Shown here: positions 1 to 64,000 of the stretch, one piece after another
Layout: each line of letters starts with the position of its first letter
Position numbering within the stretch: the first letter of the stretch is position 1
Origin: Bugula neritina
Lineage: Eukaryota > Bryozoa > Gymnolaemata > Cheilostomatida > Bugulidae
Assembly: GCA_964035545.1 (NCBI GenBank)
Contig: OZ037766.1
Span: 286,001-350,000 of the forward strand
Length of the DNA stretch: 64,000 nucleotides
Reading direction: 5' to 3'
Notes under the pieces: generated by a model
What the model saw: the letters and a program-made list of their open reading frames with translations, nothing else
Told to the model about the DNA's origin: nothing
The model's database searches: none
Program-made: the position numbers and the translations under genes

Positions 1-570
1 ATTTATGATTATCATAATATTATTATTAATAGGATCATGTTATAACTTAGAGGCTTTCTCTAGTAGTTATCATGAAAAAAAATTATCAACCTTCTATACT
101 GTTTTTAGGTTCTTCATAATCTTTGCCAATAGCTAAACTGAATATTCAAATTAACATAGCAGTCTATATGCGTTGACTTTGAGATTGAGACCCAATGATT
201 ACATTTAATGTCTTCATGAATGTTAAACACCCCAGTTCCGTACCTTTTCAACAACTACATAGGCCCTGAAAGTAAGTTTGAATAATTTGAGGCAATTCTC
301 AGCTTTAAAATAGAAACTATAGCAAGCACAGCTACGAATACACAGAGGTACAACCCACCCTTTCTAATCAATAGTAACTGATTAGAGACTTACCTTATTG
401 TTTGTTGTCTAGGAGTTTATGTCTACAGTGGTGAGGAGAGGGGAGTTGAGTCATAGCAGTAAAACAGTGAAGTCAAATTCTGTAGACAGACACCAAGAGT
501 ACCTGCACTTTCTAGTCACCATAGACAAGGAGAAGACAACTTGTGATTCATTGGCATGCGTCTGTCAAAC
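1..570. other. Left edge of duplication unit 1; no assignable gene
   Basis: This stretch matches the sequence from about 17,530 in unit 2 and about 32,180 in unit 3, so it is the truncated left part of the first duplication unit. A TCTAG acceptor-like site at 411-412 is followed by a frame open to 572 that is mostly open in unit 2 but stopped early in unit 3, and a GTGAGG donor-like site lies at 431. It could be a small untranslated or coding exon upstream of the kinase. No known domain is recognised. Confidence 0.5.
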
Positions 571-1982
571 ATGATAATGTAAGTTACTGAATTATATGTA
601 CTCTTAGTATGATACTGTAAGTTACTGAATTATATATACTCGTAGTATGATAATGTAAGTTACTGAATTATATGTACTCTTAGTATGATAATGTAAGTTA
701 CTGAATTATATGTACTCTTAGTATTATAATGTAAGTTACTGAATTATATGTACTCTTAGTATTATAATGTAAGTTACTGAATTATATGTACTCTTAGTAT
801 TATAATGTAAGTTACTGAATTATATGTACTCTTAGTATTATAATGTAAGTTACTGAATTATATATACTCTTAGTATTATAATGTAAGTTACTGAATTATA
901 TGTACTCTTAGTATTATAATGTAAGTTACTGAATTATATGTACTCTTAGTATTATAATGTAAGTTACTGAATTATATATACTCTTAGTATGATAATGTAA
1001 GTTACTGAATTATATGTACTCTTAGTATTATAATGTAAGTTACTGAATTATATATACTCGTAGTATGATAATGTAAGTTACTGAATTATATATACTCTTA
1101 GTATGATAATGTAAGTTACTGAATTATATTAACTCTTAGTATGATAATGTAAGTTACTGAATTATATATACTCTTAGTATTATAATGTAAGTTACTGAAT
1201 TATATGTACTCTCAGTATGATAATGTAAGTTACTGAATTATATATACTCTTAGTATGACAATGTAAGTTACTGCATTATATGTACTCTCAGTATGATAAT
1301 GTAAGTTACTGAATTATATGTACTCTTAGTATGATAATGTAAGTTACTGAATTATATGCACTCTCAGTATGATAATGTAAGTTACTGAATTATATATACT
1401 CTTAGTATGATAATGTAAGTTACTGAATTATATGTACTCTTAGTATGATAATGTAAGTTACTGAATTATATATACTCTTAGTATGATAATGTAAGTTACT
1501 GAATTATATATACTCTTAGTATGATAATGTAAGTTACTGAATTATATGTACTCTTAGTATGATAATGTAAGTTACTGAATTATATGTACTCTTAGTATGG
1601 TAATGTAAGTTACTGAATTATATATACTCTTAGTATGATAATGTAAGTTGCTGAATTATATGTACTCTTAGTATGATAATATAAGTTACTGAATTATATA
1701 TACTCTTAGTATGATAATGTAAGTTACTGAATTATATATACTCTTAGTATGATAATGTAAGTTACTGAATTATATGTACTCTTAGTATGATAATGTAAGT
1801 TACTGAATTATATATACTCTTAGTATGATAATGTAAGTTACTGAATTATATTTACTCTTAGTATGATAATGTAAGTTACTGAATTATATATACTCTTAGT
1901 ATGATAGTGTAAGTTACTGAATTATATATACTCTTAGTATGATAATGTAAGTTACTGAATTATATGTACTCTTAGTATGATA
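571..1982. repeat. 38-bp minisatellite, about 37 units (unit 1)
   Basis: Tandem array with a 38-bp period. Each unit contains GTAAGTTACTGAATTATA followed by a TACTCTTAG block, with scattered single-base variants (ATATA/ATGTA, GATAATG/TATAATG). The same array has about 26 units in unit 2 and 5 in unit 3, so it has changed length independently after duplication. It lies upstream of the first recognised kinase exon. Confidence 0.95.
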
Positions 1983-2749
1983 TCACAATATAGAAAGTAT
2001 TAGTCTTCCTGCATACATTCACAGTAGACAAGACACAATCATTATATATTTAAATTATTAATTATTATTATTACTTATTATCATTATGATATGACTTAAA
2101 ATATGAGTATCAGTATGAATGTAATATAATTTAATCATTAGTTCATAATATAATAATTCTGAAAGTTTATCAATACTGGTGCCGGTGGAATAGTAGTACA
2201 CTTAGACGTGTTATAACCTGCTCTCTAATGTTAGTGGTAATACCCGCAGACAGTGACTGTATGCACACAACTTGTGGCTCTCACTTAGACTATAGTCCAT
2301 ATTCAAGCTAACTATTTTTATATCGGTCTTAGACTCTACAAAATCCTGTTGGGTGTTGGCAAGTAATGTCAACGAATATATCAAATGATGGTGTCCAAAG
2401 CTTAGCTTAGCAATGTGGGGGGAGTCTCTATTAAATCAGAAAGAAGGTTGAGTAGTAAGCTTGCTGACATATTAAAAAGAGCATATCTAGCATGTATCAG
2501 AAAAATAGATGTCACAATATAGACGGCATCATCTCAGGTTAAGTGGATATTTTATCTTCCTGCATATATTCACAGTAGACAAGACACAACCATGTTGGTC
2601 AGAATCACCACAGTTCAGACTTTCTAAGGATACAAATAGCAGGGTGGTAGAACAGCTTCTATCAGTACTTGTCAACTGAGATATCTTTTCCTATATTAAC
2701 TCAGTGTTATTGTTGAGGTATTATAAGACAAGAATTTGTAGGTTCTTAG
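1983..2749. other. Spacer before kinase copy 1, with a partial direct repeat
   Basis: No gene is recognised. A segment near 2,003-2,040 (TCACAATATAGA, then CTTCCTGCATACATTCACAG) recurs in similar form near 2,513-2,590. Most of this stretch is absent from units 2 and 3, where the minisatellite is followed almost directly by the kinase exon, so it is either an insertion in unit 1 or a deletion from the other two. Confidence 0.6.
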
Positions 2750-3054
2750 AGATGTTCCGAAAGCACGGAGAGAAATACAGCTACACTCGAGAGCGTCTTC
2801 CTGCAGACATATTGTGTCTATAATAGACGTGTACGAGAATGTATACGGTGGTAACAGGTGTCTGCTCGTTGTCATGGAATGGTAGGCTGGTGTTTACTCA
2901 GTTTCTTGTTTCTATTGGTCAATGAAATGATTTTTAACGATAATATTGATCTACATGTATGTGAAGAACGTATGAACTTTGAACTTTCAAGCCAGTTCAA
3001 TGGTTAAGCTGTGTAAGAATAACCTGCAATGAAAGTCATCAATAAATGATATTA

Positions 3055-3160
3055 TGGTAACAGATGTAGTAACTATGGTAACAGATGTGGTAACTAGGGT
3101 AACAAGTGTGGTAACTATAGTAACATTTGTGGTAACTATGGTAACAGATGTGGTGATGTA
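3055..3160. repeat. About 20-bp GGTAAC repeat in kinase intron, copy 1
   Basis: Imperfect tandem repeats of a roughly 20-bp unit (GGTAACAGATGTGGTAACTA-like) lie just before the GGELF exon. Counterparts are near 19,540-19,610 and 33,330-33,435. Confidence 0.8.
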
Positions 3161-3476
3161 ATGCTATGTGTAGTTTTCCTTTGTATTTCCAGCATGGAAG
3201 GTGGGGAGTTGTTCACTTCTATTCAAGCATGAGCAGACAATGCCTTCACTGAGAGAGGTGAGATTATCTTCCCTTTGTTACTATTAGACTGGCTGTTATA
3301 GTAGCAGCAGTAGTGGTACTGGTAGTAGTATTCATTAGAATACACTGTATCTTCTAGTCATATATAACACATGTTTTGTGTTGTAGAAGCAGCTGCTATT
3401 ATGAGGGACATTGTGGAGGCCATAGCATTTCTACACCATCTAGACATTGCTCACAGAGACTTGAAGGTTATACTTC

Positions 3477-3755
3477 TCTCTCTCTCTCTATCACTAACTC
3501 TATCACTAACTCTCTCACTAACTCTATCACTCACTCTAGTACTAACTCTATCACTAACTCTATCACTAACTCTCTCACTAACTCTATCACTAACTCTAGT
3601 ACTAACTATCACTAACTCTCTTCACTAACTCTCTCACTAACTCTCACTAACTCTCTCACTAACTATATCACTCACTCTACCACTAACTCTATCACTAACT
3701 CTAGTACTAATTCTATTCACTAACTCTAGTACTAATTCTATTTACTCGTATACAT
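3477..3755. repeat. 12-bp TCTATCACTAAC array in kinase intron, copy 1
   Basis: Tandem repeats of TCTATCACTAAC with TCTCTCACTAAC and TCTAGTACTAAC variants fill the intron between the HRDLK exon and the PENLLYT exon. The array makes long spurious open frames. Each unit carries CTAAC, and the GTACTAAC variant contains the consensus branch-point heptamer TACTAAC. Lengths differ among the three kinase copies. Confidence 0.95.
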
Positions 3756-3785
3756 GATAATTAATTTCTACTGTGTGTCTTGTAG

Positions 3786-3917
<132 letters not shown>

Positions 3918-4035
3918 TAGGGAATAGGGCTATACATGTGTAGTTAGTACTAGTCAAGACTCTATCTGCTGAAGCACTGGACCTTCAAGTCATGTCAAAT
4001 TATGCTACACTGGAGAATTATTGACACAAAACTGT

Positions 4036-4457
<422 letters not shown>

Positions 4458-5272
4458 TGACTGAGTATGATTATTGAGTGTTACTTTGAGTGTGTGCTTG
4501 TTATCTGAAGGTAGTATTTGAAATGTAATCCACTCATCAGCTATAGAATTGTTATGATTCTCTTACAGCCAAATCCTTAATAAAGAGTCTGTTGAACACA
4601 GACCCTGATAAGAGGTTGACCATACAGCAAGTGGTTAGACATCCTTGGATAGCTGTAAGTTCTCTAGACATCAGTGTTACTTTAATGTGACTTGTTATAA
4701 GAGTCGTTGGAGCTCGGGTTTAGCCCTAGAACTATCCCACTACAGCACTGAGGGACCACAGGGTACACACTGAGTGGTTAGTGACAGTGTTCTAGAGGAT
4801 AGATCTGTGGCTATATTCTCTGGCTGTTTTATAAATCAGCAATATATTTATATCGTATTATAATAATGATAATAATGTGTGCACCAACTCATAGCTGTGA
4901 CTGTGTGTTATACAGAATAACCTGGCTGTCCCCCAGACACCTCTGGCTACTCAGGATATCCTCAGAGAAGAGAATGATCACTGGATGGAAGTTCAGGTTA
5001 GTGTCTGTCTGTGTGTCTGTGTGTCTGTATAATATATACTATATATACACTACATATTATACTACTCTGATATATATGCTCTGATAATACTCTGTTTGAT
5101 AGGATGAGATGGACAGAGCATTGGCAGAGAGGAGAATAGATGAGGACCAAGTACATCTCAAGAATATCGGGCTGTCAGAGAACCCCCTTCTTGCTCGTAG
5201 ACGAAACAACAGGAACTGAAGTCTACTTTGTTTGAAATATTGTTGCTATGGAAACACTGACATTGCTAGAGA

Positions 5273-5278
5273 AATAAA
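5273..5278 (+). terminator. Polyadenylation signal AATAAA, kinase copy 1
   Basis: AATAAA lies 54 bp downstream of the kinase stop codon at 5217-5219, a normal distance for a short 3' UTR. It is conserved at the same position in copies 2 and 3. Confidence 0.7.
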
Positions 5279-7258
5279 TTATCAGTATGTAACATTGTGG
5301 ATGTAGTTCTCAGCTTAGAATGTTTACATTGTGGAGTAATCATTAAATATTCTCTCTATTTACAATTAGCATAGTGAGTATCAAGATCTGAAATGTATAA
5401 TATTCTCATGTCATATTATTCACCTGTACTTTTAGCAGGTAAATATATTGTAACAGTATCCATGTTTGTATATAGTTAATAGTACATATCTAGTGACTAG
5501 CATATCTCGTAACATTTATATTGGCTATAGAATATATATTTTTATTATTTCTATTTCATGTTGAGCTATGAACAATGTTTTAGGTTTTTATATGTAAAAT
5601 ATTTTATGCAAGTTTTGGTATCATATTTCTATGCAATAATATGCTACAATTGATTATTTGTATTTGATGTTTTTAATTTTATTAAAACTGCACTAATTTA
5701 GTTATTCACGATATTGGTATTTAATACAATGTTCTTAATGCATCTCATGTTCTACCTTTTGAATGGGAAATAAATATAGAAATATTGCTGGTGATGGCTA
5801 GACATGTTCTTCAGTTTTCAAATATAAATATAGATGCTAGTGAATTATATACAGAGTAGAGGAAGGGCACACAGAGGAGTTAGTAAAGTCAAGTTGAGGT
5901 TACACTGGTTATTTACATAATGAAACAAAATTATTTGTAAGCCACTTGTGTGGTGCTTTTCCTAACCAGAAAAACTGGAAGCTATACCTATACTTATTCT
6001 GTTTTCCACAGTGAAATAACAACCAGTATTTAGTTGAACCTCCATGACAGCTATTTATATCCTTATGATGGTACAGGAAGTTATTCAACTTAACTCCTAC
6101 ACAATTCTAGCAACAACACAGCAATTTCACTTGTTGCTCATCTAACAGATAGTAATACTAGTTTGCATTACGTAATCAGCTAATGGAAGTACATTATTGG
6201 CTGATTGGCTGGTTCTTAGTTACAGGAACTTACAGGGGAGGAACATGTACACCAAGTTTAGCAATGCAATCCTACAATCATGATGTAAGTCACGTGACAG
6301 GCTTGTATAATAATATAATATTAGATGTGAAGCATTGCAGAGCACACACTGCATGGTGCAAATACAAGAAAATAATCTTTCTATAAGCAGCTCCGACTTG
6401 GGGGTGATCAAGTGCAGCAAGTTTGTGGTTCTCAAGTGTAGAGTTAAGGACTTAGACTGGAAACTTAAACCCCCAACTTCAAACTCAATATCCCAGACTA
6501 CTGCACTCGGGTTGCTTATACATGATATAAATACTGAAACAAGATAAATTTACACTAATTACTGGAGTTGTCTTGCATTGGTACTGAGTTCAGTATGGCA
6601 GTCAGGCTATCCCCCTGGACACACTCTGCCACGTCGTAGGCCGTAACGTAAAATGTCAGCCAGTTTAATGTCCGACTGAATTTCTCAAAGTGCGGTATTG
6701 GGTACCATCGATGACACTTAATTGGACATTTATATCCAATGAATTGACGCGAATGTCTTCCTCTCCAATAGGAGCCCGCCGGAATTTGTTTGAATCAAAC
6801 AGTGCTTGATCCTAACGTACCACAACGCTGTACAAGAAGCTCAGACACTTGTAAAAATGGCTGACATTTTATGCTACAGCAAAGTGTGTCTAGGCCCTAG
6901 GGAGTATACCCTAAACATGACTGATTGGTGGGATATGAGTCATCTTTTACCAGCAATTCCTACATACTTGCTAAGAATAGCTGCAGTTCTACAATTTATT
7001 ACAGTCACCCTTTTTATATACAATACTTATAAAACACATGATATATGCAGGAATATTTGTTCTACTCTGTACCAGCCATTTAAATTCACAAGTTATATAC
7101 AGCTACTACTTGATAAGGAAGTAACTAGACTCATGTTGAGCTGAAAAGCATGCATTATTTACCTCTCAAATAAAAGAGCTATTGTTGTGAAGAGAAATAT
7201 TTAAATTATTATGACTAAGTAGGTAGATGAGTCATAAACCAGTCAGAAACAAGCAAAC
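5279..7258. other. Intergenic region between convergent kinase and TRIM, unit 1
   Basis: About 2 kb separates the kinase 3' end from the TRIM 3' end. It holds a perfect GTCACGTGAC palindrome at 6289-6298. A 70-codon frame at 6335-6547 stays open at the same length in all three units (22903-23115, 36428-36640), but most differences among copies change amino acids, so I do not call it a gene. A start in good context at about 6857 (ATGGCTGACATTTTATG) is also conserved; in units 2 and 3 its short frame runs to a GTGAGA donor-like site, which unit 1 lacks. No family is recognised. Confidence 0.5.
6289..6298. promoter_or_regulatory. GTCACGTGAC palindromic E-box
   Basis: Perfect 10-bp palindrome matching the CLEAR-type E-box bound by MiT/TFE and USF bHLH-zip factors in animals. 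It is kept without change in units 2 and 3. Function here is inferred from the motif only. Confidence 0.4.
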
Positions 7259-7264
7259 TTTATT
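7259..7264 (-). terminator. Polyadenylation signal, TRIM copy 1 (minus strand)
   Basis: TTTATT on the plus strand reads AATAAA on the minus strand, about 236 bp beyond the TRIM stop codon at 7500-7502. It is conserved in the other two units. Confidence 0.6.
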
Positions 7265-7499
7265 GAGTAAATATGACTACAGAGTAGTGACAGCATAGCA
7301 GAGTGAATATGTTACATAATAATTACTAATCAACATCAAATACTACATATAAGTAGTGTAAGTCCTGTGGAATATATAATATTATACTGAAGTATTATTA
7401 CACTGTAAGTAGAACACAATATATTATATTTGACATGTACTAAGTGTATGTATTGATGACCTCACTGAGCTGATTATTAGTAAACTGTAGCTGATAAGT

Positions 7500-10400
7500 T
7501 TAGTATTTTATTGTGTATCTCCTCAGTCCATCATCTCTACATGCTAGAATCACCTTGTCTCTGTTATACACAGCAATGTCACACACCCAGCTACTCACAC
7601 CAAGACTTTCTCTGGGAATTCTTACCAGCAGTTCACCTGTAAATAGAATAACACCAGATTGTATCAGTTTGAGACAAACAGACAGACTACAGTGACATCA
7701 CAACAGCTGACACAACTACATGCAGTTTCTACTTTCTAGTATAATATAGTAACTGAAATATGTTCAATAATATACCTGCAGCTGCACTTCTACCAGTCAG
7801 TATTGAATAATTCACTGAGCTGCTCTACTCCTTACTTCATAATAAATGACAACATGGAGAGAAGAAACTCAACATACAAACTTAGTGCTCAGCTAATATA
7901 ATTATAAATAATTACATAATATAAGATATACTCCAACATTATCACATATTAAATACTTGACAAGAACCAACCACAGCCACCTGAGTCCCACCAGCAAACA
8001 CTGCTCTACCAGCCATCATCAAATTACAATAGTCTCAGTAATGCCAGTCAAAAATTATCAAATTATTTATCTTTAAATTATCTGATGACCAAAACAATAG
8101 CAGCACTAGACTGAAGTCAAACTACAACTCATAACTCATGTGTAGCTGGCAGTCTGTACAGTTGTTAGACTGAGCACCTCTAAAATTACTGTAAAACACT
8201 TCCATGAAATACTAACTATCGCCAGTACTAATTAGACATATAATATAGCCTATGAGTGGAAGTTGTTTACAGATAATAATAAGTTATCACAATATTGTAT
8301 TAGAGCAGGGGGGGAGGGGGGCTGTCTAAATATTTCAGAGCAAAGGTCACTGAAATGGAATATTCTAGTAGGGAGGGCCACATTGTAAACTTTAGTGTAA
8401 GCTGCAGGTCACAGTATCAGTACTTTTCAAATAACTTTATTCCAAATTCCTATGACTCATTACATAATGAAGTCCTAATAGTTACTGCAGGCTGAATGTA
8501 TGTAGTATGTGCATAAATATGGCATTTAAAAAGCGATGTTTTCACTACAATTCACATACATGCGTGAAATGACTTTGTATTGGCCTTTGAGAGGCACATA
8601 AATGTAGGCTGGGGGTCACAACCAGCCCTGGGGTCGCCTGTTGAACAGCCCTGTATTAGAGTAACTAAACTTACTATAATAAACAGAGTATTTACCTTCA
8701 AGTGAGAGGATGAGGAGAGGTCCTTCCAGTGTACAGATGTGAATCAGTTCAGATGTTGGATCAAAGGAAATACCAGTTGGTTCTGAGATGTGAGGGAATT
8801 CCCACATCAGAGTGAGAGTTGTGTTCTCCACTTTATATCTTCTCACTTTACCATCTTCAGTGCAGTCTCCTATAAGGAGAGTTGAGTCTGGGAGGATGCA
8901 TACAGGGTCAGGGTACTTATTCTCAGGAAGTGGAAACTTCTGTATTTTATTGTCAACTAGATTATAGACTACCAGCTGTTTCTCTCTCCTGTCTACAATA
9001 TACACTAGAGAGAGGTGCTGAGCTATTCTATAGGCTATGAGTCCATCTACTGAATGTTTGTAGAGAGAGCGAGACTTCTCAAAGGAGTTCGGATCAAGAA
9101 GTGCGATTTCAGCTGATTTCTCCTTCTTGTTATAACAGCTGCCAACCATCACCCCTTCAGGTTGGATTATCTCCCCCCACACTGTAGTGTTGGTGTCCTT
9201 CACTGAGCTGATAGTATTCAGAGTGTGTCTATTTATTACTTCTACACCTTCTGGTGTCACACACATGAGATGTCCATCAGCTGAGATGTCTACTGTCCCA
9301 CACTTTCCACGTACAGGAAGTCCATCAGACTGTAGAGAAGATGGTGGCTGCAGCAGCTTCAGTCCCAGACTGTCTTCACTGTCTGCAACAACAAAATAAC
9401 AATTCTATAACTTGAGAATCTCATCACCTGCACAGGTAGAGAGTGTTTTGTTAATACTGACAGCAGGTAGTCAGCATAACACAGTTTAGTAGCTCACTTA
9501 TACATCATAAACTCTGAAACACTGCAGAAATGTCTCATAATGTGAGAGTAGAAATAACAAAACTCAATCCTCTAATAAATGTCAACATGAAACGCAGCAA
9601 CATTTCTAAATATCTGAGACTTTAAAAAAATTAACGAATGAAATTCAATTGATTTACAAGCAGAAAGTTATTTATAGTTAGTGTTACTATTTATAGACTC
9701 CACCTACATGTTGGTACCAAGATGCTGTCAGGAAGTACACACTTCTCTATTACACCAATATCTGTAGCCTTTTCCATCTCCTCACTCATCTCTTTGTAGT
9801 CTCTCACAATGCCTGCATCATTGAACTTATCAACTGCATGTTGTACTCTGTCCACCAGAGACTGTCTGCCCATTATCTTACTCAAGGCCAGGTCATATCT
9901 ATAATTAACCACCATCTCTGTGCTGCTTCTCAGATATTCTGATAATTCATCCTTCAGTTCCTCACCTCTCTTTCTAATCTCTTCTATCTAATAAATAGTA
10001 ACACATTATAACCACATCTGCACCTCACAACCTCTACACTTGACATGAGAGTGACAGCTGACAGACCACCCACTGAATAGACACACAGTGACTCAGTCAT
10101 GTGACACTCTATACACAGTAGACTGCTAGTACATCATGTGACTAGTCTCCTCCTCCTTCCTGTCAATCACTCACACAGCCAACCTCCCTGTGTGAGTGAT
10201 TGACAGTTGCAGAAGGATGAGTGAGTCATCTGTATTGACAGGTTCACCTGCACTGAGTGTCACGTGATGAATGACTACTGCTACTTGTACACAGAATGGT
10301 GATGGTTTAATGGCTGCCGATTTCTGAGTACATATGAAGTTTTGTACTGCAGCATAACATTAGAGAATTAGACTACACAGTTTTACTCTAAATAGTAGTT

Positions 10401-11873
10401 ATCTATATTCTCTACAAACATGTCTGCCAACCTTTGCATTAACTGTAGCATATACTCTGGCAAACATCTTCTTCACATCATCTTCTATCTCACTCAGCTG
10501 TCTCCAGGCATTCTTTGATATGTCATTCAACTCTGAAATCTTCTCAGACAGAATCTTCATTTCCTCAGTCAGTTTGTCTCTCAGCTCACGGGATAAATCA
10601 TTCAACGATGTTACGTTGTGAGAAGCTGCTTTTCTCCCTGAAATAATATTCAAGTATTTACCTCAAGACATTCAGTGTATCGTTACCTTAGACTGAGTTC
10701 TATTCATGTGGCTACACAGGAACACATGCTACTCTCATTTAAACTTAGATATGCTTTCTCAAACTCGGTGGATGTTATAAACAGCTAAAGTTAGAGAAGT
10801 GAAAGAAAGAAATCACCTGCCACTTTTCCACATCCACTCTTAGAGTCACACCGAATACAGAATCTCTGGTGACACTGAGAACACGCCTCTATCAGCTGAT
10901 GGTGTTCATGATGTTCACAGTTAGTAACGGAGTAACGCTGTGGAGATGCTGTGTAGAGGTCAATGGGAACAAACTGGTGTGTAGTGTTCATGTAAGTCTT
11001 CAAGTGTGCTTCATGGTTCTAACAACAGAAAACATGGTTGAATCATGAATCACAGCTAGTAGGTTGGTGCTTGCATATAAGGTATTGATAGTCAGGTTGA
11101 CAGTACTAGATGGTATATAATGTAAGGTGATAACAGCAGCACAGAAGACAGTGTGCTGTACTATACACACCGACAGACACACAGACATACAGCCATGACA
11201 TATCTCTGTCTTTCCTGAGACTAGAAGAGAATTCTACAGTATAACTCATCAGTATGTCCTGTACTAGTAGCTACAGTCAACACACAACTCACCTGCTGAT
11301 GCTGTTCACACAACTTCTTCTCACTCTCCACACAGAAGACTACAGCCTCTGTTCCATCCTCACACACATCACAGAGAATGGGTGTAGGTTTGGGAGGAGT
11401 TTTGTATTCTAGAACATCACCCAGCTTAGCCACTGGTAGAGTTGTGGGATCCGTGATGTCATAGAATTGCTTACTGCAAACAAAATTTCATAGAAGTTGT
11501 ATTCAATAAATGACTCACAAAAAGGTTTTTTACTTCAGCGTACCTTAATTTTGACATAGTTTGTCCAACAATTCAATACAGCAATCAGTAATATACAAAT
11601 CTAATCACTTGTTCAGAGAATTGATTACTGTGTTACATATTGGAAATTATAAACAGTAAGTCATATTGTTTGTGGGCTGACAGTAACTCACCCACAATAT
11701 GCACACTTGATGTGATCTTTCCTGTAGCCAATATCTGTCTGCAAACACCTCATACAGTAGACATGTAGACAGGGCAGGGTTCTGGGATCTCCTAAATTGT
11801 TGAAATGCTGGTTGCAGTATCCACATCTGTATGAGTCATTGAGCTTTCTCTTGATTATTCTAGAATCTGCCAT
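7500..11873 (-). CDS. TRIM-family RING/B-box/coiled-coil/propeller protein, copy 1
   Basis: Seven coding exons read 11873-11692, 11473-11293, 11018-10817, 10637-10432, 9987-9708, 9382-8696 and 7636-7500. Every junction is GT-AG and keeps phase, giving 624 residues. A C3HC4 RING finger has ligands C17, C20, C35, H37, C40, C43, C57 and C60. A first B-box-like zinc region follows at about 95-126 (C95, C98, C108, C116, H119), and a second Cys/His cluster at 155-184. Exons 4-5 (about 190-350) are helical and rich in Glu, Lys and Leu, as in a coiled coil. Exons 6-7 (about 350-624) resemble the NHL/beta-propeller C-termini of TRIM-NHL proteins. TRIM proteins are typically E3 ubiquitin ligases, with the C-terminus choosing partners. 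The end of exon 5 differs sharply from copies 2 and 3. The substrate cannot be inferred. Confidence 0.88.
8306..8653. mobile_element. hAT-type non-autonomous element in TRIM intron 6, copy 1
   Basis: The element starts CAGGG and ends GTTGAACAGCCCTG, so the termini are inverted (CAGGG...CCCTG). It is flanked by an exact 8-bp direct repeat TATTAGAG at 8298-8305 and 8654-8661. Termini beginning CAGGG with an 8-bp target duplication are typical of the hAT superfamily. At 348 bp it is too short to encode a transposase. It sits at the same place in all three TRIM copies, so it inserted before the triplication. Confidence 0.72.
10160..10206. ncRNA. Perfect 19-bp hairpin in TRIM intron 4, copy 1
   Basis: CTGTCAATCACTCACACAG, a 9-nt loop (CCAACCTCC), then the exact reverse complement of the first arm. 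Arms and loop are identical in units 2 (26793-26839) and 3 (40297-40343). It may be a small hairpin RNA precursor or simply a conserved palindrome. The stem is shorter than most animal pre-miRNAs. Confidence 0.35.
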
Positions 11874-11875
11874 TC

Positions 11876-12147
11876 TGAGTTGGAAAAAAAACCTAAAAAT
11901 ATTGTATAAAATACTAGCATTCTTTTTGATTACTAAAAAATTGTTGGCTATCTACTTTTCAACTCAAGAATTACACTTTGCAAATCCAAAAGTTATAAAA
12001 TATCAATTACAATTTTAATGTATTTTAATATTAATGGCATCTGTGTGCTACATAATAATATGGGAATAGCAGTCTATTATGAAATTATTTGAAATGATAG
12101 CAGAATAAAAGTAACTTACAATAATTAAATATATTTTACAAACTTAC
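11876..12147 (-). other. 5' UTR intron of TRIM copy 1
   Basis: On the minus strand a GAAACTA/GTAAGT donor (at 12147) and a pyrimidine-rich acceptor ending CAACTCAG just before AATGGCAGATTC frame an intron in the leader. The same arrangement is present in copy 3. It places an untranslated first exon at about 12148-12210. Confidence 0.6.
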
Positions 12148-12236
12148 TAGTTTCGGCTCTGATATAGAAGATGTTGGTTGAAAGATGATCTCTGTGCGAG
12201 TGTAGATAGTGCAGCAGTATTGAACCGGACTGCTAA

Positions 12237-12246
12237 GTCACGTGAC
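12237..12246. promoter_or_regulatory. GTCACGTGAC E-box in TRIM copy 1 promoter
   Basis: Perfect palindromic E-box immediately upstream of the inferred untranslated first exon. It is identical in copy 3 (42373-42382). Copy 2, which has a different promoter, keeps CTCACGTGAC at 28902-28911. Conservation across two unlike promoters supports a regulatory role, with the MiT/TFE or USF family as the likely class of binder. Confidence 0.5.
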
Positions 12247-14260
12247 AACTTTAACCAAGAATCAACATTTGATTGGATAAACTAAATAACAACTAAGTAA
12301 ATAAGTAAGTAGTTAAAAGACCACAATTATCAGTCCCCCATTAACAAACATGATTAATTTGATTAGTCAATGTGACCACACACTCTGATTATGACACGGA
12401 CACGCCCGCCAAATATTTCCATAAGAACGCTCATCTGTCAAATCAAATAATATTCAGATAATGAGGTTTTTAAACTGGAAACTCACAAAAAAAGTTTTAT
12501 ATTGAAGCTTGCTCTTCAGGCTTTTACAAAAGATCACACCTGGTATCTATTATGACAAGGAAGTCCATTTTCTATGATATTTCAAGTTCCCTGCAGTATT
12601 AGATATAAACTGTTTGATTGAGTGTCGTGACATGGAAAGAATCTGTGGTACTGAGACTGAGTTCTAGAGAGAATCTCTGTGGTACTACAGACACGTGACT
12701 GTATATATAATGCTAGAATGAAGGCAGCTCATCTCTATACTACATCTTCAACTGAGGAGAAGTACCTACATGTGTTGTAGTGTAGATACATGTGGGCTGT
12801 CAGGTGACCCACCCTGAGTATTGTAGAAATAGTCAATATAACTCTAGACTACATTGTATCACATGAGAATGTTTATCTCAAGTATTATATATTTATATTT
12901 AACAAGTGACAGACATGACGTCAATACATTGATAACAGCACAGAAATATTCCTCCCCTTTGCTTAATTCAAAACTTAGTAACAGAGTATATAAAACACAC
13001 CCCTTCACCTTGGGACTTTAACCTTCATCTAGTAAATTTATCAGCTAAATAGTGTTTGTATAATACTTAATACTGCAGCTTTAGATAACAATATTTCCCA
13101 TCAGTTTTGTGTTACAGATAAAAATTTTCCATCACACCCGCTGCCCATGTCTTTGAGCTGACTTACAGTCACAGTAACTATTGCTGACTATTCACTATGA
13201 TTGACTCACTCAGTAATATTTCACAGTCAAGTCCCCACTATATCAATGTTGGTGTAGCTAATGTACACATCTTAGAGTGTCAACTAACTCACTACTCTAT
13301 CCAATGTTACTCCATCTAACAGTTGATGTTGTCTCCCCCTTCAGCATTCTCACTGCGTGTTGAGACCCTGTAGCCTCTGTCCCATCTCTTCTCACAACTT
13401 CTCACTCATATCTGTTTGTTGACAGTCTGAGTCTACTCATGTTTATATGTTACATTACATAATATAAGACTATGAGATAGTATGAGTCATAGGGTAATAT
13501 GGACACTGCTTTACCAGATTGACACAAACACTAAATAAATGAGCTTAGAGCTTAGAGCAAGGCAGAAAATACTTTACTGCTGTCTTATTGGTTAGAATAT
13601 TCCACTTCCTACCAGCAGCTGAGTAGAATAATAGGCAGCAGGTAAGATAGCTGACTTTAACCTCTAGTCTGGAAGGGAGAGTAAAGTGGTACATGATTAT
13701 ATACAAGAGTTGGACTGTGTGAGACATCATTAAGTATAGAGTAATACTTGAGTGACCAAACTACTCTGGAATATGTCAAACTGTATTATATTTATTACGT
13801 TTATAGTTAGGCTAACAAAAGTGTGTAAATATTTAAGTTACAAGCAAGTAATGAGATATTTTATCTACAAAACAAGTTCTTTCTCTAAAATGTTGTCAAC
13901 AAGAAAAGGTTGGCACTAAAATATGTCAAGTTGCCACTTTAAAGTAATTAACATTATCTTTATAATATTTATAATTATACCAATAAATCTCTTGGAATAT
14001 TTAAACTGCACTCAAGTGTTTGGGATATTTTATCACCCAACAAACAAGTTTTTTTCTCTAAAGTGTTAGCAGCCATTAAAGGGTTGGCACTAAAATATGT
14101 TAAGTAGCTGCTACCCCAGAGTGAATATATTATGTATTATCTTTATTATATTGATATTACTTATTAGACATTGCCCAATAACAAGGAGTCACGTGGTACT
14201 AGTATCAGAGTGAGGTTTAGCTATTTCCTGTCTCTGTTACTAGTTGTCATGGAGACAAAC
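12247..14260. other. Non-coding tail of unit 1
   Basis: No gene is recognised. The region aligns with 42,383-44,405 in unit 3; unit 2 shares it only as far as about 29,330. Within it, about 13,850-13,935 and about 14,025-14,110 are imperfect direct copies (both contain GGTTGGCACTAAAATATGT). Confidence 0.6.
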
Positions 14261-15643
14261 TTACTTGGTGGGTGGTCACATGATTACTTAGTGGGTGGTC
14301 ACATGATTACTCAGTGGGTGGTCACATGATTACTTAGTGGGTGGTCACATGATTACTTAGTGGGTGGTCACATGATTACTCAGTGGGTGGTCACATGATT
14401 ACTCAGTGGGTGGTCACATGATTACTTAGTGGGTGGTCACATGATTACTTAGTGGGTGGTCACATGATTACTTAGTGGGTGGGTCACATGATTACTTGGT
14501 GGGTGGTCATATGATTACTTAGTGGGTGGTCACATGATTACTTAGTGGGTGGTCACATGATTACTTAGTGGGGGGTCACATGATTACTTAGTGGGTGGTC
14601 ACATGATTACTTAGTGGGTGGTCACATGATTACTTAGTGGGTGGTCACATGAATACTTAGTGGGTGGTCACATGATTACTTAGTGGGTGGTCACATAATT
14701 ACTTAGTGGGTGGTCACATGATTACTTAGTGGGTGGTCACATGATTACTTAGTGGGTGATCACATGATTACTTAGTGGGTGGTCACATGATTACTTAGTG
14801 GGTGGTCACATGATTACTTAGTGGGTGATCCCATGATTACTTAGTGGGTGGTCACATGATTACTTAGTGGGTGGTCACATGATTACTTAGTGGGTGGTCA
14901 CATGATTACTTAGTGGGTGGTCACATGATTACTTAGTGGGTGGTCACATGATTACTTAGTGGGTGGTCACATGATTACTTAGTGGGTGGTCACATGATTA
15001 CTTAGTGGGTGGTCACATGATTACTTAGTGGGTGATCACATGATTACTTAGTGGGTGGTCACATGATTACTTAGTGGGTGGTCACATGATTACTTAGTGG
15101 GTGGTCACATGATTACTTAGTGGGTGGTCACATGATTACTTAGTGGGTGGTCACATGATTACTTGGTGGGTGGTCACATGATTACTTAGTGGGTGGTCAC
15201 ATGATTACTTAGTGGGTGGTCACATGATTACTTAGTGGGTGGTCACATGATTACTTAGTGGGTGGTCACATGATTACTTAGTGGGTGGTCACATGATTAC
15301 TTAGTGGGTGGTCACATGATTACTTAGTGGGTGGTCACATGACTACTTAGTGGGTGGTCACATGATTACTTAGTGGGTGGTCACATGATCACTTAGTGGG
15401 TGGTCACATGATTACTTAGTGGGTGGTCACATGATTACTTAGTGGGTGGTCACATGATTACTTAGTGGGTGGTCACATGATTACTTAGTGGGTGGTCACA
15501 TGATTACTTAGTGGGTGGTCACATGATTACGTAGTGGGTGGTCACATGATTACTTAGTGGGTGGTCACATGATTACTTAGTGGGTGGTCACATGATTACT
15601 TAGTGGGTGGTCACATGATTACTTAGTGGGTGGTCACTTGATT
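14261..15643. repeat. 23-bp minisatellite, about 60 units (unit 1)
   Basis: Very regular 23-bp tandem array whose units contain GTGGGTGGTCACATGATTAC. Each unit carries TCACATGA, an E-box variant (M-box). Unit 3 has only about five units at 44,406-44,520 and unit 2 lacks the whole segment. Confidence 0.97.
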
Positions 15644-16121
15644 ATTCCTCAGAGTAACAGCTTCTTGCACTCACTTTAGACACAGTAAATATAGGAGACA
15701 ACTCCTAGCTTTTAATGTACATTGGAAACCTTTTACAGCAGTTAATAGATCCTACATTATAGTTGGTAATAGTTAGCAGACCAAGTGTTATATATTTACA
15801 GTGTCTGTCACTATCAAGACATGAGAACCACCTGCTATATACATGTCAACAAAGTGACATATGTCAACTGGTGTGACAGGTACAGCAACTGTCATTAATA
15901 TAGTAATTAAATAACAATAAAATAAAAAATGAATAAATTATACAGTGCAACAAAGTTTATTAGTGGTTATCTCCACTTAGACAATCATAACACTGATAAT
16001 ACTATACAAATATCCAGCCGATAATTGGCCAATATCAACTAGTAGTGTTTAACTATTGACCTCTAAGTAGTAAATTCTTGTTACTAGATTGTCTATAATC
16101 TAGTTGATGTGAAGAGATACT
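15644..16121. other. Unit 1/unit 2 junction region
   Basis: AT-rich sequence without a recognised gene. Similarity to the left end of unit 3 (about 30,690) begins close to 16,020, while the sequence before about 15,960 matches the right end of unit 3 near 44,530-44,870. The duplication junction is therefore about 15,960-16,020. Confidence 0.55.
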
Positions 16122-16173
16122 TTAGCAAGTGATGATAACTCCAACATACTCTTTCTCAGTAGGTACATCCCAT
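16122..16173 (-). other. Possible conserved terminal exon (minus), unit 2
   Basis: On the minus strand a TTATTATAG acceptor is followed by a short frame reading VPTEKEYVGVIITC and then a stop. The same acceptor, frame and stop are kept at 30,797-30,848 in unit 3 with a single residue change. The overlapping alternative frame is stopped in unit 2. No upstream partner exon was identified, so this is only a candidate. Confidence 0.2.
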
Positions 16174-17276
16174 CTATAATAAACACACAATTATTATCTA
16201 CTGACACACTGGTGGAACACAGGTGGGCGGAGCTTATAAAATTCCTGGCTGTCACATTTATATAGTATTATTATATACAACAAGTAGTTTCATTTGTTTT
16301 CTCATTTAGCAGCATGTATAGCCTGTGTTCTAAACGTTTAAGCCAGCTTAGTGATTATTCTGCAGCAGCAAAGAATAGCAAGCAATAAAAACCAGCAAAC
16401 AGCAACTTTACCTTCATAAGGGCTAGAAGGGCTCGAAGTACACGCCTATCATCATATCCGTTTCCGCTCTTTAATGTTTACCCGTGCATTATCAGTCGGA
16501 ATTACTTTTTAAAAAGGTGACTATTTAAGTGACTATGAGTATGAAATATTCTTTATTAACTTTTTATAGTTATACTTTTTGTCGTCGAATAATATTAAAA
16601 CCGAGAATTAACTTGTATATTAGGAACTAGCGCTTTCTGAATTTTAAATGATATAATTATAGAGTTATACTTATGCTTTCACTAACTTAGTCTTATACTT
16701 GCAACTTATAACTATAAGTATAAGTTATAACTTATAATATATCAGTTATATGAGTTATACTGATACTAATAGTAATAGTAATACTTATCGTTATCGACTT
16801 ATAGTTATACTAACTTAGACTTACTCTTAATCTTAGAGTATGTAGTGGTACTTTGCTATTTAGTTTTACTTTTTAATCATGCATTCATGACCAGAGACCT
16901 GAATTACTATTACTATTAGTATTAGTGTCCACACGTTATGCTTATGGTTACTGTTGTTGTGATGGAATTATTCAAATTTACATTCTTATTCTCATCTCTT
17001 TGAAAGTCTTTGATCCCAACTTTTATTTCATTAATGTTCTCTTTGGATGCATACTGAAGATAATTAATGTCATGGGGATATACACACTAACTTCTGTTGT
17101 CTATAACAATTACTAGTTTTGCCATAATATTAATTACATTTTGATTTTCGTCTACCAGACGCTGTTACAGTTCCCAATAATATCAACTTCAAAGCTGACC
17201 TGCAGCTACGTGGCTTTATCCTTATATGGAGATGCAGCGACCCTTGTAACTACAGCAACCTATCCTGAGCTAGCTG
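16174..17276. other. Conserved unassigned block, unit 2
   Basis: AT-rich sequence matched by about 30,850-31,930 in unit 3. A plus-strand frame at 16925-17116 (CCCDGIIQI, then LISLKVFDP) has a counterpart at 31476-31769 but shows no recognised domain, and its substitutions are not obviously synonymous. I see no firm gene here. Confidence 0.4.
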
Positions 17277-17389
17277 ATGTGGACCTCACCAGCAGGAAGT
17301 CTTGCTGCATCCAAAAGCTATCTGAAGTCACTCCTCTGTAAGATCCAGCTTCATGTAGACGTACCAGAACGAGAGGAGTCATCTACAAG
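17277..17389 (+). other. Candidate 5' exon upstream of kinase copy 2
   Basis: A frame starting at ATG 17277 (MWTSPAGSLAAS) runs to an AAG/GTAATT donor at 17389 and leaves two nucleotides, exactly what kinase exon 19232-19363 needs (AG plus A gives Arg before DVPKARRE). It does not resemble a kinase N-lobe. In unit 3 the same frame is open over its downstream two thirds, but the ATG is lost and a TAA precedes it. Phase agreement has a one in three chance of arising at random. Confidence 0.2.
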
Positions 17390-18100
17390 GTAATTACCAT
17401 AAGTTATATGCATATAATACTGTTATAGTAAACCACTCAGTGCTTAGCTATATTATTATATACTATACAGTCAGTTGTAACAGTGATACCTCAGTTTCAC
17501 GTTACAGTACTCTCAGTGTCATGGTATCATATTTATGATTATCATAATATTAATATTAATAGGATCATGTTATAACTTAGAGGCTTTCTCTAGTAGTTAG
17601 TATAAAAAGAAATTATCAACATTCTATACTGTTTTTAGGTTCTTCATAATCTTTACCAATAGCTAAATTATATATTCAAATTAACATAGCAGGCTATATG
17701 CATTGACTTTGAAAGTGAGACCAAATGATTACATTTAATGTCTTCACGAATGTTAAACACCCCAGTCACTGTACCATTTCAACAACTACTTAGGCCCTAA
17801 AAGTAAGTGTGAATAATTTGAGATAATTCTTAGCTTTAAAATAGAAACTAACAGGCACAGCTACAAATACATAGCGGTACAACCCACCCTTTCTATTCAA
17901 TAGTAACTGATTAGAGACTTACCTTATTGTTTCTTGTCTAGGAGTGTATATCTACAGTGGTGAGGAGAGGGGAGTTGAGTCATAGCAGTAAAACAGTGGA
18001 GTCAAGTTCTGCAGACAGACACCAAGAGTACCTGAACTATCTAGTCACCATAGACAAGGAGAAGACATCTTGTGATTAGTTGGCATGCGTCTGTCAAACA
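17390..18100. other. Left block of unit 2 before the minisatellite
   Basis: Matches 1-570 of unit 1. It includes the acceptor-like site at 17940-17941 followed by a frame (STVVRRGELSHSSKTVES) closed by TAG. No recognised family. Confidence 0.4.
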
Positions 18101-19100
18101 TGGCAATGTAAGTTACTGAATTATATTTACTCTTAGTATGATAATGTAAGTTACTGAATTATATATACTCGTAGTATGATAATGTAAGTTACTGAATTAT
18201 ACTTACTCTTAGTATGATAGTGTAAGTTACTGAATTATATTTACTATTAGTATGATAATGTAAGTTACTGAATTATATATACTCTTAGTATTATAATGTA
18301 AGTTACTGAATTATATATACTCTTAGTATGATAATGTAACTTACTGAATTATATGTACTCTTAGTATGATAATGTAACTTACTGAATTATATGTACTCTT
18401 AGTATGATAATGTAAGTTACTGAATTATATATACTCTTAGTATGATAATGTAAGTTACTGAATTATATATACTCGTAGTATGATACTGTAAGTTACTGAA
18501 TTATATGTACTCTTAGTATGATAATGTAAGTTACTGAATTATATGTACTCTTAGTATGATAATGTACGTTACTGAATTATATATACTCTTAGTATGATAA
18601 TGTAAGTTACTGAATTATATGTACTCTTAGTATGATAATGTAAGTTACTGAATTATATATACTCTTAGTATGATAGTGTAAGTTACTGAATTATATATAC
18701 TCTTAGTATGATAATGTAAGTTACTGAATTATATATACTCTTAGTATGATAATGTAAGTTACTGAATTATATATACTCTTAGTATGATAATGTAAGTTAC
18801 TGAATTATATGTACTCTTAGTATGATAATGTAAGTTACTGAATTATATGTACTCTTAGTATGATAATGTAAGTTACTGAATTATATATACTCTTAGTATG
18901 ATAATGTAAGTTACCGAATTATAAATACTCTTAGTATGATAATGTAAGTTACTGAATTATATGTACTCTTAGTATGATAATGTAAGTTACTGAATTATAT
19001 GTACTCTTAGTATGATAATGTAAGTTACTGAATTATATGTACTCTTAGTATGATAATGTAAGTTACTGAATTATATATACTCTTAGTATGATACTGTAAG
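18101..19100. repeat. 38-bp minisatellite, about 26 units (unit 2)
   Basis: Same repeat family as 571-1982, with its own pattern of variants (GTAACTTACTG units near 18,340-18,390; a GTACGTTACTG unit). It ends directly before sequence leading into the kinase exon. Confidence 0.95.
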
Positions 19101-19231
19101 ACTTTCTAAGGATACAAATAGCAGGGTGGTAGAACAGCTTCTGCCAGTACTTGTCAACTGAAATATCTTTTCCTATACTAACTCAGTGTTATTGTTGAGG
19201 TATAATAAGACATGAGTTTGTAGATTCTTAG

Positions 19232-21786
<2,555 letters not shown>

Positions 21787-21839
21787 AGTCTACTTTATTT
21801 GAAATATTGTTGCTATGGAAACACTGACATTGCTAGAGA

Positions 21840-21845
21840 AATAAA
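21840..21845 (+). terminator. Polyadenylation signal, kinase copy 2
   Basis: AATAAA 54 bp past the stop codon, at the same place as in copies 1 and 3. Confidence 0.7.
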
Positions 21846-23868
21846 TTATCAGTATGTGACAATGTGGATGTAGTTCTCAGCTTAGAATGTTTACATTGTG
21901 GAGTAATCATTAAATATTCTCTCTATTTACAATTAGCATAGTGAGTATCAAGATCTGAAATGTATAATATTCTTATGTCATATTATTTACCTGTACTTTT
22001 AGCAGGTAAATATATTGAAACAGTATCCATGTTTGTATATAGTTAATAGTACATATCTAGTGACTAGCATATCTCGTAACATTTATATTGGCTATAGAAT
22101 ATATATTTTTATTATTTCTATTTCATGTTGAGCTATGAACAATGTTTTAGGTTTTTATATGTAAAATATTTTATGTAAGTTTTGGTATCATATTTCTATG
22201 CAATAATATGCTACAATTGATTATTTGTATTTGATGTTTTAATTTTATTAAAAATGCACTAATTTAGTTATTCACAATATTGGTATTTGATACAATGTTC
22301 TTAATGCACCTTATGTTCTAACTTTTGAATGGGAATGAAGATATAGAAATATTGTTGGTTATAGCTAGACATACCCTTCATGCTTTCATAAATACAAAGA
22401 CAGATACTAAACAGATACTGGTGAATTAGATACAAGGTGGAAGAAGGGCACACATTGGAGTTAGTAAAGTCAAGTTGAGGTTACAGTGGAAATTTGCATA
22501 ATAAAAAAAATGATTTGTTAGCCACTTGTGTGGTACTTTTCCTGACCAGAAAAATTGGAAGCTATTCTGTTTTTCACAGTGAAATAACAACCAGTATTTA
22601 GTTGAACCTCCATGACAGCTATTTATAACCTTCTGATGGTACAGGAAGTTACTCAACTTAACTTCTTCACAATTCTAGTAACAGCACAGCAATTTCACTT
22701 GTTGCTCAACTAACAGATAGTAACACTAGTTTGCATTATGTAATCAGCTAATGGAAGTACATTATTGGCTGATTAGCTGGTTCTTAGTTGGAGGAACTTA
22801 CAGGGGAGGAACATATACACCAAGTTTAGCAATGCGATCCTACAGCCATAATGCAAGTCACGTGACAGGCTTGTATAATAATATAATATTAGTTGTGAAG
22901 CATTGCAGAGCACACACTGCATGGTGCATATACAAGAAAATAATCTTTCTATAAGCAGCTCCGAGTTGGGGGTGATCAGGTGCAAGAAGTTTGTGGTTCT
23001 CAAGTGTAGAGTTAAGGGAATAGACTGGAAACTTAAACCCCCAACTTCAAACTCAATCTCCCAGACTACTGCACTCGGGTTGCTTATACATGATATAAAT
23101 ACTGAAACAAGATAAATTTACACTAATTACTGGAGTTGTCTTGCATTGGTACTGAGTTCAGTATGGCAGTTAGGCTATCCCCCTGGACACACTCTGCCAC
23201 GTCGTAGGCCGTAAAGTAAAATGTCAGCCATTTTAATGCGTCCGACTAAATTTCTCAAAGTGCGGTATTGGGTACCACTGATGACACTTCAATGAAGTGA
23301 CGTGAATGTCTTCCTCTCCAATAGGAGCCCGCCGCAATTTGTTTGAATCAAACAGTGCTTGATCCTAACGTACCACAACGCTGTACAAGAAACTCGAACA
23401 CTTGTAAAAATATGGCTGACATTTTATGTTACGGCAAAGTGTGGTATACCCTAAACATGGATAATTGGTGAGATTGGAGTTGTCTTTTACCAGCAACTCA
23501 CGCATACTGGGACAATTTCACACACAATCTACATAATATAGTTTCTGAGGCTATTATTAAACTATTGAAGGAAAAACTTGCTAAGAATAGCCGCAGCTCT
23601 ACAATTTATTACAGTAACTCTTTTTATATACAATACTTATAAAACACATGATATCTGCAGGAATATTTGTTCTACTCTGTACCAGCCATTTAAACTCACA
23701 AGTTATATACAGCTACTACTTGATAAGGAAGTAACTAGACTCATGTTGAGATGAAACACACTCATTATTTACCTCTCAAATAAAAGAGCTACTGTTGTGA
23801 AGAGAAATATTTAAATTCTTATAACTAAGTAGGTAGATGAGTCATAAACCAGTCAGAAACAAGCAAAC
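21846..23868. other. Intergenic region between kinase and TRIM, unit 2
   Basis: Homologous to 5,279-7,258. It keeps the GTCACGTGAC palindrome at 22857-22866, the 70-codon frame at 22903-23115 and the ATGGCTGACATTTTATG start near 23,412. No protein family is recognised. Confidence 0.5.
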
Positions 23869-23874
23869 TTTATT
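23869..23874 (-). terminator. Polyadenylation signal, TRIM copy 2
   Basis: TTTATT on the plus strand (AATAAA on the minus strand), about 230 bp past the TRIM stop codon. Confidence 0.6.
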
Positions 23875-24103
23875 GAGTGACTACAGAGTAGTGACAGCAT
23901 AGCAGAGTAAATATGTTACATAATAATTACTAATCAACGTCAAATACTACATATAAGCAGTGTAAGTCCTGTAGAATATATAATATTATACTGAAGTATT
24001 ATTACACTGTAAGTAGAACACAATATATTATATTTGACATGTACTATGTGTGTGTATTGATGACCTCACTGAGCTGATTATTAGTAAACTGTAGCTGATA
24101 AGT

Positions 24104-27100
24104 TTAGTATTTTATTGTGTATCTCCTCAGTCCATCATCTCTACATGCTAGAAACACCTTGTCTCTGTACACAGCAATGTCCCACACCCAGCTACTCACA
24201 CCAAGACTTTCTCTGGGAATTCTTACCATCAGTTCACCTGTAAATAGAATAACACCAGATTGTATCAGTTTGAGACAAATAGACAGACTACAGTGACATC
24301 ACAACAGCTGACACAACTACATACAGTTTCTACTTTCTAGTATAATATAGTAACTGAAATATGTTCAATAATATACCTGCAGCTGCACTTCTACCAGTCA
24401 GTATTGAATAATTCACTGAGCTGCTCTACTCCTTACTTCATAATAAATGACAACATGGAGAGAAGAAACTCAACATACAAGCTTAGTGCTCAGCTAATAT
24501 AATTATAAATAATTACATAATATAAGATGTACTCCAACATTATCACATATTAAATACTTGACAAGAAACAACCACAGCCACCTGAGTCCCACCAGCAAAC
24601 ACTGCTCTACCAGCCATCATCAAATTACAATAGTCTCAGTAATGGCAGTCAAAAAGTATCAAATTATTTATCTTTAAATTATCTGATGACCAAAACAATA
24701 GCAGCACTAGACTGAAGTCAAACTACAACTCATAACTCATGTGTAGCTGGCAGTCTGTACAGTTGTTAGACTGAGCACCTCTGAAATTACTGTAAAACAC
24801 TTCCATGAAATACTAACTATTGCCAGTACTAATTAGACATATAATATAGCCTATGAGTGGAAGTTGTTTACAGATAATAATCATTTATCACAATATTGTA
24901 TTAGAGCGGGGGGGGGGGGGGGGGGGGTGTCTAACCATTTCAGAGCAAAGGCCACTGAAATGGAATATTCCAGTAGGAAGGGCCACACTGTAAACTTTAG
25001 TGTAAGCTGCAGGTCACAGTATCAGTACTTCTCAAATAACTTTATTCCAAATTCCTATGACTCATTACATAATGAAGTCCTAATAGTTACTGCAGGCTGA
25101 ATGTATGTAGTATGTGTATAAATATGGCATTTAAAAAGTTGCTTCTCTACTCTAATTCATATACATGTGTAAAATAATTTTGCGTTATATCTTTGAGGGT
25201 CACATAAATGTAGGCTGGGGGTCACAACCAGCCCTGGGGCCGCCTATTGAACAGCCCTGTATTAGAGTAACTAAACTTACTATAATAAACAGAGTATTTA
25301 CCTTCAAGTGAGAGGATGAGGAGAGGTCCTTCCCTTGTACAGATGTGAATCAGTTCAGATGTTGGATCAAAGGAAATACCAGTTGGTAGTGAGATGTGAG
25401 GGAATTCCCACATCAGAGTGAGAGTTGTGTTCTCCACTTTATATCTTCTCACTTTACCATCTTCAGTGAAGTCTCCTATGAGGAGAGTTGAGTCTGGGAG
25501 GATGCATACAGGGTCAGGGTACTTCATCTCAGGAAGTGGGAACTTCTGTATTTTATTGTCAACTAGATTACACACTACCAGCTGTTTCTCTCTCCTGTCT
25601 ACAATGTACACTAGAGAGAGGTACTGAGCTATTCTATAGTAAGAGGGTTCATCTACTGAATGTTTGTAGAGAGAGCGAGTCTTTTTAAAGGAGTTCGGAT
25701 CAAGAAGTGCGACTTCAGCTGATTTCCCCTTTCTGTTATACCGGCTGCCAACCACCACGCCTTCAGGTTGGATTATCTCCCCCCACTCTGTAGTGTTGGT
25801 GTCCTCCACTGAGAACATAGTAACCAGAGTGTGTCTATTTATTACTTCTACACCTTGTGTCCAACACATGAGATGTCCATCAGCTGAGATTTTTACTCTC
25901 CAACACTTTCCATGTACAGGAAGTCCATCAGACTGTAGAGAAGCTGGTGGCTGCAGCAGCTTCATTCCCAGACTGTCTTCACTGTCTGCAACAACAAAAT
26001 AACAATTCTATAACTTGAGAATCTCATCACCTGCACAGGTAGAGAGTGTTTTGTTAATACTGACAGCAGGTAGTCAGCATAACACAGTTTAGCAGCTCAC
26101 TTATACATCATAAACTCTGAAACACTGCAGAAATGTCTCATAATGTGAGAGTAGAAATAACACAAGTCAATATTCTAATCACTAATGAACATCGACATAA
26201 AATATATGAACTTAATTTTTTACTTGTCAGCTTCCAAAGCTGAACTATTTGAGAAAAAAGCTCATCAAAATCTGCAAGTAGAAAGCTGTGAATAAATTCT
26301 GAATTTGTGGTGATGAATTCTGTTTAATAAGTCTACATACTTGCAGATGCCAGGAGTTTGCGAGGAACAGAACATTTCTCTATCATGCTGATGTCTAAAG
26401 CCTTTTCTATCTTCTCACTCATCTCTTTGTAGTCTCTCACAATGCCTGCATCATTGAACTTATCAACTGCATGTTGTACTCTGTCCACCAGAGACAACTT
26501 ATCAACACCATGTTTCACTGCCAGGTCATATCTATAATTAACCACCATCTCTGTGCTGCTTCTCAGATATTCTGATAATTCATCCTTCAGTTCCTCACCT
26601 CTCTTTCTAATCTCTTCTATCTAATAAATAGTAACACATTATAACCACATCTGCACCTCACAACCTCTACACTTGACATGAGAGTGACAGCTGACAGACC
26701 ACCCACTGAATAGACACACAGTGACTCAGTCATGTGACACTCTATACACAGTAGACTGCTAGTACATCATGTGACTAGTCTCCTCCTCCTTCCTGTCAAT
26801 CACTCACACAGCCAACCTCCCTGTGTGAGTGATTGACAGTTGCAGAAGGATGAGTGAGTCATCTGTATTGACAGGTTCACCTGCACTGAGTGTCACGTGA
26901 TGAATGACTACTGCTACTTGCACACAAAATGGTGATGGTTTAATGGCTGCCGATTTCTGAGTACATATGAAGTTTTGTACTGCAGCATAACATTAGAGAA
27001 TTAGACTACACAGTTTTACTCTAAACAGTAGTTATCTATATTCTCTACAAACATGTCTGCCAACCTTTGCATTAACTGTAGCATATACTCTGGCAAACAT

Positions 27101-28509
27101 CTTCTTCACATCATCTTCTATTTCACTCAGTTGTCTCCAAGCATCCTTTGATATGTCATTCAACTCTGAAATCTTCTCAGACAGAATCTTCATTTCCTCA
27201 GTCAGTTTGTCTCTCAGCTCACGGGATAAATCATTCAACGATGTTACGTTGTGAGAAGCTGCTTTTCTCCCTGAAATAATATTCAAGTATTTACCTCAAC
27301 ACATTCAGTGTATCGTTACCTTAGACTGAGTTCTATTCGTGTGGCCACACAGGAACACATGCTATATTCTCATTTAAACTATGATATGCTTTCTCAAACT
27401 TGGTGGATGTTATAAACAGCCAAAGTTAGAAAATTGAAAGAATGAAATCACCTGCCACTTTTCCACATCCACTCTTAGAGTCACACCGAATACAGAATCT
27501 CTGGTGACACTGAGAACACGCCTCTATCAGCTGATGGTGTTCATGATGTTCACATTTAGTAACGGAGTAACGCTGTGGAGATGCTGTGTAGGGGTCAATG
27601 GGAACAAACTGGTGTGTAGTGTTCATGTAAGTCTTCAAGTGTGCTTCATGGTTCTGACAACAGAAAACATGGTTGAATCATGAATCACAGCTAGTAGGTT
27701 GGTGCTTGCATATAAGATACTGATAGTCAGGTTGACAGTACTAGATGGTATATAATGTAAGGTGATAACAGCAGCACAGAGGACTGTGTGCTGTACTATA
27801 CACACCGACAGACACACAGACATACAGCCATGACATATCTCTGTCTTTCCTGAGACTAGAAGAGAATTCTACAGTATAACTCATCAGTATGTCCTGTACT
27901 AGTAGCTACAGTCAACACACAACTCACCTGCTGATGCTGTTCACACAACTTCTTCTCACTCTCTACACAGAAGACTACAGCCTCTGTTCCATCCTCACAC
28001 ACATCACAGAGAATGGGTGGAGGTTTGGGAGGAGTTTTGTATTCTAGAACATCACCCAGCTTAGCCACTGGTAGAGTTGTGGGATCAGTGATGTCATAGA
28101 ACCCCTTTCTAAAATATAATATTATTCAGTAAGATACAAATAATGAGATAATCAGTAACCTTGAACTTTCATTATGAGAGATTATCCTGATGACTAGACA
28201 GCTAGTAACCAGAGTGTGCATGAAGATACAGAACTGACAGTTTTAAGATAAATACAGTCACCATGAGTGTTAGAGAATAATAATATGCACTCACATGAAA
28301 TATATCATGTTCATTAGTGCAACTTACCTGCAGTACGCACAGTCGATGTGGGTTTTCTTGTAGCCAATGTCTGTTTTAAGACAATTTATACAATAGACGT
28401 GTAAACAGGGCAGAGTTCTGGGATCTTCCAGTTTATCAAAATGGTGTAGACAATACCCGCATCTATAGGAGTTATTGAGTCTCTTCTTTACTACCCTGGA
28501 GTCTGCCAT
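24104..28509 (-). CDS. TRIM-family RING/B-box/coiled-coil/propeller protein, copy 2
   Basis: Seven exons read 28509-28328, 28108-27928, 27653-27452, 27270-27065, 26620-26341, 25985-25302 and 24237-24104, in phase throughout, for 622 residues. The architecture matches copy 1: C3HC4 RING, two B-box-like clusters, coiled coil, propeller-like C-terminus. The RING exon is unusual: it differs from copies 1 and 3 at about 17 of 61 positions while keeping all eight zinc ligands, and its intron, untranslated first exon and promoter are also unlike theirs. From exon 2 onward the copies are nearly identical. One codon is missing in exon 6 (MCWTQGVEV) and one in exon 7. A leader intron is supported by an ATCAG/GTTAGT donor near 28,808 and a TTTTTAG acceptor before the start codon. 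Confidence 0.88.
24907..25259. mobile_element. hAT-type element in TRIM intron 6, copy 2, with poly-G run
   Basis: Same element as 8306-8653, flanked by TATTAGAG at 24899-24906 and 25260-25267. Its left terminus has expanded into an uninterrupted run of about 20 G at 24,908-24,927; copy 1 has a shorter broken G run and copy 3 keeps the probable ancestral CAGGGGTGTC. Confidence 0.7.
26793..26839. ncRNA. Perfect 19-bp hairpin in TRIM intron 4, copy 2
   Basis: Arms and 9-nt loop identical to 10160-10206. Function unknown. Confidence 0.35.
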
Positions 28510-28901
28510 TTTGATTTTGAATTCTAAAAATAAACAGATGATAATCTAATCATTTGATAAGTGAGAAATAAACACCCAACTCCATTACCACAGTGATAGT
28601 AATCTAAGTCCAAGACCTAATAGTCCTTATAATTTTAATTTAATCTAAACCTCTGCTTTTTCACTTCAGTTAGCTTCATGCTAAATTATTATCAGAAAAC
28701 TGTAGAGTAACTATATTATATATATATTTCACGGTTGAATTTTCAGACAACTCAAATTAATCTTACAAATCAGAAATATTCAATGTAAACATAAAATAAA
28801 CTACTAACCTGATAGTTTCACCTTCAGTTCTCACGCGCTGCTAACTGTAGAATGTAGAGAGTAGGAACTGAGAAGATGATGTTGAAATGCGAGTTAGCAG
28901 A

Positions 28902-28911
28902 CTCACGTGAC
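28902..28911. promoter_or_regulatory. CTCACGTGAC E-box in TRIM copy 2 promoter
   Basis: Nine-tenths match to the palindrome at the equivalent place in copies 1 and 3, although the surrounding promoter sequence is largely different. Confidence 0.4.
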
Positions 28912-30640
28912 ATTCTATAATCATTATTTTGATTGGGTGAATTGACCAATCATTATCAAGAGAGTAGTTAATCAACTGCCCAATCACAGCGTCCACATGA
29001 ATCCAGCTTCGAGATAATTTGCCAAGTTTATGGTTACCTGGTTACCTTCTCCCCAGTTATGAAGCTCTCGGTTGCTTTCACCTAGTATTATATAAACAGG
29101 TTATTTGACAGTATATTGTGCATCTTATTAAAGTGTAACTTTTGGTGGTATTTACGTTCAATTTGTGCATTATTTAATTTTGAATCAATAAGCTATTAAA
29201 ATAAGCTACATTATGAACACAGGGTTATAAGTATTATAGAAATAGTCAATATAACTCTAGACTACATTATATCACATGAGAATGTTTATCTCAAGTATTA
29301 TATATTTATTTGAAAAGTACTATATATTTATATGAAAAGTATTATATACAAATACATATACAAATAACATCATCTCAACTGTTCTGTATAATTCACATTC
29401 CTCAGTGAGAAGATCCGACAAGCATAACTCTAATGAATTCTCTACACTGTAGAAATATTGTTGTAGTTTTATACACTACTATTTGGGGTGGTATTGTATG
29501 CTCTAGTAATTACTGCATGTCCACTAGGAGGTTATGTGAAGAAATAGTTGATGCTTAAAGAAAGAACTGCATTGAGATTTTAATTACATATAATCTAGGT
29601 CATAGAGAAACTCAATGAACTCAATAATATTCAACTAGACTAAAGCTAAACTATTTGGCCATGCTAAAACGTCCTTGGTCTCTTCGGGTCTATTCCAGCT
29701 CAGTGGAGAAACTAATGAAAGAGAGTACAAGATAGGAACTATTACACAAGGCTAGCCTATATCCCTGATAGTTATCGTCTGACTGACACTAGGCGCCTGA
29801 AGGTGCTGTTTATATCCAAGAGATTGGTCCTGGTTGGTTAGTATATGGTATTGCCGATGCGATGTCACACGGAGCTGCGGCATCGCTAACGGAGTTGTAG
29901 TCCCTTGGAACATTTAATGCCTCATAATATAATAATACAAGTACTTAGGTAGGGGGTACAGGGGGGTATACTTGCCGCAGCCACTACAATATTCTTTCAC
30001 TTTATTTCATATGAAATTAGCATATTATATTACTGGAGGGAGACAATCCCAAGATGAGATTATCTATATGATAGATACTTAGTCAAGTTCTGTTTGATAA
30101 TGTATTGTATAGTTTCTAATTAGTCCACTCTACAAAGACACAGAGCCATTTGAGGAGTTGAATATTTATCAAATTGAATATATAATGATACTTGTCATGA
30201 ACTATCATTGTACCAGTATTCTATTATTAGGAGATATTACTCCAGCATCTATATAATATCACTGTATCTTCACAACTTGGCACAGTTACACATCAGTGTG
30301 TTGTTAGCCTCAGTTCTACAACTTAGTGGAAAGGATTTGCTCAGTTCTGATGGCTAGAAGTACCTACATGATGTTTATTGATACGAACACATACTACTAG
30401 TATATTATAATACTACTACTTGACTGTAGAGGAAGTTGGAGAGATGCCAAAATAATGACACAATAACTCTGTTTCCAATATTCTGTGGAATTTTTTAATC
30501 ATGCATCAGAGGCGTGTCAGGGGGAAGTATGTTGGTCACTGAACTAACTGTAGATACCAACACATACAGTTTACAAATATACCTCTATATTATATACTAT
30601 GAGTCATGTAATATAAATAAATACTAATAGATAGTAAATG
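28912..30640. other. Unit 2-specific spacer
   Basis: From about 29,220 to 29,330 the sequence matches 12,820-12,910 and about 42,985-43,060. Beyond that, to about 30,640, it has no counterpart in the other units. It contains a GC-richer patch near 29,800-29,990 but no convincing open frame or recognisable element ends. Confidence 0.5.
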
Positions 30641-30796
30641 TATGAAAATATAACATATTAACATCGTATGTTTATACAAACTAAAATGTTTGCTATTAAT
30701 TGGCCAATATCCATTAAAGTTATTTAACGATTGACCTCTAAGTAGTAAATTCCTGTTACTATATTGTCTATAATCCAGTTGATGTACAGAGATACT

Positions 30797-30848
30797 TTAG
30801 CAAGTGATGATAACTCCAACATACTCTTTCTCAGTAGGTACATTCCAT
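30797..30848 (-). other. Possible conserved terminal exon (minus), unit 3
   Basis: Counterpart of 16122-16173 with the same acceptor, frame and stop. A longer alternative minus-strand frame (30724-30930) is open here but broken by a stop in unit 2, so neither is firmly coding. Confidence 0.2.
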
Positions 30849-32750
30849 CTATAATAAACACACAAGTATTATCTACTGACACACTGGTGGCATACAGGTG
30901 GGCGGAGCTTATAGAATCCCTGACAGCCACATTTATATAGTATTAATATCTACAGCAGGTAGTTTCATTTGTTTTCTCATTTAGCAGCATGCATAGCCTG
31001 TGCTCTGAACATTTAAGTCAGCTTAGTGATTATTCTGCAGCAGCAAAGAATAGCAAGCAATAAAAACCAGCAACCAGCAACCTTGCCTTCGTAAGGGCTC
31101 GAAGGGCTAGAAGTACACGCCCATTACTATATCCGTTTCCGCTCTTTAATGTTTACGCGTGCATTATCAGTTGGAATTACTTTTTAAAAGGTGACTATGA
31201 GTATGAAACATTCTTTTTTTAACTTTTTATAGTTATACTATTTGTCGTCGAATAATAATAAAACTGAAGATTAACTTGTATATTAGGAACTAGCGCTTTC
31301 TGATTTTTCAATGTTATAATTATAGAGTTATAGGTATACTTTCAAGTTTCACTAACTAATAACTTAGTCTTAGTCTTAAACTTATACTTGTAACTTAATT
31401 ACTTATAAGTTATACTAATACTTACCGACTTATAGTTATACTAATTTAGACTTACTCTTAATCTTAGAGTTAGTAGTGGTACTTTGCTATTTAGGGTTAC
31501 TTTTCAATCCTGCATTCATGACCAGAGACTTAAATCAGTTACCATTCGTTATGCTTATGCCTTATGCCGGCTTAATAAATCTTATGGCTTATAGTTATGG
31601 TTACTGTTGTTGTGATGGAATTATTCAAATTCACATTCTTAATCTTATCTCTTTGAAAGTTTTTGATCCCACCTTCCATTCTATTAATGTTCTATTTTGG
31701 TGCAGACTGAAGATAATTAATATCATGGGGGCATATACGCTAAATTCCATTGTCTGTAGCAATTACTAGGTTTGCCATAATATTAATTACATTTTGATTT
31801 TCGTCTACCAGACACTGTTACAGTTTCCATTAATATTAACTTCATAGCTGACTTGCAGCTACGTGGCTTTATCTTTATACGGAGATGCAGCTATCCTTGT
31901 AACTACAGCAACCTATCCTGAGCTAGCTGACGTGGACCTAACCAGCAGGAAGTCTTGCTGCACCCAACAGCTATCTGAAGTCACTCCTCTGTAAGACCCA
32001 GCTTCAGGTAGACGTACCAGAACGAGAGGAGTCATCTACAAGGTAATTACCATAAGTTATATGCATATAATACTGTTATAGTAAACCACTAAGTGCTTAG
32101 CTATATTATTATACACTATACAGTCAGTTGTAACAGTGATACCTCAGTTTCACGTTACAATACTGTCAGTGTCATGGTATCATATTTATGATTATCATAA
32201 TATTAATACTAATAGGATCATGTTATAACTTAGAGGCTTTCTCTAATAGTTAGAATAAAAAAAATTATCAACCTTCCATACTGTTCTTTGGTTCTTCTTA
32301 ATCTTTGCCCATAGCTAAATTATATATTCAAATTAACATAGCAGTCTATATACATTGACTTTGAGAATGAGACCCAATGATTACATTTAATGTCTTCACG
32401 AATTTTAAACACCCCAGTTCCGTACCATTTCAACAACTACATAAGCCCTGAAAGTAAGTGTGAATATTTTGAGGCAATTCCCAGCTTTAAAATAGAAACT
32501 AGCAGGCACAGCTACAAATACACAGAGGTACAACCCACCCTTTCTATTCAATAGTAACTGATTAGAGACTTACCTTATTGTTTCTTGTCTAGGGGTGTAT
32601 ATCTACAGTGGTGAGGAGAGGGGAGTTGAGTCATAGCAGTAAAACAGTGAAGTCAAACTCTGCAGACAGACACTAAGAGTACCTGCAATTTCTAGTCACC
32701 ATAGACAAGGAGAAGACAACTTGTGACTCATCGGCATGCGTCTGTCAAAC
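30849..32750. other. Conserved unassigned block, unit 3
   Basis: Homologous to about 16,174-18,100. The candidate 5' kinase exon of unit 2 is represented by a segment ending at a donor at 32042, but the ATG is lost and the frame is closed by TAA upstream. No gene can be supported. Confidence 0.4.
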
Positions 32751-32945
32751 ATGATAATGTAAGTTACTGAATTATATGTACTCTTAGTATGATACTGTAA
32801 GTTACTGAATTATATATACTCTTAGTATGATAATGTAAGTTACTGAATTATATGTACTCTTAGTATGATACTGTAAGTTACTGAATTATATATACTCTTA
32901 GTATGATAATGTAAGTTACTGAATTATATATACTCTTAGTATGAC
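32751..32945. repeat. 38-bp minisatellite, about 5 units (unit 3)
   Basis: Short version of the arrays at 571-1982 and 18,101-19,100. Confidence 0.9.
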
Positions 32946-33033
32946 ATCACAATATAGACAGCATTAGTCTTTTCCTATACTAACTCAGTGTTATTGTTGA
33001 GGTATAATAAGACATGAATTTGTAGGTTCTTAG

Positions 33034-35325
<2,292 letters not shown>

Positions 35326-35378
35326 AGTCTACTTTGTTTGAAATATTGTTGCTATGGAAACACTGACATTGCTAGAGA

Positions 35379-35384
35379 AATAAA
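35379..35384 (+). terminator. Polyadenylation signal, kinase copy 3
   Basis: AATAAA 54 bp past the stop codon, conserved with the other copies. Confidence 0.7.
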
Positions 35385-37412
35385 TTATCAGTATGTGACA
35401 TTGTGGATGTAGTTCTCAGCTTAGAATGTTTACATTGTGGAGTAATCATTAAATATTCTCTCTATTTACAATTAGCATAGTGAGTATCAAGATCTGAAAT
35501 GTATAATATTCTTATGTCATATTATTCACCTGTACTTTTAGCAGGTAAATATATTGAAACAGTATCCATGTTTGTATATAGTTAATAGTACATATCTAGT
35601 GACTAGCATATCTCGTAACATTTATATTGACTATAGAATATATATTTTTATTATTTCTATTTCATGTTGAGCTATGAACAATGTTTTAGGGTTTTATATA
35701 TAAAATATTTTATGCAAGTTTTGGGATCATATTTCTATGCGATAATATGCTACAATTGATTATTTGTATTTGATGTTTTAATTTTATTAAAAATGCACTA
35801 ATTTAGTTATTCACGATATTGGTATTTGATACAATGTTCTTAATGCCTCTCATGTTCTACCTTTTGAATGGGAATGAAATATAGAAATATTGCTGGTAAT
35901 AGCTAGACATGTTCTTCAGTTTTCAAATATAAATATAAATGCTAGTGAATTAGATACAGAGAAGAGGAAGGGCACACAGAGGAGTTAGTAAAGTCAAGTT
36001 GAGGTTACACTGGTTATTTGCATAATAAAACAAAATTATTTGTAAGCCACTTGTGTAGTGCTTTTCCTGACCAGAAAAACTGGAAGCTATACTTATTCTG
36101 TTTTCCACAGTGAAATAACAACCAGTATTTAGTTTAACCTCCATGACAGCTATTTATAACCTTATGATGGTACAGGAAGTTATTCAACTTAAATGTAACT
36201 CCTTCACAATTCTAGCAACAACACAGCAATTTCACTTGTTGCTCAACTAACAGATAGTAATACTAGTTTGCTTTATGTAATCAGCTTATGAAAGTACATT
36301 ATTACATCATTATTAGAGGAACTTAGTAGGGAGGAACATGTACATCAAGTTTAACAATGCAATCCTACAGCCATAATGCAAGTCACGTGACAGGCTTGGA
36401 CAATAATATAATATTAGTTGTGAAGCATTGCAGAGCACACACTGCATGGTGCATATACAAGAATATAGTCTTTCTATAAGCAGCTCCGAGTTGGGGGTGA
36501 TCAAGTGCAGCAAGTTTGTGGTTCTCAAGTGTAGAGTTAAGGACTTAGACTGGAAACTTAAACCCCCAACTCCAAACTCAATATCCCAGACTACTGCACT
36601 CGGGTTGCTTATACATGATATAAATACTGAAACAAGATAAATTTAATTTAAATTACTGGAGTTGTCTTACATTGGTACTGAGTTCAGTATGACAGTTAGA
36701 CTATCCCCCTAGACACACTCTGCCACACCGTAAGTCGTAACGTAAAATGTCAGCCATTTTTAATATGTCCGACTGAAGTTCTCAAAGTGCGCTACTAGGT
36801 ACGATCTATGACACTTCATTTATATCCAATGAAGTGAGGGGAATGTCTGCCTGTCCAATAGGAGCCGGCCACAACTTTTTTGAATCAAACAGTGCTAGAT
36901 CCTAACGTACCACAACGCCGTACAAGAAACTCGAACACTTGTAAAAGTATGGCTGACATTTTATGTTACGGCAAAGTGTGGTATTCCCTAAACATGGATA
37001 ATTGGTGAGATTGGAGTTGTCTTTTACCAGCAAACAGCAATTCCCACATACTGGGACATATTCACACACAAACTACATAATATAGTTTCTGAGGCTATTA
37101 TTAAACTATTGAAAGAAAAACTTGCTAGGAATAGCTGCATTCCTACAATTTATTGCAGTAACTCTTTTTATATACAATACTTATAAAACACATGATATCT
37201 GCAGGATTGTTTGTTCTACTCTGTACCAGCCATTTAAACTCACAAGTTATATACAGCTATTACTTGATGAGGAAGTAAATAGACTCATGTTGTGCAGAAA
37301 CAAATGCATTATTTACCTCTCAAATAAAATAGTTATTGTTGTGAAGAGAAATATTTAAATTATTATGACTAAGTAGGTAGATGAGTCATAAACCAGTCAG
37401 AAACAAGTAAAC
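35385..37412. other. Intergenic region between kinase and TRIM, unit 3
   Basis: Homologous to 5,279-7,258, with the GTCACGTGAC palindrome at 36382-36391 and the 70-codon frame at 36428-36640. No gene supported. Confidence 0.5.
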
Positions 37413-37418
37413 TTTATT
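37413..37418 (-). terminator. Polyadenylation signal, TRIM copy 3
   Basis: TTTATT on the plus strand (AATAAA on the minus strand), about 236 bp past the stop codon. Confidence 0.6.
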
Positions 37419-37653
37419 GAGTAAATATGACTACAGAGTAGTGACAGCATAGCATAGTGAATATGTTACATAATAATTACTAATCAACATCAAATACTAC
37501 ATATAAGCAGTGTAAGTCCTGTGGAATATATAATATTATACTAAAGTATTATTACACTGTGTGTAGAACACAATATATTATATTTGACATGTACTATGGG
37601 TGTGTATTGATGACCTCACTGAGCTGATTATTAGTAAACTGTAGCTGATAAGT

Positions 37654-40600
37654 TTAGTATTTTATTGTGTATCTCCTCAGTCCATCATCTCCACATGCTA
37701 GAAACACCTTGTCTCCGTTATACACAGCAATGTCCCACACCCAGTTACTCACACCAAGACTTTCTCTGGGAATTCTTACCATCAGTTTCCCTGTAAATAG
37801 AATAACACCAGATTGTATCAGTTTGAGACAAACAGACAGACTACAGTGACATCACAACAGCTGACACAACTACATACAGTTTCTACTTTCTAGTATAATA
37901 TAGTAACTGAAATATGTTCAATAATATACCTGCAGCTGCACTTCTACCAGTCAGTATTGAATAATTCACTGAGCTGCTCTACTCTTTACTTCATAATAAA
38001 TGACAACATGGAGAGAAGAAACTCAACATACAAGCTTAGTGCTCAGCTAATATAATTATAAATAATTACATAATATAAGATATACTCCAACATTATCACA
38101 TATTAAATACTTGACAAGAACCAACCACAGCCACCTGAGTCCCACCAGCAAACACTGCTCTACCAGCCATCATCAAATTACAATAGTCTCAGTAATGGCA
38201 GTCAAAAAGTATCAAAATATTTATCTTTAAATTATCTGATGACCAAAACAATAGCAGCACTAGACTGAAGTCAAACTACAACTCATAACTCATGTGTAGC
38301 TGGCAGTCTGTACAGTTGTTAGACTGAGCACCTCTAAAATTACTGTAAAACACTTCCATGAAATACTATTTATTATAAATTAGCCTCAGAGCCAAGTACT
38401 TACTAACAATATCATGATACAGCCTGTGATATTACTAGAATAAAATATCACAAAATTGCAATAAAGCAGGGGTGTCTAACCATTTCAGAGAGAGGACCAC
38501 TGAAATGGAATATTCCAGTAGGGGGAGCCATTGTAAACTTTAACTTTATATTCCAAATTCCTATGACTCATTGCACAATGAAGTCCTAATAGTTACTGCA
38601 GGCTGCATGTATGTAGTATGTGTATAAATAAGGCATTTAAAAGCGATGTTTTCACTTTAATTCATATACATGTGCAAAACAATGTTATGTGTTGTGCCTT
38701 AGAGGTCACATAAATGTATACTGGGGGTCACAATCAGCCCTGGGGCTGCCTGTTGAACAGCCCTGTATTAGAGTAACTAAACTTACTATAATAAACAGAG
38801 TATTTACCTTCAAGTGAGAGGATGAGGAGAGGTCCTTTCCTTGTACAGATGTGAATCAGTTCAGATGTTGGAACAAAGGAAATACCAGTTGGTCGTGAGA
38901 TGTGAGGGAATTCCCACATCAGAGTGAGAGTTGTGTTCTCCACTTTATATCTTCTCACTTTACCATCTTCAGTGCAGTCTCCTATGAGGAGAGTTGAGTC
39001 TGGGAGGATGCATACAGGATGAGGGTTCTTCATCTCAGGAAGTGGGAACTTCTGTATTTTATTGTCAACTAGATTACAGACTACCAGCTGCTTCTCTCTC
39101 CAGTCTACAATATACACTAGAGAGAGGTACTGAGCTATTCTATAGGCTGTGAGTCCATCTACTGAATGTTTGTAGAGAGAGCGAGACTTCTTAAAGGAGT
39201 TCGGATCAAGAAGTGAGACTTCAGCTGATTTCTCCTTCTTGTTATACCAGCTGGCAACCATCACCCCTTCAGGTTGGATTATCTCCCACCACAGTGTAGT
39301 GTTGGTGTCCTTCACTGAGCTGATAATATCCAGAGTGTGTCTATTTATTACTTCTACACCTTCTAGTGTCCAACACATGAGATGTCCATCAGCTGAAATG
39401 TTTACTCTCCAATACTTTCCACGTACAGGAAGTCCATCAGACTGTAGAGAAGATGGTGGCTGCAGCAGCTTCAGTCCCAGACTGTCTTCACTGTCTGCAA
39501 CAACAAAATAACAATTCTACTTGAGAATCTCATCACCTGCACAGGTAGAGAGTGTCTTGTTAATACTGACAGCAGGTAGTCAGCATAACACAGTTTAGCA
39601 GCTCACTTATACATCATAAACTCTGAAACACTGCAGAAATGTCTCATAATGTGAGAGTAGAAATAACACAAGTTAATATTCTAATCACTAATGAATGTCG
39701 ACATAAAATACACAAACTTAATTTTTTACTTGTCAGCTTCCAAAGCTGAACTATTTGAGAAAAAAAGCTCATCAAAGTTTGCAAGTGGAAAGCTGTGAAT
39801 AAATTCTGAATTTGTTGTGATGAATTCTGTTTAATAATTCTACATACTTGCAGGTGCCAGGAACTTGCGAGGAACAGAACATTTCTCTACCATACTGATG
39901 TCTAAAGCCTTTTCTATCTTCTCACTCATCTCTTTGTAGTCTCTCACAATCCCTGCATCATTGAACTTATCAACTGCATGTTGTACTCTGTCCACCAGAG
40001 ACAACTTATCTACACCGTGTTTCACTGCCAGGTCATATCTATAATTAACCACCATCTCTGTGCTGCTTCTCAGATATTCTGATAATTCATCCTTCAGTTC
40101 CTCACCTCTCTGTCTAATCTCTTCTATCTAATAAATAGTAACACATTATAACCACATCTGCACCTCACAACCTCTACACTTGACATGAGAGTGACAGCTG
40201 ACAGACCACCCACTGAGTAGACACACAGTGACTCAGTCATGTGACACTCTATACACAGTAGACTGCTGGTACATCATGTGACTAGTCTCCTCCTTCCTGT
40301 CAATCACTCACACAGCCAACCTCCCTGTGTGAGTGATTGACAGTTGCAGAAGGATGAGTGAGTCACCTGTATTGACAGGTTCCTCTGCACTGAGTGTCAC
40401 GTGATGAATGACTACTGCTACTTGTACACAGAATGGTGATGGTTTAATGGCTGCCGATTTCTGAGTACAAATGAAGTTTTATACTGCAGCATAACATTAG
40501 AGAATTAGACTACACAGTTTTACTCTAAATAGTAGTTATCTATATTCTCTACAAACATGTCTGCCAACCTTTGCATTAACTGTAGCATATACTCTGGCAA

Positions 40601-42010
40601 ACATCTTCTTCACATCATCTTCTATTTCACTCAGCTGTCTCCAGGCATCCTTTGATATGTCATCCAACTCTGAAATCTTCTCAGACAGGATCTTCATTTC
40701 CTCAGTCAGTTTGTCTCTCAGCTCACGGGATAAATCATTCAATGAGGTTACGTTGTGAGAAGCTGCTTTTCTCCCTGAAATAATATTCAAGTATTTACCT
40801 CAACACATTCAGTGTATCGTTACCTTAGACTGAGTTCTATTCATGTGGCCACACAGGAACACATGCTATTCTCATTTAAACTACGATATGCTTTCTCAAA
40901 CTTGGTGGATGTTATAAACAGCCAAAGTTAGAAAATAGAAAGAAAGAAATCACCTGCCACTTTTCCACATCCACTCTTAGAGTCACACCGAATACAGAAT
41001 CTCTGGTGACACTGAGAACACGCCTCCATCAGCTGATGGTGTTCATGATGTTCACATTTAGTAACGGAGTAACGCTGTGGAGATGCTGTGTAGAGGTCAA
41101 TGGGAACAAACTGGTGTGTAGTGTTCATGTAAGTCTTCAAGTGTGCTTCATGGTTCTGACAACAGAAAACATAGTTGAATCATGAATCACAGCTAGTAAG
41201 TTGGTGCTCGCATATAAGTTACTGATAGTCAGGTTGACAGTACTAGATGGTATATAATGTAAGGTGATAACAGCAGCACAGAGGACTGTGTGCTGTACTA
41301 TACACACCGACAGACACACAGACATACAGCCATGACATATCTCTGTCTTTCCCGAGACTAGAAGAGAATTCTACAGTATAACTCATCAGTATGTCCTGTA
41401 CTAGTAGCTACAGTCAACACACAACTCACCTGCTGATGCTGTTCACACAACTTCTTCTCACTCTCCACACAGAAGACTACAGCCTCTGTTCCATCCTCAC
41501 ACACATCACAGAGAATGGGTGGAGGTTTGGGAGGAGTTTTGTATTCTAGAACATCACCCAGCTTAGCCACTGGTAGAGTTGTGGGATCCGTGATGTCATA
41601 GAATTCCTTACTGCAAACAAAATTTAATAGAAGTTGTATTCAATAAATGACTCACAAAAAGGTTTTTTACTTCAGCGTACCTTAATTTTGACATAGTTTG
41701 TCCAACCATTCAATACAGCAATTAGTAATAGACAAATCTAATCACTTGTTCAGAGGATTGATTACAGTGTTACATATTGGAAATTATAAACAGTAAGTCA
41801 TATTGTTTGTGGGCTGACAGTAACTCACCCACAATATGCACACTTGATGTGATCTTTCCTGTAGCCAATATCCGTCTGCAAACACCTCATACAGTAGACA
41901 TGTAGACAGGGCAGGGTTCTGGGATCTCCTAAATTGTTGAACTGCTGGTTGCAGTATCCACATCTGTATGAGTCATTGAGCTTTCTCTTGATTATTCTAG
42001 AATCTGCCAT
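37654..42010 (-). CDS. TRIM-family RING/B-box/coiled-coil/propeller protein, copy 3
   Basis: Seven exons read 42010-41829, 41610-41430, 41155-40954, 40774-40569, 40127-39848, 39494-38808 and 37790-37654, all in phase, for 624 residues. The RING exon is almost identical to copy 1 (only residue 23 differs, Gln for His), whereas the end of exon 5 (KHGVDKLSLVDRV, then CSVPRKFLAPAS) matches copy 2 and not copy 1. The copy is thus a mosaic of the other two patterns. The architecture and inferred E3 ligase role are as for copy 1. Exon 7 starts GKLMVRIP where copies 1 and 2 read GELLV or GELMV. Confidence 0.88.
38467..38765. mobile_element. hAT-type element in TRIM intron 6, copy 3
   Basis: The cleanest termini of the three copies: CAGGGGTGTCTAACC at the left and GTTGAACAGCCCTG at the right. 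The right target repeat TATTAGAG is kept at 38766-38773, but the left flank has diverged (CAATAAAG). The interior is about 50 bp shorter than in copies 1 and 2. Confidence 0.7.
40297..40343. ncRNA. Perfect 19-bp hairpin in TRIM intron 4, copy 3
   Basis: Arms and loop identical to those in copies 1 and 2. Function unknown. Confidence 0.35.
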
Positions 42011-42372
42011 TCTGAGTTGGAAAAAAAACCTAAAATATTGTATAAAATACTAGCATTCATTTTGATTACTAGAAAATTGTTGGTTATCTACTTTTCAACT
42101 CAAGAATTACACTTTGCAAATGCAAAAGTTATAAAATATCAATTACAATTTTAATGTATTTTAATATTAATGGCATCTGCGTGCTACATAATAATATGGG
42201 AATAGCAGTCTATTATGATATTATTTGAAATGATAGTAGAATAAAAGTAACTTACAATAATAAAATATAATTTACAAACTTACTAGTTTCGGCTCTGATA
42301 TAGAAGATGTTGGTTGAAAGATGATCTCTGTGCGAGTGTAGGTAGTGCAGCAGTATTGAAACAGACTGCTAA

Positions 42373-42382
42373 GTCACGTGAC
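42373..42382. promoter_or_regulatory. GTCACGTGAC E-box in TRIM copy 3 promoter
   Basis: Identical in sequence and placement to 12237-12246. Confidence 0.5.
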
Positions 42383-44405
42383 AACTTTAACCAAGAATCA
42401 ACATTTGATTGGATAAACTAAATAACGACCAAGTAAGTAAGTAGTTAAAAGACCACAATTCTCAGTCCCCCATTAATAAACATGCATTATTTGATTAGTC
42501 AATGTGACAACACTCTTCGATTATGAAAGGACACGCCTACCAAATAATTCCCTAAGAACACTCATCTATCAAATATTATATCTACTGAACTAGAATAATA
42601 TGATATCTAATCAGATGTAATGAGGTTTTTAAACTGGAAATTCACAAAAGAAGTTTTGTATTGAAGCTTGCTCTTCAGGCTTTTACAAAAGATCACACCT
42701 GGTATCTATTATGACAGGAAGTCCATTTTCTATGATATTTCAAGTTCCCTGCAGTATTAGATATAAACTGTATGATTGAGTGCCGTGACATGGAAAGAAT
42801 CTGTGGTACTGAGACTGAGTTCTAGAGAGAATCTCTGTGGTACTACAGACACATGACTGTATATATAATACTAGAATGAAGGCAGCTCATCTCTATACTA
42901 CATCTTCAACTGAGGGGAAGTACCTACACGTGTTGTAGTGTGTAGATACATGTGGGCTGTCAGGTGACCCACCCTTAGTATTGTAGAAATAGTCAATATA
43001 ACTCTAGACTACATTATATCACATGAGAATGTTTATCTCAAGTATTATATTTATATTTAACAAGTGACAAATATTAAGATAACAGCACAGAAATATTCCT
43101 CCCCTATTTACTTAATCTAAAACTTAGTAACACAGTTTATAAAACACACCCCTTCACCTTGGGACTTTAACCTTCATCTAGCACATTTATCAGCTAAATA
43201 GTGTTTGTATAATACTTCATAATGCAGTTTTAGATAACAATATTTCCCATCAGTTTTGTTTTACAGATAAAAATTTTCCATCACACCCGCTGCCCATGTC
43301 TTTGAGCTGACTTACAGTCACAGTAACTATTGCTGACTATTCACTATGATTGACTCACTCAGTAATATTTCACAGTCAAGTCCCCACTATATCAATGTTG
43401 GTGTAGCTAATGTACACATCTTAGAGTGTCAACTAACTCACTACTCTATCAAATGTTACTCCATCTAACAGTTGATGTTGTCTCCCCCTTCAGCATTCTC
43501 ACTGCATGTTGAGACCCTGTAGCCTCTGTCCCATCTCTTCTCACAACTTCTCACTCATATCTGTTTGTTGACAGTCTGAGTCTACTCATGTTTATATGTT
43601 ACATTACATAATATAAGACTATGAGATAGTATGAGTCATGGGGTAATATGGACACTGCTTTACCAGATTGACACAAACACTACATAAATGAGCTTAGAGC
43701 TCAGAGCAAGGCAGAAAATACTTTACTGCTGTCTTATTGGTTAGAATATTTCACTTCCTACCAGCAGCTGGGTAGAATAATAGGCAGCAGGTAAGATAGC
43801 TGACTTTAACCTCTAGTCTGAAAGGGAGAGTAAAGTGGTACATGATTATATACAAGAGTTGGACTGTGTGAGACATCATTAAGTATAGAGTAATACTTGA
43901 GTGACCAAACTACCCTGAAATATGTCAAACTGTATTATATTTATAGCTATGCTAATAAAAGTGTGTAAATATTTAAGTTACATGCAAGTAATGAGATATT
44001 TTATCTACAAAACAAGTTCTTATTTCTCTAAAATGTTGTCAACCAGAAAAGGTTGGCACTAAAATATGTTAAGTTGTCACTTTAAAGTAATCAACATTAT
44101 CTTTATAATATTTATAATTATACCAATAAATCTCTTGGAATATTTAATCTGCACTCAAGTGTTTGGGATATTTTATCACAAAACAAACAAGTTTCTTTCT
44201 CTAAAGTGTTAGCAGCCATTAAAGGGTTGACACTAAAATATGTTAAGTAGCTGCTACCCCAGAGTGAATATATTATGTATTATCTTTATTATATTTATAT
44301 TACTTATTAGACATTGCTCAATAACAAGGAGTCATGTGGTACTAGTATCAGAGTGAGGTTTAGCTATTTCCTGTCTCTGTTATTAGTTGTCATGGAGACA
44401 AACTT
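42383..44405. other. Non-coding tail of unit 3
   Basis: Homologous to 12,247-14,260, including the imperfect internal direct repeat (GGTTGGCACTAAAATATGT near 44,050 and a related copy near 44,225). No gene is seen. Confidence 0.6.
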
Positions 44406-44520
44406 ACTTAGTGGGTGGTCACATGATTACTTAGTGGGTGGTCACATGATTACTTAGTGGGTGGTCACATGGTTACTTAGTGGGTGGTCACATGATTACT
44501 TAGTGGGTGGTCACATGATT
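44406..44520. repeat. 23-bp minisatellite, about 5 units (unit 3)
   Basis: Short counterpart of the roughly 60-unit array at 14,261-15,643. Confidence 0.95.
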
Positions 44521-46547
44521 ATTCCTCAGAGTAACAGTTTCTTGCACTCACTTTAGACACAGTAAATAAAGGAGACAACTCCTAGCTTTTAATGTACATT
44601 GGAATACTTTTACAGCAGTTAATGGATCCCACATTATAGTTGGTAATAGTTAGCAGACCAAGTGTTGGATATTTGCACTGTCTGTCACTATCAAGACATG
44701 AGAACCACCTGCTGTATACATGTCAACAAAGTGACACATGTCAACTGGTGTGACAGGTACAGCAACTGTCATTAATATAATAATTTTATAACAATATATT
44801 GAAAAAAGAATAAATTATACAGTGCAACAAAACTTATTAGTGGTTATCTCCACTTTGACTATCATAACTCTGATAATACTATACAAATAGATTTCAGTTC
44901 ATTTTGAATAAATAGTTACCTTCTGGTGTAATACACAATACGTAATGTCACGCTTACACTAACAAGTTTGAAAACGTAGGAAAAGTCTCCAACTTTAGAT
45001 TGCATACTACCTCCTTTATGCTGCATATTTTAAATTAGCAATACTAGCTATTGGGGCCATGATCATTATTGGCAAAAGCTTTACAAGATAGGATAACTCC
45101 TAATGGAAATGAATGTAATATCATGTGACGGAGTATTTTTAGTAATTGACCAATCACATTTATTGTTTTTCAAAGCTCGCATTTTCAAGTGAGACTAGCA
45201 TGCTAAAAAGAGAAATAACAGCTTTTACATAGGCTTGAGAAAGTAATTATTAATAATATTATTATCATAATCTTGAGCCAAAACCGACTATTGTAAATGT
45301 GATTATTATAAAAAACTGTAAACATAAGTTTTTAGCGATTTTCACTAGTCAGTGCTGTATTAGTATATAAATTATGTAATCACTGTAGAATCAATTAATG
45401 AATTAAACTTCTAGTTCTAGAGTTCTAGTTGTAGTTCTACTTCTAGTTTTTTTATTTTCCTTAGTTTTAGCCTTTTGCCTTTGGCTACAAGTTCCAATTT
45501 ATTAATTGTTGAAATTAAATTTATTATTTTAATTTATATTTTTATTATTTATTATGAATACTAATTTAATATAACCTTTGAGTTTGAGTCTTTAGTTATT
45601 ATTTATTATTACTAAAACTAAAAGTAAAACTCACTCGAAGTGATTATGATCATCACACTGGACGGGGACCGCCCTAAAGAGAAGGGGTTTGCTGCATATG
45701 GGTCATATGTTAAACAGTCATTGGTCAATAGTCATACAGCTAGTATTGGTTAGGCTGTATTGACTGAACAGAAACTTAAACCTGTCTTAACTCTTATGGC
45801 GCTCTCTGAAATATTGCCTTGGAGTTGATTGTGGCGAATTTTCAGATCCTGGATAGTCCTGATAGAATTATATTTATTATACTTATAGATTTGGATGATG
45901 CAAATAATTTTAATAATTTTAAAATTAAATGCTGATAGTAGTATTTTTACAAAACTTGAAGTTGTAAATAGCTTGAAATTGGATTAATATACTGCAAAGT
46001 TTGAAAACATGAGGTTGCAATGTCTTAGTTTAAATTTTAGTTTTTGCATTAAGCTTTCCATAAATTTAATAACTTGTAATAATTTAATTTTTTTTATTAA
46101 GACTTGTTTGAAGTTCTTTAAATAGTTCACTACAGTTCCAATGTTTTCAAAGAACTTGATGGCTGTTGCATCTGGCATTGGCTTTGATGTTGGTTTTACT
46201 CTGTCTGTAGTATTAGGATTTTGGCATACTCAAATTTAGTTTCCTGTATTACTATAACTTTCAGGTATTGTCACTCAAGTCATTAGTATTTCTAGTATCA
46301 GTGTTTTCTCCTATTTTTGGTATTGTGCCTCATAACCTTGAATTACCATCTTTTGGTGTTGAGGGAATACTCTAGAATCTAAGAGAATAACAGTTTCTCT
46401 GCAAATACCATAAACACAATACTTGAACACTTGTGGTCATGGCAGAGTTTCACTTTGATTACATGTTGAAGTGCATTCATCAGTTGCTTATATAATTGTT
46501 CACATTGATAAGGTTTAGCCTAATTTCTTGACTTATCATGATTCCAG
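44521..46547. other. End of triplication and region upstream of CEP192-like gene
   Basis: Similarity to unit 1 continues to about 44,890; beyond that the sequence is single-copy and AT-rich. ATTGGT (inverted CCAAT) motifs at about 45,720-45,755 could belong to the promoter of the downstream gene. A minus-strand frame at 45984-46178 shows no recognisable domain. Confidence 0.45.
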
Positions 46548-49500
46548 ATGGAAGATGAGGGAAACACTGGCACCCCTCAAAAGCAGATGTTTGTTGAAGA
46601 GACATTACTGTCTACTCCAATACCTCTAGTAGAGTCAACACGTTTGTAAGTTCAGCTTTCATGTCTAGTCTCATCATCAGTCTGTCACATCTCATATTCA
46701 ATCTGTCACATCACATATTCAGTCTGTCACATCTCATATTCAGTCTGTCACATCACATATTCAGTCTGTCACATCACATATTCAGTCTGTCACATCTCAT
46801 ATTCAGTCTGTCACATCTCATATTCAGTCTGTCACATCACATTCTCTCAACAGACCAGCTAACATGCTGTCCCGTATAACAACGTTCATTCCATGCTAAC
46901 AACACTCCCGCCGGGGGCCAAATATACATTGCTGCGTTACACGTATCCTAGGATTTTTAACTCTTAGTTAAAACTAAGAGGCACAATTCTTGCACCTCTG
47001 AGACTTGGAAGTAATACATTACAGTTGGCAATTTTATAACCTTGACCTTTAGCATGGTGTCTGTAATGTTTCTTGTTTGTTGTACGTTTGCGTGGGTAAT
47101 AATTAAGATGAGACCATTGGAATAATGTATCGTGACGTTTATTATTGTAAGGTATAAAGTATGCAGCTTGACAGCATAGAAAGAACTGCTGGTGATCATA
47201 AGTGTAAGGTATATATATATCACATAGGAATGAATCACAAATCTACGACATCATATGTATTAATAGCATATTACTGTTAAGTATATAAATAACTCAGCAA
47301 TTGTAAACAACATTATACTACATCTCCCCTTTCTAAATGTTTTATAATAGAAAAGCATAAAACAACAGTATAAGCATGATGAAAAGTTGGCATGCAACTA
47401 AACTAATTCTCACTAATGATTATAATGACATAATAAATGAATACAAACTCTGCATGCTATTAATTGCTAGGTGCTGGTGCAAACCTCAACTACTACCCAT
47501 GGCATGTTATTGTTAATTCTACATGTCATAACCTAATCTCTCTGGTTTTCTAACTAACCTTCCTCTCTGAGTTCTATATGCACCTGGAGGATTTACATTC
47601 GAACTATTTTCAGATTGTGAACTGTTTGAATCATCAGCTTGATCTATAGGAGGGCCAGGTACGGCAGGGATAGATCTGTGCATAGGGGGCAATACAGGAG
47701 TAGATATTTGTTGAGGCTCATTTGTTAAAGTTATATCCCCTCTAGTTCTACGGTACAATTTATTCTCGTTGGTTACTACCCAGTATGACCTTGGACCAGT
47801 CAGGTCTTGTTTTTGAATTTTTCCCAAAATCCACTTATCATTAATTTTTGCACGAACTCTCTGACCAGGTTTTAAAACTGAAAGTTCAGATTTAGCATGT
47901 CTGTCATAATTTAATTTCTGCGTAGATTTGACAATCTCAAATTCATTTTGAATTATCTGTTTGTCATAGCTATTTGGAAAAAGCGTTTTCAAATCTCTAG
48001 GAAGAGTGTCTGGCAGCACTCTACCTTGTAGTAGTACAGCTGGCGATGGTATTTTATCACTTATTGGAGTGTTTCTCAAATTTCTCAAACCACCATAAAA
48101 TGTTTTGCCTTCAGCTTTGCATTTTTTTAGTAAAGCTTTTGCAGTCCTAACGTACCTTTCTGCACACCCATTACTTTGTGGATACCCTGGTGAAGATGTC
48201 AAATGCTCAATGCCTTGTTCATTCAAAAATATTTTGAATTGTTGACTAGTAAACTGGGGCCCATTATCACTTCTAAGTACACATGCAACCCCAAAATCAG
48301 CAAATGTTTTCTCAAAACACTGAATCACTGATGAGCTTGTTGTCGTCTTTAATGGCTCAATAATTAACCACTTGATAAAGTAATCAACAATTAACATGAA
48401 ATCATTTCCGTCCAAAGAAAACAAGTCAGCTGCTACTGTATGAAAAGGATATTTAGGTATCTCACTAGCCATCATTGGCTGCCTACATTGCTGCTCAATG
48501 TTTTCCCTACATTGCACGCATGACTGAATCATTTCCTCAATTTGATTGTTTATTCCAGGCCAAAACACCGCTGTTTTTGCCAATGCCTTTGTTTTCACAA
48601 TGCCTTGATGTGACTTATGTAATTTTTGCAAAATTTCTGTTTGTTTTGACATTGGTACTATCAGCTTTGAACCAACAAACAGAAATTCATCACAAATTCC
48701 AATTTCATTACGCCATAGCCAATATTTTCTTCCAACAAAGCTGCACGATTTCCTATATGGCGGCCATCCATTAATTACCAATAGTTTGAGTGCCTGTAGC
48801 TCTCTGTCGCTCAAAACTGCTTGTTTGTATTCTGCTTTAGCTTGGTCAGAACAAAATATCATTTCAGGCAACTTGTTCATAGGATCAAATTCAGCAACAT
48901 TTACAGATGTATCTATGTCAGGGTATGATGCTCTACTCAGCATATCAGCTATGTACATTTCATTACCTTTCTTGTACACTAATTTGAAATCGTAGGACAT
49001 TAACTCAAGCAGCATTCTCCTAATTCTAGGATTTGTGTCCTCTATGTTTTTCTCCACTATGCCTAGTAAAGGCTTGTGGTCAGTTTGCACAAAAAATTTG
49101 CTACCTCCATAGACATAATAATGAAACTTCCTACAGCCAAACAACACTGCTAACAATTCCTTTTCTATTTGTGCATAGCGCTTCTGAGTGTCAGTTAATG
49201 ACTTGGCTGCAAATTCCACTGGTTGGCCTTTTTGCATTAAAACTGCCCCCAAGCTAAATGAACTAGCATCCACTTGCAGTGTTATTTCTTCATCAGAATT
49301 AAAATGCATCAAAAGTGGTGCATTTGAGACAAGTTGCTTAATTTTAACAAATGCATTATTGTGTGCCTTTTCCCAAATAAAAGTTGTATTCTTTTTCAAC
49401 AGCTGTCGCAATGGTTGTGTTTCATTTGCCAAATCAGGGCAGAATTTTCCCATATAATTAACAAACCCAAGAAATCGTTGAACATCATTTTTGCATGTGG

Positions 49501-52500
49501 GAGTCAGCATTTCCTGAATTGCTTTAGCCCTATTTCTTTTTGGCAAAATTCCATCACCTGAAATTTCATGGCCTAGAAAGTTAACTACTTGTCTACCTAT
49601 AGCACACTTCTCAGGGTTTAATTTCAGATTTATCTCACGGCATCTCAACAAAACTTCCCTAAGCCTTCGGTCATGAATCTCTTTAGTAGGTGCATGGATT
49701 AGCAAATCATCAATATAGATTTCAATTCCCTCTATATCACCTAGTTTTTGACACATTGTTTTATGAAAAACCTCAGCACTTGAATTTAACCCGAACGGCA
49801 GTCGTTTGTAGTTGTAACGCCCATAGGGTGTAATAAATGTTGTCAATTTACAACTTTCTACATCAAGTGGTATCTGGTGAAAACCATTTGTAGCATCTAG
49901 AGTACTAAAGAATTTTGACTGGCCTATCCTGCTGTATATCTCTGTAGTTGTAGGCAACTTATAGTACTCTCTCATGATCTCTTTGTTCAACAGCCTAGGA
50001 TCTAAGCAAAGCCTTATTTGGTTGTTAGGCTTTTCCGCTACTACAATGGGTGAAACCCAATCTGAAGGCTCATTGCATTTTTGAATAATTTCTAATTTCT
50101 CAAGCCTATCAAGCTCTGCTTTTAGCTTTGGTTTTACATTTATGGGAACAGGTCTAACATTACATACTACTGGCTTAGCCTCAGGTCTTAGTGTAATGTG
50201 GTGTTCTATGTCTAATTTTCCAAACCCCTTAAAAACATCCTTGAATTCTTCAACTATCAACTTACTGCTATCAGTATCTACTTGCTCTACCTGATCTATT
50301 CCTATTAGACCAAGCTCCTTGATGGTGGGCAAGCCCAAAAGAGGTGTGTTTTTAGCAGTGGTTACATAGAACTCAGATTTGTAGGTTTTACCCCTAAAAC
50401 TGAATGGCAGTTCTACGACTCCATCTACTGGAATAACATGTCCAGTGTAGCCTGTGAGCCTTGTACCAGCTTTTCTAAGTTCCCTACTTACATCAAGATT
50501 TTCAAAAATATCTCTTGTCAAAACATTAACTTGTGCACCTGTATCAACTTTCATGGCAACCTTAGTTTTACCAAAAACAAAATTTTCAAACCAAACTGAA
50601 GAATTGCATGCATTAAGCTTAACATTGCTACATAATTCTACATTAAACATGCATGGTTCCTCATTGACATCTGTAGTAGCATCTGGTACTTGTACAGCAT
50701 TAGTCGTAGATTTCGTTATAGCCTTAGATCTACATACCTTAGCAAAGTGATTAAATTTACCGCATTTGTTACAGGATTTTCCATACGCTGGGCAGTGTCT
50801 CCTTCTGTGACTAGATCCGCAGCTATGGCAGTTGTTAATAATATCCATTGTATGTTTTTTTGGCTGAAAATTGTTTGAGTAATCTTTTTTCCTTATTGCA
50901 TCTACATCTGCTGGTTGCTCTGGTGCAGCACTCGCAAGGTTTCTCTGTATTATCTCCTTGGCTCTCATGCGTTGTGATACGTTTTCTAGCGTTAACTGAT
51001 CTTCTGTCAGTTGCTGTAGCTCAATTGACAGAGCCTTGTCTTTCATCCCTGTCAGCAATCTATATTTAATGTTATCATTTACCGCATTGCCAAATTCGCA
51101 ATGTTGTGCTAAAGAGTATAGTGCCCTGATATACTCCTCATTGTTTTCATTAGGTTCCTGAGTTCTTCCATTGAACTGCACAATGTGATGTGCCTTGTTT
51201 GTCCTAGGTTTGAAATATGTGTCAAATGCTTCCTTTACCTTATCATATTTCTTTCTGTCATCATTTGTGAGTGGTAGCTGTATAAAAATGTCCTCGGCTG
51301 CTTCTCCCATCGTATATAATAGACTGTCTATTTGTAAGTCGTCAGCTTCTTTTGACATTTTTGTTACATTGTGATATCTGCCATATCTTCGTATCCACTC
51401 ACCCCATCCACTTGGGTTAGTGAAGTCAAATGATGAAGGTGCTCTGGTAGCCATTATTCTTCTTTCAGGTCACACACTTCTGACACCATGTAATGTTTCT
51501 TGTTTGTTGTACGTTTGCGTGGGTAATAATTAAGATGAGACCATTGGAATAATGTATCGTGACGTTTATTATTGTAAGGTATAAAGTATGCAGCTTGACA
51601 GCATAGAAAGAACTGCTGGTGATCATAAGTGTAAGGTATATATATATCACATAGGAATGAATCACAAATCTACGACATCATATGTATTAATAGCATATTA
51701 CTGTTAAGTATATAAATAACTCAGCAATTGTAAACAACATTATACTACAGTGTCACTCCACTTTCCTAGCTGTCTCGCATCAGCACGCTGACTTAGCATC
51801 TGCATTTCAGTTTCATTTATCTCTGCTTTGTTTTAGTGAAGGGAGGGACTCGGCGTCCAGCATATTGGATCTCAATGGTGAGTATTCATTGGTTCTCGGA
51901 TGTGCAACAACATCTCATTGGTTTATCTGATGATATCTATTATCTGATTGGTTTATCTAATGCTGTGCTATGTCACACTCTCACAGTGTCACACAATGTC
52001 ACACTCTCGTTACAGATCTGAGTACCCTGTCAGTGAAGGACAATGTGAGACCCAAACCACCAACAGCTCTGTTCCCTGGTAAGAGAACTAAACCTCACAG
52101 GCTGCTGTTTAGAGTTTACAGCTAATATCTCTGTTGTTCATGTAGTTTAGGGTGGTCAGCTGTTAGCCCTACTACTACAGTTACAGCCTCTCCTGGTACT
52201 CTGTCTATCAGCTACGGAGTAGACAGTTGGGGTACAATGTTGTTAGAAGATGAAATATTGGGCTTTTGAAGGCTTTGCATTTGATAGTTGTGTTGTTGTT
52301 ATGGTACAATGTGTTGGCTGCCAATGTGTTTGAAATGTACTCTCTGTGCTGTGAATAGAACTTAAAATAATGTGTATGAATAAACAGTAACCAACTGGTA
52401 GTTGAACCAAATAATTGAAAGGATATAAATACTGTGATTAATATTTGTTTTATACAACTTTTATTATTATCCTAATAATATAATAATATATTAATAGTAA

Positions 52501-55500
52501 TATATATCTGGTAATATATCTATAGTAATATATCTATAGTAATATATCTATGGTAATATATCTATGGTAATATATCTATGGTAATATATCTATGGTAATA
52601 TATCTATGGTAATATATCTATAGTAATATATATATGGTAATATATTTATGGTAATATATCTATAGTAATATATCTATGGTAATATATCTATGGTAATATA
52701 TCTATGGTAATATATCTATGGTAATATATCTATGGTAATATATCTATAGTAATATATCTATGGTAATATATCTATAGTAATATAGCTATAGTAATATATC
52801 TATGGTAATATATCTATGGTAATATATCTATGGTAATATATCTATGGTAATATATCTATGGTAATATATCTATAGTAATATATCTATGGTAATATATCTA
52901 TAGTAATATATCTATAGTAATATATCTATGGTAATATATCTATAGTAATATAGCTATAGTAATACGTGTAGTAAGTAGATAACAAAGTTGCTGAAGAAGT
53001 CAATGCTGTTTCAGATAACTCGAGTCAGAAGAGCAAATCATCGAGTGAGTCAGGCTCAAAGAGTAGAATTCCTCGACTTTCTACGAAACCTTCCCCCGCA
53101 GTGACTGAGCAAACAGGAAACAGTAATTCCCCCGCAGTGACTGAGCAAACAAGAAACAGCACCTACGTAGTGGGTGTGTCAGAGAAGAACGAGTCATCAT
53201 TGGACAAGACAGTCAGCACTGGTCAGCCGAGCCGAGCAATATCCTCGTCTACAGAGGAAGTAGAGGGAGTGGATGCAGTTACCCCCTCCCAGTCACTCAA
53301 TCTCATTCAACTTGACACTCCTGAATCACTTCCTGTTAGCTCACTTCCTGTCCACTCACTTCCTGTCAGCTCACTTCCTGTCAGCTCACCTTCTGTTAGC
53401 TCACTTCCTGTTAGCTCACTTCCTGTTAGCTCACTTCCTGTTAGCTCACTTCCTGTTAGCTCAGAGGAAGTTGGCGAGTCCCTGGAACCTCCCGATGGAG
53501 ACTCGACTCTGAAGCTGGAGACTGCCGACCTGATGACATCACCAGATGCACAGGAAACAGGAAGTGTGGACAGAGAAAGAGCAGAACGAGATCTCCCGGC
53601 AGTCGGTTGTCTCTCTCAGAGTCAGCAGAGGACAGCCGACTCTGTTCCCGGAGAAAGTATTCCCATAGACCATGAGCTGACTCTCCACTCAGTTTCTGCT
53701 GCCGTGCATGCTGCCGAACCAACCAATCAGAGTGGAGTATTGAATACAGAAGACCTGTCTGCAACAGCTGACAATACGGGCTCACAGTCTCTCGGCCTCT
53801 CACTCTACCTCTGCCCTGTAGAGATCTCTGCTATCACTGACTCCTCCCACTCAGGTATTTCCTGTTAGACAATAATATTATATAGTATATCAGCTAGTAG
53901 AGTATAATACTGTATTATATAGTATATCAGTTAGTAGAGTATAATACTGTATTATATAGTATATCAGCTAGTAGAGTATAATACTGTATTATATAGTATG
54001 TCAGCTAGTAGAGTATAATACTGTATTATATAGTATATCAGTTAGTAGAGTATAATACTGTATTATATAGTATATCAGTTAGTAGAGTATAATACTGTAT
54101 TATATAGTATATCAGCTAGTAGAGTATAATACTGTATTATATAGTATGTCAGCTAGTAGAGTATAATACTGTATTATATAGTATATCAGCTAGTAGAGTA
54201 TAATACTGTATTATATAATATATCAGTTAGTAGAGTATAATACTGTATTATATAGTATATCAGCTAGTAGAGTATAATACTGTATTATATAGTATATCAG
54301 CTAGTAGAGTATAATACTGTATTATATACACACAAACATACTACATTAACAGGTAAACATGGACACACAATAGGACACACTCTATCTAGTAGCTATTCCT
54401 TTCTTGTTTGTAGTTTAATGTTTACCGCCATTCATAGTTGTGTTGACAATGCACGCTATAAATAGGTTTTAAATAGGTGTTTAGTAACTAATTAGTTACT
54501 CTTGTTTAGTTTACTAAAATGACAAGCTTTGCCTGTTTGACAGAGTCAGTTTGTTGTTTGCTGCCACTGGTTCATGCTGCCGCCAGAGCTGCCTTGTTAG
54601 CTTCTCATTGGCAGCAACTGATTTAGTGGTTAGCTGTCTCAATCACTCTCAGTCACTGACACTCACTGATACTCACTGACACTCAGTCACTGACACTGAG
54701 TCACTGACTCACTATGACTCTGCACTTCCTGTCTATGATCACAGAGGAACTGGACAGCACGTCCTCTGTCAGCATGGTGAGTGATGCCAATGACTCAGTC
54801 AAGCCGTGCTACTCTGAAGAGGTCATCCAAGCACTGATGTCTAAAGACGGGAAGACGGTCCTCAAGGCCATTTCACAGTGAGTTCTAAACTTGCGAGCAG
54901 CTCATTGAGCTCTATACTTGCGAGCAGTTCATTGAGCTCTATACTTGCGAGCAGTTCATTGAGTTCTATACTTGCGAGCAGTTCATTGAGCTCTATACTT
55001 GCGAGCAGTTCATTGAGTTCTAGGAAACGGTTTATTATCTTCGGCTGCACTTATTGTAGGATTTCTCAGACTACAAGGAGCACGTCTGCTGCTATCAACA
55101 CGTCTGCTGCTCTCAACACGTCTGCTGCTCTCAACACGTCTGCTACCGAAGCTGCACTTTGCTCATCCCCAAGTAACGGTATGTTCTGCTGAAGCTCTAT
55201 CTATGTAATCAAGTGCTAATTTACTGCCTAATATCAGTTTGCCATTTGAGTGTGTATAGTTTATATTTCCTCAGCAGCTTCTCTCTCTCAGACTAGCCCT
55301 GCGACTCAGCCCACTTCTCAGACTAGAGTTGTGGATTCCTTCTTTGGCTCAGAGCTAAATGAACTGTCACACCTCTCTAGCAGCAGGAGAACGGCTAATC
55401 AGGTACTTTACATGTGTTACTACACTACACCACATGTGTTACTACACTACACCACATGTGTTACTACAGTACACCACATGTGTTACTACACTACACCACA

Positions 55501-58500
55501 TGTGTTACTACTCTACACCACATGTGTTACTACAGTACACCACATGTGTTACTACAGTACACTACATGTATTACTACACTACACTACATGTGTTACTACA
55601 CTACACTACATGTGTTACTACACTACACCACATGTGTTACTACAGTACACTACATGTATTACTACACTACACTACATGTGTTACTACACTACACTACATG
55701 TGTTACTACACTACACCACATGTGTTACTACATTACACCACATGTGTTACTACACTAGCTACAGACAGTCTACACATGCTCAGTGTGACACTAATGTGAC
55801 TGCAGGAGCTGAGTGACCCCGCTGGAGTCACGACAACCAGTCACACCCTCCTCTGTGACCAGACAGGACTCTCTATCAGCTCGCTGAGGTCGAGTCCTGA
55901 GAGACGCCCTTCCCCGCTGGCTGCCGGCAGCTACTCTCAGGCTATCAGCTCCGCCGTCTGTCAGCACCTGTTTGCTGAGCTCACCGAAGGCCAGACCTCA
56001 CTGACCAATCAGAGAGAGGAGTCACTGGAGAAGACGCTGGTGGTGGAGGAACCCCTTCCGGAACCTTCCCCGTCAGTCTGCAAGTCTGTCGCGGAGGAGA
56101 TTGTCCAATCAGAAGGAGGCATGCAGGTGGTCAGTCCGATACTGGAGTCACAGGCTATGAGCCCTCCAGGAGGGGCTTTACCTGCCCACCCTCTGGACAA
56201 GACGGAGATAGCGGCGGTTGGCAGAGACCTGAGTTGTGTGACGACCCCCGGTGTACCGGCGTGCGAGAGCTCCCAGATAGAGAAGTTCACATCTCCCACT
56301 GACTTCAACTGTCGGTACTTGAAATCTGTAGATATCAGTGATGGTTCGGTTGAGCTGGCAGCGACATCTACTAACTACAGGTGGGAAAACTCCTCAATAT
56401 TAGTGCAGCTCTGCTTACAGTAGAGTATACAGTGTAATATACTACTCACAGTATACAGTATAATATACTACTCACAGTACACAGTATAATATACTACTCA
56501 CAGTATACAGTATAATATACTACTCACAGTATACAGTATAATATACTACTCACAGTACACAGTATAATATACTACTCACAGTATACAGTATAATATACTA
56601 CTCACAGTATACAGTATAATATACTACTCACAGTATACAGTATAATATACTACTCACAGTATACAGTATAATATACTACTCACAGTATACAGTATAATAT
56701 ACTACTCACAGTACACAGTATAATATACTACTCACAGTATACAGTATAATATACTACTCACAGTATACAGTATAATATACTACTCACAGTATACAGTATA
56801 ATATACTACTCACAGTATACAGTATAATATACTACTCACAGTATACAGTATAATATACTACTCACAGTATACAGTATAATATACTACTCACAGTATACAG
56901 TATAATATACTACTCACAGTACACAGTATAATATACTACTCACAGTACACAGTATAATATACTACTCACAGTACACAGTATAATATACTACTCACAGTAT
57001 ACAGTATAATATACTACTCACAGTATACAGTATAATATACTACTCACAGTATACAGTATAATATACTACTCACAGTATACAGTATAATATACTACTCACA
57101 GTATACAGTATAATATACTACTCACAGTATACAGTATAATATACTACTCACAGTATACAGTATAATATACTACTCACAGTATACAGTATAATATACTACT
57201 CACAGTATACAGTATAATATACTACTCACAGTACACAGTATAATATACTACTCACAGTATACAGTATAATATACTACTCACAGTATACAGTATAATATAC
57301 TACTCACAGTATACAGTATAATATACTACTCACAGTATACAGTATAATATACTACTCACAGTATACAGTATAATATATATTTATTCAGGTCAAGGACAAA
57401 TCTGTGTAAGCCTGTGCTCTCTGACTTGACAGAAGTTGAGGAAGGGGGCGGGTTTAAACATACTCAAGTTCGAAATTGGCTGACTTCACAGTGTTCAGGA
57501 TGTAAGTACATCACCTGGTACAGTGTAAGTATATCACCTGGTACAGTGTAAATATATCACCTGGTACAGTGTAAGTATATCACCTGGTACAGTGTAAGTA
57601 CATCACCTGGTACAGTGTAAGTATATCACCTGGTACAGTGTAAGTATATCACCTGGTACAGTGTAAATATATCACCTGGTACAGTGTAAGTATATCACCT
57701 GGTATAGTGTAAGTACATCACCTGGTACAGTGTAAGTATACCATGTTGCAGCTGTCACGCAGTCCGAGGCCGTCACCATGTACAACCAGGTCACGCTGGA
57801 CTCAATGCATGCTCATACTCAGTGTAGATCTAACTCAATGACCACCACCTTTCATACTGTCCACAATGCCTTGTCTGATGACGTCACACTTCCTCCGGCT
57901 GACAAGTTGCTGCAAGTACCTGACAAGTTGCTGCAAGTACCTGGCAAGCTGAAGGTGCCTGGTGCACACTGCACTCTCACCAATACTAACGTCATTATAC
58001 CAGTTACCAACCTATCTAACAGGTTAGACTGTGTTTGTATTCTGTATACACGCTAATGTAGTCAGTAACTCTATGTTGTGTCTGTTAGTATGCTGTACTT
58101 ACTGACAGGTGGTGTCAGGTGCTTGTTATATTACTCTGTCAACTCTGAGACTATACTATGCTTGCTGACAGGTGGTGTCAGGTGCTTGTTATATTACTCT
58201 GTCACCTCTGAGACTACACTATGCTTGCTGACAGGTGGTGTCAGGTGCTTGTTATATTACTCTGTCACCTCGGAGACTACACTATGCTTGCTGACAGGTG
58301 GTGTCAGGTGCTTGTTATATTACTCTGTCACCTCTGAGACTATACTATGCTTGCTGACAGGTGGTGTCAGGTGCTTGTTATATTACTCTGTCACCTCTGA
58401 GACTACACTATGCTTGCTGACAGGTGGTGTCAGGTGCTTGTTATATTACTCTGTCACCTCTGAGACTATACTATGCTTGCTGACAGGTGGTGTCAGGTGG

Positions 58501-61500
58501 CTGTCTCCCTAAAGAATCACCAGATAGATGGAATCTCACCTGCTACAAGCTGTCTCTTCATCAGAACGTCTGACTCACTCATAAGACCGTCGGCCACCTC
58601 ATCCTTATCTGTGAGTTGGCAGCTGCCGTGTGTCTATTACTCGTATGTCTTATTCTACTCTCTAGTCAGTAGTCAGTAGAGAGTGTTCACTGTGTACTAC
58701 TCTGTAGGTGTGGTGGTAGTCAGTAGAGAGAGTGTACTACTCTGTAGGTGTGGTGGTAGTCAGTAGAGAGTTCACTGTGTACTACTCTGTAGGTGTGGTG
58801 GTAGTCAGTAGAGAGTGTGTACTACTCTGTAGGTGTGGTGGTAGTCAGTAGAGAGTTCACTGTGTACTACTCTGTAGGTGTGGTGGTAGTCAGTAGAGAG
58901 TGTGTACTACTCTGTAGGTGTGGTGGTAGTCAGTAGAGAGTTCACTGTGTACTACTCTGTAGGTGTGGTGGTAGTCAGTAGAGAGAGAGTTCACTGTGTA
59001 CTACTCTGTAGGTGTGGTGGTAGTCAGTAGAGAGTTCACTGTGTACTACTCTGTAGGTGTGGTGGTAGTCAGTAGAGAGTTCACTGTGTACTACTCTGTA
59101 GGTGTGGTGGTAGTCAGTAGAGAGTGTTCACTGTGTACTACTCTGTAGGTGTGGTGGTAGTCAGTAGAGAGAGAGTTCACTGTGTACTACTCTGTAGGTG
59201 TGGTGGTAGTCAGTAGAGAGTTCACTGTGTACTACTCTGTAGGTGTGGTGGTAGTCAGTAGAGAGTGTGTACTACTCTGTAGGTGTGGTGGTAGTCAGTA
59301 GAGAGTTCACTGTGTACTACTCTGTAGGTGTGGTGGTAGTCAGTAGAGAGTGTTCACTGTGTACTACTCTGTAGGTGTGGTGGTAGTCAGTAGAGAGTGT
59401 TCACTGTGTACTACTCTGTAGGTGTGGTGGTAGTCAGTAGAGAGTGTGTACTACTCTGTAGGTGTGGTGGTAGTCAGTAGAGAGAGTGTACTACTCTGTA
59501 GGTGTGGTGGTAGTCAGTAGAGAGTTCACTGTGTACTACTCTGTAGGTGTGGTGGTAGTCAGTAGAGAGAGTGTACTACTCTGTAGGTGTGGTGGTAGTC
59601 AGTAGAGAGTGTGTACTACTCTGTAGGTGTGGTAGTAGTCAGTAGAGAGTTCACTGTGTACTACTCTGTAGGTGTGGTGGTAGTCAGTAGAGAGTTCACT
59701 GTGTACTACTCTGTAGGTGTGGTGGTAGTCAGTAGAGAGAGTGTACTACTCTGTAGGTGTGGTGGTAGTCAGTAGAGAGAGTTCACTGTGTACTACTCTG
59801 TAGGTGTGGTGGTAGTCAGTAGAGAGTGTGTACTACTCTGTAGGTGTGGTGGTAGTCAGTAGAGTGTTCACTGTGTACTACTCTGTAGGTGTGGTGGTAG
59901 TCAGTAGAGAGAGTGTACTACTCTGTAGGTGTGGTGGTAGTCAGTAGAGAGAGTTCACTGTGTACTACTCTGTAGGTGTGGTGGTAGTCAGTAGAGAGAG
60001 TTCACTGTGTACTACTCTGTAGGTGTGGTGGTAGTCAGTAGAGAGTTCACTGTGTACTACTCTGTAGGTGTGGTGGTAGTCAGTAGAGAGTGTGTACTAC
60101 TCTGTAGGTGTGGTGGTAGTCAGTAGAGAGTGTTCACTGTGTACTACTCTGTAGGTGTGGTGGTAGTCAGTAGAGAGAGTGTACTACTCTGTAGGTGTGG
60201 TGGTAGTCAGTAGAGAGAGTGTACTACTCTGTAGGTGTGGTGGTAGTCAGTAGAGAGAGTTCACTGTGTACTACTCTGTAGGTGTGGTGGTAGTCAGTAG
60301 AGAGTGTTCACTGTGTACTACTCTGTAGGTGTGGTGGTAGTCAGTAGAGAGTGTTCACTGTGTACTACTCTGTAGGTGTGGTGGTAGTCAGTAGAGAGTT
60401 CACTGTGTACTACTCTGTAGGTGTGGTGGTAGTCAGTAGAGAGTGTGTACTACTCTGTAGGTGTGGTGGTAGTCAGTAGAGAGTGTTCACTGTGTACTAC
60501 TCTGTAGGTGTGGTGGTAGTCAGTAGAGAGTTCACTGTGTACTACTCTGTAGGTGTGGTGGTAGTCAGTAGAGAGTGTGTACTACTCTGTAGGTGTGGTG
60601 GTAGTCAGTAGAGAGTTCACTGTGTACTACTCTGTAGGTGTGGTGGTAGTCAGTAGAGAGTGTTCACTGTGTACTACTCTGTAGGTGTGGTGGTAGTCAG
60701 TAGAGAGTTCACTGTGTACTACTCTGTAGGTGTGGTGGTAGTCAGTAGAGAGTGTTCACTGTGTACTACTCTGTAGGTGTGGTGGTAGTCAGTAGAGAGT
60801 GTTCACTGTGTACTACTCTGTAGGTGTGGTGGTAGTCAGTAGAGAGTGTGTACTACTCTGTAGGTGTGGTGGTAGTCAGTAGAGAGAGTGTACTACTCTG
60901 TAGGTGTGGTGGTAGTCAGTAGAGAGTTCACTGTGTACTACTCTGTAGGTGTGGTGGTAGTCAGTAGAGAGAGTGTACTACTCTGTAGGTGTGGTGGTAG
61001 TCAGTAGAGAGTGTGTACTACTCTGTAGGTGTGGTAGTAGTCAGTAGAGAGTTCACTGTGTACTACTCTGTAGGTGTGGTGGTAGTCAGTAGAGAGTTCA
61101 CTGTGTACTACTCTGTAGGTGTGGTGGTAGTCAGTAGAGAGAGTGTACTACTCTGTAGGTGTGGTGGTAGTCAGTAGAGAGAGTTCACTGTGTACTACTC
61201 TGTAGGTGTGGTGGTAGTCAGTAGAGAGTGTGTACTACTCTGTAGGTGTGGTGGTAGTCAGTAGAGTGTTCACTGTGTACTACTCTGTAGGTGTGGTGGT
61301 AGTCAGTAGAGAGAGTGTACTACTCTGTAGGTGTGGTGGTAGTCAGTAGAGAGTGTGTACTGTGTACTACTCTGTAGGTGTGGTGGTAGTCAGTAGAGAG
61401 AGTTCACTGTGTACTACTCTGTAGGTGTGGTGGTAGTCAGTAGAGAGAGTTCACTGTGTACTACTCTGTAGGTGTGGTGGTAGTCAGTAGAGAGTTCACT

Positions 61501-64000
61501 GTGTACTACTCTGTAGGTGTGGTGGTAGTCAGTAGAGAGTGTGTACTACTCTGTAGGTGTGGTGGTAGTCAGTAGAGAGTGTTCACTGTGTACTACTCTG
61601 TAGGTGTGGTGGTAGTCAGTAGAGAGAGTGTACTACTCTGTAGGTGTGGTGGTAGTCAGTAGAGAGAGTGTACTACTCTGTAGGTGTGGTGGTAGTCAGT
61701 AGAGAGAGTTCACTGTGTACTACTCTGTAGGTGTGGTGGTAGTCAGTAGAGAGTGTTCACTGTGTACTACTCTGTAGGTGTGGTGGTAGTCAGTAGAGAG
61801 TGTTCACTGTGTACTACTCTGTAGGTGTGGTGGTAGTCAGTAGAGAGTTCACTGTGTACTACTCTGTAGGTGTGGTGGTAGTCAGTAGAGAGTGTGTACT
61901 ACTCTGTAGGTGTGGTGGTAGTCAGTAGAGAGTGTTCACTGTGTACTACTCTGTAGGTGTGGTGGTAGTCAGTAGAGAGTTCACTGTGTACTACTCTGTA
62001 GGTGTGGTGGTAGTCAGTAGAGAGAGTTCACTGTGTACTACTCTGTAGGTGTGGTGGTAGTCAGTAGAGAGAGTGTACTACTCTGTAGGTGTGGTGGTAG
62101 TCAGTAGAGAGTGTGTGTACTGTGTACTACTCTGTAGGTGTGGTGGTAGTCAGTAGAGAGAGTGTACTACTCTGTAGGTGTGGTGGTAGTCAGTAGAGAG
62201 TGTGTACTACTCTGTAGGTGTGGTGGTAGTCAGTAGAGAGTGTTCACTGTGTACTACTCTGTAGGTGTGGTGGTAGTCAGTAGAGAGTTCACTGTGTACT
62301 ACTCTGTAGGTGTGGTGGTAGTCAGTAGAGAGAGTTCACTGTGTACTACTCTGTAGGTGTGGTGGTAGTCAGTAGAGAGAGTGTACTACTCTGTAGGTGT
62401 GGTGGTAGTCAGTAGAGAGTGTGTGTACTGTGTACTACTCTGTAGGTGTGGTGGTAGTCAGTAGAGAGAGTGTACTACTCTGTAGGTGTGGTGGTAGTCA
62501 GTAGAGAGTGTACTACTCTGTAGGTGTGGTGGTAGTCAGTAGAGAGAGTGTACTGTGTACTACTCTGTAGGTGTGGTGGTAGTCAGTAGAGAGTGTGTAC
62601 TACTCTGTAGGTGTGGCTAAACACGGCCTTAGCTGGGCTCCATGAGGTCGACATACAGATCAGTGTGGAGGGGGAGGTGTGTGACCCAGCCGTATGTGCT
62701 CTGTCCATCAACATGGAGGTCCCAAGACTGGAGGTTTGTGACTTATTATACTATACTGTATACTATGTATTACTATACTATATACTTTGTGTTACTATAC
62801 TGTATACTATGTATTACTATACTGTATACTCTGTACTACTATACCATATACTCTGTACAATTATACCGTATACTCTGCACTACTATACTGTATACTATGT
62901 ATTACTATACCGTATACTGTGTATTACTATACTGTATACTGTGTATTACTATACTGTATACTCTGTATTACTATACTGTATACTCTGTACTACTACACCG
63001 TATACTGTGTATTACTATACCGTATTACTTTAGCTGGTAGACAACCAGGACAATATCCTCGACTTTGGACCTCTCGGATTCGGACAGACTAAAACCGTAC
63101 CGCTGACTATAAAGAACACCTCAAATATCCACCTTGCTGCTCTACTCAAAGTTGTTCAGGTATTTCTCACTCTCCTACTAGGTTTTCTAGAGGTCATGAC
63201 CTCTGTGACCTCTAGCAGCGTGCTGCGGATTGATTGAGGTCAGTGAGATGTTATGTCATGAGTATACGTTATATATCAGTTAGTAGTGTAGACACCTGCC
63301 AGCTGACACCTGCTGACACCATGTCTCCATGTTGCAGGACACCCACAGCAGGTGTAAGTTGAGTCTAGACTCCAAGACCGACACTCACAGCACTAGGGGA
63401 GACGACTCCTCTCACAACCTCAGTCTGGAAACACAACTCCAAGCGAATGAAACTCAAACAGTATTGGTGACTCTCAGGGCCCCCGACACTCGTGGTCCAG
63501 GTGCGTGTCTTGTATGTAGTGGGCTGCTGTCGACTGCTGAGCAGGTCAAAGGTCATCGGAGTCATCGTTGGAAGATGTAATAGTCAAACTGATACTAAAC
63601 TATAACACACACTCGGCATACTGTTTACCTTGAACTTCTGTATTATCTTATCTGTGGACTCTGAGGTCACATGACTTGTATAAGTTGTGACATGACTCCG
63701 TCTCTGTAGATGGTTCACCGGAGCTTCTCGGCAGCAGGATTGACATCTGTCAGGTCAGCGCTGTCAGTCGTGACCCTCTGCTCACAGTCAACGCAACATG
63801 TCTGTGCGGGTACGCTAGCATACAGTTCCCTACCCAGTACCACGTGAGTATCTCGGGCTATTTTACTCATTCAGGTGTATGACAACTCCCTGTTTACTCA
63901 TTCATATGTATGACAACTCCTTGTTTACTCATTCAGATGTACGACATGTGGTGTGAGGCCAACAGCCAGGCTGAAGAGGAAGTGCCGCTGAGGAATTGTG
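46548..64000 (+). CDS. CEP192: CEP192/SPD-2-like centrosomal protein (3' end outside window)
   Basis: Sixteen exons join in phase: 46548-46645, 51837-51877, 52016-52078, 53015-53854, 54745-54877, 55060-55178, 55275-55402, 55806-56380, 57389-57501, 57752-58022, 58487-58610, 62611-62733, 63034-63159, 63338-63500, 63710-63843 and 63937 to the edge. The start MEDEGNTGTPQK follows an AG, so an untranslated exon upstream is likely. The N-terminal half is low-complexity, rich in Ser, Pro and acidic residues. From exon 10 the order of motifs (RWCQV, IRPSAT, then ILDFGPLGFGQTKTVPLTI) corresponds to human CEP192 around its ASH (ASPM-SPD-2-Hydin) segments (RWLQV, IIRPHAT, VLDFGDLTYGGWKALPL). CEP192 recruits PLK and Aurora kinases and pericentriolar material to build centrosomes. 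Most introns hold minisatellites, and an LTR element lies in intron 1. Distant from vertebrate CEP192 outside the motifs, so the family call is moderately sure. Confidence 0.75.
46675..46850. repeat. 21-bp minisatellite in CEP192-like intron 1
   Basis: About eight units of CAGTCTGTCACATCTCATAT plus one base, with CATCACAT variants. It starts about 30 bp after the donor of the first visible exon. Confidence 0.9.
47057..47061. repeat. Target-site duplication GTGTC (left)
   Basis: GTGTC directly abuts the left LTR; the matching copy lies at 51750-51754 directly after the right LTR. Confidence 0.9.
47062..47322 (-). repeat. 3' LTR of the Gypsy element
   Basis: 261 bp, apparently identical to 51489-51749. 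On the minus strand it begins TGTAGTATAATG and ends CATTACA, and it contains an AATAAA and a TTTATATA box. The short open frames across the LTRs are not genes. Confidence 0.95.
47519..51454 (-). CDS. Gag-Pol polyprotein of the Ty3/Gypsy retrotransposon
   Basis: One uninterrupted 1,311-codon frame, with no frameshift between gag and pol. The order is Gag; two CCHC zinc knuckles (C209, C212, H216, C221 and C228, C231, H236, C241); an aspartic protease DTG at 304-306; reverse transcriptase with YIDD at 580-583; RNase H (acidic residues near 729, 766 and 792, and IADMLSR); integrase with HHCC zinc ligands (H946, H949, C979, C982) and a DD35E triad (D1010, D1063, E1099). Protease, RT, RNase H and integrase in this order define Ty3/Gypsy (Metaviridae) rather than Copia elements. 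No env-like frame follows. The start is the first ATG after the primer-binding site, with a 34-bp leader. All catalytic motifs are intact, so the element may be active. Confidence 0.97.
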   Translation of the reverse strand: MATRAPSSFDFTNPSGWGEWIRRYGRYHNVTKMSKEADDLQIDSLLYTMGEAAEDIFIQLPLTNDDRKKYDKVKEAFDTYFKPRTNKAHHIVQFNGRTQEPNENNEEYIRALYSLAQHCEFGNAVNDNIKYRLLTGMKDKALSIELQQLTEDQLTLENVSQRMRAKEIIQRNLASAAPEQPADVDAIRKKDYSNNFQPKKHTMDIINNCHSCGSSHRRRHCPAYGKSCNKCGKFNHFAKVCRSKAITKSTTNAVQVPDATTDVNEEPCMFNVELCSNVKLNACNSSVWFENFVFGKTKVAMKVDTGAQVNVLTRDIFENLDVSRELRKAGTRLTGYTGHVIPVDGVVELPFSFRGKTYKSEFYVTTAKNTPLLGLPTIKELGLIGIDQVEQVDTDSSKLIVEEFKDVFKGFGKLDIEHHITLRPEAKPVVCNVRPVPINVKPKLKAELDRLEKLEIIQKCNEPSDWVSPIVVAEKPNNQIRLCLDPRLLNKEIMREYYKLPTTTEIYSRIGQSKFFSTLDATNGFHQIPLDVESCKLTTFITPYGRYNYKRLPFGLNSSAEVFHKTMCQKLGDIEGIEIYIDDLLIHAPTKEIHDRRLREVLLRCREINLKLNPEKCAIGRQVVNFLGHEISGDGILPKRNRAKAIQEMLTPTCKNDVQRFLGFVNYMGKFCPDLANETQPLRQLLKKNTTFIWEKAHNNAFVKIKQLVSNAPLLMHFNSDEEITLQVDASSFSLGAVLMQKGQPVEFAAKSLTDTQKRYAQIEKELLAVLFGCRKFHYYVYGGSKFFVQTDHKPLLGIVEKNIEDTNPRIRRMLLELMSYDFKLVYKKGNEMYIADMLSRASYPDIDTSVNVAEFDPMNKLPEMIFCSDQAKAEYKQAVLSDRELQALKLLVINGWPPYRKSCSFVGRKYWLWRNEIGICDEFLFVGSKLIVPMSKQTEILQKLHKSHQGIVKTKALAKTAVFWPGINNQIEEMIQSCVQCRENIEQQCRQPMMASEIPKYPFHTVAADLFSLDGNDFMLIVDYFIKWLIIEPLKTTTSSSVIQCFEKTFADFGVACVLRSDNGPQFTSQQFKIFLNEQGIEHLTSSPGYPQSNGCAERYVRTAKALLKKCKAEGKTFYGGLRNLRNTPISDKIPSPAVLLQGRVLPDTLPRDLKTLFPNSYDKQIIQNEFEIVKSTQKLNYDRHAKSELSVLKPGQRVRAKINDKWILGKIQKQDLTGPRSYWVVTNENKLYRRTRGDITLTNEPQQISTPVLPPMHRSIPAVPGPPIDQADDSNSSQSENSSNVNPPGAYRTQRGRLVRKPERLGYDM
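51489..51749 (-). repeat. 5' LTR of the Gypsy element
   Basis: 261 bp, upstream of gag on the minus strand. It is followed on that strand by the tRNA-Leu type primer-binding site. Confidence 0.95.
51750..51754. repeat. Target-site duplication GTGTC (right)
   Basis: Second copy of the 5-bp duplication, continuing into intron 1 of the host gene. Confidence 0.9.
52490..52965. repeat. 14-bp minisatellite in CEP192-like intron 3
   Basis: About 34 units of GGTAATATATCTAT with ATAGTAATATATCT variants. It is AT-rich and ends about 50 bp before the exon 4 acceptor. Confidence 0.92.
53325..53465 (+). repeat. 15-bp coding repeat (LPVSS) in exon 4
   Basis: About nine in-frame units of CTTCCTGTTAGCTCA encode LPVSS repeats, with variants LPVHS and PSVSS. 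It lies inside the low-complexity N-terminal half of the CEP192-like protein. Confidence 0.9.
53878..54328. repeat. 37-bp minisatellite in CEP192-like intron 4
   Basis: About twelve units containing TATATCAGCTAGTAGAGTAT. It begins about 20 bp after the exon 4 donor. Confidence 0.93.
54880..55022. repeat. 27-bp minisatellite in CEP192-like intron 5
   Basis: About five units containing TATACTTGCGAGCAGTTCAT. The first unit starts on the exon 5 donor itself (GTGAGTTCTAAACTTGC); later units have TTGAGTTCT or TTGAGCTCT in its place, so the GT is not repeated. Confidence 0.9.
55081..55146 (+). repeat. 18-bp coding repeat (NTSAAL) in exon 6
   Basis: Three to four in-frame units of AACACGTCTGCTGCTCTC encode NTSAAL, inside exon 6 of the CEP192-like gene. 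Confidence 0.8.
55410..55755. repeat. 22-bp minisatellite in CEP192-like intron 7
   Basis: About 16 units containing ACATGTGTTACTACACTACA, starting within 10 bp of the exon 7 donor. It creates long Tyr- and Thr-rich spurious frames in all three plus-strand frames. Confidence 0.93.
56425..57376. repeat. 26-bp minisatellite in CEP192-like intron 8
   Basis: About 36 highly uniform units containing ACAGTATAATATACTACTCA, with ACAGTACACAG variants. It ends about 12 bp before the exon 9 acceptor. Confidence 0.95.
57502..57740. repeat. 23-bp donor-bearing minisatellite in CEP192-like intron 9
   Basis: About ten units at a 23-bp period beginning with the exon 9 donor itself (GGAT/GTAAGT at 57502). 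Most later units (57525, 57571 and on) carry a perfect GTAAGT; a few have GTAAAT. The rest of the unit reads ATATCACCTGGTACAGT. Confidence 0.93.
58102..58490. repeat. 63-bp acceptor-bearing minisatellite in CEP192-like intron 10
   Basis: CTGACAG recurs exactly every 63 bp at 58102, 58165, 58228, 58291, 58354, 58417 and 58480. The last is the true acceptor of exon 11. Each earlier unit duplicates that acceptor and about the first 14 bases of the exon (GTGGTGTCAGGTG) before diverging. Because 63 is divisible by three, a long repetitive open frame runs through it, in a frame other than that of the exon. Confidence 0.95.
58660..62610. repeat. Giant acceptor-bearing minisatellite in CEP192-like intron 11
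   Basis: About 3.9 kb of tandem units of roughly 36-49 bp. A constant core (TACTACTCTGTAGGTGTGG, then TGGTAGTCAGTAGAGAG) is joined by variable linkers (TGTG, AGTG, TTCACTGTG, TGTTCACTGTG and others). The core contains CTCTGTAG/GTGTGG, which is the exon 12 acceptor plus the first six exon bases; the true site at 62610/62611 is the last unit. I estimate 90-100 units. Confidence 0.96.
62745..63025. repeat. 22-bp minisatellite in CEP192-like intron 12
   Basis: About 13 units containing TATTACTATACTGTATACT with many single-base variants. It starts about 12 bp after the exon 12 donor and ends just before the exon 13 acceptor. Confidence 0.9.
63864..63946. repeat. 31-bp acceptor-bearing triplication before exon 16
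   Basis: TACTCATTCA recurs at 63864, 63895 and 63926 with a 31-bp period. The third copy is the true acceptor (ATTCAG/ATGTACGACA); the first reads ATTCAG/GTGTATGACA and the second ATTCAT/ATGTATGACA. So the splice site and the first ten exon bases have been duplicated twice. Confidence 0.85.

Follow-up and report, generated by a model that had tools for sequence, protein, structure and literature searches.

The window analysed here, a 64,000-nucleotide stretch of Bugula neritina DNA, carries in intron 11 of a CEP192/SPD-2-like centrosome gene a minisatellite array of ninety units (58669..62616, forward strand; 38-49 bp per unit), each of which incorporates a copy of the intron's own acceptor. 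The array is a mirage in the anatomical sense, namely a minisatellite lying across an exon-intron boundary, and represents an extreme example of a repeat type already known from amphioxus. It is most probably the product of a nearly neutral mirage expansion, in which the copy adjoining the exon is spliced and the decoys leak little.

The CEP192-like gene (46548..64000, forward strand) extends past the end of the window and was modelled with sixteen exons, of which the first may not be the true first exon of the gene, and fifteen GT-AG introns, giving a single open frame of 1,038 amino acids. Exon 12 (62611..62733, forward strand; 123 nt) is in phase 0 at both ends, with the true acceptor at 62610|62611. 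A Pfam Cep192_D1 domain (E 1.9e-11, 44.2 bits) was detected at residues 61-158 of the fragment searched, in which exon 12 starts at residue 133, and thus extends across the exon 11/12 junction. Removal of the first twelve exon 12 residues lowers the score from 44.2 to 31.9 bits (12.3 lost), which places the start of this exon where the original prediction had put it, in the last unit of the array, the 90th copy being found at 62611. The open frame and the domain crossing the junction likewise bear out the phase 0 frame proposed at that time. Cep192_D1 is followed by Cep192_D2, with a score (24.8 bits) slightly below the cut-off of 27. No homologues of product residues 700-1038 were found at E <=0.01 among 3,839 candidates from a large protein collection, and a search of PDB sequences with the product returned weak matches alone, to Hydin and two others (E 0.13-1.1). 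The exons of the gene themselves include minisatellites, four of which have units that are multiples of three (53091-53159, 53326-53463, 55081-55144 and 57899-57948; 36, 15, 18 and 21 bp, respectively), encoding for example a repeated SLPVS. Furthermore, intron 1 contains an LTR retroelement on the minus strand (47062-51749), with one 1316-aa open frame incorporating reverse transcriptase, RNase H and integrase domains; its end repeats (47062-47322 and 51489-51749) are identical over 261 bp, indicating a recent insertion.

Tandem Repeats Finder analysis of the window delimits the intron 11 array at 58669-62616, with ninety copies, which upholds the prediction (58660..62610), with corrections concerning its two ends. 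At its 3' end the array continues 6 bp into exon 12 and so spans the exon-intron boundary, with these six exon 12 bases, and no more, being common to the unit and the exon. At its 5' end it begins 58 bases 3' of the donor (TCT|GTGAGTT, 58611), which is not part of the array. The spacings between units are 38, 40, 45, 47 and 49 bp, and twelve distinct unit sequences could be distinguished, with 36 of the 49 alignment columns invariant; variation is restricted to the AGAG(AG/TG/TTCACTG) linker and a single G/A position within GTGGTAG. The splice signal CTCTGTAG|GTGTGG is present in all ninety units, confirming that it is the acceptor of this very intron that the array repeats. The number of repeated acceptors falls at the low end of the 90-100 that had been anticipated, comprising the true site and 89 CTCTGTAG|GTGTGG decoys on the forward strand, the first and last of which have their first base past the AG at 58708 and 62571. 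The string CTCTGTAGGTGTGG occurs ninety times within 58600-62720 and nowhere in the rest of the window, and is followed by TGGTAG in 87 copies, TAGTAG in two and CTA in one, the true site at 62611.

A scan of the 215.8-Mb genome (295 contigs) with the decoy form CTCTGTAGGTGTGGTGGTAG gave 87 forward-strand matches, all within the intron 11 array, and none on the reverse strand, and the same pattern read backwards, used as a control, had no matches; counts of repeats in such a scan may be lower bounds. Given this confinement to a single array, the repeat looks like a local expansion rather than a member of a dispersed family. The locus was recovered once in the scan, without a second haplotype version of the array. 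No match to the unit pattern was observed in viral and prokaryote contigs, and searching the window for Rfam families and tRNAs returned nothing. An origin of the intron itself by tandem duplication of an AGGT-containing sequence was also considered. This model places both donor and acceptor within copies of the same AGGT unit (PMC3443670), while the intron 11 donor lies outside the array and is not part of a unit, so that intron 11 lacks the property which defines such intron gain, and this origin was rejected.

When collapsed to one array unit, intron 11 (58611..62610, forward strand; 4,000 bp) would measure ~100 bp. We infer that the founder was a segment of ~45 bp across the intron 11/exon 12 boundary (~39 bases of intron and 6 of exon) which underwent tandem duplication in an intron of about this ~100-bp size, and that growth to ninety copies may have proceeded by slippage and unequal exchange. 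The latest step would be an exact internal duplication of 1.3 kb. The source copy (59266..60575, forward strand) and the second copy (60668-62024, 47 bp longer) are without mismatches, and match exactly over two stretches, one of 686 bp at a shift of 1402 and one of 663 bp at a shift of 1449, between which the second copy has one extra 47-bp unit. As no base has changed between the copies, the duplication is recent, unless it was produced by the assembly. Such an exact duplication could arise from an overlap error, and one published mirage looked aberrantly assembled (PMC3087553), which raises the alternative of a real array whose length or internal duplication arose in the assembly. This is most unlikely, however, considering that the window sits within a 33.6-Mb contig, that the two copies differ by a 47-bp unit and that other long arrays of a similar style are present. 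Throughout an expansion of this kind the outermost copy would keep an intact acceptor beside exon 12, preserving the protein and leaving the array free to grow, and for this reason the growth would be nearly neutral.

Three further arrays in the CEP192-like gene span a splice site. The first, in intron 10 (58098..58499, forward strand; 63-bp unit), extends 13 bp into exon 11 and contains the exact acceptor GCTGACAG|GTGGTG six times, the true site (58487) among them, while that of intron 15 (63862..63946, forward strand; 31-bp unit, 2.7 copies) extends 10 bp into exon 16 and has two exact acceptors ACTCATTCAG, again including the true one. On the donor side, an array in intron 9 (57501..57740, forward strand; 23-bp unit) has the final base of exon 9 as its first and holds nine exact TGTAAGTA sites, among them the true donor. 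A 27-bp array in intron 5 (54879..55022, forward strand) begins one base past the donor; its copies are degenerate and lack the GT, and it was left out of the splice-spanning count. A donor counterpart of the intron 11 acceptor array is found in a neighbouring ORP8-like gene (L025:683-1751), where the donor and 17 coding bases are repeated ~31 times in a 29-bp unit; TCTACATAGCTGAGCAG|GTGTGTGTCTAG is exact in 29 of the copies, one of which is the real donor. Alignment to the ORP8 structure PDB 8p7a (E 1.9e-144) fixes the junction as TFYIAEQ|ISHHPP, and read-through into a decoy gives GTG TGT GTC TAG. In the preceding intron of this gene (L025:170-501), TCTAG|GTA occurs ten times, including the real donor.

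The consequence of using an intron 11 decoy follows directly from its reading frame. Joined to exon 11, 87 of the 89 decoys read GTG TGG TGG TAG, as had been predicted for most of them, and the other two GTG TGG TAG, giving a stop after three and two codons, respectively; the expectation that a wrong choice leads to nonsense transcripts thus holds for every decoy. The inner copies of the intron 10, 15 and 9 mirages (5, 1 and 8) also all lead to stops, so that every exact decoy of the four mirages in this gene (103/103) gives one. Skipping of exon 12 would keep the frame (123 nt, phase 0 to 0). The true acceptor is no better than the decoys in its local sequence, sharing the same 14-mer, and its pyrimidine content (0.53) is the fourth lowest among the fifteen acceptors of the gene. 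Local strength can thus not explain the choice of the last copy, and a preference for this copy would presumably rest on proximity to the exon, or on recognition of the exon together with the exon 12 donor. The spliceosome would accordingly select the exon-proximal copy in each array, that is the last acceptor here and the first donor in the donor mirages, with recognition of a real exon through its downstream donor as the simplest basis, and the 89 inner copies would be mostly silent, any that are used leading to a stop within three codons.

Two other means of distinguishing the last acceptor were evaluated and set aside. RNA structure hiding the decoys is not supported, since the predicted folds are no more stable than those of shuffled sequences (z 0.64 and 0.18 in one test; -0.49, 0.78 and 0.17 in another). 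The array unit can form a hairpin around its AG|GT, for which exon 12 has no pairing partner, and the predicted openness of the last acceptor ranks first of ninety at -12..-1, second at -16..-5 and 64th at -4..+1, but the absolute probabilities are very small (at -12..-1, 9e-4 for the last site compared with an average of 3e-5 for the decoys). A branch-point motif is uninformative as a discriminator, as its background rate is equally high; yTnAy occurs at -45..-14 in 52/90 units and is absent before the true site, and it precedes just 8/15 acceptors of the gene model, its frequency before 3,000 randomly chosen AGs being 49.8%.

The conserved TAG|GTGTGG of the units suggests yet another route to the last copy. 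Splicing to a decoy would create an AG|GT junction whose GTGTGG could serve as a new donor, and repeated re-splicing would walk exon 11 along the array until the last copy is reached. This sequence is present at 90/90 sites and on direct reading matches GTRAGT at four of six positions, as do 6/15 of the real donors of the CEP192-like gene, and AGGT sites able to act in either role have been reported, including those of the human UBC tandem array (PMC10809524). This reading is nevertheless considered very unlikely. GTGTGG is weak as a donor, the other mirages are less suited to such a process (GTGGTG in intron 10 and ATG at the true site of intron 15), and as G is common after an acceptor in exons, the AG|GT can be due to chance. 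If it were true, the intron could hold 89 perfect decoys without loss, the use of a decoy being corrected rather than destroyed.

The intron 11 array is part of a general growth of minisatellites in this region, as arrays were found in 23/31 modelled introns of five genes (31 arrays in total). Arrays with a period of at least 7 account for 22.0% of the window and, in the 264 kb surrounding it, for 22.4% of the N-free sequence (58,646 bases), compared to 9.4% of one 50-kb sample (contig C3). Six of the 31 arrays span a splice site, five according to their Tandem Repeats Finder ends and one (ORP8-like intron 3) added by eye, where random placement predicts ~10.5; the simulated probability of so few is 0.009 for five and 0.032 for six, under a crude model in which each array is founded as one unit placed randomly in the array-collapsed intron, with intron lengths collapsed by hand and arrays treated as independent. 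In the CEP192-like gene alone, 3/11 main arrays span an acceptor, with 2.6 expected under random placement. As splice-spanning arrays are no commoner than expected at random, the arrays do not target splice sites. Within this small sample, covering five genes of one region and some introns placed by a rough gene finder alone, such arrays look mildly avoided, and the deficit hints at less than complete neutrality, the cost of decoys being small but not zero.

The 31 introns comprise fifteen of the CEP192-like gene, eight of the ORP8-like gene, two of a gene which we take to be AK8, and four and two, respectively, of genes presumed to be short-chain-dehydrogenase-like and METTL21-like. ORP8-like introns 2-7 fall within the PDB 8p7a alignment, and introns 1 and 8 were placed by the gene finder, with the acceptor of intron 8 probably a few bases off, as two residues are missing there. 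Pfam ADK is the sole support for the AK8 gene, and the dehydrogenase-like and METTL21-like introns come from the gene finder. The first intron of AK8, the first of the counted dehydrogenase-like gene and the third of METTL21-like were left out as unsure or paralogous, as were all introns of two more dehydrogenase-like copies, a Rieske-like gene and an RCC1-like gene. The tuned ab initio gene finder recovered 15/16 exons of the gene on which it was trained, but in a kinase copy it took an array for coding sequence and it chained through retroelements elsewhere, and a list of 59 introns derived from it was dropped.

A kinase region, presumably MAPKAPK-like, is present three times in the window, ~14-18 kb apart (571-1982, 18105-19100 and 32751-32944; Pfam Pkinase). 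No splice-spanning array was observed in the kinase introns inspected, which were kept out of the 31-intron count. The three regions have in common a 38-bp array (~37, 26 and 5 copies) with GTAAGT and TTAG in its unit, forming a natural length series in paralogues, and a 12-bp array in the intron just past the HRDLK codons (3486-3741, 19940-20308 and 33766-34179; ~21, 31 and 35 copies). A 23-bp array (TTACTTAGTGGGTGGTCACATGA) occurs at both 14261-15644 (~60 copies) and 44404-44521 (~5 copies). Several tandem short-chain-dehydrogenase-like copies, encoded on the minus strand in L012, L013 and L015, also differ in the lengths of their intron arrays.

The abundance and placement of the arrays bear on the further proposal that the decoys tune expression, with a fixed share of transcripts using them and being lost to nonsense-mediated decay, so that array length sets CEP192 output. 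The stop after two to three codons at 89/89 decoys, with several exons downstream, would suit such a role, and in human ABCA7 repeat length is reported to be inversely related to expression and to raise skipping of the next exon (PMC5954066). However, stops are usual whenever 40-4000 intronic nucleotides are included, similar arrays sit in other introns and in the neighbouring gene, splice-spanning arrays are no commoner than random placement predicts, and an array that recently changed by 1.3 kb is a poor basis for a set point. Retention of a single ABCA7 unit (~2%) is, moreover, reported to be independent of repeat length (PMC5954066). Nothing in the sequence calls for a tuning role and the array is explained without it, making this proposal very unlikely, and a nearly neutral expansion with little use of the decoys continues to be favoured.

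The choice of splice sites is usually studied with sites of unequal strength. Here, the ninety acceptors, as well as the ~30 donors of the neighbouring gene, are alike in local sequence, position being their main difference, and the use of such identical acceptors would measure the rule by which position acts, whether exon proximity, transcription order or re-splicing. Minisatellites that span a boundary furthermore show how short introns can reach kilobases.

In the human interferon-induced gene 6-16 (G1P3/IFI6), a minisatellite reportedly supplies several splice donors, on the donor side rather than the acceptor side of intron 11. No mirage of comparable copy number was found in the literature searched, the coverage of which was partial. 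The amphioxus mirages described in Adh3, the globins BflGb6 and BflGb9, TnC and PGBD5 (PMC3087553, PMC3902484) resemble the intron 11 array in being minisatellite-like duplications of an exon-intron boundary whose copies carry splice signals; they occur on the donor or acceptor side, as do the arrays found here, and their copy number is variable. They differ in scale, the two BflGb6 haplotypes having six and three units of 150-160 bp and Adh3 having units of 10-72 bp, whereas ninety units of 38-49 bp occur in intron 11 and ~31 of 29 bp in the ORP8-like gene. The amphioxus mirages are reported not to disturb splicing or the mRNA (PMC3087553, PMC3902484), a precedent with which a strong preference for the last acceptor would fit. 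Minisatellite expansion at exon boundaries can change splicing, as described for variable internal tandem repeats in recent human paralogues, which average ~4 repeats of 30 bp and are discussed as a source of new introns (PMC2812944). Human UBC shares with intron 11 the evenly spaced tandem AG|GT sites, but its 228-nt repeats are coding, in frame and stochastically spliced (PMC10809524), while the intron 11 array is intronic and contains stops. The VNTR of human ABCA7 intron 18 consists of at least 12 copies of a 25-bp unit, with alleles of 315 to 9,711 bp, each unit beginning with a donor (PMC5954066), and is thus restricted to the donor side, in contrast to the acceptor side in intron 11. 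One unit is reported to be retained in ~2% of ABCA7 transcripts, leading to a premature stop, and skipping of the next exon reaches 12-45% depending on tissue and rises with repeat length (PMC5954066), an effect of length measured in that human gene. Long intronic repeats may thus do harm, and by analogy this exon skipping counts against a wholly innocent array, while the amphioxus mirages and ABCA7, taken together as precedents, mostly agree with an intron 11 array that would be largely harmless.
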